In this document: piece after piece, positions 1 to 64,000 of the stretch
How the letters are laid out: each line of letters starts with the position of its first letter
Numbering within the stretch: the first letter of the stretch is position 1
DNA from: an uncultured Metabacillus sp.
GTDB taxonomy: Bacteria; Bacillota; Bacilli; Bacillales; Bacillaceae
NCBI RefSeq assembly: GCF_947503125.1
Contig: NZ_CANNCR010000004.1
Coordinates: 62,001 to 126,000 of the forward strand
Reading direction: 5' to 3'
DNA length: 64,000 nucleotides
Program-made: the position numbers and the translations under genes
Notes under the pieces: generated by a model
What the model was told of the DNA's origin: nothing
Database searches by the model: none
What the model saw: only the letters and a program-made list of their open reading frames with translations

Positions 1-55
1 CAAGAAGACTCAATGCAGACATTACTATGACTGAAACTACTACTGCATTTAACAT
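1..55 (-). CDS. N-terminus of a YuiF/NhaC-like amino-acid transporter (partial)
   Basis: The first 18 residues of a minus-strand protein run off the left edge. They begin MLNAVVVSVIVMSALSLL, a single hydrophobic stretch. An AAAGGATG ribosome binding site sits about 7 bases before the ATG. The pattern resembles the first membrane segment of the Bacillus YuiF family (NhaC-like permeases, some linked to histidine). Lying just downstream of hutH on the same strand, it could be a histidine transporter. That is inference from 18 residues and the neighbour only. Confidence 0.5.
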   Translation of the reverse strand, partial: MLNAVVVSVIVMSALSLL

Positions 56-111
56 CTGATCATCCTTTCTACCCTTTCGAATGCCTTACATTTTTAGTTC
101 AATCTATATAG

Positions 112-165
112 AAAGGGAACAGGCCTTCATCTCAACTAATTAACTACAAATGGTGCTGTTCCCTT
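112..165 (-). terminator. Possible terminator after hutH
   Basis: Arms AAGGGAACAG and CTGTTCCCTT are complementary over 10 bases across a loop of about 33 bases, followed on the minus strand by CTTTCTATAT. The long loop and broken T-run make it a weak candidate. If real, it separates hutH from the following transporter gene. Confidence 0.4.
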
Positions 166-177
166 AAAATTGAATAC

Positions 178-1707
178 TTAATTTTGTGTATGAGTCTTCT
201 TTTCTCCTAAATAATCAAAGTGGAAAACTCCCTCTTTCAACCATTCGTTCATTGCTTCAATATCCTTTGAAAAAACTCGATCTTCACTAATAAATGGAAT
301 GATCTTTCTGCCATTTTCTAAAAATGCCTTTGTTGCTGTCGCCATTTTATCGATGCCGCGTATTTCAGCTGCCTGCATCCCGCAAATAGCTTCAATCGCC
401 ATTACTCTGCGTGTATTTGTTATGACTTGATAAGCATGCCGTGAACCGATTGTCCCCATGCTGACATGATCCTCTTGGTTGGCTGAGGAAGGAATGGAAT
501 CAACACTTGCGGGATGTGCCAATGTTTTGTTTTCCGAAACGAGTGAGGCTGCAACGTACTGCATAATCATGGCGCCTGATTGCAGACCAGGCTCTGGGCT
601 TAAAAATGGCGGCAAATCATTTAACTGCGGATTTACTAAGCGTTCAATTCTTCGTTCTGAAATATTGGCCAGCTCTGCCATTGCAATGGCTAAAAAGTCC
701 ATAGCAAGGGCAATTGGCTGCCCGTGGAAATTTCCCCCTGATAAAACCTTTTCACCATTTTCAAAGATTAATGGATTATCTGTTGCCGCATTCATTTCGA
801 TCTCCAATTTTTCTTTCACATAATTTAACGTTTGCCATGTTGCTCCATGTACTTGCGGGATACAGCGGATTGAATAGCCATCTTGGACGCGTAATTCTCC
901 CTGTTTTGTCGTTAGTTGACTATCACTAAGCAGTCCGCGAATTCGTTCTGCAACTTCTACTTGCTCTTTATAGCCCCTTGCTAGATGGATATCCCCATCA
1001 AAGGCATCAATAATTCCACGAAGTCCTTCAATTGTCAATGAGGCAATTAATTCTGTTTGGTAAGCTAGTTTTTCAGCTTCCATATAGGCTATTGCCCCCA
1101 TTGCTGTCATTGCCTGTGTTCCATTGATAAGGGCTAATCCCTCTTTTGCTGTTAATGTGATGGGAAAAATCGACTCTTTCGTTAAAGCTTCAATCGCAGG
1201 TACTCGCTTTCCTTTATAGAAAACCTCACCTTCGCCAATTAAAACGAGGGCAAGATGGGAAAGCGGCGCTAAATCACCGCTTGCTCCAAGTGAACCTTGC
1301 TGAGGAATGACAGGATGGATCCCTGTATTTAATAAGTCTAACAACCGTTCAATCACAACAGGCCGGACACCGGAAAATCCTTTCAGCAAGGCGTTGGCAC
1401 GAAGCAGGATCATTGCTCGTGAAACGACCTCTGGAAACGGTTCGCCAATTCCGCAAGCATGGGAACGAATGAGATTTAGCTGCAACGACTCCACATCATC
1501 CTTGCCAATAAGAACATCACTAAATTTTCCAAAACCTGTTGTAATCCCATAGACGATTCTTCCTTCTGCGACAATTTTATCCACCGCTTTTCGGCTTTCT
1601 TGCACTTTTCTCATGCTTTCTTCCGAATACACAACCTTTTCACCATCAAAAAGAACTTTCTTTAGTTCAGAAAATGTAAGTGTTTGACCCGTTAATGTAA
1701 CCATCAT
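178..1707 (-). CDS. hutH: Histidine ammonia-lyase HutH
   Basis: It deaminates L-histidine to trans-urocanate, the first step of histidine degradation, in the cytoplasm. The protein of about 509 residues has the usual family length. The Ala-Ser-Gly that cyclises to the MIO electrophile is at residues 142-144 in [14 protein letters not shown]; family motifs QVHGATWQT and NPLIF follow. The ATG at 1707 is chosen because AAGGGAGA lies 5-6 bases upstream; an upstream TTG in frame lacks a good site. It follows hutP and its attenuator, so expression should depend on HutP antitermination. The next gene in B. subtilis, hutU, is not here: the following gene looks like a transporter. Confidence 0.97.
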
Positions 1708-1750
1708 TCTTTCTCCCTTCAAAATCCTTTAGTTAAGTAAAGAGGCAATA

Positions 1751-1802
1751 GAAAAGGGGGCTATATCAATGAAATCAAATATGATTTCAAGATATAGCCC
1801 CC
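1751..1802 (-). terminator. hut attenuator hairpin
   Basis: Between hutP and hutH the minus strand can form a hairpin with outer arms GGGGGCTATATC (1791-1802) and GATATAGCCCCC (1756-1767), an inner pairing GAAATC/GATTTC, and a TTTTC tract. It is placed like the HutP-controlled terminator of the B. subtilis hut operon. Confidence 0.85.
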
Positions 1803-1819
1803 TATTTACTAAAATACTA
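1802..1819 (-). promoter_or_regulatory. HutP-binding UAG triplets
   Basis: The hutP-hutH leader RNA has three UAG triplets (1817-1819, 1809-1811, 1802-1804), spaced by 5 and 4 bases. The last touches the 5' arm of the terminator hairpin. HutP hexamers are known to bind regularly spaced NAG triplets with histidine and Mg2+ and so block termination. The match to that arrangement is seen; the binding is inferred. Confidence 0.7.
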
Positions 1820-1827
1820 TGGGCAAA

Positions 1828-2271
1828 TTATATATGATTAATGCCAAAACCAATGGTTTCATGCTCAGATCCCTTAACAGGCGCACCAATTGTACCATAT
1901 AAGGAAACAGCAATCCAATCTCCCTCTTGCTCATTATCATACGGGTTCCCCCGCAAAATGGCAAAAGATAAGCCAACCGTTCTAAGTACTGACCCTATTT
2001 GAACTTGGCCTCTAGTTACACCATGAAGCGCCTCAATTATTGCATGGTATAATGCATGTGATTCACGATAAACATCAGACTGGATAATCTCATTTTTCTT
2101 TGCTGCTGTTTCAATTGCAGCAACTACTTTATGTGCATCCATCGACCCGACTTTCCCTACACAACCCTTCCAATTCGACTGCTCGAGTTTTGCCAGCTGT
2201 TCAGTTGAATCGTCAGATAGTAGAAGAAGAATGGCGTGCCGACCGATACGACGATCTTTACTCAATGCCAT
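1828..2271 (-). CDS. hutP: Hut operon antiterminator HutP
   Basis: This is an RNA-binding regulator that, with histidine and Mg2+, prevents termination upstream of hutH. The 147-residue length is standard. The sequence carries family segments such as [29 protein letters not shown] and the C-terminal GTIGAPVKG...GINHI. The start ATG has only a modest site (AGAAAGAG). It is the first gene of the hut transcript and lies 105-121 bases before hutH, with the attenuator between them. Confidence 0.97.
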
Positions 2272-2334
2272 ATAAACAACTCTTTCTCACTTACTATTTA
2301 TCTAAAATACTCTAATAGCTAATAACTAGTTTCA

Positions 2335-2350
2335 TTGTAAGCGCTTGAAA
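2335..2350. promoter_or_regulatory. cre-like site upstream of hutP
   Basis: TTGTAAGCGCTTGAAA contains the palindromic AAGCGCTT core of CcpA sites but misses part of the 3' consensus. It lies 64 bases upstream of hutP, a sensible place for catabolite repression of hut. Recognised by eye only. Confidence 0.45.
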
Positions 2351-2542
2351 ATTGAGTGTCAACCATATTTTTCATAAAGCGAGACTTATCGGAATCTTTA
2401 CGGGCAGTTCTACCGCTTGACTCCTATGCCTCAATTGAATCTTGTTATGGGGATTACTGACCGTTAAGATTGGGATAAAGCGCCATATCTTCCACTATAA
2501 TATGAAAAAGACACGGCATTTGTGATACTTGCAGGAAAATAG

Positions 2543-4015
2543 TTACTCTATTCCTGAACGATAGGCAAATGGTGTGCACCCTTCAAGCTGTTTGAATTTC
2601 GTATTAAAATACGTTTGATGTGTATAGCCTGTTAACCGTGAAATTTCCTCTATCGAAAGTTCAGTATCCTGCAAAAGCCGTTTTGCTTCCCGAATCCGCA
2701 TTTGATGCAGTGTATCTCGAAACGATTGTCCAGATTCTGCAGCAAAGCGACGGCTAAGCGTGCTTTTATTGATCCTGAGTGCTTGAGCACATGCAGCCAA
2801 ATTCCACTGAGCATCCCAAAAATTTGCTTCCATCATGTCTTTAACCTTTTCGACAAGTGTCTCTGTGCCCTTCTGGTGACTGTCATTCCTTGCTGCAAGC
2901 AGATGGGTGACAAATGTAAGCAGTTCAGAAACAATTTGATATATGACCGGATTTCGGATAATTTGCTGAAAGACATTGTGGTAGGCGATTTCCCAGTCTG
3001 CTTCATTTGTCTTATATGCCTTCATATACCTGCGGATTTGCGCCAAAACACTTGTCAATCTGATTCGTACCATGTCAGGGCTTGGATACGGTTTTTTATA
3101 GGTGAAAAATTCATGTTCTACCCATTCGCATATCGCTTTAGTATCTCTTTTTTCAAGCATTTCAATCCACTGACGCTGTTCGAGCGGTGTCAGAAAAGGA
3201 TCCATATCCCGCCATCCTGCTCGTTCATCTCCCGCCAAAATAATGTCATACCCTTCAAAGAACACTTGCTCTGTTAATTCCTTTGTTTGTCGATAGATTT
3301 CCTTTAATGTGCTTTTTCCTGCAGGTGAATTCAATACAAGGGCTAGGGGTTCCTCCATTTGTTCCTTCCAGCTTGCAAGAAATGCTCGACACTGTTCCTT
3401 TAGATGTGATTGCTCCTCTGTTTCATGAATCCCTAATATAAATTGAGATAAGGCAAAAAACCGATACTTTCCAGTAAAAGGGAACTCTTGCAGTGTTTCA
3501 TATACATAAGGCAATGCATGCCCATTTGGGGTGATAAATGCCGACATGATAACCGATTGCGGATGGAGTTTGTCATTCAAGAAAAAATCAGCATAATCGA
3601 TATCGATATGATCGTTCTCCTCCTCATTACTGCCAGCCGAAAATTGCTTACGATTTCGAATTTGAAAACGTAATTGCTGAACTTGTTTAATTAAATCTCC
3701 AGGGGAAAACGGTCGGAACAAAATATCCTCCGCATGCAGGCTCAGGCCGCGATAGGCAACCTGAAACACTCTCTCCGAAGAGATCCCTAACCAGCGGATT
3801 TGTTTAGTTTGCAGCACTTCTTTTAAAGGGTCATCTTTCAATGCCCATTTATCCATATCTATGATGACAAAGTCTGGCTTTTCATACTTAATAACATTGG
3901 AAAGTTCTTTTATTTCTTCAAATGACGTCAACTGAATTCCTGTGACATGTGATTGTATGATCCAACGTATTCCTTGTGCTTCAAGTCCATCTTTGGCTAC
4001 CAGATAAATCTTCAT
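2543..4015 (-). CDS. AraC-family transcriptional regulator (490 aa)
   Basis: The last 100 residues form an AraC-type double helix-turn-helix, with NLAACAQALRINKSTLSRRF and IEEISRLTGYTHQTYF. The N-terminus (about 1-120) looks like a response-regulator receiver fold: a VIIDMDKW segment is placed like the phospho-acceptor strand. I see no histidine kinase next to it. The middle 250 residues I do not recognise. The ATG has TAGGAG 9 bases upstream. It starts 23 bases after the ABC ATPase gene and probably shares its transcript. Target genes are unknown. Confidence 0.8.
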   Translation of the reverse strand: MKIYLVAKDGLEAQGIRWIIQSHVTGIQLTSFEEIKELSNVIKYEKPDFVIIDMDKWALKDDPLKEVLQTKQIRWLGISSERVFQVAYRGLSLHAEDILFRPFSPGDLIKQVQQLRFQIRNRKQFSAGSNEEENDHIDIDYADFFLNDKLHPQSVIMSAFITPNGHALPYVYETLQEFPFTGKYRFFALSQFILGIHETEEQSHLKEQCRAFLASWKEQMEEPLALVLNSPAGKSTLKEIYRQTKELTEQVFFEGYDIILAGDERAGWRDMDPFLTPLEQRQWIEMLEKRDTKAICEWVEHEFFTYKKPYPSPDMVRIRLTSVLAQIRRYMKAYKTNEADWEIAYHNVFQQIIRNPVIYQIVSELLTFVTHLLAARNDSHQKGTETLVEKVKDMMEANFWDAQWNLAACAQALRINKSTLSRRFAAESGQSFRDTLHQMRIREAKRLLQDTELSIEEISRLTGYTHQTYFNTKFKQLEGCTPFAYRSGIE

Positions 4016-4038
4016 CCCTGCAACTCCTAAAGCTTTTT

Positions 4039-4824
4039 TTACAGTTTTCTCCTTAAACTAGCACGTCCATTCTCCCAATTTACGAAAACGTCAAGTTCAA
4101 AAAGCTGCGAGAGTTTTTCTTCTGAAATCATCTCATCTGTACGTCCCGAATCGAACACCTCACCTTTTTTCAACAAAAGCGTATGGGAGAAAATGGGGAG
4201 AATTTCTTCTACATGGTGTGTGACATATAGGAATGTCGGGGCATTTTCGCGTTTATTGATCGTCTCCAATGCTGCCAACAGCTGCTCACGAGCAAGAAAA
4301 TCCAAGCCAGTTGTCGGCTCATCCAAGATTAATAGCTCAGGGTCTGCCATTAATGCTCTGGCAATTAGTACCCGCTGTCTCTCACCTTGTGAAAGAGTTT
4401 CATAAGCTCTATCAGCATAGGACAAACAATGAAGTTCCTCCAGCAGTCCAATTGCTTTTTGTCTCATTTCATCTGTAGGTTCCTCATATAAACCAATGGA
4501 AGCGAATGCTCCACTTAAAACAATTTGATATGCCGTATCTGACGGATAGAGCTTTTGCTGTAAATTTGAAGACACCAAACCAATTTTTTGCCGCAGTTTT
4601 TCTGCTAAATAGTCTCTACCAAACACTTTTCCTAAAACGGTAACACTACCTGTTGTAGGGAAATAGTATGCACAAAGCATGCTTAATAGCGCTGTCTTTC
4701 CCGCACCATTCAACCCATAAAGCACCCAGTTTTCTTGTTTATGTATTGTCCAATTAATTTCTTTTAACAACCAGTGTCCGTTTCTCTTTAACGAAACGTT
4801 AGTAAGCTCAATTATGGTACTCAT
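4039..4824 (-). CDS. ABC transporter ATP-binding protein (YlmA-like)
   Basis: This is a 261-residue ATPase with Walker A GLNGAGKTA near residue 39, signature LSQGERQRV, Walker B LLILDEPTTG and an H-loop YVTHH. No membrane partner gene is adjacent. That fits the stand-alone ModF/YlmA-like group of ATPases in Bacillus, whose role is unclear. The start has AGAGGTGG upstream. The AraC-type regulator gene follows 23 bases later on the same strand. Confidence 0.85.
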   Translation of the reverse strand: MSTIIELTNVSLKRNGHWLLKEINWTIHKQENWVLYGLNGAGKTALLSMLCAYYFPTTGSVTVLGKVFGRDYLAEKLRQKIGLVSSNLQQKLYPSDTAYQIVLSGAFASIGLYEEPTDEMRQKAIGLLEELHCLSYADRAYETLSQGERQRVLIARALMADPELLILDEPTTGLDFLAREQLLAALETINKRENAPTFLYVTHHVEEILPIFSHTLLLKKGEVFDSGRTDEMISEEKLSQLFELDVFVNWENGRASLRRKL

Positions 4825-4938
4825 TGTCCACCTCTTTTTCCGACTTGATTCTATGAATCTACTTTTTTACCATCTTACAAAAGATTGGAGAAAAATACTA
4901 TAACCTCGTTTTGTTGTACCTAATTTTGTAAAAATTAA

Positions 4939-4967
4939 TTGCTTTCTTTCCGTAAATTCTTTATAAT
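4939..4967 (+). promoter_or_regulatory. SigA-type promoter of the argS T-box transcript
   Basis: The -35 hexamer TTGCTT (4939-4944) and the -10 hexamer TATAAT (4962-4967) are separated by 17 bases. Transcription would begin near 4974, just before the T-box stem I. Confidence 0.75.
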
Positions 4968-4984
4968 CGCTAAAAAGATCATTT

Positions 4985-5211
4985 GGTTCGATGACGAAGA
5001 GAGTAATTTTACAAAAAATCCAAAGCGAGTTAGGGATGGTGGGAGCCTAATGGATGATGTAAAATGAAGCGCACTTCTGAGAAGCTGCTCCGAAATTATA
5101 GTAGGTCCAGCCGGGGAACACCTCGATATCAAGGAAAAGAAGGTTCTTAATGAACAATAAGAGTGGTACCGCGGGCAAATCTCGTCTCTAGTTTAGAGGC
5201 GGGATTTTTTT
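4985..5211 (+). promoter_or_regulatory. T-box riboswitch, arginine specifier CGC
   Basis: The leader ends with the T-box core GAGTGGTACCGCGGG (5161-5175) and an intrinsic terminator. In stem I, ATTTTAC pairs with GTAAAAT (5059-5065). Below it, GAAG/CTTC close a loop whose 3' side reads CGCA, so CGC at 5070-5072 is the likely specifier. An AGAGAGTAA element and a GGTGGGAG apical segment are also present. Uncharged tRNA-Arg would stabilise the antiterminator and switch argS on. Confidence 0.9.
5179..5211 (+). terminator. T-box terminator hairpin
   Basis: ATCTCGTCTCTA (5179-5190) pairs with TAGAGGCGGGAT (5194-5205), including G-U pairs, and is followed by TTTTTTT. It is the off state of the arginine T-box. 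Confidence 0.9.
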
Positions 5212-5238
5212 ATTTTCAAAAGAAAGGTGATAAAGAAG

Positions 5239-6927
5239 ATGGATTTACTAAACATATATGCTGAAGAATTAACGAAAAGCTTAAACGGCATTCTCTCTCT
5301 TGAAAATATTTTAGAATTAATTGAAAAACCTAGATATTCTACTCAAGGTGATATCGCATTCCCTTGCTTCACGTTGGCAAAGACCTTAAAGAAAGCGCCA
5401 AACCAGATTGCTGTTGAAATTGCAACTCGCATCAATCATCCAATGTTTGAAAAAGTAGTGGCAGATGGACCTTATGTTAATGGATTTTTTCATAAAAAAC
5501 TCGTCAGCAATGTAGTGATTACTTCGATTCTTGACCAAGGGAAACACTATGGTTCATCCGACATTGGAAATGGCAAAAACATAACAATAGACTTTTCATC
5601 TCCTAATATTGCAAAGCCCTTTTCAATGGGGCATTTACGTTCAACTGTAATTGGAAACTCACTTGCCCATATTTTTGAAAAATGTGGGTATAATGCAATT
5701 CGAATTAACCATTTAGGGGATTGGGGCACCCAGTTTGGAAAATTGATTGTCGCTTATAAGCTATGGGGAAATGAGGAGCAAGTAAAGCAAAACCCGATAA
5801 AGGAATTGCTGAGCCTTTATGTAAAATTTCATGAAGAAGCTGAGCAACAAAAACATCTTGAAGAAGAAGCGAGAATCTGGTTTAAAAAACTTGAAGATGG
5901 TGATGCGGAACCAACCAAGCTTTGGGAATGGTTTAGATCAGAGTCTCTCCAAGAGTTTTCAAAAATCTATAAGTCATTAGGGATTACCTTTGATTCCTAC
6001 CATGGTGAAGCATTTTATAACGATAAAATGGAGAAAACTCTCCGACTACTCAATGATCAAAAGCTGCTTTCAACCTCTGATGGTGCAGAAGTCGTCCATT
6101 TAGATGAGTATGAATTACCGCCATGTTTACTAAAAAAATCAGATGGGGCTACCCTTTATGCAACAAGGGATTTAACAGCAGCATTATATAGACAAGAAAC
6201 CTACCATTTCAAAAAAGGAATCTATGTTGTCGGTCATGAACAAAGCCTGCACTTTAAACAAGTATTTCTTGTTCTTAAGAAAATGGGATATAACTGGGCA
6301 AACAATTTAGTCCACGTTCCATTCGGCTTCATTTTAAAGGATGGCAAGAAAATGTCGACGAGAAAAGGCAAGGTTGTCCTTTTGGAAGATGTCATCAGTG
6401 AAGCCGTTTCTTTAGCAAAAGAAAACATTGAAGTGAAGAATCCAGGCTTACAAAATAAAGATGAGGTAGCGAAGCAAGTTGCAATTGGAGCTTTAATTTT
6501 TCATGACTTAAAAAATGAGCGCTTAAATAATATTGAATTTTCACTAAAAGATATGCTGAAATTTGAAGGCGAAACTGGACCATATGTGCAATATACACAT
6601 GCCAGAGCTTGTTCCATTTTAAGAAAAGCTGGGGGAGCAAAAGATAGTCTAGCTGAAGGGTTAGATGGAGAGGAAAGCTGGGAATTAGTAAAGATGCTGA
6701 TGGACTTCCCTGCTGTCATTAAAAAAAGCATGACTTTATATGAACCATCACAAATCGCCAAATACTTGATTGATCTCTCACAAGAATTCAATAAATACTA
6801 TGGCATTGTGAAGATATTAGCTGATGATGAACAAAAGGCGCAACGTATCGCTTTAGTCAAATCTGTTACAACCGTCTTGAGTGAAGGTTTAAGATTGCTT
6901 GGGATCACTGCTCCTGAAGAAATGTAG
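5239..6927 (+). CDS. argS: Arginyl-tRNA synthetase
   Basis: A class I synthetase of 562 residues that charges tRNA-Arg with arginine. The N-terminal additional domain is followed by the catalytic core, whose HIGH-type motif reads PFSMGHLRS (S129-H132). The usual first His is Ser. The KMSKS-type loop is KKMSTRKGK (371-375). A C-terminal anticodon-binding DALR domain begins near EGETGPYVQYTHAR. ATG at 5239 is preferred over GTG at 5227 because AAAGGTGA lies 8 bases before it. T-box control and the SMGH variant suggest a starvation-induced second ArgRS rather than the only one; that is inference. Confidence 0.95.
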   Translation: MDLLNIYAEELTKSLNGILSLENILELIEKPRYSTQGDIAFPCFTLAKTLKKAPNQIAVEIATRINHPMFEKVVADGPYVNGFFHKKLVSNVVITSILDQGKHYGSSDIGNGKNITIDFSSPNIAKPFSMGHLRSTVIGNSLAHIFEKCGYNAIRINHLGDWGTQFGKLIVAYKLWGNEEQVKQNPIKELLSLYVKFHEEAEQQKHLEEEARIWFKKLEDGDAEPTKLWEWFRSESLQEFSKIYKSLGITFDSYHGEAFYNDKMEKTLRLLNDQKLLSTSDGAEVVHLDEYELPPCLLKKSDGATLYATRDLTAALYRQETYHFKKGIYVVGHEQSLHFKQVFLVLKKMGYNWANNLVHVPFGFILKDGKKMSTRKGKVVLLEDVISEAVSLAKENIEVKNPGLQNKDEVAKQVAIGALIFHDLKNERLNNIEFSLKDMLKFEGETGPYVQYTHARACSILRKAGGAKDSLAEGLDGEESWELVKMLMDFPAVIKKSMTLYEPSQIAKYLIDLSQEFNKYYGIVKILADDEQKAQRIALVKSVTTVLSEGLRLLGITAPEEM

Positions 6928-6987
6928 TCTTGTATCACAAGAAAAGTACTGATGTTTTTCAATTTCAATTAAAGAACTAATAAATTC

Positions 6988-7028
6988 CTCCACTGTGGTC
7001 AAACTAATCAAAAGCCAGATCACGGAGG
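6988..7028 (+). promoter_or_regulatory. Hairpin that would sequester a ribosome binding site
   Basis: CCTCC-act-GTGGTC (6988-7001) can pair with GATCACGGAGG (7018-7028), 11 pairs with one 3-base bulge and one G-U. GGAGG is the ribosome binding site of the next gene, so folding would hide it. No T-run follows, so it is not a terminator. Confidence 0.4.
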
Positions 7029-7035
7029 TGTTCCT

Positions 7036-7323
7036 ATGTTAAGCAATGATGAGGAATATACAGATTTTTCAAATGTCGAAACCCAAAGAAACTTCTTAAC
7101 AGCTGAAGAATTCCCGGAAGGTTCTTTCGGCTCACCAATTGGTAAGAATAAAAAGGTAGAAAATAAAAATACACCATGGCAGCATGGACAACAATTTTAT
7201 AGCGCTTTTACTTATGAAAACCGCATTTTGCACGAGGATATGCCAAGGCAATTCCCGAATGCACATCCGCCACACGATGAAAAAAGTATAAATACTGAAG
7301 AACCATATAATGACTCTCGTTAA
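7036..7323 (+). CDS. Small hydrophilic conserved-looking protein, unknown function
   Basis: A 95-residue soluble, acidic protein without signal or membrane segment. It contains proline- and aromatic-rich blocks such as RNFLTAEEFPEGSFGSPIG and NTPWQHGQQFYSAF. I recall similar small cytosolic Bacillus proteins but cannot name a family. GGAGGTG lies 5 bases before the ATG, and a strong terminator follows directly, so it is a single-gene unit. The ribosome binding site may be masked by an upstream hairpin. Confidence 0.75.
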   Translation: MLSNDEEYTDFSNVETQRNFLTAEEFPEGSFGSPIGKNKKVENKNTPWQHGQQFYSAFTYENRILHEDMPRQFPNAHPPHDEKSINTEEPYNDSR

Positions 7324-7360
7324 ACTTTAGGCAATCATCTCTGGTTGCCTAAAGTTTATT
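7322..7360 (+). terminator. Terminator of the 95-residue protein gene
   Basis: Arms AAACTTTAGGCAA and TTGCCTAAAGTTT pair over 13 bases around a 10-base loop, followed by ATTTTA. Confidence 0.85.
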
Positions 7361-7470
7361 TTACCTAGAATTATGCACAAGCAAAAGTAAAATAGTGTTT
7401 ATTTTTTTTACTAATTATAGGAAAATAGATATTGTAAGTGAATAAAACGATTTAAAGAGGTGACTTTCAA

Positions 7471-7566
7471 ATGGTGAACATGAAACCTTCACCTATGACT
7501 TTAACACCCCATGCAAAGCCTGGTATTAGGAAGGCGATTCTTTGCATGGGACGGTCTAATTACTAA
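7471..7566 (+). CDS. Small peptide gene (31 aa), unknown
   Basis: ATG at 7471 opens a 31-codon frame to TAA at 7564, preceded by AAAGAGGTGA 7 bases upstream, a very good site. The peptide starts MVNMKPSPMTLTPHAKPG and ends ILCMGRSNY: basic, one Cys, no membrane segment. An 11-base inverted repeat lies inside the frame. It could be a real peptide, a leader peptide, or a chance frame over a structured RNA. I do not recognise it. Confidence 0.4.
   Translation: MVNMKPSPMTLTPHAKPGIRKAILCMGRSNY
7508..7550. repeat. Inverted repeat within the small peptide gene
   Basis: CCCATGCAAAG (7508-7518) and CTTTGCATGGG (7540-7550) are perfect inverted copies with a 21-base spacer. There is no following T-run, so it is not a terminator. 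The gene-poor stretch around it (7361-7653) shows nothing else I can name. Confidence 0.7.
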
Positions 7567-7653
7567 ATATCGCCCATAATAATCGACTGCTTGACTAATA
7601 TTTCGGCTTTGCACTTATTTTTTGATTTATAAAAAATAAGGAGCTGAGCGGAA

Positions 7654-7938
7654 ATGAAATATGTAAATGCAAGTCGCGTATTACCTGAAGAATTGATCAA
7701 AGAAATCCAAAAGTATGTACAAGGAGAAACTGTTTATATTCCTAAACCAAAAAGGAATCATCAAAAATGGGGATCAAACTCAGGTAGCAGACAATTAATA
7801 GATGACCGAAATGCTAAAATAAAAAAATCTTTCAAAAACGGGAATGAGATTGACCAATTAGCCGATGAATTTTTTCTCTCGATTGAAACGATAAAAAAAA
7901 TAGTTTACTCAAAAACATTTGAAAGCACTGATTCATAA
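7654..7938 (+). CDS. CD3324-like protein with Mor-type helix-turn-helix
   Basis: A 94-residue protein that begins MKYVNASRVLPEELIKEIQK and has KWGSNSGSRQ in the middle and a C-terminal helix-turn-helix, IDQLADEFFLSIETIKKIVYS. This matches the small CD3324 family related to Mu Mor activators. Many firmicutes carry it and its targets are unknown. AAGGAG lies about 10 bases before the ATG. A terminator follows at once. Confidence 0.75.
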   Translation: MKYVNASRVLPEELIKEIQKYVQGETVYIPKPKRNHQKWGSNSGSRQLIDDRNAKIKKSFKNGNEIDQLADEFFLSIETIKKIVYSKTFESTDS

Positions 7939-7951
7939 ACAGTGCTTTTTT
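7922..7951 (+). terminator. Terminator of the CD3324-like gene
   Basis: AAAGCACTG and CAGTGCTTT pair over 9 bases around a 9-base loop, with a T-run after. The 5' arm lies inside the coding region. Confidence 0.85.
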
Positions 7952-8058
7952 ATATGGCTATTTTATTTCTGAATTGTTTTTTACCTATAATTTTGCAGAC
8001 TAAGATTTTAAAGTAAAAGGAGATATAATGTTGAAATTTTGTAGGAGGAGTGATAACG

Positions 8059-8697
8059 ATGGAACCCTTTATCAAAAGTTATCAATTTCATTTTATCAAG
8101 AAACAAACACAGATTCTTTTAAATGGTCATTCAAGCACAAAAGATCCAGGGGTTTTAAGTGCTCTTAAATTAGTTGCAATCGAAAAAGTATATGAATTAT
8201 TTCCTGACTTAAATAAGGAGCAAGAACAATTACTCTATTTCATTCAGACCATAAAAGAAAAACAACAAGCAGAAACGTTTTTACATGGATTAAAGCCTTA
8301 TGTTATTCCTTTTAAAGAAATAAGTGATAAATCCTTGAAAAATTTATTTCCAAAGATAAAAAAGCTAAAGCTCCCAAATCTTGAAAAAATTGATTTTACA
8401 GAAATCTCCTATTTAGGCTGGACAGATCAAGCTTCGGAAAGAAAATATCTTGTTTTTGTAAAAGAAAATAAACTAATTGGAATAAAAGGGACATTTAAAA
8501 ACAGCCATAAGAAAGGAATTTGTTCATTATGTAATTCCCATGGACAAATAGGTATGTTTATTACTGAATCTAAGCCTTCAGTAAAGGGGACCTACATTAA
8601 TAAGGGACGATATATATGTCAAGACAGCATGGAATGCAACCAAAAACTAATCAACAATGAGAAATTAATTGATTTTATTGAGCACATGAATCATTAA
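8059..8697 (+). CDS. EF-G-binding protein, FusB/FusC-type
   Basis: A 212-residue protein that opens MEPFIKSYQFHFIKKQTQ, the typical start of the elongation-factor-G-binding family. The C-terminal treble-clef zinc finger is complete: C155, C158, C187 and C193. FusB-type proteins bind EF-G and release it from ribosomes stalled by fusidic acid; chromosomal homologues in bacilli are common and not always resistance genes. ATG at 8059 has AGGAGGAG 8 bases upstream. It stands alone on its transcript. Confidence 0.85.
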   Translation: MEPFIKSYQFHFIKKQTQILLNGHSSTKDPGVLSALKLVAIEKVYELFPDLNKEQEQLLYFIQTIKEKQQAETFLHGLKPYVIPFKEISDKSLKNLFPKIKKLKLPNLEKIDFTEISYLGWTDQASERKYLVFVKENKLIGIKGTFKNSHKKGICSLCNSHGQIGMFITESKPSVKGTYINKGRYICQDSMECNQKLINNEKLIDFIEHMNH

Positions 8698-8896
8698 GCA
8701 GTAGATCAAATCTGTTTTTTGATGATCAAGTACCTATTGCGCCATTAATCCTTCATACCTTAAATAAACACCAAATCAAATTAACGATATCCCTGAAATA
8801 ACTTTTATCAGAATACTTCGAAGAAAAGATCTTTAGGTTTAATTTGTCTATTAAGGGCATGATATACATACGTATTTCATTTGTGAGGTGGATGTT

Positions 8897-9310
8897 ATGG
8901 CCAAGAAGGAACAACAAACTGGCACTGATGATGCCATTATTCTTATGTTCTTAGATTTGGTTGAAGAAGACGGAATCGAAGTAGAAGTAACTCTAAGTGT
9001 CCAAGGGGCGATTATTTCAGGGACATTAATTGGAGCAAGCGCCTACTATGAAGGCGTAACAGAAGCTTCCAAACACCTTCAGGACAGTACAATGTCAAAA
9101 ATCATTTCAAAAAAATTCGGTGATTTAAAAGAAGCTTACGCCAAACAAAAACAAGAAGAGGCTGAAAAAGAGCAAAAGGGAAGTTTAAAAACCTTCATTC
9201 ACTTAAAACATGCCAAGTATCACAGTAAACCAACTCAATTACCTAATGGCTCCTGGTGGAGAGGTAGAATTTCATCAATAGATGGCTTTTCTTTCGATTT
9301 ACTTAACTAA
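8897..9310 (+). CDS. gvpU: GvpU-like gas vesicle accessory protein (orphan)
   Basis: A 137-residue protein with TDDAIILMFLDLVEEDGIEVEVTLSV near the N-terminus, GAIISGTLIGASAYYEGV, a charged coiled stretch (KQKQEEAEKEQK) and a C-terminal WWRGRISSIDGFSF. This matches GvpU of gas vesicle clusters such as that of Priestia megaterium. No other gvp gene is nearby, so here it probably does something else or is a relic. AGGTGG precedes the ATG at 8897; a GTG at 8888 is possible. Confidence 0.75.
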   Translation: MAKKEQQTGTDDAIILMFLDLVEEDGIEVEVTLSVQGAIISGTLIGASAYYEGVTEASKHLQDSTMSKIISKKFGDLKEAYAKQKQEEAEKEQKGSLKTFIHLKHAKYHSKPTQLPNGSWWRGRISSIDGFSFDLLN

Positions 9311-9323
9311 AACACCTTCAGGC

Positions 9324-9363
9324 AATAAAATCCCCTTCAAAACCTTTTGGGGGTTTTATTTTT
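9324..9363 (+). terminator. Terminator of the gvpU-like gene
   Basis: AATAAAATCCCC and GGGGGTTTTATT form a long stem, followed by TTTTT. Confidence 0.75.
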
Positions 9364-9480
9364 AATAGAGTATCAGCATGTATGTTTCAGAAAAGTATGT
9401 ATCTTATGTATTACATGATGATACATTTTCACTGCTTACACATTGAACACTAAAAACTAGGGTTGTAGAGGAGGTAAGAG

Positions 9481-10057
9481 ATGAGTAATGTAAGTTGCAG
9501 TAACCCTGGTGGTGCAAACAATAAATCACATACAAGTTCTAAAGAAGGAAATTTAATATGGTGGCAGTTATCGTTGATTGGGATTGGCTGCACAATTGGT
9601 ACCGGATATTTTCTTGGCTCGAGTATAGGTGTAGAAATAACTGGACCCTCTATTGTTATTTCATTTCTCTTAGCAGCGCTTGGAACATTTATTGTTTTTA
9701 ATGTTTTGGCGAAAATGACGTCTGAAGACCCTCAAGAAGGATCATTTTGTTATTATGCCGGCAAGGCTTTTGGAAAGTGGGCGGAATTCAGCTGCGGCTG
9801 GAATTATTGGTGTTCTAATATTCTTATTATGGGTAGTCAACTAACTGCACTTGCTATCCTTTCACGGTTTTGGTTCCCCCATATTCCGTTATGGATCTTT
9901 GCAGCAGGCTATGCCATTCTTTCAATTTTGGTGGTGATTTCCGGAACAAAAGGGTTTGATAAAATTGAAAATTTATTTTGTCGCAGTTATTGCCTTAGTT
10001 TGCTTAAAAATGAAAAAAGGGTGGAAAAAGCCTGTGAATAAAATTCGATATTATTAG
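9481..10057 (+). pseudogene. Amino-acid permease remnant (APC family)
   Basis: The first 160 residues are the N-terminal third of an APC-superfamily amino-acid permease: LSLIGIGCTIGTGYFLGSS followed by four or five membrane segments up to KGFDKIENLF. The family is about 450 residues long. At about 9980 the reading leaves the family. The other frame then reads FVAVIALVCLKMKKGWKKP to a stop at 10055, which looks like a permease C-terminus. An internal deletion with frame change is the simplest reading. A good ribosome binding site (GAGGAGG) precedes the ATG, so a truncated protein could still be made. Confidence 0.75.
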
Positions 10058-10068
10058 GTTTCCTATAG

Positions 10069-10103
10069 AATGGTCAATCTTATTATTTGGTTGACCATTT
10101 TTT
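10069..10103 (+). terminator. Terminator after the permease remnant
   Basis: AATGGTCAA and TTGACCATT pair over 9 bases, followed by TTTTTAT. Confidence 0.8.
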
Positions 10104-10144
10104 ATATAAGTCTTAGCTTTAAAAGTAAAAATGATGATGAGAAA

Positions 10145-11308
10145 TCATTCCCCATCACCATTTACCTCTTTTGCTTCATTTTGCTCCCAATAGTAATCAG
10201 CGAGAATATCTGAAAAGACATCGATTGTTCTTTCCAGCTCTTCTAAGTTATTATCCACACCGCCAACTTCCAAAAGCATGGCATTATTGGACACATCCTG
10301 ATTGTAAACTCCATTTCCATCACTTTTAGACTTAAGAAACACACCGCGGCTAATCCCAGGGTATTTTGCCTCAAGTCTTTGATGAAACGTTTTCGCTACA
10401 TCGAGATTTTCTAGATAATTTTCGTGTTCCTTTCCAACGACAAAATAAACCCTAGCATAATTTTTTCCATTGATTGTTTTTGTCGTGATGTGTCTTCGAG
10501 CGGAATCGCGATGAATATCAATAAAATAATCTAAATTCGCATTCTTCGCAGCAGCAGCTTCCTCAACAATCTCACCTGATACAGTATAAGCTCTGGTAGA
10601 TTTCCAGCCTTTCTTATGCAACTCCTGTGTCATATTGGTTTTATCATGGATGACGCCAATTCCTCGTTTCATCAGGTTTTCAGCTAATCGGCTTCCAAGA
10701 CCAATCACATTTACCCTTTCGTCAGAGCTTATCGCCTCATTGGAGTTATTTGCATCCTTTAATAATGGCAAAAACGATTCCCAGCTGTGGCTTTGATAAA
10801 TAAAAACAGTTTTATGCTCAGGATTAGCAACAGGCTTTTGATCTGTTTCTGAGTTTTGTCGTTCACTAAGCTTTTCCTCCGCCACTTGTCTTTCCTTCAG
10901 TAAAACCTCAGTCGGCGGCGGTGACTCGTAGGGAAGATTACTAAGATTCGTCCCTTCCCCTGCTATAGCAATTTCTGTTTCATACAATTTCAATCCAGGC
11001 AATTCATTTCCTAAATACGTTCTTACATCTGTTGGTTTTATCCTTGTTGCTAATTGGATGGCTAATGCTGAAAGATTTGCTGTGGTAAATAAGGGGTTAT
11101 CGGGATTTTGATAAAAGTACTGATTTTCAGCCTGGAGAAAATGAACAAATAGTTGCTCTGTGCTAAAATCACCAATCGTCCTTTGAATATTTTTAGAATC
11201 AACTCTCACATTAAACGTTATAATAAGGCCGATTAAACAAAAAACAAAAATCACGGTCAAAGCGGGAACATAGAAAAGCTTAAATAAGAAGAGATCCTTT
11301 GTTTTCAC
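10145..11308 (-). CDS. spoIIP: Stage II sporulation protein P (SpoIIP)
   Basis: A membrane-anchored peptidoglycan amidase/endopeptidase that, with SpoIID and SpoIIM, thins septal wall during engulfment. There is one N-terminal membrane helix (LFYVPALTVIFVFCLIGLIITF), then an extracytoplasmic region with a charged linker near residue 150, and the catalytic domain with the Zn-ligand segment FIYQSHSWESF and IDIHRDS. The GTG at 11308 is chosen because AAAAGGGGGTG lies just before it; the upstream ATG at 11332 has no site. In B. subtilis spoIIP follows gpr; gpr is not here, so this may be an additional copy. Confidence 0.92.
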   Translation of the reverse strand: MKTKDLFLFKLFYVPALTVIFVFCLIGLIITFNVRVDSKNIQRTIGDFSTEQLFVHFLQAENQYFYQNPDNPLFTTANLSALAIQLATRIKPTDVRTYLGNELPGLKLYETEIAIAGEGTNLSNLPYESPPPTEVLLKERQVAEEKLSERQNSETDQKPVANPEHKTVFIYQSHSWESFLPLLKDANNSNEAISSDERVNVIGLGSRLAENLMKRGIGVIHDKTNMTQELHKKGWKSTRAYTVSGEIVEEAAAAKNANLDYFIDIHRDSARRHITTKTINGKNYARVYFVVGKEHENYLENLDVAKTFHQRLEAKYPGISRGVFLKSKSDGNGVYNQDVSNNAMLLEVGGVDNNLEELERTIDVFSDILADYYWEQNEAKEVNGDGE

Positions 11309-11422
11309 AACACACCCCCTTTTATTCTTCATTTATGTATATGAAAAGAAGAAGGGGGTATAACAAGATTTATCTCATTTTTATCTCATTTTTATTTCTA
11401 TTCATCTTTGCTTTATAGATAA

Positions 11423-11971
11423 TTAAATTGTATCATCCTCATTTATAATGGCCAGTACTTGATGGTCTTCCCATTTTCCGTTGACTTTAACATTTTTCCT
11501 AGCAACGCCTTCCTTGTGAAACCCTGCTTTCTCTAAAACTCTGATGGAGCCAATATTATGCGGCATTACACCAGCTTCAATTCTATGTAGCTTTAATTGA
11601 TTAAATGCAAAATCAACGATTAAACGAACCGCTTCTGTCATATATCCCTTTCCATTATGGTTGCGGTCTAAAGAATAACCGACATAACAGCTCTGTAAAG
11701 CCCCTCTCAACACTTCTGAAAGCATAATGGAACGAATTTGTTCTTTTGATTCTTTTAAAAATATTCCGAAAAAATAATATTGATCAAGCTCCTGCAGTTC
11801 TTTATTTTTCTTAATTCTCGCCAGCTGACCTTCTAATGTATAAAAAGATTCCTCCCGGCGTGCAGCAAACTTTTGAAAAAATTCCCGATTGTTCAGCTCA
11901 AGCTGCAAGGAGGCCTTAGCATCATCAGGTTCTAATGTTCTGACAAATATATTTTCGCTGCTAAATTTCAT
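11423..11971 (-). CDS. GNAT-family N-acetyltransferase (RimJ/RimL-like)
   Basis: A 182-residue acetyl-CoA-dependent transferase. The acetyl-CoA loop reads SLDRNHNGKGYMTEAV, followed by NIGSIRVLEKAGFHKEGVARK, the usual end of RimJ-type enzymes that acetylate N-termini or small molecules. It is closest by eye to B. subtilis YjcK/YdaF. AGGAGG lies 9 bases before the ATG. The 232 bases between it and the next gene show nothing I recognise. Confidence 0.85.
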   Translation of the reverse strand: MKFSSENIFVRTLEPDDAKASLQLELNNREFFQKFAARREESFYTLEGQLARIKKNKELQELDQYYFFGIFLKESKEQIRSIMLSEVLRGALQSCYVGYSLDRNHNGKGYMTEAVRLIVDFAFNQLKLHRIEAGVMPHNIGSIRVLEKAGFHKEGVARKNVKVNGKWEDHQVLAIINEDDTI

Positions 11972-12203
11972 TTCGCATTTCCTCCTAATTGATTTTTTGT
12001 TAGTTCAAGGCATATAACAATATATTAAAAAAGCAGCAAAGCTATTTAGAGACATGCTTTGATACCTTTATAATCACTTGTTTTTTTAGTTTAAAATCAA
12101 CCGTGTTTGCTTCATAATGAACTATAGAACCATAGTTGATTCATTCAGATAGTCTTAGAGGAGGATATAAGTCCCTATCAAACTTTTTCGAGTCAATAAC
12201 GGC

Positions 12204-12851
12204 TTAAAATGCTGTTGACATTATGATTCTTTCTCGGTTTTTTATGAATGTTTCTTTACAAATCTGCTTAATGCTGGAGTAATTCTGCGAACAAATTGCT
12301 TCATAGATTAACTTATTTAATTGATTTGCAGAGTAATGCTTTTGGTTTGGGGTTAATTTCCAATTAACCATAGCCATTCTCACAAATTTATCTTTCAACG
12401 AATCCATGAATTCTAGCATTGTTTTATTGTTTGCAGATGAAATCATACACCGAGTAAAAAGAAGATGGTATTGAATATACTTATAATAGTCATCATTCTT
12501 TTCTGCATCAAGTTGCAGGTCTAAATACATTTTTAATTTATCAAGATCGAAGCTGTGGCCCCTTGCCTCTACCTCATCAACAGAAAACTCTTGCAAAAAA
12601 AAGATTACTTGCGAAATGTCCAGCAATTCTTTCATAGAAATCTCTTTCACAATAATTCCACGGTTTTTAATAGATGTGACAAATCCCTCTGACTCTAAAC
12701 GGGAGATTGCGCCTCTAATAGGGGTACGGCTCATATTTAGTTCTTTTGCTAATACATTTTCCGATAGAAGCAGACCTGGCATATAATTAGCAGTAATTAA
12801 ATTTTCACGGATTGTCGTATAAGCTATGTCAACAAGTGAGTTTTTGGTCAT
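12204..12851 (-). CDS. GntR-family regulator, FCD/FadR subgroup
   Basis: A 215-residue repressor: winged helix at residues 1-75 (LLSENVLAKELNMSRTPIRGAISRLESEGFV), then a helical FCD-type ligand domain with YIQYHLLFTRCMISSANNKTMLEF. The ATG at 12851 has AAAGGAATT about 6 bases upstream; an earlier in-frame ATG lacks a site. It lies downstream of the phosphonate-type transporter operon on the same strand, behind a terminator. It is the best candidate to bind the TTGTATACAA palindrome before phnD. Confidence 0.85.
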   Translation of the reverse strand: MTKNSLVDIAYTTIRENLITANYMPGLLLSENVLAKELNMSRTPIRGAISRLESEGFVTSIKNRGIIVKEISMKELLDISQVIFFLQEFSVDEVEARGHSFDLDKLKMYLDLQLDAEKNDDYYKYIQYHLLFTRCMISSANNKTMLEFMDSLKDKFVRMAMVNWKLTPNQKHYSANQLNKLIYEAICSQNYSSIKQICKETFIKNRERIIMSTAF

Positions 12852-13054
12852 TTTACAATTCCTTTCAAAAACAGAATTACACACACTAATTCTAAATTAC
12901 CCTACAGTTATCCGCAAGAACAATTGCCCTTACATCGCGGGATAATGGAAAGTAACTATCCTCTATTATATTTACCTCACAATTGGTCTATCATATATTA
13001 AATTGCTTAAACATCATAAGGATAGTGTTCTTCTTCATTTCCAACATAGAGAGA

Positions 13055-13082
13055 ACAAAAAAAGAAGTGCTATAACACTTCT
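13055..13082 (-). terminator. Terminator of the phn-type operon
   Basis: AGAAGTG and CACTTCT pair around a 6-base loop. On the minus strand a TTTTTTTG tract follows, just after the phosphatase gene. Confidence 0.8.
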
Positions 13083-13103
13083 CCTTCTACCTTATAAATA
13101 TCT

Positions 13104-13853
13104 CTATAATGCAACAGTTTCACCTACATTTAAAAAACGTCCCTTCACTCGCTCAATTACATCCTGCCCCACACCTTTTGCCAGCAAATAGTGTCCAACA
13201 CTTTGATAAGTATGAAGGATGTACTCATAGGCTCTTATAATATAGTCTCGATTTGAATACATGTACTCCTTTGGAATATTTCCATTCGGATTTTCGATCT
13301 GTTGAATAGACTCCAAATTCGTGTAGGTTACTTCATAATTTGAGACAATATCTTTCTTTTCCACTCCTGCCAAGCCTAGCAGCAGCATCGCTAAGATCCC
13401 TGTACGATCTTTTCCGGCCGCGCAATGAAAGACGATGCAGCCTTCTTCCGCTTGGTCAATTACATCAAAAATTCTCTTTACCGAATCGTTGTTTTGCTCC
13501 AATAAATCTATATAAAAATCTCCCATTGAAATCTCATACGAAGATAGAGTAATATCTGAAACCAGTTCGGTAATAAACGGGATGTTATGATATTTACAAA
13601 AATCCTCTTCTCCAAGTGGGTTTTTATGAGTTTCGATTTCATCTACTCCCCGCAGATCAATGACGGTTTTCACCCCGTACTCTTTTAAAAAGATGATGTC
13701 TTCTCGAGTGAGCTTGCTCATATCACTTGACCTTAAAAAGGAGTGCCACTTAGTTTGTTGCCCATATTCAGTACTGTATCCACCTAGCTCCCGACAGTTT
13801 TCTACACTATTAATCGGCAAGCGTACCCAATTTAATTTTGCATTTTTCATCAT
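13104..13853 (-). CDS. Tyrosine-phosphatase-like (CX5R) phosphatase
   Basis: A 249-residue cysteine phosphatase of the Y_phosphatase3 type: N-terminal VENCRELGGYSTEYG, general acid region, and the P-loop VFHCAAGKDRTG with catalytic Cys and Arg. Members dephosphorylate phosphotyrosine, phosphoinositides or inositol phosphates. It is the last gene of the phnD-phnC-phnE-phnE operon, starting 18 bases after the second phnE. It may therefore release phosphate from an imported organophosphate; that is inference. GGAGG lies 8 bases before the ATG. Confidence 0.88.
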   Translation of the reverse strand: MMKNAKLNWVRLPINSVENCRELGGYSTEYGQQTKWHSFLRSSDMSKLTREDIIFLKEYGVKTVIDLRGVDEIETHKNPLGEEDFCKYHNIPFITELVSDITLSSYEISMGDFYIDLLEQNNDSVKRIFDVIDQAEEGCIVFHCAAGKDRTGILAMLLLGLAGVEKKDIVSNYEVTYTNLESIQQIENPNGNIPKEYMYSNRDYIIRAYEYILHTYQSVGHYLLAKGVGQDVIERVKGRFLNVGETVAL

Positions 13854-13871
13854 CTTAGTATCCTCCTACAA

Positions 13872-14666
13872 TCAACTGTTCCCAAATTTAATATTATTTT
13901 TAATCTTCGTCATCACCAGTTCAAGCACAACCATGAGTAAACAAATCATAATGACAATTGTCGTTGTTTGTGCATAATTATACGTATTTATCGCTTGTGT
14001 CAATAAAAGACCAATCCCGCCGACCCCGATGATTCCTAAACCGATGGATTCAGAAACATTGGATTCAAAGCAAACGGTTATCCAAGCCACAAAAGCGGTA
14101 ATACAAAGCGGAATCAATCCGTGATAAACAATTTTAAACCAAGAAGCCCCTGTTGACTTCATCGCTTCAATAATCTCGCCGCCCGTCTCTTCTATACTCC
14201 CTGTAAAAGTTTTGACAAGGTAGCCGACAGCAGAGATCAAAATGGCAACAAAGCCTGACACATTACCAAAACCTAGACTCGCGATCACCATTAATCCCCA
14301 TACCAATGAAGGGACGGAACGAATGATGGCGAAAAACCCTTTTATAAAAATCGCTAAATATCGATTCGGTGCAATATTTGATGCTGCTAAAAAACTTAAA
14401 AACATGGCTAAAAAAACAGCCACAACCAATGTTAACAAAGCCAATGCTAAACTGGTCACAATATTCAAAAGAGCATCAGGAACAATTGAAAAATCCACAG
14501 CCATCATTCGACTTAAGACGTCGGGAACATTTTCTAACCGTTCATAAAATTTTTGTATATCTAAGTTGATAAGCTTCAAAGCTGCAATAAACACCGCACC
14601 CAATATAAGAACAAGAAGAATCGACTTGCCAACACTTCCTTTTGACGTGACTCGAATGTGCTCCAT
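13872..14666 (-). CDS. phnE: Phosphonate-type ABC transporter permease 2
   Basis: A 264-residue inner-membrane protein with about six helices, the second of two PhnE copies. The cytoplasmic EAA-type loop is near IEAMKSTGASWFKIVYHGLIP. The family C-terminal LGIIGVGGIGLLLTQ is present. It starts 25 bases after the first phnE and shares its transcript. With the other permease, PhnC and PhnD it would form a high-affinity importer. Confidence 0.93.
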   Translation of the reverse strand: MEHIRVTSKGSVGKSILLVLILGAVFIAALKLINLDIQKFYERLENVPDVLSRMMAVDFSIVPDALLNIVTSLALALLTLVVAVFLAMFLSFLAASNIAPNRYLAIFIKGFFAIIRSVPSLVWGLMVIASLGFGNVSGFVAILISAVGYLVKTFTGSIEETGGEIIEAMKSTGASWFKIVYHGLIPLCITAFVAWITVCFESNVSESIGLGIIGVGGIGLLLTQAINTYNYAQTTTIVIMICLLMVVLELVMTKIKNNIKFGNS

Positions 14667-14691
14667 TATGTCTTCAATCTCCTTACTTTCA

Positions 14692-15492
14692 TTAAACGAA
14701 ACGTTTACGAATCGAATTGGTTACTAACTCTGTTAATAAAATAATCGCGACGACTACGGCAATAATCGTAATCGCTTCTCCGTATTTGAACAAATTAATA
14801 TTTGTATCAATTAAGACGCCTATACCTCCTGCCCCAACAAGACCTAAAACCGCGGACGCTCTGACATTAATTTCAAAAGCAAATAACGTCCAATTAATCA
14901 AAGCTGGAACAAACTGAGGGATGACTCCATGAAACAAGATTTGAAAATAAGAGGAACCATTCGCCCGTAACGCCTCAAGCTTGTCTCCAGAAATTTCATC
15001 GATCGATTCTGCATAACTTTTACTTAAAAATCCGATGGTTACAAGAATCAACGCCAAAACGCCAACAATCCCGCCTATACCGAAAATATAAACCAATAAT
15101 GCTCCCCAAATAATAAAAGGGATATTCCGTAATATTGATACAAAACCGCGGGTAATCACCCGCAATGATTTAAACTTATTCGTATTTTCCGAGATTAAAA
15201 TCCCGAAAATAAACGCAATAATCGTAGAAATATAGGTTGAGATGATCGCATAACCGAGCGTATCGACCACTGCTGGTATATATTGTTCTAAATTCTCCGC
15301 ATTTGGAGGAAAGAACTTTTCAAAGAAAAACATAACAAAGCTTGGTAAGCCCATGAGCATCTCTATAAAGGAAATCTCTAAATAAAAAACGGAAAAAATC
15401 AACACGGCAAAGATGGCAGCAACAACGGCAATAGTTTTTTTAGGATCTCTTTGATCGAGTGGGATCTTATGAATGGTTTTGTTATTCATCAT
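14692..15492 (-). CDS. phnE: Phosphonate-type ABC transporter permease 1
   Basis: A 266-residue membrane permease. The loop LEALRANGSSYFQILFHGVIPQ contacts the ATPase, and VLGLVGAGGIGVLID is the family signature near the C-terminus. Its start overlaps the end of phnC by 11 bases, which indicates translational coupling. Two non-identical PhnE copies are usual in Bacillus phosphonate or phosphite importers. Confidence 0.93.
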   Translation of the reverse strand: MMNNKTIHKIPLDQRDPKKTIAVVAAIFAVLIFSVFYLEISFIEMLMGLPSFVMFFFEKFFPPNAENLEQYIPAVVDTLGYAIISTYISTIIAFIFGILISENTNKFKSLRVITRGFVSILRNIPFIIWGALLVYIFGIGGIVGVLALILVTIGFLSKSYAESIDEISGDKLEALRANGSSYFQILFHGVIPQFVPALINWTLFAFEINVRASAVLGLVGAGGIGVLIDTNINLFKYGEAITIIAVVVAIILLTELVTNSIRKRFV

Positions 15493-16299
15493 TTTGTCCC
15501 ACCGCCAATTGCATTGACTGCGTTCCGCTTTCTTCCTGAAGCGTCATTTGCGATTCTTTTCCTTCATAGATATCTCGAATCATTTCATCCGTTAAATGGG
15601 ATGGTGCTCCATCAAAAACAACCGACCCTTTTTTGATCCCGATAATTCGTGTAGCATACTTTTTGGCGTAGTCCACTTGATGGAGATTCACAATACAGGT
15701 TAATTTCTTTTCTTGAGAAATCGTATGAAGCTGCTGCATCACTATATTGGCAGAAAGCGGATCTAGTGATGCGATCGGCTCGTCCGCAAGCAGAAGTTTT
15801 GGTCTCTGCAAGATTGCTCGACAAATTCCAACCCGCTGCATCTGTCCTCCAGAAAGCTCATCAGCTCGTTTATAAATTTGGTCTTGAAGACCCACTTTTT
15901 TCAGCAGTTCAACAGCTTCTTGCTTATCTTTATGAGAATAGAGTCCAAGCAAACTCTTGTATAAAGGAATGCTGCTTAATTGCCCATGTAGAACATTTTT
16001 AATGACATTCGTTCTTCCAACCAAGTTATAATGCTGGAATATCATTCCAATTTTTGATCTTTCTTTCCTCAACTTCCGCCCATTCAGCTTTTCCAGATGC
16101 TGTCCATCAAATATAATTTCCCCTTCGGACGGATCCACAAGGCGATTGATACATCGGATAAAGGTTGACTTTCCAGCACCAGACGGACCGATGACAACGA
16201 TAAATTCACCTGGGTAGAAATCTAAAGAAATGCCATTCAAAGCACAGTATCTTTACCATAGACCTTCACTAAATTTTTTATTGTTAATAATGGGTTCAT
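15482..16299 (-). pseudogene. phnC: Phosphonate-type ABC transporter ATPase PhnC, frameshifted
   Basis: Read from ATG at 16299, the gene begins MNPLLTIKNLVKVYGKDTV, the normal PhnC start, and then hits TGA. Restoring one G near 16242-16247 (GTGCT to GTGGCT) gives ALNGISLDFYPGEF and a full ATPase: Walker A GPSGAGKST, signature LSGGQMQRV, Walker B LLLADEPIASLD. The start ATG overlaps the phnD stop as ATGA. As sequenced, only an unlikely TTG at 16240 without ribosome binding site would yield the body, lacking the first strand. It is either a recent mutation or an assembly error. Confidence 0.85.
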
Positions 16300-17231
16300 T
16301 TTGCTTCTTCCTCTAAAGCATTAATGGCATCAAGCATTTCAATTGTAGGATCATAATAATTTTGTTCAGTCGCTACAAAACGTGCCTTTGGATCATTATG
16401 GACGGCTTCAAAATATTTCTCATCTTCAAATGATACGAACGCATCTCTTAAGGCCTTTTTAAAATCTTCTGGTAAATTCTCGCGAATAATATAAGAAGCA
16501 TCAGGGATATCATCTGTACGTCCGATAATTTTAAATTCATCTTCCTTAATCGTTCCTGCCTCAATCATACTATCCAGCTGACCAATAGCCACTGCCGCTG
16601 CATCAAAGTCACCCATCTTTACACCCATGACACTATTTGCGTGGGATTCGGAAAAAGTAACATTTTCAAAAAAGTAGCCAGACTGCTCAATTAAATCAGG
16701 ATCCAGGTCAAACTCTTGAACTAGGGTTCCCTTTGGATAAAGATAGCCTGAGGAAGAAGCAGCATTTACAAACGCAAAGTTCTTTCCTTTTAAATCCTCC
16801 ATCTTGTTGATTTCTTCATTATCCTTTTTTGTAATAAAAGCAGTATAATATTCATAACCCTCTACTTGAGGAGTAACTAATATTTCTGCCCCAGCTTTTT
16901 TGTCTGCTTGGTAATAGCTCATTGGACTAGCAAACATAATATCTAAATTCCCGCTTGCTAGAGCTTCAATTCCAACAGCGTAGCTGCCGCCTTCAAACTC
17001 TTTCACTTCAATTCCTAATTCTTCAGAAAGGTGATCTCTCAATGCTGTATGCATAGAAGCAGCATTTGGATTGTTTTCATTTGGCATTTGCACCAAGGTA
17101 AGTTCTTCTGGCCACCCCTTGTTTGCTGAATCAGCTGAAGCAGAGGATGATGAATTCGCTCCATTCCCACACGCTGCCAAAGTGGATACAAGTCCTAATG
17201 TTAGAAAGAATTTTGATAATTTTTTCATCAT
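16296..17231 (-). CDS. phnD: Phosphonate-type ABC transporter substrate-binding lipoprotein PhnD
   Basis: A 311-residue exported lipoprotein: signal KLSKFFLTLGLVSTLAAC with the lipobox Cys, a serine-rich linker, then a periplasmic-binding fold with YAVGIEALASGNLDIMFASP and FVNAASSSGYLYP, typical of PhnD. ATG at 17231 follows AAGGAGA by 8 bases. It is the first gene of the operon. The ligand could be a phosphonate, phosphite or an organophosphate. No C-P lyase or phosphonatase gene is in the window. Confidence 0.93.
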   Translation of the reverse strand: MMKKLSKFFLTLGLVSTLAACGNGANSSSSASADSANKGWPEELTLVQMPNENNPNAASMHTALRDHLSEELGIEVKEFEGGSYAVGIEALASGNLDIMFASPMSYYQADKKAGAEILVTPQVEGYEYYTAFITKKDNEEINKMEDLKGKNFAFVNAASSSGYLYPKGTLVQEFDLDPDLIEQSGYFFENVTFSESHANSVMGVKMGDFDAAAVAIGQLDSMIEAGTIKEDEFKIIGRTDDIPDASYIIRENLPEDFKKALRDAFVSFEDEKYFEAVHNDPKARFVATEQNYYDPTIEMLDAINALEEEAK

Positions 17232-17406
17232 TTTGTATGTCTCCTTCATAGAGTTAATTAAAATAATTAAATGAATAACTTGCTTGGTACTTTGGTTGAA
17301 CTAAAAATTTTAAAACATCATTCATTGAACCATTAGCAACCCTACTAATTCCTTCTCACCTAATTAAAAAAGATTGGATTTCATTTCACCTCACGTAGTA
17401 TTCAAC

Positions 17407-17416
17407 TTGTATACAA
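17407..17416. promoter_or_regulatory. GntR-type operator before phnD
   Basis: TTGTATACAA is a perfect 10-base palindrome of the form bound by FCD/FadR-type GntR repressors. It lies about 175 bases upstream of phnD in the only large gap of the region. The rest of 17232-17650 is AT-rich and shows nothing else certain. Confidence 0.6.
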
Positions 17417-17649
17417 CTAATAATATAAAGATAGAATGTTAAGAGAGTTTTTTTCAGACGTAAAGATTAGGTAAATAATTGTAAAGAGAAAAAAGTTTCT
17501 TCCTAATGAAACGCTCTACAACGAATTGAAATTTAAATTAATATTTATCATACACGTCAACAAGTAAAACATTATTACTGACAATTTAATGCATCAGAAT
17601 TCTCATTCAGTGATAAAACAAAAGGGTTTTAAATCAGGTATTAACATGG

Positions 17650-17685
17650 AAAAAAGACTCATTCTTCTTTGAACGAGTCTTTTTT
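17650..17685 (-). terminator. Terminator of map
   Basis: AAAAAAGACTC and GAGTCTTTTTT pair over 11 bases around a 14-base loop directly after the map stop codon. The symmetrical A/T flanks would let it work on both strands. Confidence 0.85.
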
Positions 17686-17698
17686 CATGTAGATTTAC

Positions 17699-18445
<747 letters not shown>

Positions 18446-18574
18446 CTACCTCATTCTTCAAAAATATATATTAATTGTACCTTTCTTCTAAGATCAATCC
18501 AAGCAATGAATACTTCACAAAGAAATAAGAGAAAGAAAGGGATTCATTTAAGAGTGTGAACAGACGAAATCAAA

Positions 18575-18599
18575 GCGTGAATCCTCTAAGAATCCACGC
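18575..18599 (-). terminator. Possible terminator of the 76-residue protein gene
   Basis: GCGTGGATTC and GGATTCACGC (minus strand) form a 10-pair stem with two G-U pairs and a 5-base loop. Only TTTG follows, so termination would be weak. Confidence 0.4.
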
Positions 18600-18625
18600 C
18601 TAAAAAATCATAAGTCGTTAATAGA

Positions 18626-18856
18626 CTAAATTTTATTTTTTACCTCTTCTCTTAGTGATTCTAATATATTTTCTGATAAGTTCGCAGGTAATGAAGTTCC
18701 GTTTTTAAAAATCCAGGAGTTTAGGATTTCAAGATCTGACTTCTTAAACGTAATACTGTGAACATCATTGTTCAGGGTAAAATCTACTGTTACCGTTTCT
18801 TCTCCATCAAACTTGTCATCAATAATCATGTCTGTTATATAGTACGGCTTCAACAT
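18626..18856 (-). CDS. Small protein, unknown function (76 aa)
   Basis: A 76-residue acidic protein, MLKPYYITDMIIDDKFDG at the start, with alternating strand-like segments (ETVTVDFTL, VHSITF) and a C-terminal helix. No signal or membrane segment. AAAGGAG lies 6 bases before the ATG, which supports translation. I do not recognise a family. Confidence 0.65.
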   Translation of the reverse strand: MLKPYYITDMIIDDKFDGEETVTVDFTLNNDVHSITFKKSDLEILNSWIFKNGTSLPANLSENILESLREEVKNKI

Positions 18857-18950
18857 GCTTTCTCCTTTATCATTCTTTTATAATGTTTAGAATGAACCAT
18901 CTAACAATGTTTATTCACATTAAAGGTAATAATAAAGAAAAGACTTTATT

Positions 18951-19484
18951 CTATAGAGGAAAACTAGAAGATCCGATATATAATTCCTTTATGATCTTAC
19001 GGTGGTGGAGTTCATGACCGGCAAGAATATATACGAGGGCACGGACAGTAACCTCAGAGTTTAAAGCGATCCCTTTTCTTACCCAATCCTTTGATTGTAA
19101 GCTCTTCAGTAAATACAAAGTTGCTTTTCGAGAAGCAGCAAAATGGGCTAAAAGATCTTCTATCGACTGTTTATCAAACTCTGCATGTTGAATGTAAACA
19201 TCCTTATCATACCTAGGTAGGGGAACCGGCTCACCTCTTGCAGTACAAAGAAGGGTGTACGTTAAAATCCGTTCTGTATCGATCAAGTGACCAATCAATT
19301 CTTTAATGCTCCATTTTTCAGGAGAGTATCGAAATAACCCTTGTGAATCTGTCAGTTCGCTAAGCAAGATGTCAGTTTCCTTATGTTGCTGCTCTAATTG
19401 CTGAACGATATCCCCGTTTGGAACAAGTTCTAAGTATTTTTCAAAATAAGCATCATATTCACTTACTATTGGCCTTTCTTTCAT
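18951..19484 (-). CDS. DinB-superfamily protein (YfiT-like)
   Basis: A 177-residue four-helix protein of the DinB/YfiT superfamily. Potential metal ligands are His in IGHLIDTE and the HELHHRK cluster near the C-terminus. In Bacillus some members transfer bacillithiol; others have no known role. It also has YSPEKWSIKELIGHL, typical of the DinB_2 group. It forms a single-gene unit. The 352-base gap before the next gene holds a terminator for that gene (19732-19773) and otherwise nothing I recognise. Confidence 0.82.
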   Translation of the reverse strand: MKERPIVSEYDAYFEKYLELVPNGDIVQQLEQQHKETDILLSELTDSQGLFRYSPEKWSIKELIGHLIDTERILTYTLLCTARGEPVPLPRYDKDVYIQHAEFDKQSIEDLLAHFAASRKATLYLLKSLQSKDWVRKGIALNSEVTVRALVYILAGHELHHRKIIKELYIGSSSFPL

Positions 19485-19731
19485 ATTATCATTCCTATCA
19501 TGAGAAAATTTTTTTGACCATATGTGATTTATTTAGGTTGCTTTAGCCCAAACAACTGTCTCAAAATCAAAGGACCACCCTTCTCGAAATCTAGGATCCT
19601 GATACCTGAAAGATTCGCGAGCTAACTATGTAGAAAATTCCCTTCATCAACACTCCCTCCTTTTAATAAGAATTCTCATAAACTATGTTACTATCATATG
19701 GAAAATTTCTCATTAAAAAAGCATAAAAATA

Positions 19732-19773
19732 AAGGCTGTCTCAAGAAGGATTAGAACCTCTCAAAACAGCCTT
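19732..19773 (-). terminator. Terminator of the YeaQ-like gene
   Basis: AAGGCTGT and ACAGCCTT form the base of a stem whose inner part (TTGAGAGG/CCTTCTTGA) also largely pairs. TTTATTTTTAT follows on the minus strand. Confidence 0.75.
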
Positions 19774-19836
19774 CATTGTATGTTCCCTATTAATTAGTTC
19801 CAATAGAATAAATATCTCTTCTCCATCATCATTTAT

Positions 19837-20094
19837 TTATGAAGCATGTTTTCGCATGCTTTTCATAATAAAGCTTACGATGAATACCAATATAATGGCA
19901 CCGATTAACGCAGGGATGATGTAAAATCCGCCAGCTTCAGGCCCCCATTGACCGAGGATGAATGATCCGAGCCATGCTCCAATAAATCCTGCTACAATAT
20001 TTCCAATCACACCGCCTGGAACATCACGTCCTGCAATCAATCCTGCTAACCAGCCAATAATACCTCCAATAATTAATGCCCAAAGAAATCCCAT
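19837..20094 (-). CDS. GlsB/YeaQ/YmgE-family stress membrane protein
   Basis: An 85-residue protein with three hydrophobic glycine-rich helices: LWALIIGGIIGWLAGLIAG, VIGNIVAGFIGAWLGSFILG and a C-terminal IIPALIGAIILVFIVSF. This is the transglycosylase-associated family, named for its genome context and often induced by general stress. ATG at 20094 has AAAGGAG 8 bases upstream. Confidence 0.9.
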   Translation of the reverse strand: MGFLWALIIGGIIGWLAGLIAGRDVPGGVIGNIVAGFIGAWLGSFILGQWGPEAGGFYIIPALIGAIILVFIVSFIMKSMRKHAS

Positions 20095-20202
20095 TTTTAA
20101 CACTCCTTTTATTGAGTTTTTTATTAATGGTGTTTGATCTTTATTTACCCCTCCATAGAAAACCTAAACTATTATTCTCCTATTTTTTATCATCATCAAA
20201 TA

Positions 20203-20883
20203 TCATTGAATCTCTTTTTCTAATGCCTCCTCAATGTCAGGTTTATGTCCAAAGAAATAAAGCCGGTCTCCTGATTGAAACTGCTCCTCTGCTATGTTTT
20301 TCCGAATTCTAACATCCCCTCTTTTAATCATTAAAATAACAAAATCAGAGAATTCGTGATCTTCCATGATTTGATTAACCGTGTTATTGATAAGCGGAGA
20401 ATCTGCCTTAATCTGGTATTCTACTAATTGACCATCAATATCTTTTAACGTTACTTCTCTTATTGGTAAAGGAAATGATGATTCCTCTTTCTCCTCTTTA
20501 TGTTCAAGTTTATTTACCAGGTATTTTTGCAAAACTGGCAGTTTTAAAATACTTAAAACAATTATTAATGACACGGCGATATAAATAATGGAACTTGTTC
20601 TTAAATCATCCTCGAATAAACTGCTAACCGAAGAAATAATAACTGCCAAAGAAAAGGCGCCAAATAAAATAAGGAAAACACCAAGCTTTCTACGAAATGG
20701 ATGGGATAGGATAAATTCGGATTCACCTGTGGTATAACCTGTCCCTGTCATCATGGAAATGACTTGAAACCTTGACACTTTCTTTTTTAGACCTGTTAAT
20801 TGAAATAAAATAACATGGATTTCAATGACTGTCATAATAATCGCAAAATAAATGAGTAAAAATAATAGAGTCAACCTGTTCAC
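20203..20883 (-). CDS. Membrane protein with C-terminal TrkA-C (RCK_C) domain
   Basis: A 226-residue protein with four N-terminal membrane helices up to about residue 125 and a soluble domain from residue 150 (VEYQIKADSPLINNTVNQIM...GDRLYFFGHK), the pattern of RCK_C/TrkA-C ligand-binding domains. Such domains often bind c-di-AMP in firmicutes and gate ion transport. The membrane part is too short for a known K+ channel. Start ATG follows AAAGAGGTG. Confidence 0.75.
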   Translation of the reverse strand: MNRLTLLFLLIYFAIIMTVIEIHVILFQLTGLKKKVSRFQVISMMTGTGYTTGESEFILSHPFRRKLGVFLILFGAFSLAVIISSVSSLFEDDLRTSSIIYIAVSLIIVLSILKLPVLQKYLVNKLEHKEEKEESSFPLPIREVTLKDIDGQLVEYQIKADSPLINNTVNQIMEDHEFSDFVILMIKRGDVRIRKNIAEEQFQSGDRLYFFGHKPDIEEALEKEIQ

Positions 20884-20900
20884 CTCTTTTTGCTCTTAAC

Positions 20901-20932
20901 ATAAAAATAGTTGGGGCATTAAGAGCCCCAAC
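20901..20932 (-). terminator. Terminator of the 89-residue protein gene
   Basis: GTTGGGGC and GCCCCAAC pair over 8 bases around ATTAAGA. TATTTTTAT follows on the minus strand. Confidence 0.85.
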
Positions 20933-20947
20933 CAAATTATTAAACCT

Positions 20948-21217
20948 TTACTGCTTCTTCTCATCGTAAAATTTCACCGAGTACATTGCACCCTCACTCA
21001 CCATCTTGTTATCTTCAATATCTTGCGGGTCTGGATGTCCTCCCTTTTCAACAGGTAGGTTATCACACTTGTCAATTGCTGAAGGTTTTATCTTCCTCTT
21101 CAATTCTCTAAATGTATTTTCCAATTTAATTCTATTTGGTTTTGATGATACCCATAGGACAAGAGAAGTTCCCATTCCAACAGCAACAATTGATTTCATA
21201 CCTAGCATTCTTTTCAT
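20948..21217 (-). CDS. Small protein with N-terminal membrane segment, unknown
   Basis: An 89-residue protein: hydrophobic N-terminus GMKSIVAVGMGTSLVLWV, then a charged region (ENTFRELKRKIKPS) and an acidic tail (HPDPQDIEDNKMV). ATG at 21217 has AGAGGAG 8 bases upstream. It may be co-transcribed with nothing else, since a terminator follows directly. No family recognised. Confidence 0.65.
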   Translation of the reverse strand: MKRMLGMKSIVAVGMGTSLVLWVSSKPNRIKLENTFRELKRKIKPSAIDKCDNLPVEKGGHPDPQDIEDNKMVSEGAMYSVKFYDEKKQ

Positions 21218-21399
21218 TACTACCACTCCTCTTTTAATTGAATTTTTTTTCAGAAAAAGCTGTAATTACTTGTCCTATATACCCTTTTAAAAAGGATTCA
21301 AACATTTCAATTAAAATAAAAGGTTTCAAAGCTATCAAATACGGGCATTGTTTTGGTAAATCACATAAAAAAATTTATTAAATAAGTAGGGATTTAGTG

Positions 21400-22329
21400 A
21401 TGAATAAGTGGAAATGGTATCAATATAATAAAAATGAATTAGAAAAAATAAAGCAATCTGAACATAAAAATGAAATCCTCTCACAAAAGCCCTGGCTAGA
21501 TAAAATAAAGATGAATGATACAAATTACTTGGAGATTAGCCACGCTGTGAATGGTGCTTTTACCCTTAAAGGTTCTCTCGTTTATGACCAAAATTTTCAT
21601 GATGAAAGAGAATATAAAATATTTCAATTTTTTTTAACACAGGATAAGCTTGTAACAGTTGATTTAGATTTGTCATTATTTAAACATGCTAACATCGAAC
21701 AAATGTTGCGAAAAATAGCAAAAGCGGATAAACCAATTGATGGGTTTTTATTTATCCTTTTGGAACTATTGGCAGAATTTTTAATAAAAATTGATGATTT
21801 TGAAGATGAGTTAAGGGAACTCATTTGGAAAATTCATAAAAAAAATAAAACGAGTATTTTAGAAGATATTTATAAACGCCGCCATGACTTGCTTGTTTGG
21901 AGCAACTTGCTTATCCCTTTAAAGGAGCTAATCATGGGAATCGAAGAGGCATGTCATGAGATATTGAATGATAATAAAACCTATGCTCTTACAGCTAAAC
22001 GAATAAAAAGAGCTCTGTATTTAATCGATGAATATGAGCATGAAATTCATTCAATCATAACATTGGAAGAAGTAATCTCCACCCACCGCGGAAATGAGAT
22101 TATGAAAACCTTAACGGTTATGACAGCTATTTTTACTCCTGCCATGGCATGGGGGGCAATTTGGGGGATGAATTTTAAGTTCATGCCTGAACTGGAATGG
22201 AAGTATGGATACTTCATTTCGATCATCATCATTGCATTATCCATGATTGCTGTATATATCTACCTTAAAATGAAAGGATGGACAGGAGATCTGTTAAAGG
22301 GGAAGAAAAAAGGGAAATTTTTCAAATAA
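21400..22329 (+). CDS. CorA-family divalent cation transporter
   Basis: A 309-residue protein of the CorA Mg2+/Co2+ channel family. The signature GMN motif ends the first of two C-terminal helices (MAWGAIWGMNFKFMPELEWKYG), followed by ISIIIIALSMIAVYIYL. The cytoplasmic N-terminal 240 residues contain the long stalk helix. Some residues of the domain are less conserved than in typical CorA. ATG at 21400 is chosen over the adjacent GTG. A short hairpin without T-run (22335-22357) follows. Confidence 0.88.
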   Translation: MNKWKWYQYNKNELEKIKQSEHKNEILSQKPWLDKIKMNDTNYLEISHAVNGAFTLKGSLVYDQNFHDEREYKIFQFFLTQDKLVTVDLDLSLFKHANIEQMLRKIAKADKPIDGFLFILLELLAEFLIKIDDFEDELRELIWKIHKKNKTSILEDIYKRRHDLLVWSNLLIPLKELIMGIEEACHEILNDNKTYALTAKRIKRALYLIDEYEHEIHSIITLEEVISTHRGNEIMKTLTVMTAIFTPAMAWGAIWGMNFKFMPELEWKYGYFISIIIIALSMIAVYIYLKMKGWTGDLLKGKKKGKFFK

Positions 22330-22384
22330 ATGGAAGGGCTGACTATAGATCAGCCCTGATTAGCATCCCTATTCGTATTATCTG

Positions 22385-22753
22385 TTATACCACTTCGTGT
22401 AAATGCCTGCGAATCTTAGCAGCTGTTTTCGTTGGGTTATCCATCGCAAACACGACATACCGATATTTCGAATGACCTTCAAGTGTGATAATGACCACTG
22501 GTTCTTTACGTTCAAACGAAAGAAAATACCATTCATCTCCATATTTAAAGCTGCCTTCATAAATATTCAATGGAGCAATGGAGGTTCCTGGCGCTCTAAT
22601 CATCCATTTAGGAGCTTCAAAATCACTTACTAAAACCTCTTTAATTGTTGAATATGGCATGGTTACTTTCCTTCTGATAGCGAAAAATCTTGTTATTCCT
22701 GTCAGTTTTAATGTTAGCTCTTGTTGACCAAAATGGATTTCTCTTCCCACCAT
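22385..22753 (-). CDS. Unknown protein, possibly PH-like fold (122 aa)
   Basis: A soluble protein of about 122 residues that is rich in beta-strand segments: ELTLKLTGITRF, KVTMPYSTIKEVLV, EWYFLSFERKEPVVIITL, then a C-terminal helix NPTKTAAKIRRHL. The pattern fits bacterial PH-like domains, but no motif is decisive. The start at 22753 (or the next codon, GTG) is chosen because AGGAGG lies just before it. Confidence 0.6.
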   Translation of the reverse strand: MVGREIHFGQQELTLKLTGITRFFAIRRKVTMPYSTIKEVLVSDFEAPKWMIRAPGTSIAPLNIYEGSFKYGDEWYFLSFERKEPVVIITLEGHSKYRYVVFAMDNPTKTAAKIRRHLHEVV

Positions 22754-22837
22754 TTCCCTCCTCTCATTTTCCATTTATATTAAGAGTAGTTCTTTTAATT
22801 GTACAGCTAGAATAATAAATAATATTTGAAGGCTTTA

Positions 22838-23344
22838 CTACATCTGGGGTGCTTCCATCCCCATAAGGGCCCATTCTTCTTTTGAAGGACCGTATAGACC
22901 CGGTACATTTAATCCTGCTTGCCTCATGAGGACTGTCATTTGTCCGCGATGATGTGTTTGATGCTGAAGCAAAAACAATAACAGTGTTCCTTTTGTCATT
23001 TTCATTTGTCCATAAAAGTCAATAACATCATTCAAACTTTCATCCATCCATTGCGTTTTGATGGCTTCGACAAATGCGGCACTTGCTTGTTGATAGCTTT
23101 CCGCTATATATGATGCGGAACTTGGTACCGGAAAGTCCTTAGCAGGGGCTTCAAATGTTAAATCAGACTGAGATGATATAATTTTAATCGCTGAAACCGT
23201 GTGCCAGGCAAGCCGGCCTAAATCCCAGTTATCCGGAGTTATTTGTTGTTTTAGTGACTCATCTGTAAGGTTATTTAATACCTTCTGAGTCTGTGCAGCT
23301 TCATAATTCCATGATTGCAGAAATCGCTCTTTCGTTTGGAACAT
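22838..23344 (-). CDS. DinB-family protein
   Basis: A 168-residue member of the DinB superfamily, distinct from the one at 18951-19484. Likely metal ligands are His in GRLAWHTVSAI and HQTHHRGQM. ATG at 23344 follows AGGAGG by 9 bases. The function of this group is not known for certain; thiol transfer has been shown for some relatives. Confidence 0.85.
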   Translation of the reverse strand: MFQTKERFLQSWNYEAAQTQKVLNNLTDESLKQQITPDNWDLGRLAWHTVSAIKIISSQSDLTFEAPAKDFPVPSSASYIAESYQQASAAFVEAIKTQWMDESLNDVIDFYGQMKMTKGTLLLFLLQHQTHHRGQMTVLMRQAGLNVPGLYGPSKEEWALMGMEAPQM

Positions 23345-23597
23345 TTTAATCATCCTCCTTTATTTTTAATCATTAATCTATTCTTTAATCGCTTCCTATT
23401 TCCTTCCAAATAGGAAAGATTTACTTCGCTGAAATGATAACTCTGCTATCCTGCAATTTTACCTTTATCAATAAACTCAGTCCTAAAAAAAGGAGAAGCC
23501 CTGTAGCTAGCAGAAATTCTTACCAGCAGTACCGGACTTCTGTTATGTAGATAAGAAAGGTTATTCTGTCCATAAAGTTCCGGTAAGTCTCGCTTTA

Positions 23598-23999
23598 TTA
23601 TTCATCTTCTGGTTGACTTCCCTCTTTTTTTCTTAAGTAGTTTAGGAAGTTCGTTTTATCTTCAAGCTCTCTTTCTAAGTAGCCGAGATAAGCAAAAAGT
23701 AAGCTTATATCTTTTGATAATTCCCCATCCTGATGGATATATTTCTCTCGAATTTTCTTTACTTCTCTTTTGACAATCCATCTATCATCTTTGTCATCTT
23801 TTTCAACAATATCAAAATACTCAACCTGTGTGTCAGGAATCAGCTCAATCCCCATAAACCGTTTCGCCGCATTTTTATTAATCATATACACAAATTTTTC
23901 CGCTTCCAGCTCTGATAGTGCATCCGGATGTATTTTAATTGATTTCGGAATAACATCCTGATTGACAATAAACTCTTTTAATTGATCGACAACCTTCAT
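23598..23999 (-). CDS. Unknown acidic protein (133 aa)
   Basis: A charged protein of about 133 residues, with a C-terminal helical half (LSKDISLLFAYLGYLERELEDK) that could form a coiled coil. No signal or membrane segment. The start is uncertain: ATG at 23999 lies close behind GGGGGCAAGGAA. I recognise no family and no functional link to neighbours. Confidence 0.6.
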   Translation of the reverse strand: MKVVDQLKEFIVNQDVIPKSIKIHPDALSELEAEKFVYMINKNAAKRFMGIELIPDTQVEYFDIVEKDDKDDRWIVKREVKKIREKYIHQDGELSKDISLLFAYLGYLERELEDKTNFLNYLRKKEGSQPEDE

Positions 24000-24236
24000 T
24001 TCCTTGCCCCCATTCAATAGATCGATTCAACATCACTTATAGTACAACCTATTCAATAGGGACAGAAAAAAGTACCTTGCTATGTTCTTATTCTTTTTAT
24101 AAAAAGAACTTATTAATTGGCTGTTTCGTAAACTTTGTTGCCATATACTCAGTAGTTAGAAGCGTTCCGAATTCTATCTACTTATATTACAAAGTCTTTT
24201 TCAATGTTGAATGTGAGAACTGACTTTTAGCTGCCC

Positions 24237-24707
24237 TTAAAGATCGAACTGCTTCCATACTTGTTCATACACTTTTTTTAAAGGAATATTATGAAGCTTT
24301 GCAATTTGTTTACAATCTTCATATTCTGGTGCGCGTTGGATAACTTGTCCGTTAAAGATACCTTCTTTAACTGTCACCGTTCCCCATTTTGTTGGTACTT
24401 TTCTAAATATTCGTTCTACCCGGTGAACTGTTAAAGGGTAATAACGGATACCAAGTGTTGTTGTTTCCTTAAACAAAATTTCTTTCATTATGTTTATCTT
24501 TTCACGGGAACAGAGTAACTGCAGTAAAATTCCCGGTCTATTTTTTTTCATATAAATAGGTGTATAAAATACATCATTTGCACCGGATTCAAATAACAAA
24601 TCCATGACATAGCCAAGCCATTCTCCTGGAGTATCATCAAGATTTACTTCCATTTTTATCATTTGATCATCAATATGTTCATCATTTGGAGGAGGTTGTG
24701 AAACCAT
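24237..24707 (-). CDS. larC2: Nickel-pincer cofactor biosynthesis protein LarC2
   Basis: The C-terminal half of LarC, the CTP-dependent enzyme that inserts nickel into the pyridinium bis-thiocarboxylate mononucleotide. The 156-residue protein has MEVNLDDTPGEWLGYVMDLL, GANDVFYTPIYMKKNRPG and the CTP-domain ending. ATG at 24707 follows AGAGGTG by 8 bases, so separate translation is possible. It lies in the -1 frame relative to larC1. In Lactiplantibacillus plantarum a fusion is made by ribosomal frameshifting. Here the gene is last in the lar run. Confidence 0.9.
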   Translation of the reverse strand: MVSQPPPNDEHIDDQMIKMEVNLDDTPGEWLGYVMDLLFESGANDVFYTPIYMKKNRPGILLQLLCSREKINIMKEILFKETTTLGIRYYPLTVHRVERIFRKVPTKWGTVTVKEGIFNGQVIQRAPEYEDCKQIAKLHNIPLKKVYEQVWKQFDL

Positions 24708-24737
24708 CTTGCAAACACCTCTCATTCTGTATAGTAG

Positions 24738-24769
24738 GAAAAAGCCATTATCAGTATGGTGACAATGGC
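24738..24769 (-). promoter_or_regulatory. Hairpin between larC1 and larC2
   Basis: On the minus strand GCCATTGTC pairs with GATAATGGC (one G-U) around ACCATACT and is followed by TTTTTCC. It could be a partial terminator that lowers larC2 expression, or a structure that stimulates frameshifting at the end of larC1, whose stop lies 13 bases before the stem. Confidence 0.6.
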
Positions 24770-24781
24770 CGACTTCCTTTA

Positions 24782-25780
24782 TTACTCTTCACCAATAATG
24801 ACACGAAGCACATTTGGCCGGTCTTTAAACGTTTTTGTTCCTGCACCGTATCCAATTGAGGTTACCTTTATTGAAGGAAGAGTACAAAATTCTTCTGCAA
24901 GTACTGCTGCAATTGCGGCACCTGTTGGTGTTGTTAGCTCAAAATTTACCTCACTTTGTGCAATTGGAATCCCCTTTAACATTTCTAATGTCGCAGGCGC
25001 TGGAACTGGATAAATTCCATGATCAATATGGATTTTTCCTGTGCCAACCGGAATAGAAGATGATTTCACCTTTTGAATTCCCAATTGATGAATTAAGATG
25101 GCCGTTCCAACGATGTCAATAATCGAATCAACTGCCCCTACCTCATGAAAATGTACATTTTCTAATGGCAAGCCATGAATATGACCTTCCGCCTCACCAA
25201 TCTTCTTAAAGATTTGTAATGCTGTCTCTTTTACCTCATTCGATAATCCTGATGACTCAATCATTTTTACAATATCACGGTATGAACGGTGGTGATGATC
25301 ATGTCCATGATGGTGGTCATGGCCGTGATGGTGATCATGCTCATGATGGTCGTCATGACCATGATGGTGGTCATGTCCATGATGGTGGTCATGTCCATGA
25401 TGGTGGTCATGTCCATGATGGTGGTCATGTCCATGATGGTGGTCATGCTCATGATGGTGATCATGTCCATTATGGTGAGTATGCTCATGATAGTCGTCAT
25501 GCTCATGATGGTGGTCATGGTCATGTTGGTGGTCATGGTCATGTTGGTGGTCATGGTCATGAGCTTGGTGTAGGTTCTCATCTGTTAACAACACATCAAA
25601 TTTCGTGCTTGTAATGCCGTTCTTAACAATTTTCTTCCAATGCAACTCATATTCATCTTCAATGTTTAACTTCTTTAATTCCTCTACTAATACATTTGGA
25701 TCTGCACCGGCATCAATGAGAGCACCAATAACCATGTCCCCACTTATTCCTGAAAAGCAATCAAAATATAGTACCTTCAT
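24782..25780 (-). CDS. larC1: Nickel-pincer cofactor biosynthesis protein LarC1, His-rich insert
   Basis: The N-terminal half of LarC: MKVLYFDCFSGISGDMVIGALID at the start, then after the insert HIHGLPLENVHFHEVGAVDS and TPTGAAIAAVLAEEF. Residues 71-170 are an extreme Asp/His-rich insert with 60 His in 100 residues, much longer than the short His stretch seen in many LarC proteins, and likely to store or deliver nickel. The ATG overlaps the larB stop (ATGA), so the two are coupled. The stop at 24782 is in a different frame from larC2. Confidence 0.93.
   Translation of the reverse strand: MKVLYFDCFSGISGDMVIGALIDAGADPNVLVEELKKLNIEDEYELHWKKIVKNGITSTKFDVLLTDENLHQAHDHDHQHDHDHQHDHDHHHEHDDYHEHTHHNGHDHHHEHDHHHGHDHHHGHDHHHGHDHHHGHDHHHGHDDHHEHDHHHGHDHHHGHDHHHRSYRDIVKMIESSGLSNEVKETALQIFKKIGEAEGHIHGLPLENVHFHEVGAVDSIIDIVGTAILIHQLGIQKVKSSSIPVGTGKIHIDHGIYPVPAPATLEMLKGIPIAQSEVNFELTTPTGAAIAAVLAEEFCTLPSIKVTSIGYGAGTKTFKDRPNVLRVIIGEE
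25271..25570 (-). repeat. His/Asp-coding tandem repeat in larC1
   Basis: The stretch is built of 18-base units coding HDHHHG. About four consecutive copies near 25368-25445 are identical at base level, and diverged copies flank them. Such an array can expand or contract by slippage in six-residue steps without a frameshift. Confidence 0.9.
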
Positions 25781-26535
25781 TTTTCAATAGCCCCTTTTTG
25801 CGCTAATTGGTATATTAATACAGCGTTATATGCAGCTCCAAAACCATTATCAATATTAACGACACTAATACCAGATGCACATGAATTTAACATCGTTAAC
25901 AATGCAGACAGTCCATTGAAATTTGCACCGTAGCCAACACTTGTCGGAACAGCTAAGACGGGATGGGAAACCAGTCCGCCGACAACGCTTGGCAGGGCAC
26001 CTTCCATTCCTGCTACTACAACAGAAACAGTGGCTTGTTGGATTTCTTCAATATGATCAAAGAGTCGATGAATTCCAGCAACACCTACGTCGTAAAATCG
26101 GCGAACCTCACATCCTAAAGCTTCCGCTGTAACAGCTGCTTCCTCGGCAACCCTTAAATCAGAAGTTCCAGCACAAACAATTGCTATATAGCCGTTTGTT
26201 GATTTTTTAAGCTTACCTATTTTCCTCCAATAGAGAATTTGTGCTGTTTCCTTATAAATAAAATCTGGATATTCACTTATAATAAATTCAGCCTTATCTT
26301 TTGAAATACGTGTGACTAGCACATCATGGTCTTTTGATCTTATCGCTTTAATAATAGAAAGAATCTGTTGTACTGTTTTCCCTTCCCCATAGATCACTTC
26401 TGGGAACCCTTGACGGTTTTTTCGGTGATGATCAACCTTCGCAAAGCCTAAATTTTCATAAGTAGCTAATTGCTCCTTTGCTTCAGCAACACTTAATGTA
26501 CCGTTTTGGACTTGCTTTAATATCTCTTCCATCAT
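25777..26535 (-). CDS. larB: Nickel-pincer cofactor biosynthesis protein LarB
   Basis: It carboxylates and hydrolyses nicotinic acid adenine dinucleotide, the first step of nickel-pincer cofactor synthesis. The 252-residue protein has the PurE-like C-terminal domain with IAIVCAGTSDLRVAEEAA, YDVGVAGIHRL and VAGMEGALPSVVGGL. ATG at 26535 follows AAGGTGAG. It lies 52 bases after gluconokinase and overlaps larC1 by 4 bases. Confidence 0.96.
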   Translation of the reverse strand: MMEEILKQVQNGTLSVAEAKEQLATYENLGFAKVDHHRKNRQGFPEVIYGEGKTVQQILSIIKAIRSKDHDVLVTRISKDKAEFIISEYPDFIYKETAQILYWRKIGKLKKSTNGYIAIVCAGTSDLRVAEEAAVTAEALGCEVRRFYDVGVAGIHRLFDHIEEIQQATVSVVVAGMEGALPSVVGGLVSHPVLAVPTSVGYGANFNGLSALLTMLNSCASGISVVNIDNGFGAAYNAVLIYQLAQKGAIEK

Positions 26536-26587
26536 ATTTACCACTCACCTTAATAACTAAAGATCTTCCTTTATACCGTTTAACCAA

Positions 26588-28060
26588 TTAAAAGTATTTC
26601 GCAATATCTCTAGATAAATTCTCATATTTTGAATAAAGTGCTGTATAAATTTCATGGTTCTTCATATTTGGACGAATAGGCTCTCCCATTGGTATATTCT
26701 TTTTAATTTCCTCAAAAGAATTGACCTTTCCTATTCCGATTAGTGCTGTCCATGCAGCTCCCCAGGCTGCACTATGATGACTTTCTGAAATGCAAACTTC
26801 TTTTCCAAACATATCCGCTAACATTTGCAACCATAATGGAGATCTGGACAATCCGCCATTCACATAAATTTTTTCCGGTTTACCAGCTAATTCTTCTAAC
26901 GCTTGTCCAATTTGATATAGATTAAAGGTAATACCCTCTAACACAGCACGAACAAAATGTTCTTTTTTATGGGTAATAGTCATCCCATAAAAATTTCCTT
27001 TTGCCTCTTGATTCCATAAAGGTGCCCTTTCACCATTTATATAAGGGAGAAAAAGCATTCCTTCGGCACCGGGTGCAACATCTTCCGCAATGGCCGTGAA
27101 TTCATCGAAACTGCCTTGATCGTTCAGGAGTTCTTTCAACCATTGCAAGGCAATACCGCCATTATTTGTCGGCCCCCCTATGATGGAAAAATCTTCAGTA
27201 AATGCATAGCAAAAGGTTTCATGTCTGTCAGTAATTTGAAAACCTTTTGTAAATTGTCTAATGGCACCACTAGTTCCAGCAGTTATTGCAACTTCACCTG
27301 GAGAAATAGCGCCAATTCCTAGATTAGCAAATTGGCCGTCAGCTGCCCCAATTACAAATGGCATTTCATTTGAAATTCCCATTTTTTCAGCAACATCTTC
27401 TTTTATTCTTGTTAATAGCTCTGTTGGCGGCACAACTTTTGAAAGCTGTTCTTTTTTAATTCCTGCAAGAGCGATGATTTCATCATCCCATTGAAATGTT
27501 TTTGCGTTAAATAAGCCTGTTGCCGCTGCCATTGAATAATCGATTACTCTTTGATCAAACCATTTTAAAAGAATGAATTCCTTTATAGATAAGAAATATG
27601 TTGCTTTTAAATAAGGATCATACTCTGTTTCTTTCATCCATAATAACTTTGATAATGGAGACATAGGATGATTTGGCAACCCAGTTTTTGAGTAGATTTC
27701 GATTCCATTTGTATCCTTTAATTTTTCTGCTTGTTCACTGCTTCTCCCATCAGACCAAATAAGCGCCTGTGATAATGGTTCCCCATTTTCATCCACACAA
27801 ATAAGTGAGTGCATGGCGGAAGAAAACCCAATCGCTAAAGCTTCACTTTTCTGTATATTTGCTTGCTCTAATGCATCTCTAACAGCTTGGACAGCCTTTT
27901 GCTCAATTTCAGCTGGATTTTGCTCCACCCATCCCCTTTTCGGGTAATAAGTTGTGATTGGTATATCTGCTTCTGAAATTACTTTTCCATTTAACTGAAA
28001 AACAACAGCTTTAACACTCGTTGTTCCTAAATCTAGCCCAATAACATATTGTTGTGACAC
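26588..28060 (-). CDS. gntK: Gluconokinase (FGGY family)
   Basis: It phosphorylates a sugar acid, probably D-gluconate, with ATP. The 490-residue FGGY protein has YVIGLDLGTTSVKAVVF at the N-terminus, FSSAMHSL and IWSDGR typical of GntK, and the phosphate-binding ITAGTSGAIR. GTG at 28060 is chosen because AAGGAAG lies 8 bases upstream; the frame extends further without a site. Its place between larE and larB links the nickel-pincer cofactor to gluconate metabolism. A cre site precedes it. Confidence 0.9.
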   Translation of the reverse strand: MSQQYVIGLDLGTTSVKAVVFQLNGKVISEADIPITTYYPKRGWVEQNPAEIEQKAVQAVRDALEQANIQKSEALAIGFSSAMHSLICVDENGEPLSQALIWSDGRSSEQAEKLKDTNGIEIYSKTGLPNHPMSPLSKLLWMKETEYDPYLKATYFLSIKEFILLKWFDQRVIDYSMAAATGLFNAKTFQWDDEIIALAGIKKEQLSKVVPPTELLTRIKEDVAEKMGISNEMPFVIGAADGQFANLGIGAISPGEVAITAGTSGAIRQFTKGFQITDRHETFCYAFTEDFSIIGGPTNNGGIALQWLKELLNDQGSFDEFTAIAEDVAPGAEGMLFLPYINGERAPLWNQEAKGNFYGMTITHKKEHFVRAVLEGITFNLYQIGQALEELAGKPEKIYVNGGLSRSPLWLQMLADMFGKEVCISESHHSAAWGAAWTALIGIGKVNSFEEIKKNIPMGEPIRPNMKNHEIYTALYSKYENLSRDIAKYF

Positions 28061-28095
28061 GATTTCATCTTCCTTTTCAAATAAGTATTCATAAC

Positions 28096-28109
28096 AGCAA
28101 ACGTTTACA
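28096..28109 (-). promoter_or_regulatory. cre site before gntK
   Basis: TGTAAACGTTTGCT on the minus strand fits the CcpA consensus TGNAANCGNWNNCW at every position. It lies between the larE terminator and the gntK start, as expected for catabolite repression of gntK-larBC. Confidence 0.7.
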
Positions 28110-28112
28110 CAG

Positions 28113-28143
28113 AAAAAGCCTTGGAGAAATCCCAAAGCCTTTT
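28113..28143 (-). terminator. Terminator of larE
   Basis: AAAAGGCTTTGG pairs with CCAAGGCTTTTT (two G-U pairs) around a 7-base loop, with its own T-run, directly after the larE stop. So gntK-larB-larC probably has its own promoter besides read-through. Confidence 0.8.
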
Positions 28144-28146
28144 CTA

Positions 28147-28947
28147 TTAAGAAAGAACCTTATTCATACTACCACTCTTATATCCTATTAAATCTAACGT
28201 GATATATTTATATCCGTACTTTGTAAGTTCTTTAGAAATGGATTCATGATTTTCTAATACGATTTTCATATCATTTGGTTCTACTTCAATTCTCGCAATC
28301 TCTTGGTGGGTTCTGACACGAACTTGCCGAATTTGAAGTGATTTTATATAAGCTTCTGCTTTTTCCACTTTAGACAGCTTTTCAATGGTAATTTTCTCAC
28401 CGTAAGCAATTCGTGAAGATAAACAAGCAAAGGAAGGCTTATTCCATGTTGGCAAATCAAATTCACGGGACAGCTCCCTAATTTCAGCTTTAAATAAATT
28501 GGCTTCTTGAAGTGGTCCGCGAATCCCCTTCTCCTTAGCCGCCTTCATTCCAGGCCGAAATTCATTTAGGTCATCAGCAATGACGCCGTATACCACATTT
28601 TTGAATCCTTCTTTTTCCATCAAAGGCAGTAAATGCTCGAACAAGCTGCTTTTACAGAAGTAACAGCGATTTTTATCGTTCTCTGTATAGCCTGGAATTT
28701 CCAATTCAGATGTTTCAATCACTTGATGATTGACCCCAATCCTTCCGGCTAATTCTTTTGCCTCTTGAAGCTCACTGGAGGGGTATGTTTCAGAATCGGC
28801 GGTAACTGCTAATACTCGGCTTTTTCCAAGGGTATCTACTGCCGCTTTTAATAAGAAAGTACTATCCACCCCGCCGGAAAATGCAACAACAACCGAGTCC
28901 ATTTCTTGGAGAATCGACACTAGTTTTTGATATTTCTCATGTATCAT
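28147..28947 (-). CDS. larE: Sulfur transferase LarE of the three-cysteine type
   Basis: An ATP-dependent enzyme that adds sulfur to the nickel-pincer precursor. The 266-residue protein has the PP-loop AFSGGVDSTFLL (residues 22-33). Three cysteines, C95, C98 (RCYFCKSS) and C175 (SFACLSSR), are present. L. plantarum LarE has only the last and sacrifices its sulfur; proteins with all three can hold a [4Fe-4S] cluster and act catalytically. ATG at 28947 follows GAAAGGAGA. Confidence 0.95.
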   Translation of the reverse strand: MIHEKYQKLVSILQEMDSVVVAFSGGVDSTFLLKAAVDTLGKSRVLAVTADSETYPSSELQEAKELAGRIGVNHQVIETSELEIPGYTENDKNRCYFCKSSLFEHLLPLMEKEGFKNVVYGVIADDLNEFRPGMKAAKEKGIRGPLQEANLFKAEIRELSREFDLPTWNKPSFACLSSRIAYGEKITIEKLSKVEKAEAYIKSLQIRQVRVRTHQEIARIEVEPNDMKIVLENHESISKELTKYGYKYITLDLIGYKSGSMNKVLS

Positions 28948-29018
28948 GGTCTTCTCCTTTCTTACATCTATTATTGTCATTACTCATCGTTTATATTTCC
29001 ATATTCAATTCGATAGAA

Positions 29019-29789
29019 TCAGATCGTCATACTGCCAAAACCGCCGTCAACAGGGATGAGAGCCCCGGTTACAAAGCTTGAAGCCTTTTCTGAAGACAGC
29101 CAAACAGCTGCTCCTTGTAGTTCATCCGGGCTGCCGAAACGTTTCATCGGTGTATGGTTCATAATCGATTCGATTCTTTCTTCACTTAAGATTTTTCGGT
29201 TTTGTTCCGCAGGGAAAAAGCCAGGTATAATTGCATTAACCCGAATACCATGTGGAGCAAATTCACGTGCTAAATACTGTGTCATGCTATTCACTCCAGC
29301 TTTTGATACGGAATACGTAAATACTTTTGATAGGGGAGTTGTTGAAGAAACAGACGATATATTAATTATACTGCCTTTTCTTTCCTGCTCAATCATTTTC
29401 TTTGCGAAAATTTGGCAGGAGACCATCATTCCTTTTAAGTTTACATCCATGATATCATCCCATTCATCCTCACCTAGCTCAAAAAACGGTGTGGTACTGT
29501 TTTTACCAGGTGCATTTAAGAGAATATCAAATCCTCCTGACCACTTTTCAATTTGGTCAGCAGCATTCTCTAATGATTCCCTTTTGCTGACATCAGCTTG
29601 AAACGCTTTTGCTGTTCCTCCTGCTTCTTCAATTTCCTGAACAACTTGAATTGCTTTTTCAAGATTTCGGCCGACGATAGCTATTTTTGCCCCGTGAGCA
29701 GCCATCCCTTTTGCAATAGATGATCCTAATACACTATTTCCTCCGATGGCAACAGCTGTTTTTCCAGTTAAATCAAATAAGCTACTCAA
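29019..29789 (-). CDS. Short-chain dehydrogenase, sugar-acid type
   Basis: A 256-residue classical SDR: cofactor loop AIGGNSVLGSSIAKG, NAG-like NAPGKN, catalytic Ser in INISSVSST and YSVSK (Tyr and Lys), and the end PVDGGFGSMTI. It resembles D-mannonate/fructuronate and gluconate-5-dehydrogenase-like SDRs of Bacillus (UxuB/YjmF type). Between the TRAP/larA and larE-gntK genes it probably oxidises or reduces a sugar acid. The exact substrate cannot be read from sequence. Confidence 0.85.
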   Translation of the reverse strand: MSSLFDLTGKTAVAIGGNSVLGSSIAKGMAAHGAKIAIVGRNLEKAIQVVQEIEEAGGTAKAFQADVSKRESLENAADQIEKWSGGFDILLNAPGKNSTTPFFELGEDEWDDIMDVNLKGMMVSCQIFAKKMIEQERKGSIINISSVSSTTPLSKVFTYSVSKAGVNSMTQYLAREFAPHGIRVNAIIPGFFPAEQNRKILSEERIESIMNHTPMKRFGSPDELQGAAVWLSSEKASSFVTGALIPVDGGFGSMTI

Positions 29790-29843
29790 ATTTAATTCCC
29801 CTCTTTCTTCTATAATTCAAGGATTCAGACAGACTGATCAAAT

Positions 29844-30196
29844 TCAAAATAAATTCCCATTTTCATCAAAGGATAGATCATATAGGTCTGAGACTTGCTC
29901 CAATTCCGGATGTTTTGCAATATGATCAAGCAAGCTTTCAGACACTTCAATTTCCGCTATATCTAATGTATTTTTAATACGCACCATTTTAACCTTCGTA
30001 AAATCTAAAATATTGCAGGTTTTAATTGCAGCTTTTATGGCATCCCGATCATTCGCTAAGGTTGTTGCAATTTTAGTTGGTGCACATACTGTCGACGTTA
30101 AACCGTTTGCATAGGTAACTTCCCTGTCCATCTTGTCAACAAGGCGTTGTGTTGTAAAATCGGCTGGAAGTGAATAATAATAAGCGTTTCGCTTCC
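29844..30196 (-). pseudogene. C-terminal remnant of a LarA-family racemase/epimerase
   Basis: About 112 residues (from SLPADFTTQRLVDKMDREV to LSFDENGNLF) match by eye the C-terminal domain of LarA-like proteins, including RIKNTLDIAEIEVSESLL. The N-terminal two-thirds, with the cofactor-binding Lys and catalytic His residues, are missing. The upstream end joins the response-regulator gene in another frame near 30190. LarA homologues include a D-gluconate 2-epimerase; given gntK nearby, that is the likeliest former role. No ribosome binding site precedes the frame. Confidence 0.75.
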
Positions 30197-30783
30197 TCAA
30201 TCCGCAGCTCGGTTAAATAATCAACAAACTTTTTGTTAAGCTGCTGCTTAAATAGTTGACTGAGGTAGCTTGGATTCATATGAACCCGCTCTGCTGCTTC
30301 TTTAAGGGTTATTTCATTAAGTGGTGTATTGTTTAAATAATGCAAAACCTGATCGATTGTTGAAGTTGGAAGATCTTCGTACATCATGTCCTCTCTTTTC
30401 TCCTCTTCACCTTTTCGCTTATCTAACCACTTTTCTAAACAAAGTTTTAGATCATTTTCCTCTATCGGTTTTAGAAGATAATCAGTTACTCCGCTCCGGA
30501 TTGCATGTTGGACAAATTGGAATTCATCATGAACACTAATAATGATCGTATCCTGGTCTTTTTTAAATTGTCGTAATTCCTTAATAAACGTAAGTCCATC
30601 CATTACAGGCATACTAACATCTGTAAAAATCAAATCTATTTCATTTTGCTTCATCCAATCGAGAGCCTCCAGCCCATTCTCACATTCATGTGAGATGTGA
30701 AACGGGAGATTCAATTGATTAATGGTCCATTTAAGAGTTGTACGAACCCATTTTTCATCATCTACCAGTAAGATGCTGAACAT
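30136..30783 (-). CDS. YesN-like response regulator, C-terminally truncated
   Basis: Receiver domain at residues 1-120 (LLVDDEKWVR, phospho-acceptor in DLIFTDVSMPVMDG, Lys in LLKPIEEND), then an AraC-type DNA-binding domain. Only its first helix-turn-helix is complete (ITLKEAAERVHMNPSYLSQLF). After RIEEAKRLLL the sequence becomes FTSSRFYNTTPC and stops, where the second helix-turn-helix should follow. It probably cannot bind DNA normally. Its start overlaps the kinase gene by 26 bases; AGGAGGAG precedes the ATG. Confidence 0.88.
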   Translation of the reverse strand: MFSILLVDDEKWVRTTLKWTINQLNLPFHISHECENGLEALDWMKQNEIDLIFTDVSMPVMDGLTFIKELRQFKKDQDTIIISVHDEFQFVQHAIRSGVTDYLLKPIEENDLKLCLEKWLDKRKGEEEKREDMMYEDLPTSTIDQVLHYLNNTPLNEITLKEAAERVHMNPSYLSQLFKQQLNKKFVDYLTELRIEEAKRLLLFTSSRFYNTTPC

Positions 30784-32608
30784 TTGACTCCTCCTCTAAC
30801 TCAACAATTGGCATGCGAATCTTTACTGCTGTACCTCTTCCATTAAAGGTATCCAGCTGTATCCCATATTCTGATCCAAAAGATTTAACAATCCTTTGGT
30901 GAACATTAATAATTCCAATACTTGTTCCGCCATTTGTTATTTCTCTATGTTCAAGATTAAAAAGAATGTTTCGAAGTTCTTCTTCAGAGATGCCGACACC
31001 TGTGTCCCTCACTTCAATCATGAAAGAAGATTCAGAATCTTTATAAACGATTATGGAGATCTTGATCATAGTAGAAGCTGACCGTATCCCATGCAAAAAA
31101 CAGTTTTCCAAAATCGGCTGCAAAGTAAATTTGAGTACGGTTAAGTTCTTCGCCCACTGTGGTATATCACTTTCGTATTCAAAGCGATTGCCAAAACGAA
31201 ATTTCTGGATTTGTAAGTACATTTCACTAAATTTTAATTCCTCTTGTAATGTAACTGTTGGTGAAGCATTTCGCAAATTATAGCGCAGCAGCTTCCCAAG
31301 TGAAGAGGACATGGTTGCAATATGTTCCTGATTTTCTTCAAGAGCCATTCCCCTTATTGTTTCCAATGAATTATATAAAAAGTGAGGATTGATTTGCGAC
31401 TGTAAGACCTGCAACTCAATTTCTTTTTGTCGCAATGACATTTCCGTTTCTCTTAATTTAGCAAAATACACTTCCTCAAACAGGTCTGATAATTTTTGCA
31501 CCATGTTATTAAAACCTTTAGATAATTGCCCAATTTCATCGTTTGTTTCAATTTTTACCCGTGAATCAAGCTTACCCACCTCAACCTCTTTCATAAAAAA
31601 ATGAAGCCGTTTGATTGGCCTCAAAAGCCCTTTCGCAAATGCAAATCCTAATACATAGGCAACAATTAATGAAATAACAATCGTCCAAAAAATAGTTCGC
31701 CGGATCAGGATCGTCCCTTTTGTCACATCTTTATAAGGATTTGCTGTAAAAAAAGTCCATCCAAGATCGTTCGAAACCGTATACGTAACAAAATCTTTCC
31801 GATCATTTTTCAGCAGGATAGACCCGCTTGTTTCAGAGGGCAAATGAAGTAATTCTCTCAATTTTACTTTTTCACCAAGAATAGCTGAATTAGGATGATA
31901 AACATAATGACCTTTTGAATCTAGAATAAAAAAATACCCATTATTGCCTGGAGTGACCTTATCAGAAAATTCCCGTATCCTTCGAAAATTAATATCGATA
32001 ATTAGCATGCCCACAGGTTGTAATGTTTTCGGGTTATATAATCGTCTAATAAGAGAGATCACTGGTTCTTCCTTATCTTTTAATGAAAGAGTCCGGCTAA
32101 CGAGAATTGCTAAACCATTATGAGGAACTGAGGAATACCAATATTCATTCTTTATTTTATAAGCAGGATAATAATTTCTATTTCCTAGTAAATCAATGAA
32201 CCTGGATTGGTTATCCAGATAGACCGTAATATTTGATATATCTGGTCTTGAATAGTGTGCATCTTTTAAAACCTTATGGACCGCTTCCCTGATTTCGCCA
32301 TTTTCATCCTCTTCCTGTGACTGTAATGTGCTAAACTTACTGATATCAGGCGAGTTAACAATCTTAAGACTTGTTAAATCAAAATCTCTTATATAATACT
32401 CAATCCTAGCTTCTACTTGTTCAATTACTTGCAGATTATAATGCGTTGCCTCCTCTTTCAGCTCGACGGAAGAGATATAATAAGAAATGAGGCCCACAGT
32501 AACAATTGGGAGTATAACGATAAAACTAGAGAATAGAAAAAGCTTTGTCATAAAAGAATAATTTTTATATTGTAAGATTGTACTAAGAAAGCTAGATAAC
32601 TTTTTCAT
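30758..32608 (-). CDS. YesM-like sensor histidine kinase
   Basis: A 616-residue membrane kinase. Two membrane helices (about 22-48 and 300-322) flank an extracellular Cache-type domain. A HAMP domain follows (RPIKRLHFFMKEVEVGKL), then the histidine-kinase domain with phospho-His in QSQINPHFLYNSLETIRG and an ATPase domain with DTGVGISEEEL. This class pairs with YesN-type regulators and senses sugars. It lies between the TRAP genes and its truncated partner. Confidence 0.93.
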   Translation of the reverse strand: MKKLSSFLSTILQYKNYSFMTKLFLFSSFIVILPIVTVGLISYYISSVELKEEATHYNLQVIEQVEARIEYYIRDFDLTSLKIVNSPDISKFSTLQSQEEDENGEIREAVHKVLKDAHYSRPDISNITVYLDNQSRFIDLLGNRNYYPAYKIKNEYWYSSVPHNGLAILVSRTLSLKDKEEPVISLIRRLYNPKTLQPVGMLIIDINFRRIREFSDKVTPGNNGYFFILDSKGHYVYHPNSAILGEKVKLRELLHLPSETSGSILLKNDRKDFVTYTVSNDLGWTFFTANPYKDVTKGTILIRRTIFWTIVISLIVAYVLGFAFAKGLLRPIKRLHFFMKEVEVGKLDSRVKIETNDEIGQLSKGFNNMVQKLSDLFEEVYFAKLRETEMSLRQKEIELQVLQSQINPHFLYNSLETIRGMALEENQEHIATMSSSLGKLLRYNLRNASPTVTLQEELKFSEMYLQIQKFRFGNRFEYESDIPQWAKNLTVLKFTLQPILENCFLHGIRSASTMIKISIIVYKDSESSFMIEVRDTGVGISEEELRNILFNLEHREITNGGTSIGIINVHQRIVKSFGSEYGIQLDTFNGRGTAVKIRMPIVELEEESNVQHLTGR

Positions 32609-32698
32609 CCCTCTTTTAGTTCCTCCCCTCCATCTTTAACAAACAATTAAATAAGCAAATCCAGGCCATAAAGACCTGGAGATCACCTGTTACCTATT

Positions 32699-33724
32699 TT
32701 AACGTGCTTCGTCTATCGCATCCATAATTTCTTTGAATTCGCTTCCATATTGCTCAACTACAGGCTTAACCGCTTCTTTCCATGGCGAAAGATCGTCAAC
32801 TTCAGTAATGGTTACACCTGCATCACGCAATTTTTGTTCCGATTCCTTCTCCCATTTATCCCAAGCTTCTCTTTGTGTTTTTACAGAATCAAGAGCAGCT
32901 TGTTTTATAATTTTTTGGTCTTCTTCTGATAACTTATCCCATGCAGCTTTACTTATTAAGAGAACCTCTGGCGTTCGTTGATGTGTATCCAAAATCATAT
33001 GCTTTGCAGGCTGGTAATGATTTGAGGACACAAAACTCGGATAATTATTTTCCGCACCATCAATTACTCCTGTCTCAAGTGCACTAAATACCTCCCCATA
33101 CGGCATCGGAGTTGCACTAGCACCTAGAGCTGATACAAGGTCTATATTCACTTTACTTTGCTGCACGCGAATTTTCTGTCCTTTCATATCTTCTAAACTT
33201 TTAATTGGTTTGGTAAAATAAAAGCTTCGTGCACCAGAACTATAATAGGCAAGACCTTTCATTCTGGAATCTTCAAGATTATCCAACATTTGATTCCCTG
33301 TTTCTCCTTCGAGGAAATTCCAGAGATGTTCATCAGAATCAAAAACATAAGGCAGACCAAGCACAGAGAATTCCTTATTAAATTCAGCCAAAGGACTTGC
33401 ATTTACTCGGGTAAATTCAATGGCCCCTAATTGGACCTGTTCAATAACCGCTTTTTCTTCCCCTAATTGTGCAGATGGAAACACCTCAATTTTGATTCTG
33501 CCATCTGTTCGTTCATTTACTAGCTCAGCAAATTTCATATCCCCGATAACAGTTGGATAGTCAGGTGGATGTGTGTCCGCCAATCGAAAGGTATATGTTG
33601 CTTTGTTTCCTGTTTCAGCATTCCCTCCTGCAGATGAACCTGATTGACTTGAACATCCAGCTAAAATTGAACTTGCAAGAAATAGACTTGCCATAACGCC
33701 CCAGACAAATTTTTTCTTCATCAT
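32699..33724 (-). CDS. dctP: TRAP transporter substrate-binding lipoprotein DctP
   Basis: The extracytoplasmic receptor of a TRAP transporter, 341 residues. The signal ends in FLASSILAGCSS (lipobox Cys). Family features are TFRLADTHPPDYPTV, the Arg-containing KIRVQQSKVNIDLVSALGA and GVIDGAENNYPSF. Such receptors bind carboxylates, often C4-dicarboxylates or sugar acids. ATG at 33724 follows AAGGGG by 5 bases. It is downstream of dctM and ends the transporter run. Confidence 0.94.
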   Translation of the reverse strand: MMKKKFVWGVMASLFLASSILAGCSSQSGSSAGGNAETGNKATYTFRLADTHPPDYPTVIGDMKFAELVNERTDGRIKIEVFPSAQLGEEKAVIEQVQLGAIEFTRVNASPLAEFNKEFSVLGLPYVFDSDEHLWNFLEGETGNQMLDNLEDSRMKGLAYYSSGARSFYFTKPIKSLEDMKGQKIRVQQSKVNIDLVSALGASATPMPYGEVFSALETGVIDGAENNYPSFVSSNHYQPAKHMILDTHQRTPEVLLISKAAWDKLSEEDQKIIKQAALDSVKTQREAWDKWEKESEQKLRDAGVTITEVDDLSPWKEAVKPVVEQYGSEFKEIMDAIDEAR

Positions 33725-33773
33725 ACACACCCCTTATAATAGTTTGATTGTTTTTTATTGCGTGGTCAAATCC

Positions 33774-35069
33774 TTATTTAGCCAAGAAATTCGGCAACCA
33801 CATCACAACCTCTGGAATATACGTGATAATTAACAATACAACTAACATCGCATAGAAAAATGGCAACATCGCTTTTGTTCCACTTTGAATCGATACTTTA
33901 CCAATGGCACATCCGACAAATAGGACGGTTCCAACCGGCGGTGTTAAAAGTCCTAATCCAGCATTGAGGATAAGAATAATTCCAAAATGAATAGGATCCA
34001 TCCCAAAGCTTGTCACAACAGGAAGCAGGATTGGTGTCATGATTAAAATCATCGGTGCCATATCCATTGGTGCCCCGAGCAATAAAAGTAAAATATTTAT
34101 GATTAATAGAATGATAAGTGGATTATCAGAAATAGTCAGAAACAGTTCCGTTACCATTCCAGGGATTTGCAAATAAGCTAATATCCAGCCAAATGCTGCT
34201 GACGCAGAGATGAGAAAGAACACCATTGATACGGTTCGCATGGTTCTTTTTAAAATCGTCCAAATTCTAGTTATTTTCACTTCACGATAAACAACAAAAG
34301 CCAAAATGAAAGAATACAAGCATGCTAGAGCTCCAGATTCTGTTGCGGTAAACCAGCCTGAAATAATGCCGCCTAAAATAATGAACGCAGGTGTAAGTGA
34401 GAGAATCCCATGAAAAATGATGCCTGCGCGTTTCTCTTTTGGAACAGGCTCTCCTTTTTGATAACCCCGTTTTCTTGCAATGATATAGCCTGTAATGAGT
34501 AGGGAGGCTAATAGAATCAGTCCAGGTACTATGCCGGCCATAAACAAGCTTGCGATTGAAATGCCTCCTGCGGCAAGAGAATATAAAACGAGATTATGAC
34601 TTGGAGGTACAACAACACCTTGAATCGCAGAAGATATGGTAACACCAACAGAATAATCTGCATCATAGCCTTGTTTCTTCATCATCGGAATCATGACCGA
34701 GCCAACAGAAGAAGCGTCTGCAACCGCAGAGCCCGAAATATTCCCAAAAAACATACATGCTACACTATTAACCATTGCGAGACCGCCTCTTACCCTGCCG
34801 ACACATAGGTTTGCAAAGTTAACCAGCCTGAGCGCCAGTCCCCCTTCACTCATAATATGGCCCGTTAAAATAAAGAACGGAATAGCCAATAAGGAAAATG
34901 AATTAACCCCTTGAAACATTTGTTGTCCTACAACAGGAAGAGGGACATCTAAATAGAGAATCGTTAAAAGCGATGAAGCAATAAGTGTCAGAGCAATCGG
35001 AAAACGCAAGAGCACTAATCCAACAAAGCTGGCAATCAGAATCGTAATGGCCATGTAATCAGTCGGCAT
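33774..35069 (-). CDS. dctM: TRAP transporter large permease DctM
   Basis: A 431-residue membrane protein with about 12 helices. Typical parts are FPIALTLIASSLL, FGNISGSAVADASSVGSVMIP, ITPPVGTVLF-like GLLTPPVGTVLFVGC and a C-terminal IPEVVMWLP. It carries the Na+-coupled transport. The start overlaps the end of dctQ; ATG at 35069 is preferred for its spacing from GGAGGG, with ATG at 35075 as the alternative. Confidence 0.93.
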   Translation of the reverse strand: MPTDYMAITILIASFVGLVLLRFPIALTLIASSLLTILYLDVPLPVVGQQMFQGVNSFSLLAIPFFILTGHIMSEGGLALRLVNFANLCVGRVRGGLAMVNSVACMFFGNISGSAVADASSVGSVMIPMMKKQGYDADYSVGVTISSAIQGVVVPPSHNLVLYSLAAGGISIASLFMAGIVPGLILLASLLITGYIIARKRGYQKGEPVPKEKRAGIIFHGILSLTPAFIILGGIISGWFTATESGALACLYSFILAFVVYREVKITRIWTILKRTMRTVSMVFFLISASAAFGWILAYLQIPGMVTELFLTISDNPLIILLIINILLLLLGAPMDMAPMILIMTPILLPVVTSFGMDPIHFGIILILNAGLGLLTPPVGTVLFVGCAIGKVSIQSGTKAMLPFFYAMLVVLLIITYIPEVVMWLPNFLAK

Positions 35070-35568
35070 GTTCATTTCCCTCCTCTATATTATGATGCCT
35101 TTTCGTATTAATAGAAAAAAATTGTAATAATGAGTATGCACAGATCATGATACCGGTAATCGGCATGATGAGATACTGGATACCTGTAGGGAGTTTTGTT
35201 GCAGGCAAAGTGGATTTTAACATAAGGATAGTAAAATCCCAGCCTTGAACAAGTAGAAATAACCCAAATGCAAAAATACTCGCATGTATAACTTTATCGA
35301 GAATCGTATTTACTCTCTTTGAAAAAAAGTTTGTAATAGCATCAATCCCTAAATGTATATTTTCGCGAAAACCAATCGCAATAGCCATAAAGGCAAACCA
35401 ACTCAACAATAGCAAGGTAACTTCTTCAGACCAGAAAAAAACAAAATTTAAGAATTTTCTTGTCATTACCTGGGTGGTTACAATGATAACTAATCCAAGT
35501 AGTGACAAAAGGGCAATATTTTCAAAGAGTGAATCAATGATCAGCCCCGTCTTTTTAATAAAATTCAT
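35059..35568 (-). CDS. dctQ: TRAP transporter small permease DctQ
   Basis: A 169-residue protein with four membrane helices, including VIIVTTQVMTRKFLNFVFFWSEEV and FRENIHLGIDAI, typical of DctQ. ATG at 35568 follows GAGGAGG by 6 bases; the frame extends 38 codons further with no site. It is the first gene of the dctQ-dctM-dctP run and has a cre site just upstream. Confidence 0.92.
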   Translation of the reverse strand: MNFIKKTGLIIDSLFENIALLSLLGLVIIVTTQVMTRKFLNFVFFWSEEVTLLLLSWFAFMAIAIGFRENIHLGIDAITNFFSKRVNTILDKVIHASIFAFGLFLLVQGWDFTILMLKSTLPATKLPTGIQYLIMPITGIMICAYSLLQFFSINTKRHHNIEEGNEHAD

Positions 35569-35583
35569 AAGCATCCTCCTCTT

Positions 35584-35597
35584 GGAAAGCGTTTTCA
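35584..35597 (-). promoter_or_regulatory. cre site before dctQ
   Basis: TGAAAACGCTTTCC on the minus strand matches the CcpA consensus except the last base, with good dyad symmetry. It lies 16-29 bases before the dctQ start codon, where bound CcpA could block transcription. Confidence 0.7.
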
Positions 35598-35719
35598 ATA
35601 ACCTAATTTTACGAATGAATCGAATTTTATTGAATGTGTTTTCTTTAGGAGAATTTGTGTTTTTTTTAGGTGGTATTTTCATTCCCTACGATTAACCTGT
35701 TTTTCTTCAAAAAAGAAAA

Positions 35720-35749
35720 CATACAAAAACAGACCCTAATCGGGTCTGT
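35720..35749 (-). terminator. Terminator of the cold-shock gene
   Basis: ACAGACCC and GGGTCTGT pair over 8 bases around a 5-base loop; TTTTTGTAT follows on the minus strand. Confidence 0.88.
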
Positions 35750-35769
35750 ATGTATGGTTTCTATCGGTT

Positions 35770-35970
35770 TTATATTTTTTGAACGTTCGCAGCTTGAGGC
35801 CCTCTGTTACCTTGCTCAATATCAAATGTAACCTCTTGACCTTCATCTAAGCTTTTGTAACCTTCTCCTTGAATTGAAGAGAAATGAACGAATACATCAT
35901 CTCCACCCTCAACCTCGATAAATCCAAAACCTTTTTCAGAATTAAACCATTTTACTCTTCCTTGTGCCAT
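35770..35970 (-). CDS. Cold-shock protein (CspB/CspD type)
   Basis: A 66-residue single-strand nucleic-acid-binding beta-barrel with both RNP motifs, KGFGFIEV and VFVHFSSI, preceded by GRVKWFN. It melts RNA structure after cold shock or in growth. ATG at 35970 follows AGGAGG by 9 bases. Confidence 0.96.
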
Positions 35971-36236
35971 TAACAATTTCCTCCTAAATCAATCAAAACA
36001 CGTTTGATCATCATTTCGCTATATAGTATTACCTTATTGAAAAATATTAAACCAAAATTATTAACTTTTTTTATAAATCCTTTTTTCATGGGGAGTAAAA
36101 CCTTCTTTGATCACTATTTCGCCCTCTTTGTAAATAAAACATTGCTGCTTATCTGAAAATAATAAACAGGACATTTTCACTAAAATCTGATCTATGTTAA
36201 AATTTACATAAAAATAAAGAAAATTTGGAGAAGAAA

Positions 36237-37028
36237 ATGACAAACTATAAGATTTTATTTCTTGACATTGATGGAACGATTTTAAGACCTGATGACACAA
36301 TCGAAGAATCAACGAAGAAAGCAGTTGCGGAGGTAAAGCAAAAAGGTGTAGATGTATTTCTTGCTACCGGAAGACCTTTGCATGAAATTGCTCATATTGC
36401 TGAAGAATTAAAGATTGAATCCTTTATTGGCTATAACGGTGCATACGCAATTCATAAAGGTGAGGATATTTTTAAGTCGCCAATGAAAGCTGAAACGGTT
36501 AGAAGCTTTGTAGAAATTGCAAAATACAATGGCCATGAACTGGTTTTATACACACATGAGAAGAATATTTTCTCAGATTTAGAAAGCTCTGTCGTAAAGG
36601 ATTTTATTCATTCTTTCCATTTGCAAAACAATGAAGGTTACTCAGTAGATGTGATCCATTCTATACTTGGGATTACGCTGATTAATTTAAGTGAAAACGA
36701 GCCTGCTTTATATGAAAAGGATGATCCTTCCATTCATTTATCACAGGTAAATGTTGATGGGCTTCGCCATTGCTATGATGTAATCAGAGATAATGTTAAT
36801 AAGGGTATTGCGGTTCAACATATTCTTGAACTCCTTGATATTCCTAAAGAATCTGCCATCGCTTTTGGAGATGGAATGAATGACAAGGAAATGTTAAGCG
36901 TTGTTGGAGAGGGCTTTGCAATGGGAAATGCGCACCCTGATCTTTTCCAATATGCTAAACATAAAACAACAAAAGTAACGGATTCAGGTATATTCAACGG
37001 ATTGAAATCACTAGGGCTTATTGATTAG
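36237..37028 (+). CDS. Cof-type HAD-superfamily phosphatase
   Basis: A 263-residue HAD-IIB phosphatase. Motif I is FLDIDGTIL with nucleophile and acid Asp at 10 and 12; motif II Thr is in FLATGRP; motif III Lys is in KGIAVQHIL; motif IV is GDGMNDKEML. Such enzymes hydrolyse sugar phosphates or FMN, with broad specificity. ATG at 36237 follows GGAG by 7 bases. Confidence 0.92.
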   Translation: MTNYKILFLDIDGTILRPDDTIEESTKKAVAEVKQKGVDVFLATGRPLHEIAHIAEELKIESFIGYNGAYAIHKGEDIFKSPMKAETVRSFVEIAKYNGHELVLYTHEKNIFSDLESSVVKDFIHSFHLQNNEGYSVDVIHSILGITLINLSENEPALYEKDDPSIHLSQVNVDGLRHCYDVIRDNVNKGIAVQHILELLDIPKESAIAFGDGMNDKEMLSVVGEGFAMGNAHPDLFQYAKHKTTKVTDSGIFNGLKSLGLID

Positions 37029-37079
37029 CATATCGGTAAAATGTAAATAAGAGCTAAGCAATTTACGGGCTTAATCATC

Positions 37080-37111
37080 GTGCAATTCAAATTGGAATTT
37101 GCACTTTTTTT
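37080..37111 (+). terminator. Terminator of the HAD phosphatase gene
   Basis: GTGCAA-TTC and GAATTTGCAC pair with one bulge, followed by TTTTTTTAT. Confidence 0.8.
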
Positions 37112-37220
37112 ATTTATTATTCCTCCCCTGTATATCTTTTCCTAGGTCACCCATACTAATAAAATGAAAAATTAGACTGCAAGGTCATAGCATTCACTTT
37201 TCTATTTATAGGGTGATCAA

Positions 37221-38330
37221 ATGGATGTAACAAAAATAAGCGCTCTCCAGTTATTTTATGTCATCGTTAGTTTTCAAATAGGGAATACATTAGTTTATGG
37301 CTTAGGCGGAGGAGCAAAGCAAGACGCTTGGTTGGTCATCGTATTGGCCACATTATGCGGAATTATTTGGATGTTTGTCTATACAAAATTATCATCCTAT
37401 TATCCAAATGATACCCTGTTACAGATGATCCCAAAAATAATTGGAAAGTTTTTATCCTATCCAATTATTTTGATTTACATCGTGTATTTTACCTATCTAG
37501 CTTCAAGAGCTTGCCGGGATTTCGCCGAACTTATCGCTGCAACAATTTTAGTTGAAACTCCGCTCATCTTTGTGATTGGAAGTTTTATGGTCTTAATGAT
37601 TTATTGTTTGCGGGGTGGAGTTGAAACATTTGGCAGAATGGGAGAAGCAGTTTTTCCGATTTATACTTTTTCCATGTTTGTTATTTGGATTCTTTTATTT
37701 ACTGTTAAGCCATTTACTTTTAATAACTTAATACCTATATTAGGGAATGGCATACAACCTATTTTAAAAGAGGTATTTCCAACTGTCTTAACATTCCCGT
37801 TTGGTGAAGCAGTGATTATCATGATGTTCTTTCCATTTTTAAATAACAAGCGTTATGTAAAACGGGTAGGAATGGCCGTCATCCTCACTACTGGTTTACT
37901 GATGACACTGGATTTAATTATTGTGCTATCGGTTTTAGGTCCAGAAATATATAGCAGAGATTTTTTCCCGCTACTTACCGCAACACGTATGGTTTCCATC
38001 GCGGATTTTCTGGAACGATTTGATGCATTGGTTATCTTAATGATGGTAGCTGGAGTATTTTTTAAGGTAGGGGGTTGGACATTCGGAGCTGCAATTGGAA
38101 TTGCACATCTATTTAAATTAAAACAAACCAAATCAGTCTTCCTCGGCTTGGGACTGATTATTACGCCTTGGTCTGTTGTAAATTCACCAAATCAAGTTAC
38201 CTATAATAAATTCGGCTTGGAATTCATCACATTATATGCACATATACCTTTGCAAATCGTATTCCCGATGTTCTTGCTTTGTATTGCGTTTGTTCGTAAA
38301 AAGGTTAGGACTATAAGAGGGGGGATTTAA
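37221..38330 (+). CDS. GerAB-type spore germination permease (orphan)
   Basis: A 369-residue inner-membrane protein with about 10 helices, of the B-subunit family of GerA-type nutrient receptors (APC fold). Typical features are ISALQLFYVIVSFQIGNTLVYG, TYLASRACRDFAELI and a C-terminal IVFPMFLLCIAFVRKK. The B subunit sets the germinant specificity. No A or C subunit gene is next to it, which is unusual. GGGTGA lies 4 bases before the ATG. Confidence 0.93.
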   Translation: MDVTKISALQLFYVIVSFQIGNTLVYGLGGGAKQDAWLVIVLATLCGIIWMFVYTKLSSYYPNDTLLQMIPKIIGKFLSYPIILIYIVYFTYLASRACRDFAELIAATILVETPLIFVIGSFMVLMIYCLRGGVETFGRMGEAVFPIYTFSMFVIWILLFTVKPFTFNNLIPILGNGIQPILKEVFPTVLTFPFGEAVIIMMFFPFLNNKRYVKRVGMAVILTTGLLMTLDLIIVLSVLGPEIYSRDFFPLLTATRMVSIADFLERFDALVILMMVAGVFFKVGGWTFGAAIGIAHLFKLKQTKSVFLGLGLIITPWSVVNSPNQVTYNKFGLEFITLYAHIPLQIVFPMFLLCIAFVRKKVRTIRGGI

Positions 38331-38397
38331 ATTTTATCCCTCCTCCTTTTTCATTTCAAGTTAGTTTTTCTAAGTATAAAGGTTGAACTGCTCATTT

Positions 38398-40014
38398 TTA
38401 TTGAGCAACTAACGTCACGACTGATCTAGGAGGGATTTTAACTGCTTTTTTAGCAGGGACTAGATTCTTTTCCTCTAAATCAGCGTTTTCTGATGTAATA
38501 AATGGTTTAAATTGAATCGCTTGCTTTTTCCCTGGAAGATTGTCTACATTAACTTGCACAGATTTTTCTTCATTACTATAATTGACAAACACTACCGATA
38601 ATTGATCATCCTCTTCATGATAATAAGCAGATCCCATTAGTTCCTCTTGATCATTCGCCCCTTGTAAATCAACCCGGTAGGCGCCAGGTCTAACAAAGCG
38701 ACTGTAGTTTCCTAATGTCCAGAGTAATTTTGACTCAATGATCGTCTCTTTATCACCAGGATTAATATAATCCGTATAAATCAAACCATCCTTATAATCA
38801 TATCTTGACAAGGCCAACCACCATTGCCAGGCTGAAGCTTGAGTTTCTACCATATCAAAGTGAATTAATCTGGCAACATCAAGGGCTGTCTTCATTGTCA
38901 AATCTCGTCCAGGTCCATTGCTTCCCAAAATACAATATTCAGACATCCAAAATTTCACATCTTGTCCATATTGATTTAAATTTTCACGTACATATTTTCT
39001 TAAAGGAACAAGACGGTTTGCACCTGAAAAATGATCTGACCAATATGCATGTGCACTAATCTTGTTTCCAATGATTTCATTCATTACAGGATCCCCTAAT
39101 AATTCTTTGATGTATTCACGATATTTTCCAGGGTAACTGCCATTGGCATTGCCACTGTTATATACACTGTTATTGCCGGTAAATTTTGCATACATTTCAT
39201 CATCTAGCAAAGATGTATACTCTACCGCTTCAGTAGTGTCAATTTCTGTATCAAGTCCTCTATTCTTAAGTTCCTTATGCAAAGCTAAGATCACTTTTTT
39301 AATATCTTCAATGTTATACCGATTCCCTTCTTGTCCCGCATAATCCCAGCTCCATGTTGGTTCATTAATAGGACTAATATATTGGAAAGGTAATTTTTCT
39401 TCTTCAAAATGCTCTAATACATCTGCTAAAAATACAGCAAAATCATCGATAGAATCTTCTTTTAAATTTGTGCTCCCTACAGAAGGATCAGGCTGACCAT
39501 GTCCATTTTTTGTCATCCATACAGGCGGACTGTTGACAAACGCAATAAATTCTTCGACACCACGTTCCTTTGCTGCTTTTAGAAACCATTGCTGTCCAGC
39601 TTGATTGGACCAATCATATGGTTTATTTTCACCTGATTTAAAACTCTCGGTTCTTCTCCATGGATCTGTAATAATTTCCTTGTCTGTTTCTTCACTTCCA
39701 GCACCAATATTAAAACGCCACATAGATAAGCCAATTCCTTTTTCTTTTGAAAATAAGAGGTCGGCAACCTTTTTCTTATTTTCCTCTGACCATTCAGACC
39801 CTATTTTATCAAAGGACCAAGCACCAGATGCTCCGAATCCATCAATTTCTTGATACTTATTTTCTACATCAATATTGATTTCCTGAGTATTTTCATCTTT
39901 TTTCGTAGACATATTGTTTTCCTTTGCTTTAATATCTGTTGGAACAAATGTTAACATAAGTAAGAATATCGATAATTTACAGAACCAAGAAACTACCTTT
40001 TTATTTTGAAACAT
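38398..40014 (-). CDS. Secreted glycoside hydrolase family 30
   Basis: A 538-residue secreted enzyme: signal peptide (KLSIFLLMLTFVPTDIKA), a (beta/alpha)8 barrel beginning YQEIDGFGASGAWSFD, acid/base Glu in SPINEPTWSW, nucleophile Glu in FWMSEYCIL, and a beta-sandwich C-terminus. In this gene setting the endo-beta-1,6-galactanase subfamily is the most likely; other GH30 enzymes act on xylan or glucans. GGAGG lies 7 bases before the ATG. It follows a GH2 gene and is the last of the run. Confidence 0.88.
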   Translation of the reverse strand: MFQNKKVVSWFCKLSIFLLMLTFVPTDIKAKENNMSTKKDENTQEINIDVENKYQEIDGFGASGAWSFDKIGSEWSEENKKKVADLLFSKEKGIGLSMWRFNIGAGSEETDKEIITDPWRRTESFKSGENKPYDWSNQAGQQWFLKAAKERGVEEFIAFVNSPPVWMTKNGHGQPDPSVGSTNLKEDSIDDFAVFLADVLEHFEEEKLPFQYISPINEPTWSWDYAGQEGNRYNIEDIKKVILALHKELKNRGLDTEIDTTEAVEYTSLLDDEMYAKFTGNNSVYNSGNANGSYPGKYREYIKELLGDPVMNEIIGNKISAHAYWSDHFSGANRLVPLRKYVRENLNQYGQDVKFWMSEYCILGSNGPGRDLTMKTALDVARLIHFDMVETQASAWQWWLALSRYDYKDGLIYTDYINPGDKETIIESKLLWTLGNYSRFVRPGAYRVDLQGANDQEELMGSAYYHEEDDQLSVVFVNYSNEEKSVQVNVDNLPGKKQAIQFKPFITSENADLEEKNLVPAKKAVKIPPRSVVTLVAQ

Positions 40015-40204
40015 CTTCTACCTCCATTACTTGATGGCACTATAATAATCTCCTATACATCTCACGAATGATTGGATACTTTTTCTTTTTCCTACACTTA
40101 TGAAATTCGGACACAATAACTAGTGCTTGGATAATTCATTACCTTGTACGATAGGCATCACCTCCTTTATAGATAATGGACCATCCCCTTTGCAGAATGT
40201 TTAT

Positions 40205-40334
40205 TTATCCATGCAGATCAACTCTAGGTTTAATAACCTTAAAGCGATCTTCCGTTTCCTCTACATCATAAATTTTTGCTCGAGATTCAGGTGTACTGAA
40301 TGGATGGTGCAAAATAAGTCTCCAGGCACCGGCA
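40205..40334 (-). pseudogene. Coding-like remnant between GH2 and GH30 genes
   Basis: One minus-strand frame directly after the GH2 stop reads AGAWRLILHHPFSTPESRAK...IKPRVDLHG and ends at TAA (40205-40207). It looks like the end of a protein and has no start or ribosome binding site. I cannot assign a family. Further on, a strong AAAGGAGGTG (near 40150-40160) opens only a 12-codon frame. Both fit debris of a deleted gene. Nothing else is seen in 40015-40204. Confidence 0.4.
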
Positions 40335-42710
40335 TTATGCCTCACCAACCTTTATGACGACAGATGAACTTTCTAAATCAACTGAAGATGTCTTTATTAT
40401 AATGGTCCCAGGTTGATCAGCAGCCCTTACATAAATTAATAGCTTCCCGTTATAAGCCTTTCTGCAGGTTGCTTTATAGTCCTGATGGCTAGCAGGGTTA
40501 CTGCATTCCATTCCAATAATTTCACCAGGTCCCTCAATCTCGCAATCTATTAGATTATTTGCGTCATAGACGAGGTTATTATCCACGTCAAGAATATTTA
40601 CTTCTACGTGTGCAACATCCTGTTTGTCTGCTTTAAGGGTTGTTGTATCCGAATGCAGCTGTATTTTTGCAGGTTCACCCGCTGTCTTTAATTCATGCGT
40701 ACAACAAACGGTTTCATTCCTTTTACCGACCGCCTTTAACGTACCCTTAGAGTATGGAATATCCCAATAGATTGTTCCACCTGGGAAATTTTCTCGTTTT
40801 TTGATACCGAAAGATTTACCGTTTAACATTAAGTCCACTTCAGGGCAATTTGTACAACAAGCTACCCTTACTGTTTCTCCTTCATTTCCTTTCCAATCGC
40901 AGACAACTTCATGATCCCAATAAATATGATCAGGATGTTCTTCCTTAAGAGAAGTTAAACCTATATGGACCATATCTTTATCAGACCAATGACTTTGTTT
41001 AAAAAAGTATAAAGGCTTTTTAAATCCAGCAAGATCAAGCATTCCAGGTGTTGCATGACGAATAGGCCAACCACGGGCTTCTCCCAAATAGTCAATCCCA
41101 GTCCAGATAAATTGACCTGATATAAAGTGATTTTGTTCTACTGCCATCCATGCATCGTGATGCCTTCCATTTTCACTTCCGTAAATCACTCTATTTGGGT
41201 ATTTTTCATGGTCTTTTAGATAACGATACTCTTGATAGTTATAACCAACCACGTCAAGAGCATCTGGAAAATCCGTTTCATTTGACATGATGACACTTGC
41301 TAAAGCTGCTGTAACAGGTCGGGTTGGATCATATTGCTTTACAACCTTTGCCAGCCTTTTTGCAATATCCCCCATTCCCTTTGCTTCAGGTTTGTCAACA
41401 TTGTAACGATCTTTTAATACTGGATGTGAATAAGGATCATTTGGATAATCAATTTCATTGCCAATACTCCAGAAAACGATCGACGGATGGTTTCGGTCTC
41501 TTAAAATCATATCCCTCAAATCAACCTCTGCCCACTCAATAAAGTCGGAAGCATATCCATCCAGTGATGGTTCGCCGATATTCCATCCCTCAACCCACTT
41601 GTTCTTAGGATGTTCCCACTCATCAAATGCTTCTTCTTGGACTAAAAATCCATAAAAATCGCACATATCAAGTAACTCTGGTGCAGGAGGGTTATGGCTC
41701 ATTCGAATCGCATTTACACCAGCTTCTTTTAATCGTTGCAGACGTCTATGCCAGACCTTTTCAGGAACAGCTGCTCCAAGACACCCTGCGTCATGATGGA
41801 TACATACACCCTTCAATTGCAAATTCTTCCCATTAAGGAAAAATCCCGACTCCGCATCGAAATGAAAAGATCGAACACCAAGCGGAGTAGTCTCGGCATC
41901 TATCACTTCACCATCTTTTATTACTTTCGTTTCCACCCTGTATAAATACGGATTTTCTGGTGCCCAAAGATTTGGCTGTACTAGAAATATAGAATGAGAA
42001 AAATCTTGCTCACCATATGCTGGAATTGTCTCCACAGAAGAACAAGCTGCTATTTCTTTTCCGACTGCATCTATAATCTGATGTCTAATTTGGCATGTAG
42101 TTTCGTTTTGATTTTCATTTTTAACACTGGTTTGAATTTGGATTTCTGCTTCTGATGTTGAGATGTTCGGAGTTGTCACAAATATTCCATACGGCTTGAT
42201 ATACATTTGATCAGTCAAGTGGATAAATACATTTCGGTAAATACCAGATCCAGGATACCAACGGGAATCAGCAAAATCGGAGTGATCTACTTTTACCGCA
42301 ATAACATTTTCTTGTGATTCGAAGTTAACATATGGGGTTAAATCATAATGAAATGAACTGTATCCATAAGGTCTTTTACCAAGAAATTGTTCATTAATCC
42401 AGACTTCACTATTTTTATAAATTCCATCAAATTGAATAAAGATTTTCTTTCCCTTTAAGCTTTCAGGTACTTTAAATTTCTTTCGATACCAGCCAATTCC
42501 ACCTGGCAAATATCCTGTTGAACTTGCATATTCCTTTTTAAAGGGTCCTTCAATACTCCAATCATGCGGCAAGTCCAATGTTCGCCAATCTGAATCATCA
42601 AATTGGTTTTTAAATGCGTCAGAATTATCACCTTTGAAAAATTTCCAATCAAAGTTAAACGTTCTCCTCTTAACAGCCAGATCCCATTCTTGTGTCAGTA
42701 CATTTTTCAT
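40335..42710 (-). CDS. Glycoside hydrolase family 2, beta-galactosidase-like
   Basis: A 791-residue cytoplasmic enzyme with the GH2 order: jelly-roll sugar-binding domain (DWRTLDLPHDWSIEGPF, GIGWYRKKF), Ig-like domain, TIM barrel with HHDAGCLGAA, AIRMSHNPPAPELLDMCD, acid/base Glu in FWSIGNEIDYP, nucleophile Glu in VIYGSENGRH, and C-terminal Ig-like domains. Likely acts on galacto-oligosaccharides brought in by the upstream ABC importer. ATG at 42710 follows AAGGGGTG. It lacks a signal peptide. Confidence 0.88.
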   Translation of the reverse strand: MKNVLTQEWDLAVKRRTFNFDWKFFKGDNSDAFKNQFDDSDWRTLDLPHDWSIEGPFKKEYASSTGYLPGGIGWYRKKFKVPESLKGKKIFIQFDGIYKNSEVWINEQFLGKRPYGYSSFHYDLTPYVNFESQENVIAVKVDHSDFADSRWYPGSGIYRNVFIHLTDQMYIKPYGIFVTTPNISTSEAEIQIQTSVKNENQNETTCQIRHQIIDAVGKEIAACSSVETIPAYGEQDFSHSIFLVQPNLWAPENPYLYRVETKVIKDGEVIDAETTPLGVRSFHFDAESGFFLNGKNLQLKGVCIHHDAGCLGAAVPEKVWHRRLQRLKEAGVNAIRMSHNPPAPELLDMCDFYGFLVQEEAFDEWEHPKNKWVEGWNIGEPSLDGYASDFIEWAEVDLRDMILRDRNHPSIVFWSIGNEIDYPNDPYSHPVLKDRYNVDKPEAKGMGDIAKRLAKVVKQYDPTRPVTAALASVIMSNETDFPDALDVVGYNYQEYRYLKDHEKYPNRVIYGSENGRHHDAWMAVEQNHFISGQFIWTGIDYLGEARGWPIRHATPGMLDLAGFKKPLYFFKQSHWSDKDMVHIGLTSLKEEHPDHIYWDHEVVCDWKGNEGETVRVACCTNCPEVDLMLNGKSFGIKKRENFPGGTIYWDIPYSKGTLKAVGKRNETVCCTHELKTAGEPAKIQLHSDTTTLKADKQDVAHVEVNILDVDNNLVYDANNLIDCEIEGPGEIIGMECSNPASHQDYKATCRKAYNGKLLIYVRAADQPGTIIIKTSSVDLESSSVVIKVGEA

Positions 42711-42762
42711 ATTCACATACACCCCTTATTTATTCATGAAACGATGGTCATATAATGTAGTG

Positions 42763-42802
42763 ATAGAAAGAGGGCTATCAAGCATGTATGATAGCCCTCT
42801 TT
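42763..42802 (-). terminator. Terminator after the sugar-binding protein gene
   Basis: A 14-pair stem, AAAGAGGGCTATCA with TGATAGCCCTCTTT, stands between the binding-protein gene and the GH2 gene. It probably makes the importer transcripts more abundant than the GH2-GH30 part. Confidence 0.85.
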
Positions 42803-42822
42803 CCCATACCTTTAACCTCAAA

Positions 42823-44403
42823 TTAATTACCTTCTACAAGCTTTTTATATTCATCCATTTGTTTTTGGATTTCTTTTAAAACCTTTTCATAACCTGCTGC
42901 TTCTAATCTCTTACGGAAATCTTCAACAGCTTTTTCCGGATCTCCAGCTTTTCCGAATGCAATCGCAGGTACCATTTGTGCAGTCACTTGCGAAAGAGCA
43001 GCAACTTCAGCTTCTACAGGTGTACTATCAAAAACAAATCGGCCATATGGGAACGGCTTCTTAATTTTATCGTACTCTGCGTAAATCTCAGTAATTCCTT
43101 TCCATTTGTCAGCACTCGGGATTTCGAACTTGTCAACACGGCCACCCCAGAAGTTTGAAGAGAATGAATGTTTTGTTTCATCATAACCTTCAGGACGAAC
43201 ACGTTTGCCGTCAACAATTTCATATTGTACGCCTTCAATACCATAGTTGAATAATTTGTAAATTTCTTCATCGTTTCGAATTAAATCGTATACCATGAGG
43301 GCACGCTCAGGGTTTTTACTATGAGCTCCTACAGCTGTAGCACCGTGAGTAACGGACATTGCAGTTAAGTTGTCACGTGTATCAGACCAAGCAAACATAT
43401 CAATTTCTGATCCTGGTTGTTTCATGTCCATTTGCACACGCAAGCCTGAGAATGTTTCTGTATGATGCTGGTCAGCACCAGTTTTTCCTGCTTGAAATAA
43501 AGCCCTGGTGTCACCTTTATAGTTCAATACGTCAGAACGCCAGTAGCCTTTATCTGCCCAATCCTTCATAAGCTTAGCATAGTCGACAAAAAGGTCTTCG
43601 AACACTGGGCTCATAACTGTATACGGATCATCATGAGATTTACCCCAATAAATTGGAAATACTCCAGTAGCGATTGGAAGTTCAATTGCATCTGAATAAG
43701 ATTGTGTATATCCCCATGCTGTCGTAACGTTTGTTCCTGGTGTATCCCAAGGAATAACGCCTGGTTTATTATCAACAATGCCTTGAAAGTATTTACCCAT
43801 TGTTTCAAAATCTTCAATAGGCTCAGTAATTCCAAATTCTTTTGCCCAATCTGTGCGATAGAAAAAGCCGTGGTTAACCCATTGAGTAAAAGAGTCCTCA
43901 GGAATCATGACAATTTTGCCATCATATTTTGTTTGCTCCCAATTCTCATCAGAAACTTCTTCCCATGTTTTAGGTGCATATGTTGGCAATAGATCTGTAA
44001 TATCCTTGAATGCGCCCTTTTGTGCATTTCCCCATGCATCTAACCAGTCAGTTGCAGTGATGATTAAATCAACTGGTTCACCAGAAGCTAGAGTTAAATT
44101 ATACTTTGTCATATAGTCCGCCCATTCGATCCACTTTATTTCAAGATGAGCGTTAACTTTTTCTTTTAATTTCGCATTTACTTGTTCCATTACTTTTTCT
44201 AACTGTCCATTTGTCGGTTTATCTCCCAACGCCAGCATCGTAATGGTTACAAATTCAGATGTATCAATTTCCCCATTTTCGTTTACCTTTGTACTTGGCT
44301 CTGATTTTTCTGAACTTGTTTGGCTGGATCCATTACAAGCTACAAGACTAAAGGTCAACAGCATGACCATGAATAGAACTAAGACCTTTCTCATCTTCAA
44401 CAT
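42823..44403 (-). CDS. Sugar ABC transporter substrate-binding lipoprotein
   Basis: A 526-residue lipoprotein: signal LVLFMVMLLTFSLVACNG with lipobox Cys, then a long type-1 extracellular binding domain (ITMLALGDKPTNGQLEKVM, LTLASGEPVDLIITATDW). The length and the C-terminal DUF3502-like part place it with the LplA/YtcQ group that binds oligosaccharides. It lies after two permease genes. GGGGAGG precedes the ATG by 7 bases. Confidence 0.92.
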   Translation of the reverse strand: MLKMRKVLVLFMVMLLTFSLVACNGSSQTSSEKSEPSTKVNENGEIDTSEFVTITMLALGDKPTNGQLEKVMEQVNAKLKEKVNAHLEIKWIEWADYMTKYNLTLASGEPVDLIITATDWLDAWGNAQKGAFKDITDLLPTYAPKTWEEVSDENWEQTKYDGKIVMIPEDSFTQWVNHGFFYRTDWAKEFGITEPIEDFETMGKYFQGIVDNKPGVIPWDTPGTNVTTAWGYTQSYSDAIELPIATGVFPIYWGKSHDDPYTVMSPVFEDLFVDYAKLMKDWADKGYWRSDVLNYKGDTRALFQAGKTGADQHHTETFSGLRVQMDMKQPGSEIDMFAWSDTRDNLTAMSVTHGATAVGAHSKNPERALMVYDLIRNDEEIYKLFNYGIEGVQYEIVDGKRVRPEGYDETKHSFSSNFWGGRVDKFEIPSADKWKGITEIYAEYDKIKKPFPYGRFVFDSTPVEAEVAALSQVTAQMVPAIAFGKAGDPEKAVEDFRKRLEAAGYEKVLKEIQKQMDEYKKLVEGN

Positions 44404-44476
44404 TTCATTTCCTCCCCTTTATCTTTTTTCATTCTAATACTCTATGAAACAAGGAAGATTCCTTAATCATATTCCA

Positions 44477-45379
44477 TTACCCCTTAACTGCACCAATTGT
44501 AATCCCTTGAATAAAGTACCGTTGTACAAACGGGTAAAATAGGATAACCGGTCCAGTAGCCACAATTGCTGTTGCCATTTTCATGGTTTCCAATGGTATT
44601 TCTTGTGGTGCTACGTTGGAAGCTGCCGCAGAGTTCCTTATGAAATCGGCACTCGTAATCACGTTATAAAGAAACAACTGCAAAGGCCTATATTCCATAT
44701 TAGGTGAAAGGAAAAGCATCGCATTATACCATTCATTCCAATACCCCAAGGCAATGAAAAGTCCGATTGTCGCCAAAGCTGGAGTAGACATTGGCAGAAT
44801 TAATCTTAAGAAGATTGTGAAATCACCGGCACCATCCATCTTTGCTGATTCCGTAATTTCATGCGGAATCGACTTTGTAAACGCCTTCATCATAATGATT
44901 AGAAACGGACTCAATAATCCTGGCAGCAGTACTGCTAAATAATTATCTTTAAGGTGCAGATACTGAGTGACTAAGAGATAAAACGGTACAAGTCCACCTG
45001 AAAAAAGGGTTGTAAAGTAGATATAAAAGGATATTTTGTTACGATACAAGAAATCCGAGCGTTGCAAAGCATAACCTGTCATCGCGATTATAAACAAACC
45101 TACTGCTGTCCCGACAAGTGTAATGACCATCGTTACGGCATATGACCCAATGATCAGTCTTGGATTTCGAAAAACAATTTCATATGCAAATGTCGAAAAT
45201 TCCTTCGGCCATAAAGCAAATCCGCTTTCCATAATTGCCTTTTCAGACGAAAAGGATGATGATACGATCAAAATAAAGGGAAAAAGACAACATAGAGCAA
45301 AAAGACCAATAAAACCATATCCAATAATTCGAACCATAATGGTAGAAAAATCTATATTTCGTCTTGCTGTACTTTCCAT
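44477..45379 (-). CDS. Sugar ABC transporter permease 2 (LplC-like)
   Basis: A 300-residue MalG-type permease with six helices and the EAA motif in ITESAKMDGAGDFTIFLRLILPMSTPAL. It begins 15 bases after the partner permease gene. AAAGGAGG precedes its ATG. No ATPase gene is in the locus; Bacillus importers of this type borrow the shared ATPase MsmX. Confidence 0.94.
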   Translation of the reverse strand: MESTARRNIDFSTIMVRIIGYGFIGLFALCCLFPFILIVSSSFSSEKAIMESGFALWPKEFSTFAYEIVFRNPRLIIGSYAVTMVITLVGTAVGLFIIAMTGYALQRSDFLYRNKISFYIYFTTLFSGGLVPFYLLVTQYLHLKDNYLAVLLPGLLSPFLIIMMKAFTKSIPHEITESAKMDGAGDFTIFLRLILPMSTPALATIGLFIALGYWNEWYNAMLFLSPNMEYRPLQLFLYNVITSADFIRNSAAASNVAPQEIPLETMKMATAIVATGPVILFYPFVQRYFIQGITIGAVKG

Positions 45380-45394
45380 AAATACATCCCTCCT

Positions 45395-46363
45395 TTAAAA
45401 CAATGAGTTTTCTGGTGAAACCTTTTTTACAATCCAGTTAGCAATAATGACGATAAGGAAGCCAAAAATGGATTGATATAAGCTTACAGCACTTCCTAAT
45501 GAAAAATTAAAATTCGTCATCAATGTTCGGAATACGTAGGTCTCAATGATATCTGTGGTTGGATAAAGCATTGTATTATTAGCACCAACTAAGTTATAAA
45601 ACAAACCGAAATTTCCTTTTAATACTCCCCCTAAAGAGAATAGTAATAAAATGATAAAGGTTGGTTTAAGCCAAGGAATAATGATATATCTAATACGCTG
45701 GAAAGCATTTGCCCCATCGATTTCTGCTGCTTCTAATATGGATTTATCAAGACCCATGATTGCAGCAAAATAAACGATCGATCCATAACCTGTGGATTGC
45801 CATAGGAAAGTAATGACAATGATATAAGGCCAAATCGCCGGGTTCGAATAAGTTTGTACTGGATCTAAGCCGACCATTTTCAAAAATGAGTTAAGTACAC
45901 CATAATCGTAACTAAGTATGTTATAAGCTAAAAGTCCAACTAGAACTGCGGAAATAAAGTGCGGAAGAAACATAATGGTTTGTGAAATCTTTTTGAACCA
46001 TTTACTTGTCAGTTCGTTAAGCATGATGGCTACAGCTATTTGCAGGAAATTCCCCAAAACAATGAAAGCTAAATTATAAGCAATCGTATTAAAGGTTAAC
46101 TTCCACAGATCACCTGTCATAATCAAAAAGCGAAAATTATCAAGTCCAACGAAAGCGCTATCAAATATACCAAGGGAATAATCATAGTTTACAAATGCAA
46201 GATAAAGCCCCGGCATTGGCAAATACGCAAAGATAGCAAAGAAAATAATCGCAGGCAAACACATAAGAAGAAGGGTTCGGTTCTTCCACATTCTTTTAAA
46301 TGCAGACTCTTTCGTTTGTTTTTTAACGATAGATGTCTGTGATTGAACAGTGACGGTTTTCAT
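45395..46363 (-). CDS. Sugar ABC transporter permease 1 (LplB-like)
   Basis: A 322-residue MalF-type permease, six helices, EAA motif in ILEAAEIDGANAFQRIRYIIIPWLKP. First gene of the importer run. A TAGGGGGGA site lies before the ATG. Two LacI-type operators stand 190-275 bases upstream. Confidence 0.94.
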   Translation of the reverse strand: MKTVTVQSQTSIVKKQTKESAFKRMWKNRTLLLMCLPAIIFFAIFAYLPMPGLYLAFVNYDYSLGIFDSAFVGLDNFRFLIMTGDLWKLTFNTIAYNLAFIVLGNFLQIAVAIMLNELTSKWFKKISQTIMFLPHFISAVLVGLLAYNILSYDYGVLNSFLKMVGLDPVQTYSNPAIWPYIIVITFLWQSTGYGSIVYFAAIMGLDKSILEAAEIDGANAFQRIRYIIIPWLKPTFIILLLFSLGGVLKGNFGLFYNLVGANNTMLYPTTDIIETYVFRTLMTNFNFSLGSAVSLYQSIFGFLIVIIANWIVKKVSPENSLF

Positions 46364-46554
46364 ATAAATCCCCCCTAAACAACATAATCTTCAAGCAGAA
46401 AGCAGCAACCGACTTTACAAAATACAGTGATGAGGTGATCTTGCAGATTACTAATCTATTGCCATGCTCCATACATATAAAAAGTCTTTACCAAACTAAG
46501 ACTTTTTAATTTGTAAAGATAGATGGTTTAGACTAATATAAGCTAGCAAGGAAA

Positions 46555-46568
46555 TGAAATGGGTTTCA
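46555..46568. promoter_or_regulatory. LacI-type operator, importer promoter (proximal)
   Basis: TGAAATGGGTTTCA is an imperfect dyad, with half-sites TGAAA and TTTCA, upstream of the importer genes. It is the weakest of the five copies. Confidence 0.6.
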
Positions 46569-46623
46569 AAAATTCACTTACCAAACATTTATCTTATATT
46601 ATTAAGCCTTATTCAAAAAATCT

Positions 46624-46639
46624 ATGAAACGGGTTTCAT
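46624..46639. promoter_or_regulatory. LacI-type operator, importer promoter (distal)
   Basis: ATGAAACGGGTTTCAT, a near-perfect palindrome with the same half-sites as those upstream of lacZ. It stands 56 bases from the proximal copy, a distance that could support looping. Confidence 0.75.
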
Positions 46640-46830
46640 AAAATTAAATAAACTGAATTATGTTAAACAACTAATCAAAAGATCCCTTAATTCGAAAGCG
46701 GTTACCATATCTTCATTATATTCGGGCTTTTATGAAAAGTAAATACTAATATTCCAAAAATTACGTTTATTTTAAAAATTCGTACTGTTCGAAAAATAAT
46801 TGGTATCATATCTTGAACTGAAACAATCGC

Positions 46831-46874
46831 AAAAATAGCGGTTCCCTTGGAAAAAATATATAATCCAAGGAAAC
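46831..46874 (-). terminator. Terminator of the LacZ-like gene
   Basis: GTTTCCTTGG and CCAAGGGAAC pair over 10 bases; CGCTATTTTTGCG follows on the minus strand. The rest of the 530-base gap before the importer genes holds the two operators and AT-rich sequence. Confidence 0.75.
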
Positions 46875-46893
46875 ACACCATCTAGACATGATG

Positions 46894-50064
<3,171 letters not shown>

Positions 50065-50070
50065 CTAATT

Positions 50071-50086
50071 ATGAAACCCGTTTCAT
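50071..50086. promoter_or_regulatory. LacI-type operator upstream of lacZ (proximal)
   Basis: ATGAAACCCGTTTCAT, near-perfect dyad, 34 bases before the LacZ start codon. Confidence 0.75.
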
Positions 50087-50142
50087 AAAAATTAACGAAA
50101 AACAATTGTACATTCATCTTTAATAGATCCTATTCCCAAACA

Positions 50143-50158
50143 ATGAAACCCCTTTCAT
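50143..50158. promoter_or_regulatory. LacI-type operator upstream of lacZ (distal)
   Basis: ATGAAACCCCTTTCAT, the same motif with one more mismatch, 72 bases from the proximal copy and just downstream of the regulator gene's stop codon. Confidence 0.7.
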
Positions 50159-50203
50159 TTTTATGGTACTCCATTTTTTTGAAAGAGGCAATATTATATT
50201 TGA

Positions 50204-51238
50204 TTATTCTGAAAATAATTTGCAAGAATCCCTTAAGACGAGTGATGTTGGAACAATTGTTTCTTTTTCTGCTTCTTTCTCATTAATTAAATCTACTAAT
50301 ACATTGATAGCCGTTTGACCCAGCTGATCATAATTCTGGCTTACAGTCGTTATTCCTGGAGGGAAATGCTCTGCCAAATAAATATCATCAAACCCAACAA
50401 CTGAAACATCATCTGGAACCTTTAAGCCAAATTTGGTAAGTACTTTTATTACTCCGATCGCTACAAAATCATTGGCACATATAACCGCTGTAGGCCTTTC
50501 TTTTAAGTAAAGTAATTGTGCAGCAACTTCTTCACCTGATTCAATACTAAACCCTGTACCAAAAATCCAATCTCTGTTAATAGTTAAACCTTTATTTTTC
50601 ATCACTTTACCAAAAGTATTCCTTTTCAAGTCAGTTGAACTTACTCCTTCTTTTCCGCCAAGAAAACCAATCTTTTTATGATTTAGATTGACTAATAATT
50701 CAACAAGCTTTTCAATCCCTGACTCTTCGTCCGTTCTCACAATATGTGCATCTACCCCAGCCATTTGACCATTAACAAAAACAACAGGAATTCTTTCCAT
50801 CACTGTTTTCATTTCTTCAGCATATTCCTGATCGGTATCAGTATCGTTAATTCTACCACCCAGATAGATAATCCCATCAACCTGTTTTTCTACTAAACTT
50901 TGCAAGTATTTAGACTCATTTTCAGAGTTGTTCATCGTATTGCACAAAAAGGATGTATACCCTAATTCCAATGCATGTGCTTCACTTTTTTGTACCAATG
51001 TTGAAAAAAATGGATGATTTATGTCTGGTAAAATAAACCCAATCGTTTTCGATTGCTTATGGAATAGGCTTCTTGCTAAACTATTAGGTCTAAAATTATA
51101 TTTTTCAATCACATCAACGATTTTCCGCATGGTCTGTGGCCGTACTTTTGCATTTCCGGTTAAGACTCTCGATACTGTAGCTGGAGATACATTAGCTTCT
51201 TTAGCAATATCATATATTGTTATATTTTCCTTTTTCAT
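50204..51238 (-). CDS. LacI-family transcriptional regulator
   Basis: A 344-residue repressor. The helix-turn-helix ITIYDIAKEANVSPATVSRVLTG occupies the first 28 residues, with a hinge helix near LARSLFHKQ, then a periplasmic-binding-like sugar domain. It sits between lacZ and the divergent GH43 gene and is the obvious binder of the five matching operators. GGAGG precedes the ATG. It may be co-transcribed with lacZ or autoregulated. Confidence 0.94.
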   Translation of the reverse strand: MKKENITIYDIAKEANVSPATVSRVLTGNAKVRPQTMRKIVDVIEKYNFRPNSLARSLFHKQSKTIGFILPDINHPFFSTLVQKSEAHALELGYTSFLCNTMNNSENESKYLQSLVEKQVDGIIYLGGRINDTDTDQEYAEEMKTVMERIPVVFVNGQMAGVDAHIVRTDEESGIEKLVELLVNLNHKKIGFLGGKEGVSSTDLKRNTFGKVMKNKGLTINRDWIFGTGFSIESGEEVAAQLLYLKERPTAVICANDFVAIGVIKVLTKFGLKVPDDVSVVGFDDIYLAEHFPPGITTVSQNYDQLGQTAINVLVDLINEKEAEKETIVPTSLVLRDSCKLFSE

Positions 51239-51553
51239 CAGTTTCCTCCATCGCTAATGATGTCTTTGTATTCTAGAAGGTCATTGAAAAAAACTCAAGT
51301 CACCTGTTTAAAATACTATCATAATCATTCGTCATTACCTGTCGATTTCCCTACCTTTTGTTCAATAAATTAAAGGAGTCATCACCTGCTACCATTCAAT
51401 CCGAAGTAATTCTTTCTTCAAATCTCACACAAAGCAACTGTATCATATTTCTCTTTTTTCGGCTTGGTTTTAAGCTTAATAAAACAAGGAAGAATATAAA
51501 AATTAGGAAAACATCATCCAATAAAAAATGATTATTTTCATTTTAACTTTTTA

Positions 51554-51582
51554 TTGACAGAATAAAAAATACACAGTATATT
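51554..51582 (+). promoter_or_regulatory. SigA promoter of the GH43 gene
   Basis: A consensus -35 TTGACA (51554-51559), a 17-base spacer and -10 TATATT (51577-51582). The 315 bases further upstream, to the regulator start, are AT-rich without other clear sites. Confidence 0.8.
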
Positions 51583-51595
51583 GAAACCGGTTGCA
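51582..51595. promoter_or_regulatory. LacI-type operator on the GH43 promoter
   Basis: TGAAACCGGTTGCA, the classic LacI/GalR half-site pair with a central CCGG, begins at the last base of the -10 box and covers the start of transcription. A bound repressor would block it. Confidence 0.8.
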
Positions 51596-51750
51596 GTTTC
51601 AAAATATTCAGAATTTTGAATTGCCCCCTCCCTCTTTTGAAGACCCTTTTACCCCAAGACCTACACAACAGAAAAAACGAAACACATTACATCACGAACT
51701 GCTTTCCTAGAACTCTTTCACCAATTCATTATTTTTTAGGAGGAATGACC

Positions 51751-54700
51751 TTGCCTAAGACAAGAAAAGTAGTTTCACTCATGCTGGTCATCTTAATGGC
51801 CGTATCTTCTTTCTTTATTACACCATCCTTTGCAGCTGAGACAAATAGCGGAGATCCAACAGCCTTTTCAGAACAAGAACTAAAAGAAAATGACTACATT
51901 CTTTATTTTGTAAATGCAGGTGACCCTACCCCTGAAACTGTTGAAGGAGCCGATAAAATGGGGCTCTTTTCTAGTAATACGGAGCAAATATATGGCACTG
52001 ATCCAATAACAGGGAAAAAGTGGGGCTTAGTCACCACAACTACAAGCACAAGTGTTAATGATACAGGAAATAAATATGGGACATTACGCTATTACAATGG
52101 ACCTCAAACACGTGACAAGGCAATTCAATATAAGTTTGAATTACCTGAGGGAGAGTACGATCTTACCTTAGGCTTTAAGAATCCTTGGAGCGGCCGAAGC
52201 GTTAATATTCTGGGTGAAGGAAATAATCTATCAAATGGAGATTTTGATATTGGCAGTTATTCAGCTGAAAAAGAAGTTACGTATCAGCAGGTGAAGGTAA
52301 CTGACGGGGAACTTGATGTTTTGATTAAAGGACCGGCATCAGCTAATCTAACGGTTCATAATGATCCATTGGTTAACTACATCATCATTAGAAAATATGT
52401 TGTCATTCCTCTTTCTGATTTGGAAACGAAAATTGAAGCTGCAAAAACAGAAGCGGAAAAGACAGATACCTATACAAAGTATACCTTGGAAGCACTAAGT
52501 AATGCGATTGAAGAAGCTGAAACTTTTGTACGTTCTATCAAAGAAAATAACCTTGATATTAAATCAAAAGAAGTCCAAACAAAAATAAGAGAGGCGTTAG
52601 CAAACTTGGAAGAAGCCATAAACGGACTTGCATTAGATATTCCAAATGAATCCTTTAAGCCGGGACAAGAATGGCGAGATACGAATGGTGCCATCATTCA
52701 AGCACATGGCGGCGGAATCATGTACGATGAAAATACGAAAAAATATTATTGGTATGGTGAAGATAAAACAAATGGTTATCTTCCAGCAAGGGGTGTAAGA
52801 GTTTATTCATCTACAGATCTTTATAACTGGAAGGATGAGGGGCTTGCACTAACGGCTATTGAATCAATGGAACAATTCGAAACCGATCCGCTTATTTCAA
52901 AGCTATATGAAGGACGAACTGATAAAGCTGATATCTTGAATGACATCGGTACAGATAGGGTAATTGAAAGACCTAAAGTAATCTACAACGAAAAAACGAA
53001 GAAATATGTCATGTGGATGCACACAGATGGCCCTTCTGAAACATCGAATGCGATGTATGCGAAAGCTGAAGCAGGCTATTCGTTAAGTGACTCTCCTACC
53101 GGACCTTTTGTTTATCAAGAAAGCAACCGTATGGATAGAGCTCCAGAGGATGCAGAATATAATGGACAGCCGGATCAGCCAGGCATGGCACGTGATATGA
53201 ACCTGTTTAAGGATGATGACGGGACGGCTTATCTGATCTATTCCAGTGAAGAAAACATGACGATTTATATTTCTAAATTAAACGAAGAATATACAGACGT
53301 TGTCGGCTGGCATAAGGATGGCAATGAAGAACGGGATGAAACCTATAAAGCTGTTTATGGCGAAGATTATATTCGAGTTTTTCCTGGTGCACAACGCGAA
53401 GCTCCTGCGATGTTTAAATATGATGGAAAATACTATATGATTACATCTGGTGCAACCGGTTGGGATCCTAACCCTGCTCGATATACAGTTGCCGATAATA
53501 TATTTGGAGAATGGAAGCCGCTGCGCAATCCAGCTGTAGGAGAGAAAGCATCGACAACCTTTGATTCACAAAGCACGAATGTCATACCTGTTGATCCGGA
53601 AAACGGAAAGTTCATTTTCATGGGTGACAGATGGAACAAAAATGACTTAAGTAATTCAAGATATGTTTGGCTGCCAATTGAATTTGGCCAGGACGATGAA
53701 ATTATTTTGCAATGGTATGATGAATGGAAGCTGGATCTGTTAGACAGAATGGGGAAAGTTACCATCAATACGGATCTTCTTGAAAAGGTTGCAATTGATC
53801 AAATACCTAATTTGCCAAATGTTATTAATGTTACAAATACACAAGGAAAACAAATGGATACACCAGTAAAATGGACCATTAAACCAGAAGCGTTTTCAAA
53901 ACCGGGTACGGTTACAGTTGAGGGGCTCTTACCTGAATTAGCGAACAAGATGATACGAACAAAAATTCTCGTTATTCCAGACAATGTTCGATTCTTCGTT
54001 CATGCAGGCGGAGCAGCAACAAGCGATTATAAGCTTTGGTCCTCTTATATGCAAAAAACACTTATAAATAAAGACACCATCGACCAACAATATGCTCCTG
54101 AAAAAGGATTGACATGGGGATATGTTGGTGATCGGACAAGACCAGCCGGCAGTGAGGGCGGGGATTTATTCTCAGCATTACGCTACCTATTAAGGGACTC
54201 TGGAGATGATCTGACTTATAATTTTAACCTGAAAAACGGAAACTATACTGTTTATACCGGGCTTTATGACCCTTGGTATTCATCAACAAGAGGCAGCAGA
54301 AAAGCGAATATCTTGCTTAATGGAGCTACAAAAACAAGCGGTTATGTCTTTACTGATTCCTATGATGTACTTGAATACGAACACGTGAAAATTACCGATG
54401 GAAAGCTTGATCTAACTGTTCGAAGAGTACCTGGTTCACCTGACCCTCAGATTAGCTGGATCATGATTGTCGAAGAAGATACAACCGCACCGGCTGGTGA
54501 CTTTACAATTAATTCGGGGGCAGAGTACACAAATAAACAAACTGTCACTCTCTCCCTTACTGCTGAAGATGATTTAAGCGGAGTTGATCAGGTTCGTCTC
54601 TCTTCTGACGGGGAGAATTGGAGTGATTGGGAAGCTTTTGATTCAACGAAAGAGTTTGTTTTACCAGCTGGTGATGGGCAGAAAACTGTTACTATGCAAT

Positions 54701-55221
54701 TAAAAGACAAAGCTGGCAATATAAGCACAACCTTGCAAAAACAAATCACATTAGATACAACCGGGCCAGTCATTAAGTTTACAGGAAATGAGGAAAACTA
54801 TACCATCGATTCACAAATCGCTATTTCCTGTCAAGCTGTTGATGAATTGTCGGGAATCAAACATTTTGATTGCCCAGGTGCAAATGGTGCTGCGTACAGC
54901 TTTAAACTCGGAGAAAATAAAATCTCGGCTACCGCAACTGACAAAGCAGGAAATACAACTGAAATAAAAACCGTATTTACAGTCACAGTGGATTTTGACA
55001 GCTTAAGCCGGTTAACTGAAAGCTTTGTTAATCAGGATGGTATTGCCCATTCTCTTACAAAGAAATTAGCATCAGCTAAAGAAGCAGCTTCTATAGGGAA
55101 TCGTGAAGCAATGGCGGGAAAACTTAAGGCCTATACAAATCAAGTTGCTGCACAAAGCGGGAAGTCGATTACCACTGAACATGCTGATTTGCTCATTTCA
55201 TTGGCAGCTAATCTAAAATAA
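51751..55221 (+). CDS. Secreted multidomain GH43 (exo-beta-1,3-galactanase-like)
   Basis: About 1156 residues. Signal peptide (VVSLMLVILMAVSSFFITPSFAAE), malectin-like module (about 45-215), FIVAR-type helices (220-295), GH43 five-blade propeller (about 305-660) with AHGGGIMYDENTKKYYWYGE and FMGDRWNKNDLSNSRYVWLP, as in the exo-beta-1,3-galactanase subfamily, a Big-like domain, a second malectin-like module (about 745-910), two Ig-like repeats, and a C-terminal helical FIMAH-like domain. No sortase signal. TTG at 51751 lies 7 bases after AGGAGG; an ATG at 51745 is too close. Confidence 0.88.
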   Translation: MPKTRKVVSLMLVILMAVSSFFITPSFAAETNSGDPTAFSEQELKENDYILYFVNAGDPTPETVEGADKMGLFSSNTEQIYGTDPITGKKWGLVTTTTSTSVNDTGNKYGTLRYYNGPQTRDKAIQYKFELPEGEYDLTLGFKNPWSGRSVNILGEGNNLSNGDFDIGSYSAEKEVTYQQVKVTDGELDVLIKGPASANLTVHNDPLVNYIIIRKYVVIPLSDLETKIEAAKTEAEKTDTYTKYTLEALSNAIEEAETFVRSIKENNLDIKSKEVQTKIREALANLEEAINGLALDIPNESFKPGQEWRDTNGAIIQAHGGGIMYDENTKKYYWYGEDKTNGYLPARGVRVYSSTDLYNWKDEGLALTAIESMEQFETDPLISKLYEGRTDKADILNDIGTDRVIERPKVIYNEKTKKYVMWMHTDGPSETSNAMYAKAEAGYSLSDSPTGPFVYQESNRMDRAPEDAEYNGQPDQPGMARDMNLFKDDDGTAYLIYSSEENMTIYISKLNEEYTDVVGWHKDGNEERDETYKAVYGEDYIRVFPGAQREAPAMFKYDGKYYMITSGATGWDPNPARYTVADNIFGEWKPLRNPAVGEKASTTFDSQSTNVIPVDPENGKFIFMGDRWNKNDLSNSRYVWLPIEFGQDDEIILQWYDEWKLDLLDRMGKVTINTDLLEKVAIDQIPNLPNVINVTNTQGKQMDTPVKWTIKPEAFSKPGTVTVEGLLPELANKMIRTKILVIPDNVRFFVHAGGAATSDYKLWSSYMQKTLINKDTIDQQYAPEKGLTWGYVGDRTRPAGSEGGDLFSALRYLLRDSGDDLTYNFNLKNGNYTVYTGLYDPWYSSTRGSRKANILLNGATKTSGYVFTDSYDVLEYEHVKITDGKLDLTVRRVPGSPDPQISWIMIVEEDTTAPAGDFTINSGAEYTNKQTVTLSLTAEDDLSGVDQVRLSSDGENWSDWEAFDSTKEFVLPAGDGQKTVTMQLKDKAGNISTTLQKQITLDTTGPVIKFTGNEENYTIDSQIAISCQAVDELSGIKHFDCPGANGAAYSFKLGENKISATATDKAGNTTEIKTVFTVTVDFDSLSRLTESFVNQDGIAHSLTKKLASAKEAASIGNREAMAGKLKAYTNQVAAQSGKSITTEHADLLISLAANLK

Positions 55222-55233
55222 TAATATTGAATG

Positions 55234-55263
55234 AAGGATCAGAGTAAAGCTGGTCCTTTTTCT
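55234..55263 (+). terminator. Terminator of the GH43 gene
   Basis: AAGGATCAG and CTGGTCCTT pair over 9 bases (one G-U), followed by TTTTC. Confidence 0.8.
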
Positions 55264-55342
55264 TATTCAATCCCTAGCTTTTGAATAAATTTTCAAAATA
55301 ATGTAAATAATTGTAATAAAAAGCTTTTAGGAGAGTTTGTTT

Positions 55343-55741
55343 ATGTTACATGATAAAAAGTATTACGTGGAAGATCCAGATTTTTTAGAGAAAAGAATGA
55401 AGATTGCCAAAATGACGAAAGATCCTTTACTGCAAATTGAAATGTTTGAAAATGAGACAGCAAAACAAAGGTTGCTGCAATTGGTTTCCGTTGCACAGGA
55501 GACATTTTTATATACGAGGGATACGGTGGAAATACATACCTCAGATCTCAATCTTATGTTTAGAGCAATACTTCATTTAGTCAGACTAACGAAAGATGAT
55601 CTTTCCGATCTTGAATATTGCTATGTTTTAAGTAATTTAGATCATGTCACCACGAAATTGATACAATGTTGTGAAGAGATAAAAACATATTCGGACTCAC
55701 CGATGGTTCGAAAGAAGAAACGGCAAGGTTACTTTGATTAA
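55343..55741 (+). CDS. Unknown helical protein (132 aa)
   Basis: A soluble, mainly helical protein of 132 residues (LLQLVSVAQETFLYTRDTVEI, DLEYCYVLSNLDHVTTKLIQCCEEI) with a basic tail MVRKKKRQGYFD. No signal peptide. ATG at 55343 follows TAGGAGAG by 7 bases. Its own terminator follows. I recognise no family. Confidence 0.65.
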   Translation: MLHDKKYYVEDPDFLEKRMKIAKMTKDPLLQIEMFENETAKQRLLQLVSVAQETFLYTRDTVEIHTSDLNLMFRAILHLVRLTKDDLSDLEYCYVLSNLDHVTTKLIQCCEEIKTYSDSPMVRKKKRQGYFD

Positions 55742-55744
55742 TGA

Positions 55745-55784
55745 AAAAAGGTGCTGGCTCAAAATTAGAGACCAGTACCTTTTT
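55745..55784. terminator. Bidirectional terminator
   Basis: AAAAAAGGTGCTGG... pairs with ...CCAGTACCTTTTTTT, with A- and T-runs on both sides. It can end the upstream plus-strand gene and the convergent putR. Confidence 0.85.
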
Positions 55785-55789
55785 TTCAG

Positions 55790-57028
55790 CTATTCCCTTT
55801 CCCTTTTAAGCAGCATCAAATCAAGATATAACTGACATTTTTGATTAAAGTCAGAAAAGTCTATATTAGTGAGTTCAGTTATTTGCCTAATTCGATAATT
55901 TAAGGTGTTAGGATGAATAAACATCTGCTCTGCAGTTGTCTTTAACTTACAATTATTTACTAGGAAATATTCAAGTGTTTTTAATAGCTCTGTTTGACTC
56001 TCTTGATCCTTTGCTTGTAGGATATGCAAACATTTATTTTGGTAATTTCTTCTCTTGTTCTTTTCTTTGATAACATCAAGATATCGGAAAATTCCCAGCT
56101 TTTCATATTCATATGGGACATTTTCCTGCGTGCCCAATTGGTCAGCAATCTCCACAACCTCAAGAGCTTCTTCATAGCTTGAGGATAGCAGCCTAATATC
56201 CTGATATTCATTTCCAATCCCAATATAAATATTCGAATAGCGCTTCTCATCAAAATTGGTTAATAAATTTTCAATGATCAGTAAGCCTGCTGCTGTCGGG
56301 GAATATTTAAGGGAGTAGCAGCCGATAATCATGACAATATTTGATTGATTAATTAGAACATGACTGGTATTATCCTTTAAATTCAGATAGGATTTGATCG
56401 TTTCTTTTAATTCCTCAACAAGCTCTTCCTCCGCATTCACAGCATTCACCACCATGATGGTGAAAATCGACGGCAGGACGATATCCAATTGAGCCGCTTC
56501 CCATCTTAGCTCCTTCTCATTTTTAAATCCATGATTAATCGCCTTTCTAAAGAAGCGTTCGATTTCTTCTTCCTTCTGCTGCTTAATCTTATTCTTTTTA
56601 TAAATGGTTTTCCCTACATGAAAGGAGACTTCATATAAAAACTCCATTTCTTCTTCTGTAAGATTCTCTTCTATTTCTTGAACCCAAATATACCCCATAA
56701 TCATATCTTTATATTTTGCGCTTACCACTACGCGCTGGTTTAAGCCAATTTCCTTCATTTCATTAATTCTAAACGGAGTCGGAATAGTTTTTAATTGATC
56801 AATGATTCCTGTTTCAACAAATCTTTCAAAAATATTAAGCGGGCACTTTTTGGCAAAAATCGTTTGCTGATTCGCTTGATCAAAGTGATCCACATAATAG
56901 GAATTGTAAGCTAGCAGAAAAAAATGATCACTTTCAAGAATCACCGGTTTTTTTAATCCATTGCTTATATGATCGACCATATCATTTAGATCTGATAAAG
57001 AGAAGATTCGTTCTAATAACTCGTTCAT
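55790..57028 (-). CDS. putR: Proline-utilisation regulator PutR (PucR family)
   Basis: A 412-residue PucR/CdaR-type activator with an N-terminal ligand part, a GGDEF-like middle (NIYIGIGNEYQDIRLLSSSYEEA) and a C-terminal helix-turn-helix (LKTTAEQMFIHPNTLNYRIRQI). In B. subtilis PutR activates putBCP when proline is present; the place directly after putP fits. ATG at 57028 follows AGGAG by 10 bases. Confidence 0.9.
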   Translation of the reverse strand: MNELLERIFSLSDLNDMVDHISNGLKKPVILESDHFFLLAYNSYYVDHFDQANQQTIFAKKCPLNIFERFVETGIIDQLKTIPTPFRINEMKEIGLNQRVVVSAKYKDMIMGYIWVQEIEENLTEEEMEFLYEVSFHVGKTIYKKNKIKQQKEEEIERFFRKAINHGFKNEKELRWEAAQLDIVLPSIFTIMVVNAVNAEEELVEELKETIKSYLNLKDNTSHVLINQSNIVMIIGCYSLKYSPTAAGLLIIENLLTNFDEKRYSNIYIGIGNEYQDIRLLSSSYEEALEVVEIADQLGTQENVPYEYEKLGIFRYLDVIKEKNKRRNYQNKCLHILQAKDQESQTELLKTLEYFLVNNCKLKTTAEQMFIHPNTLNYRIRQITELTNIDFSDFNQKCQLYLDLMLLKRERE

Positions 57029-57153
57029 AGGCCTCGTTCTCCTACTTCGTTTTATCCTTATCATACTTTGCAATTGGATGAAAGTATAGTTCAATTGGCA
57101 AGAAATCTTCCGAGATTTCTTGCGTTAAGGATTTCATCTGCCCTTCAAATGTA

Positions 57154-57181
57154 AAAATCCCCTGAAAGCTCAGGGGATTTT
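57154..57181 (-). terminator. Terminator of putP
   Basis: A 12-pair perfect stem, AAAATCCCCTGA with TCAGGGGATTTT, tetraloop AAGC, and a T-run on the minus strand, stands between putP and putR. Confidence 0.9.
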
Positions 57182-57221
57182 ACTTTTATCTTTATAAATC
57201 ATTAAATTTCAATTGTTATCA

Positions 57222-58683
57222 TTACATTGATTTTGTAAACTCAGAAAACCTCTCACTAACTTGTGCAGAAGGCTTATTAGTAAGTAAACTAACAATATAC
57301 ACAGCTAAAAGACTTGCTGCAAACGCTGGTACCATTTCATACAGAAAATCGGACAGCCCTAACTTCGACCAAACGATCACATGATCGCTCCTGTAACCAT
57401 TCCTGCAAGCGCACCCCATTTTGTCATTCTTCGCCAATATAAGCTTAAAAGAATGACTGGACCAAATGATGCCCCAAAGCCAGCCCAAGCATAGCTAACT
57501 AACCCTAGAATCGTGTTGTTTTGAGTCCATGCCAGGCATAAAGCTAAAATTGAAACAACTAATACGCATAATCGCCCCATGAAAACAAGCTCTTTATCAG
57601 AAGCTGACCTGCGGAAAAAGGTCTTGTAGATGTCTTCAGTTAATGAACTTGATGTAACAAGTAATTGTGAGGAAATAGTGCTCATAACCGCTGCCAATAT
57701 TGCAGATATTAAGAAGCCAGTAATAATTGGATGGAACAGGATATTTCCTAATTCAATAAAAATCGTTTCAGGGTCAGCAATTTTCATACCTTCTTTCGAA
57801 TAATACGCAATACCCAGAAAACCTGTTAACATGGCACCAATCGTGGAAAAAATCATCCAGTTCATCCCAATTCGACGGGCCCTTTTGATTTCTTTTACAG
57901 ACGTAATCGCCATAAAGCGGACAATGATGTGCGGTTGTCCAAAATAGCCTAGCCCCCATGCAAATAATGAAATGATGCCGAGGAAGCTTGTTCCTTGAAA
58001 GATATCCAACAGCTCTAGATCAATTGAACGAATTTCCGAGATTGCTTCTGTTGGACTGCCAATTTGGAGCAATGTCACTATCGGCACTAATATTAACGCA
58101 ACAATCATAATAATTCCTTGTACAAAATCAGTCCAGCTAACAGCCAGGAATCCCCCAAATAATGTATAGGCTACAGTGACCCCGCCAATAAGCCATAACC
58201 CTGTATGATAATCAAGATTTAAAATGCTATTAAACAGCAGACCGCCTGATACCATTCCAGACGAAACATAAAAAGTAAAAAAGATAATAATGATAAGACC
58301 TGAAAACAAGCGAAGGATCTTCGTTTTATCATTAAAGCGGTTTTCTAAAAAGGCTGGAATTGTAATGGAGTTATTCGCCATTTCCGTATAAGTACGTAAG
58401 CGTGGTGCTACATAAAGCCAGTTAGCCCATGCCCCCAATGTTAGACCGATCACAATCCAGGAAGCCGATAAACCTGTCGCATACATGGCACCAGCAAGCC
58501 CATCATAAGCCAGCCGCTCATACCAGATGCACCAGCACTTAATGCTGTCACTGCCGGACCAAGATTCCTTCCTCCAAGCATATAATCTGATAGGTTTGCC
58601 GTACGTTTATAGGCATAATAGCCGATTAAAAGCATCCCAACCATATAAACACAAATCGATAAAATTAGCTGCAAATTAACCAT
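57222..58683 (-). pseudogene. putP: Proline:sodium symporter PutP, two frameshifts
   Basis: The three frames together give a complete 487-residue SSS-family symporter (ATG at 58683 after GGGGG). The first break is near 58492-58495: GGCTTGCTGGTGCC needs one more C to read [15 protein letters not shown]. The second is near 57378-57382: ATCATGTGATC needs one more G to read MVIVWSKLG. All 12-13 helices and the Na+ site segments are otherwise intact. As sequenced, no full protein is made. Both changes are loss of one base of a GG or CC pair. Confidence 0.92.
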
Positions 58684-58759
58684 TTTATTCCCCCATCCAC
58701 TACTTTGTTTCAATTTTTATATAAAATATTTTATAAATATACTATAAAAGTAGAAAAAT

Positions 58760-58787
58760 AATAGAAAGCAGATTTTGATCTGCTTTC
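58760..58787 (-). terminator. Terminator of putC
   Basis: GAAAGCAGAT and ATCTGCTTTC pair over 10 bases around a 4-base loop; TATTATTTTT follows on the minus strand. Confidence 0.85.
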
Positions 58788-58799
58788 CATTAATAATGG

Positions 58800-60347
58800 T
58801 TACAGCATTTCACTAATTGTTTTTGCTTGCATATGGAGTGCTAAGTAATCCGGACCTCCTGCCTTTGAATCTGTTCCTGACATTTTGAAGCCGCCAAATG
58901 GGTGATAGCCAACAATTGCGCCTGTGCAGTTTCGATTAAAATATAAGTTTCCTACGTGGAATTCCTGTTTGGCACGTTCGATATGCTTTCTGTTGTCGGT
59001 AATCACCGCGCCTGTTAGCCCATATTCTGTATTATTGGCAATTTTAAGAGCCTCATCAAAATCTTTTGCCTTGGCAAAAGCAACCACCGGTCCAAAGATT
59101 TCTTCCTGCATGATTCTAGCATTTGGATCAAGATCGGCAAAGATTGTCGGCTCAATAAAATAGCCTTTCGAATCATCACCGTTTCCCCCACTCATTAAAC
59201 GGCCTTCTTCTTTCCCAATCTGAATGTAATCCATAATCTTATCAAATGAGCCTTGATCAATAACCGGCCCCATATAGGTTTCTGCCTTTTCTGGATTGCC
59301 AGTAATTTTTTGCTCTGTAATTTCTACGACACGTTGCAGAACTTGATCATACACATCTTCATGTACAACAGCGCGTGATCCTGCTGAGCATTTTTGTCCG
59401 GCAAAACCAAATGCCGAAGTAAAAATAGCTTGTGCAGCAAGCTCTAAATCACAGTCTTTATCGACAACAACTGTATCCTTTCCACCCATTTCAGCAATCA
59501 CACGTTTTAAATGCATTTGACCTGGCTGAACCTTTGCTGCGCGTTCAAAAATACGAGTACCTACTTCACGAGAACCAGTAAAGGTAATAATGCTTGTTTT
59601 TGGATGATCAACTAAATAATCCCCAACTTCAGCACCACTGCCTGGAACAAAGTTTACAACTCCCTTTGGCAACCCTGCTTCTTCTAAGACTTCTACAAAT
59701 AAAGCAGCGATTACTGGTGTTGCACTAGCTGGTTTTAAAACGACTGTATTTCCCGTCACAATTGGAGCAACTGTTGTACCAGCCATAATCGCAAATAAGA
59801 AATTCCAAGGCGGGATCACAACTGTAACACCTGTAGGCGTGTAGATATATTTATTGATTTCACCTTCACGACTATTAACAGGCTTGCCTTTTGCCAATTC
59901 GATCATTTGGCGGCCATAGTATTCCATAAAATCAATCGCTTCAGCTGTATCAGCGTCCGCCTCATTCCATGGTTTTCCTGCTTCTTTCACTAACAGTGCA
60001 GAAAAATCATGCTTTTTACGGCGCACGATGGCTGCTGCTCTAAACAAGATGTTTGCTCTCTCTTCCGGATTCCAATAACGCCATTCTTCAAAAGCTTCTG
60101 CTGCAGCTTGGATCGCCATCTCAGCGTGCTCCTTTGTCGCTTTGGAAACAGTTCCGACAATTTCTTCTTTATTAGCGGGGTTATAGGATATAATTTTATT
60201 TTCTGTTGAAACTCGCTCACCATTTATCACAAGCGGATAATCTCTTCCCATTATTTCGTTTACATTAGCTAGTGCCTTTTCAAAGGCGATGCGGTTTTCC
60301 TCAATACTAAAATCTGTAAATGGTTCGTGTTTGTAAGCTGTTGTCAT
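58800..60347 (-). CDS. putC: 1-pyrroline-5-carboxylate dehydrogenase PutC
   Basis: The NAD-dependent enzyme that oxidises glutamate semialdehyde to glutamate, 515 residues. Catalytic Cys in [14 protein letters not shown], Glu in [11 protein letters not shown], oxyanion Asn in [13 protein letters not shown]. The NAD-binding [10 protein letters not shown] is present. This is an intact gene in an otherwise damaged operon. It starts 24 bases after putB. Confidence 0.95.
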
Positions 60348-60371
60348 AATAATCGACTCCTTTTCGTTTGG

Positions 60372-61289
60372 TTATTTTTTTGTCATTCCCTTTAGAGCAA
60401 ACGCAATATTTGCCGGGCGCTCTGCAAGTCTTCTCATAAAATAGCCATACCAGTCATTTCCGTATGGAACATAGACTCGCATTTTATAGCCTTCCTTGAC
60501 TAGTTCCTTTTGTGTTGCTGTTCTCATCCCATAAAGCATTTGAAACTCAAATTGAGTGGTTGGGATATCATGTTCTTTTGTCAATTTTTTTGTATATTCA
60601 ATCATTGCATCATCATGTGTTGCAATGGCTGTATAATTTCCATTTAATAAATTCATTTTTATGAGCTTTTTATAATTTTCATCAACATCTGCCTTCACTG
60701 GAAAGGCTACTTTTGCTGATTCCTTATACGCTCCTTTTACTAATCGTAAAAAAGGTTTATATTGATTTAAATCTTGGAGATCTTTTTCTGTTCGATATAA
60801 ATATGCTTGTAAAACTGTGCTAACATAGGTGTAGCGTTGTTTAAAATCTTTGAAAATATCAAGTGTTTTTTGGCATCGTTGTTCATCCTACATATCGATC
60901 GTAACCATTATTTTGTGCTTTTCAGCTTTATCCAAAATTCTCGTCATATTTTCAAAGACAAGGTTTTCATCAATGTCTAAGCCTAAGGACGTCATTTTTA
61001 ATGAAACTTGAGAATCCAAGTTTTGTGCAGCAATCGTTTCAATTGTTTGAATGCATTCTTCTGTACGTTCCCTTGCAATAGCTTCATTAGTAACAAACTC
61101 ACCTAAATGGTCAACTGTAACCGAAAGCCCCTCTTCATTTAATTCTTTTATAAATTTTATGGAGCTAGGAAAATCAAGACCACCGACAATCTTACCTGCT
61201 GCAATATTTCCTCCCCAATTTTGGGCTGCTTTATTTAACGCTTTATTTTTGGATAGATATAAGAAAAAATCTCTAGTAAGTACCTGCAC
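60372..61289 (-). pseudogene. putB: Proline dehydrogenase PutB, in-frame amber stop
   Basis: FAD enzyme of the first step of proline oxidation. From GTG at 61289 (after GGGGGTG) the frame reads VLTRDFFLYLSKNKALN to MVTIDM, then TAG at 60888-60890, then continues in the same frame with DEQRCQKTLDIFKDF to the end GMTKK, about 305 residues in all. The family has Glu at that place, so a single G-to-T change (GAG to TAG) explains it. FAD-binding parts YGMRTATQ and YMRRLAERP-like YGYFMRRLAERP lie after the stop, so the short product would be inactive. Confidence 0.93.
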
Positions 61290-61408
61290 TGCATACACCC
61301 CCATAGGATCAAGCTAATAAGAGTTTCATAATGTTTCCTTAATGATAATTTTACAATTGTGACCAAACTGTAACAATGTAGCGGAAATACAAAGATTTGG
61401 CCTTGTCT

Positions 61409-61435
61409 TTGTGTATAAAACACAATTTATTGTGT
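61409..61435. promoter_or_regulatory. Alternating inverted repeats upstream of putB
   Basis: Three copies of one hexamer alternate in direction: TTGTGT (61409-61414), ACACAA (61420-61425), TTGTGT (61430-61435), spaced by 5 and 4 bases. They lie 120-146 bases before the putB start. A cre-like TGTAAACGTTTTAA overlaps the last copy (61433-61446). A PutR site is a reasonable guess. Confidence 0.5.
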
Positions 61436-61599
61436 AAACGTTTTAAAGTGCTAGAATCTTATACTTTACCACTTTTCTAAGTGGTCTATATAATACTTGT
61501 TCCACAGATTGGGGATGGTTAAACAAATGATGTCATTTCCAATCATTCGGTCTTTTTACCTACCTTCGATAATAAGGAATTTATCTGTGATGAATAAAA

Positions 61600-61624
61600 A
61601 TGGATCCTACCCAGTAGAATCCAT
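61600..61624 (-). terminator. Terminator of the YjhG-like gene
   Basis: ATGGATTCTAC pairs with GTAGGATCCAT (one G-U) around TGG, followed by TTTTTATT on the minus strand, just after the stop codon. Confidence 0.85.
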
Positions 61625-61633
61625 CTTTATGAT

Positions 61634-63838
61634 TTACCTATTCTCTTGTTTTTCACTAGGGATTAGTATATCCAGCCGATAATCAAGCTCTGCATCACAT
61701 GAAACGGCAAGTGGAACGACCCCGTGTGCTGCATCGGTGTGCCCTAGCATGCGATTGCTTGCAGCTATTAGTTTTTGGCGTTTTTTAATTCTTGACAGCC
61801 GCTCTTCTCCAAGGTCGTGTCGGGTTGATTTTATTGTATCGAAGGAGAAGCTTATCTCTCCATTTTGAAATGCTTCTTGATCTAAAAACTCGAGTCTCCC
61901 CTCACGGAAATTTAGATAGAGCAAATCACCTGTTTTTAAATAGAGAATTCCTCCACGATCTTTTGCTTCTGGAGTCATGTGACCAACTGCAGCACCATAG
62001 GTTACACCTGAGTAGCGGCCATCACTAATCAGAGTAGCTAAACGCTTCAGCTTTCGATTGGCGTTTATATGCTGCATCGGAGTAAACATTTCCGGCATAC
62101 CAAATGCTACAGGACCCTGCCCGGATATTATGATTGAGATTTTTAAGCTTCCTTCCTTCACCATGACATCAAATAGCTCTTCATAGCCTAATTGTTTGTA
62201 AGATTCATATAATTCAGGTGTGTTATGAAGAAGCATCGCTAGTAAATTTTCGAAGGAAAAGCTGCGGTTATCTCTTAGCTCATCTAATAGCTTGCTATTT
62301 AATAAACCTTTATTTGCCTCATCTTCATTTTCATAGTAAAGTACAAATGCACACTTTTTATCAAACATATTAAGCTGATGTGTTGTCATGCCGCTAATCT
62401 TTACAACAGCGCTTTCAAAGAAGTTTCCTTTAAGAACATCAACACCGCTGAATGCTCGTCTAGGAGTTGATAAAATGATTGGATTTTCTTTTACATTACC
62501 AGCAGATAATGCGCCTGTTTTAGTTGATAAGCGATCAAGCCAGGTTGTACCAGTAACAGTAGGTGCTTCAACATCCATTGGGACACCATTTTCAAGCAAT
62601 TCATGGAAAAGTGTCTCCATGCCGCGGCTAGATCCTGAGCAGCATTGGGTAGCCAAAGCAAAAATATCCCGGCCTTCTGTTAAACTATAATTAAATAAAT
62701 CTGGTATTGGAACCTCGTGGTGGATCTCATCCAAATCCCATAGGCTGAATTTGTAACCTCCATATAACATAGCTGCCACAATATGCATCATAAGGTTGGT
62801 TGAACCTCCTGAAGCACTATGGATACGGATGGCATTTTTAATATTTGCCGCCATAATATTTGAAACGCCGTAAACAGGATCATTTATCATTGTTGCTAAA
62901 CAATCCAGCGATTGATTAACTTGTTCTTGTGTAGGAGGTGCTGTAAGCAGTTCTAATGCCGGATGGACAAGTCCCATGCCTGCAACGAGGTGGCGTGAGC
63001 TATTGCCAGTTCCATTAAATGCACAAACACCGCCTTGGCCATCACATGTATGTACCGCAAGCTGTCTTTCATATTCATCATGTTCGGTTTGAGTAATAAA
63101 CCCATGCTCCTTTGCCCGCTGCAGGACACCTTGAAACGCTGTATTTGAGGAGCATTGCAGGATATATGCCATCGTATCACGGAGGTCGAAGGCAATATCC
63201 TCCGCTCCTTGTGCTTCTGCACGTTTTGCCACTTCCTCAAGTTCAGCAAACAATTCTTCCGGAATAGTCCCTCCTTGGAGGACATGTGCCGGAGCAAAGC
63301 TGGCAAAAAATGGCGCCTCACCGCGATCTTGTCTGACACGATCTAAATGAGCAAGCGCACTGACCACTCCCAATGGCTGTTTATCACAGCCTTGAATCAC
63401 AAATGCACCATGGTAACTATGTGCTTCTAGCTGATTAACGACCATTTGTGCAACAGCATTCCGGCTTTGCAAAGAATAACTCATCCCTTGATTACTTTGG
63501 GCAGTTCCATCACACATAACAGGAGTTGAAAAATAAAAAGGCACACCGCCATTTTGCCAAATGCGGATCGCTGCTCTTGCAGAGGTTTGAAAATCCATAA
63601 TATGTGCAGGATGGTCAGAAGATCCGCCAATGATAGCGATTCTAGGTGCATTTTCATGTAAGCGATTATACACCTCTTCCAAAGTCCAATCAGGCTTTCC
63701 GCCCTCATATGCAGATCCAAGTATTTGTTTTGAACGATCAAGTAAACCAGCAACACAAATCGGCTCATTTGCTTTTCCTTGAACATTGTCGCGGTAAGGG
63801 TTAATTGAGTTGTTGATATATGGGTACTTGATGGACAT
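61634..63838 (-). CDS. YjhG/YagF-type sugar-acid dehydratase
   Basis: An IlvD/Edd-family dehydratase that removes water from an aldonic acid, probably D-xylonate, giving the 2-keto-3-deoxy acid. Iron-sulfur Cys segments are VIQGCDKQPLG and TCDGQGGVC; CSGSSRGMETLF and SDGRYSG are further family marks. At about 734 residues it is longer than the E. coli YjhG (655). ATG at 63838 follows AGGAGG by 11 bases; an in-frame ATG at 63877 lacks a site. The next gene upstream ends 107 bases away, so they may form one operon. Confidence 0.88.
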   Translation of the reverse strand: MSIKYPYINNSINPYRDNVQGKANEPICVAGLLDRSKQILGSAYEGGKPDWTLEEVYNRLHENAPRIAIIGGSSDHPAHIMDFQTSARAAIRIWQNGGVPFYFSTPVMCDGTAQSNQGMSYSLQSRNAVAQMVVNQLEAHSYHGAFVIQGCDKQPLGVVSALAHLDRVRQDRGEAPFFASFAPAHVLQGGTIPEELFAELEEVAKRAEAQGAEDIAFDLRDTMAYILQCSSNTAFQGVLQRAKEHGFITQTEHDEYERQLAVHTCDGQGGVCAFNGTGNSSRHLVAGMGLVHPALELLTAPPTQEQVNQSLDCLATMINDPVYGVSNIMAANIKNAIRIHSASGGSTNLMMHIVAAMLYGGYKFSLWDLDEIHHEVPIPDLFNYSLTEGRDIFALATQCCSGSSRGMETLFHELLENGVPMDVEAPTVTGTTWLDRLSTKTGALSAGNVKENPIILSTPRRAFSGVDVLKGNFFESAVVKISGMTTHQLNMFDKKCAFVLYYENEDEANKGLLNSKLLDELRDNRSFSFENLLAMLLHNTPELYESYKQLGYEELFDVMVKEGSLKISIIISGQGPVAFGMPEMFTPMQHINANRKLKRLATLISDGRYSGVTYGAAVGHMTPEAKDRGGILYLKTGDLLYLNFREGRLEFLDQEAFQNGEISFSFDTIKSTRHDLGEERLSRIKKRQKLIAASNRMLGHTDAAHGVVPLAVSCDAELDYRLDILIPSEKQENR

Positions 63839-63944
63839 TATTAATATTTCCTCCTTTTGTATAGGGGGGAATGTCAACCATTTCTCCTCTCCCTTTATAA
63901 GTAAACCTCTCTAGCAGTATTCTCTACTTATAGGACTGTTCCTA

Positions 63945-64000
63945 CTAAAATGTAGCTTTTTCACTAACTGCCGGAATACCTAATCCTTTTGCACCAGGCT
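63945..64000 (-). CDS. C-terminus of an unidentified protein (partial)
   Basis: The last 18 codons of a minus-strand gene that begins beyond the window: PGAKGLGIPAVSEKATF, then TAG. The stretch is too short to assign. Being directly upstream of the sugar-acid dehydratase, it may belong to the same pathway. Confidence 0.5.
   Translation of the reverse strand, partial: PGAKGLGIPAVSEKATF

Follow-up and report, generated by a model that had tools for sequence, protein, structure and literature searches.

The question raised by this locus is which glycan it serves. The window, a 64,000-nucleotide stretch of DNA, carries at 38398-55221 a group of carbohydrate genes whose sequences point, with a probability of about 0.82, to a locus for the use of type II arabinogalactan (AGII) under LacI control. 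Plant cells are coated by arabinogalactan proteins (AGPs), and the gene set probably lets a soil-Bacillus relative eat the galactose-rich chains of these proteins. The host belongs to the Bacillaceae and is a near relative of Bacillus sp. SA1-12. Among the literature matches listed, the bacterial AGII users described belong to Bacteroides, Bifidobacterium and Streptomyces; no Bacillus AGII locus is named in the titles or abstract starts of these matches, and subscription papers lie mostly outside the search.

Gene content

An ORF check found all eight reading frames that an earlier sequence-only reading had placed in the locus. Pfam and NCBIfam agree with its list of a secreted GH43 and GH30, two non-secreted GH2s, an importer and a LacI regulator, with secretion judged by eye: the N-termini of the GH30 and GH43 resemble signal peptides, and those of both GH2s do not. 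The minus strand carries the GH30 gene (P0001, 38398..40014; PF14587, 302 bits), followed by a predicted intracellular GH2 of the GalA/GalB type with DUF4982 and C5 domains (P0002, 40335..42722). This 795-residue protein is beta-galactosidase-like by Pfam and NCBIfam, and the GalA/GalB-type model scores below its cut-off. Pfam then identifies an ABC importer, consisting of a solute-binding lipoprotein with a DUF3502 domain (P0003, 42823..44403) and two permeases (P0004, 44477..45379; P0005, 45395..46363). Next come a 1047-residue, predicted intracellular LacZ-type GH2 beta-galactosidase, on which NF052611 scores above cut-off (P0006, 46894..50037), and a LacI-family regulator (P0007, 50204..51238). 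The multimodular GH43 gene (P0008, PF04616) lies on the plus strand at 51745..55221; its ORF opens at 51616, and a ribosome-binding site, judged by eye, makes the ATG at 51745 the more likely start.

The importer has no ATPase gene within the locus, and the whole genome holds one MalK/MsmX-type ATPase gene. Likewise, the locus is free of galactose genes, as first noted, with galK found elsewhere. A 134-aa ORF at 55337 gave uninformative results in the Pfam/NCBIfam search, and a tRNA scan of the window returned nothing bearing on the locus.

The GH43 enzyme

P0008 contains a catalytic part at about residues 344-713, two related beta-sandwich modules (~89-262 and ~789-955) and Ig-like/OmpL47 domains. 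Its nearest solved structures are, in order, 6eug (270 bits), 6euf, 3vsf, 7bys, 5flw and then 3nqh, and the remaining solved GH43s score far weaker. We take 6eug, 6euf and 3vsf to be GH43_24 structures, with BT3683 and BT0265 of Bacteroides thetaiotaomicron presumably the GH43_24 sources of 6eug and 6euf; P0008 thus resembles the B. thetaiotaomicron AGP enzymes in its catalytic domain. The AGP loci of that species are Gram-negative SusCD loci, unlike the present one, which would rely on ABC import in a Gram-positive host.

PMC7939473 supports the GH43_24 assignment of these three structures in part. It also lists the subsite -1 residues of Pc1,3Gal43A as Glu57, Glu102, Arg103, Tyr126, Asp158, Glu208, Trp229 and Gln263, with a Gln standing in for the usual catalytic base. 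P0008 is identical at 8 of these 8 positions (E382, E451, R452, Y481, D527, E595, W616 and Q652) and differs at two further Pc1,3Gal43A positions, where Asn179 becomes Glu and Thr226 becomes Ala. Judged by its nearest structures and these eight residues, P0008 is a GH43_24 member and a predicted exo-beta-1,3-galactanase, in line with the type first proposed. A fold search with its N-terminal module returned malectin-like and CBM35/CBM36/CBM61-like beta-sandwiches with no single clear family, the best match being residues 714-886 of the GH2 beta-glucuronidase 6d8g (Z 14.7, rmsd 3.4, 141 aligned).

The GH30 enzyme

The sequence-only reading had suggested that P0001 might be an endo-beta-1,6-galactanase, and this was not supported. 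Its best solved sequence match is 3clw (258 bits, about 33% identity), which also ranks first in the fold search (E 1.1e-48) among the best 50 matches listed. 24td is absent from those 50, so the choice between 3clw and 24td rests on sequence. PMC13431644 describes 3clw as Bacteroides fragilis BF1510, an uncharacterised GH30_4 member, and 24td as Streptomyces avermitilis Sa16Gal30A, a GH30_5 enzyme. In both sequence and fold, BF1510 is the solved protein nearest to P0001, but only at the identity given above. In a tree of 45 rows (L154 and L107b left out as long branches, L135 and L136 included), P0001 groups with 3clw, itself a long branch and the sole GH30_4 reference, and ten GH30_5-side rows split off at 100/100. 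By this placement P0001 belongs to the GH30_4 clade, not GH30_5. A xylanase or beta-1,6-glucanase was considered as well and rejected; at 69 and 58 bits the NCBIfam matches stay far below the cut-offs (700 and 650) and are family-level echoes only. By sequence, the GH30 falls in neither a xylanase nor a glucanase subfamily, and the GH43 stays within subfamily 24.

Comparison with Sa16Gal30A shows the same family and counterparts of the catalytic Glu pair, Asn216, Tyr294, Gln229 and Trp350, yet a different clade and a different subsite -2. There, only Trp350 is kept, Asp354 being replaced by Ser and Trp359 by Asp, and Trp222 aligns to a gap. Q228 of P0001 is the counterpart of the Gln recognising the axial O4; this residue is not diagnostic, because the outgroup GH30 L139 has it too. 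A true endo-beta-1,6-galactanase despite the subfamily is therefore an improbable reading of P0001: the axial-O4 Gln and the -1/-2 cleft arrangement that subfamily 4 shares with the GH30_5 enzyme, according to PMC13431644, speak for it, and they are set against the tree split, the altered subsite -2, the Trp222 gap, the Gln of L139 and a GH30_5-type enzyme already encoded in the genome.

That second GH30 gene, on contig C11 (L132:7110-10313), falls on the GH30_5 side of the tree at 100/100, in a sister group. Its best GH30 structure is 24td at 165 bits, making it the nearer counterpart of Sa16Gal30A in this genome. The protein keeps Trp359, Gln229 and Tyr294, with Asp354 replaced by Glu, Trp222 by Tyr and the secondary-site Trp341 by Gln. 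It could instead be a proposed GH30_11 galactobiohydrolase, as the tree references were without GH30_11.

As for P0001, two characterised GH30_4 members are named beta-D-fucosidases in PMC5966431. It is conceivable, though we hold it at somewhat worse than even odds, that the Bacillota GH30_4 clade forms an uncharacterised AGII-specific class: secreted, exo-type enzymes that would trim beta-linked galactose or 6-deoxygalactose off side chains beside GH43_24 and GH30_5 enzymes, and that in Paenibacillus would be linked covalently to a domain resembling arabinofuranosidases and to a shared module of glycan-binding type. Among 80 GH30_4 loci, five encode a GH30_4 fused to such an arabinofuranosidase-like domain and 15 one fused to a module that the GH43_24 protein also has, all of them in Paenibacillus.

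Predicted operators and promoter

Operators here are predicted LacI-type sites found by sequence pattern; the locus has five, none of them listed in the sequence-only reading. Two lie upstream of the importer genes, at 46555..46568 (one mismatch) and 46625..46638 (exact). Another exact site lies upstream of the lacZ-type gene (50072..50085), and a one-mismatch site sits between it and lacI (50144..50157), with no SA1-12 counterpart at up to one mismatch. The fifth, TGAAACCGGTTGCA at 51582..51595, has one mismatch, and its first base is the last base of a sigma-70-like promoter before the GH43_24 gene (TTGACA-17-TATATT, 51554..51582, plus strand). At 11/12, this is the best promoter consensus match of the region, where promoter-like matches are not clearly enriched overall (70 vs 60.5, sd 7.8). 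The hexamers and their spacing are identical in SA1-12 and M. bambusae, and the operator is also found in both.

The core TGAAACCCGTTTCA occurs at three places in the 5.44 Mb genome, against 0.065 expected: two in the locus and one about 190 bp upstream of the C11 GH30_5-type gene. By predicted operator only, GH43_24, lacZ, importer and this C11 gene would stand under one control. Broader counts weigh against the reading as an AGII locus: the exact pattern occurs four times genome-wide against two in the control and 0.89 expected, the one-mismatch pattern is only mildly enriched (29 vs 20 in the reversed control), and the two-mismatch pattern in the window is not significant (10 vs 6.1). The exact hit at C2:129371 has no sugar genes around it by eye and was taken as chance, and an operator-like site at C11:114791, preceding a 612-aa ORF, may be a cre site or the target of a different LacI protein.

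Similar sites appear in relatives. SA1-12 has them before lacZ, importer, GH43_24 and GH30_5-type genes; M. niabensis before the importer genes and a second lacZ; and M. bambusae before GH43_24, GH30_5-type (one mismatch) and GH30_4 (two, one mismatch each). The AGII target gains support because the locus operator also precedes a GH30_5-type gene, both in this genome and in SA1-12; M. bambusae and G239, a genome of the same order, have it there with one mismatch. Some sites are missing: no site with up to one mismatch was found in L023 (the G081 importer trio), L124 (the M. niabensis GH43_24), L044, L045, L169, L170 or L171, and in L168 the site does not adjoin the GH43_24 gene, which counts against the AGII reading.

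The genes might instead act on a different beta-galactan or on a galactoside, for example algal galactan or the sugars of saponins or galactolipids, with GH43_24 an accessory beside a general beta-galactoside operon. Marine Vibrionaceae lend this some weight, carrying GH30_4 with lacZ and lacI without GH43_24, together with an MFS_2-type sugar transporter in the locus examined in detail. So do the beta-D-fucosidase names of characterised GH30_4 members and the suggestion of saponin sugars as the target of one type of gut locus (PMC5966431). We nevertheless regard it as unlikely, since one operator type is common to GH43_24, lacZ, importer and GH30_5-type gene in several genomes, and since G239 has one locus in which GH43_24 and GH30_5-type genes adjoin. 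That G239 locus also has LacI and ABC importer genes and what looks by eye like a GH35. Type I galactan is also an unlikely target, because the GH53 gene for it sits apart on contig C21.

Conservation in related genomes

In SA1-12 the whole locus is collinear with gene order kept, and in M. niabensis the importer-GH2-GH30 order is kept, which suggests a grouping beyond chance. GH2 genes lie in 28 of 80 GH30_4 flanks and in 3 of 27 control stretches, which were at least 10 kb, not derived from GH30_4 or SA1-12 loci and rich in glycoside hydrolases by choice. GH43_24 relatives occur in two of the three other GH30_4-bearing genomes among 298 (P about 0.0007), genomes that are not independent, G081 and G190 being one genus.

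Several results count against the AGII reading. None of the 80 GH30_4 flanks contains GH43_24, although 20 of these loci are shorter than 21 kb, and L036 stops short of its GH43_24 gene, found by extending that locus. The idea that GH43_24 regularly accompanies GH30_4 was rejected on this count, so the pairing in the window would be specific, as far as seen, to the SA1-12 lineage. GH43_24 is also absent from two of five GH30_4 genomes searched whole. In G081 and G094 the GH30_4 and GH43_24 genes are on separate contigs; the one set of locus genes near GH30_4 in G081 is the importer trio, at a distance of about 15 kb.

The GH30 could be a passenger: an enzyme secreted to work alone on a substrate of its own, whose gene drifted beside the operon. 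No locus gene lies near GH30_4 in G094 or G190, which also tells against the AGII reading, nor in the flanks of several Bacillaceae loci (e.g. L038-L040), and the window GH30 gene has no operator in front of it. Still, the passenger account seems rather unlikely, given the same GH30 position in SA1-12 and M. niabensis, the two one-mismatch operators before the M. bambusae GH30_4, and the fused domains and shared module of the Paenibacillus enzymes.

Proposed pathway and known systems

For the AGII locus, the scheme below takes gene content, subfamilies, operator-like sites, conservation and the GH43 loss from the sequence, and from these proposes substrates, products, transport, inducer and repression. 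Secreted GH43_24 would take Gal off the beta-1,3-galactan backbone. By-passing of branch points is a trait of this family, and the enzyme would thereby release the beta-1,6-galacto-oligosaccharide side chains. The putative beta-1,6-galactanase of GH30_5 type, whose gene lies on C11 behind the predicted operator, would cut side chains, and the locus GH30_4 may trim galactose-configured residues (beta-D-Gal or beta-D-Fuc) off this glycan as well. With energy from the shared MsmX-type ATPase, the ABC importer would take up oligosaccharides for the two intracellular GH2s to split, ancestrally with an intracellular GH43, and galactokinase would start the use of galactose. The importer and LacZ/GalA-type GH2 genes bear out the logic of import and intracellular cleavage first put forward.

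The AGP cluster of Bifidobacterium longum, as described in PMC10850190, comprises Bl1,3Gal (GH43_24, BLLJ_1840) and Bl1,6Gal (GH30_5, BLLJ_1841). Both systems combine a secreted GH43_24 with a GH30 galactanase and keep GH43 arabinofuranosidases in a separate cluster. Unlike in B. longum, the GH43_24 and GH30_5-type genes here are on different contigs, joined only by the predicted operator, and the locus itself holds a GH30_4 with GH2 and ABC importer genes alongside.

Loss of a GH43 gene

A GH43 remnant, absent from the sequence-only reading, lies at 40204..40324 on the minus strand, recognised by alignment to the intact intracellular GH43 genes of SA1-12 (330 aa) and Metabacillus niabensis, with 84% nucleotide identity over 112 bp and 87% over the last 39 codons. 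By this alignment, only the 3' end of an ancestral intracellular GH43 is left in the window genome. A lookup of 5C0P for the lost enzyme found no paper. The remark that the locus lacks an arabinosidase is right for intact genes and needs amending for this GH43 remnant and for a GH51 arabinofuranosidase gene 1.1 kb past the window end, with a GntR-type regulator nearby. The genome has three GH51 matches in all and encodes, elsewhere, a secreted protein with two GH43 domains.

The GH30 enzyme of the locus

The window comprises bases 62001-126000 of contig C4 in a genome of 5.44 Mb and 244 contigs. All eight genes named by the sequence-only reading of the locus at 38398-55221 are present with their domains as named (ORF check, Pfam and NCBIfam), and the system-level reading, utilisation of type II arabinogalactan (AGII), holds, with the beta-1,6 enzyme within it misassigned. 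The locus GH30 (P0001), previously read as a possible endo-beta-1,6-galactanase, belongs with a different subfamily. It matches PF14587 (302 bits). By sequence its closest solved relative is 3clw (258 bits), a Bacteroides fragilis GH30, and a fold search with its predicted model ranks the same structure first (E 1.1e-48). The available text of PMC13431644 places 3clw in GH30_4 and 24td, the Streptomyces avermitilis beta-1,6-galactanase Sa16Gal30A, in GH30_5. In a maximum-likelihood tree of 45 rows, one of them the outgroup, P0001, 3clw and 32 further rows separate from the 10 rows with 24td (split 100/100). Among the galactobiose-binding residues of 24td, P0001 keeps Asn216, Glu217, Gln229, Tyr294, Glu320 and Trp350; Asp354 and Trp359 are absent, and Trp222 aligns to a gap. 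In 24td, Gln229 recognises the axial O4 of galactose, yet the outgroup GH30 has the same Gln, so its presence does not prove that the substrate is a galactan. Two characterised beta-D-fucosidases are reported for GH30_4 in the available part of PMC5966431, and the portion of PMC11058611 at hand also enters beta-fucosidases there. The GH30_4 enzyme is the part of the system that deserves specialist attention.

Genomic company of GH30_4

A genome scan confirmed 578 GH30_4 relatives, of which the best 80, a set leaning to near relatives, were kept; the nearest named ones come from Bacillus sp. SA1-12, at 93% identity, and from Metabacillus niabensis, at 87%. Within these 80, a GH2 like either locus GH2 (P0002 or P0006) flanks GH30_4 in 28, namely in 24 of 39 loci not classed as Bacillota against 4 of 41 in Bacillota. 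Control stretches fetched for other reasons carry such a GH2 in 3 of 27 (Fisher P 0.026 against the 80, 4e-5 against the 39). GH43_24 appears in none of the 80 flanks. A module of the type found in the secreted GH43 (P0008) lies on the GH30_4 polypeptide itself in 15 of the 80 and an arabinofuranosidase-like domain in 5, all in Paenibacillus; two polypeptides combine both. The latter domain scores about 200 bits against the BAD1527 model in two tested cases, below the cut-off. Three giant Paenibacillus GH30_4 proteins (L065, L067 and L076; 2132, 2244 and 3237 aa) have three P0008-type modules each, and L076 also bears the arabinofuranosidase-like domain.

Across 299 genomes of the order, own genome included, searches at E 1e-60 found GH30_4 in 4, GH43_24 in 6 and GH30_5-type genes in 4. 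Besides the window's own genome, two of the three that have GH30_4 also contain GH43_24, on different contigs (P ~0.0007 if genomes were independent, which they are not fully). In one of these genomes (G239), GH43_24, a GH30_5-type gene, an ABC importer, LacI and a by-eye GH35 adjoin one another, and an operator with one mismatch precedes the GH30; in another (G059), the GH30_5-type gene adjoins a GH43_24-like gene, 34% identical. Against a fixed locus role, the GH30_4 genes of G094 and G190 have no locus genes nearby, and that of G081 has only the importer trio, ~15 kb off.

A predicted shared operator and a GH30_5-type enzyme

A 14-bp LacI-type palindrome, TGAAACNNGTTTCA, precedes the lacZ-type gene, the importer genes and GH43_24. 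The exact palindrome occurs at 4 places in the genome (0.89 expected; reversed control 2), and the form with a CCCG/CGGG core at 3, two in the locus and one on contig C11, against ~0.065 expected under a first-order model built from the sequence stretches read. At one mismatch there are 29 genome occurrences against 20 for the reversed control, and allowing two mismatches gives no significant count in the window. What speaks for a shared operator is how the sites cluster, where they lie and that the closest relatives conserve them, rather than their raw count.

The third core site lies ~190 bp before a gene for a 1067-aa secreted protein on C11, whose GH30 domain finds 24td as its best GH30 structure (165 bits) and which also carries ricin-type lectin, Ig-like and F5/8 galactose-binding domains. 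In the tree this GH30 falls on the GH30_5 side, as sister group to 24td. It keeps Trp359, with Asp354 changed to Glu, Trp222 to Tyr and the secondary-site Trp341 to Gln. Its sister-group place and these changes do not separate GH30_5 from GH30_11, a proposed subfamily named in PMC11058611. This enzyme, whose gene lies outside the locus but has the same predicted operator, is the likely carrier of the beta-1,6 step.

Among ten genomes searched, SA1-12 and M. bambusae also have the GH30_5-type gene, preceded by the operator exactly in SA1-12 and with one mismatch in M. bambusae. The SA1-12 copy (L135) has one TAG within the match. In the window genome and both these relatives, the promoter of GH43_24, TTGACA-17-TATATT, leads straight into the operator TGAAACCGGTTGCA; this promoter is the region's best promoter-consensus match in the window, where promoter-like matches show no clear enrichment in the region. 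Two one-mismatch sites lie in the intergenic span ahead of the M. bambusae GH30_4 gene. Stretches from seven other relatives (L023, L124, L044, L045, L169, L170, L171) have no site at up to one mismatch.

The secreted GH43

The proposed exo-beta-1,3-galactanase type of P0008 is borne out by its best structure matches and its subsite -1. Its catalytic part (~residues 344-713) matches enzymes of this type best (6eug at 270 bits, then 6euf, 3vsf, 7bys and 5flw). As the available text of PMC7939473 reports, eight subsite -1 residues of Pc1,3Gal43A, among them the Gln standing in for the usual base, are fully conserved in three GH43_24 enzymes; in our alignment P0008 keeps 8/8 and differs at two further positions, Asn179 and Thr226. 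Outside the catalytic part lie two related beta-sandwich modules. For the first, the predicted model has a mean pLDDT of 83 and is similar to malectin-like domains and to folds of the CBM35/36/61 type; its Foldseek matches include the CBM35-bearing exo-beta-1,3-galactanase chains 7bys/7byv/7byx (ranks 30-37). M. bambusae (L122) has a pair of GH43_24 genes on opposite strands, ~7 kb apart, with 92% and 70% identity to the P0008 gene. A 134-aa ORF adjoining the window's GH43_24 gene (55337-55741) matches nothing in Pfam or NCBIfam at E 0.001.

Arabinosidases

The claim that the locus lacks an arabinosidase stands for intact genes and needs qualification otherwise: the 3' end of a GH43 gene remains, and one of three GH51 matches in the genome is a gene 1.1 kb right of the window. 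SA1-12 and M. niabensis have an intact intracellular GH43 gene between GH2 and GH30, with best solved match 5c0p, called an endo-arabinase (179.5 bits). The remnant, within 40204-40324, shares 84% identity with the SA1-12 gene across 112 bp (87% over the final 39 codons), and a paralogue (36%) lies on contig C53. Around the GH51 gene (L130, C4:124000-143999) are a by-eye ABC importer, a regulator that combines a GntR domain with a periplasmic-binding-type one, and an IlvD/EDD-like dehydratase, perhaps an arabinose-oligosaccharide operon.

On C11, the first GH43 of a secreted LamG-GH43-GH43 protein scores 257 bits against the NCBIfam BAD1527 model, whose cut-off is 500. In the available text of PMC8939339, BlArafE, a GH43_22-GH43_34 enzyme, acts on gum arabic AGP, and BAD_1527 is a GH43_22 beta-xylosidase, whereas NCBIfam names it alpha-arabinofuranosidase; the activity of a BAD1527-type domain is thus not certain. 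This GH43 protein (L027, C11:1-19999; full architecture LamG-GH43-GH43-FIMAH) has as neighbours another very long ORF and, by eye, an ABC importer of furanose type. Other genes probably deal with type I galactan: one GH53 gene lies on contig C21.

Proposed pathway and neighbouring genes

From this gene anatomy, with chemistry inferred from families, a pathway can be proposed. Outside the cell, GH43_24 would shorten the beta-1,3 backbone, the GH30_5-type enzyme would open beta-1,6 side chains and GH30_4 might trim. The solute-binding protein and two permeases would import the products with an ATPase from elsewhere: the locus has no ATPase gene, and one MalK/MsmX-type gene was found in the genome, which accords with what MsmX does in B. 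subtilis (PMC5730181). Inside, the two GH2 enzymes would act, galK being found in the genome, and LacI would repress at the promoter.

Elsewhere in the window, 24237-28980 holds a by-eye LarB/LarC/LarE-like cluster, with LarC in two ORFs, the larger having a long His-Asp repeat; it adjoins a sugar kinase, an SDR and a TRAP transporter. We take these gene names, and a role of the Lar-like genes in nickel-pincer cofactor synthesis, as presumptive. At 57377-61304, by-eye proline-use-like genes comprise a symporter, an aldehyde dehydrogenase and a proline dehydrogenase, with the symporter start and the dehydrogenase apparently truncated or broken into short ORFs.
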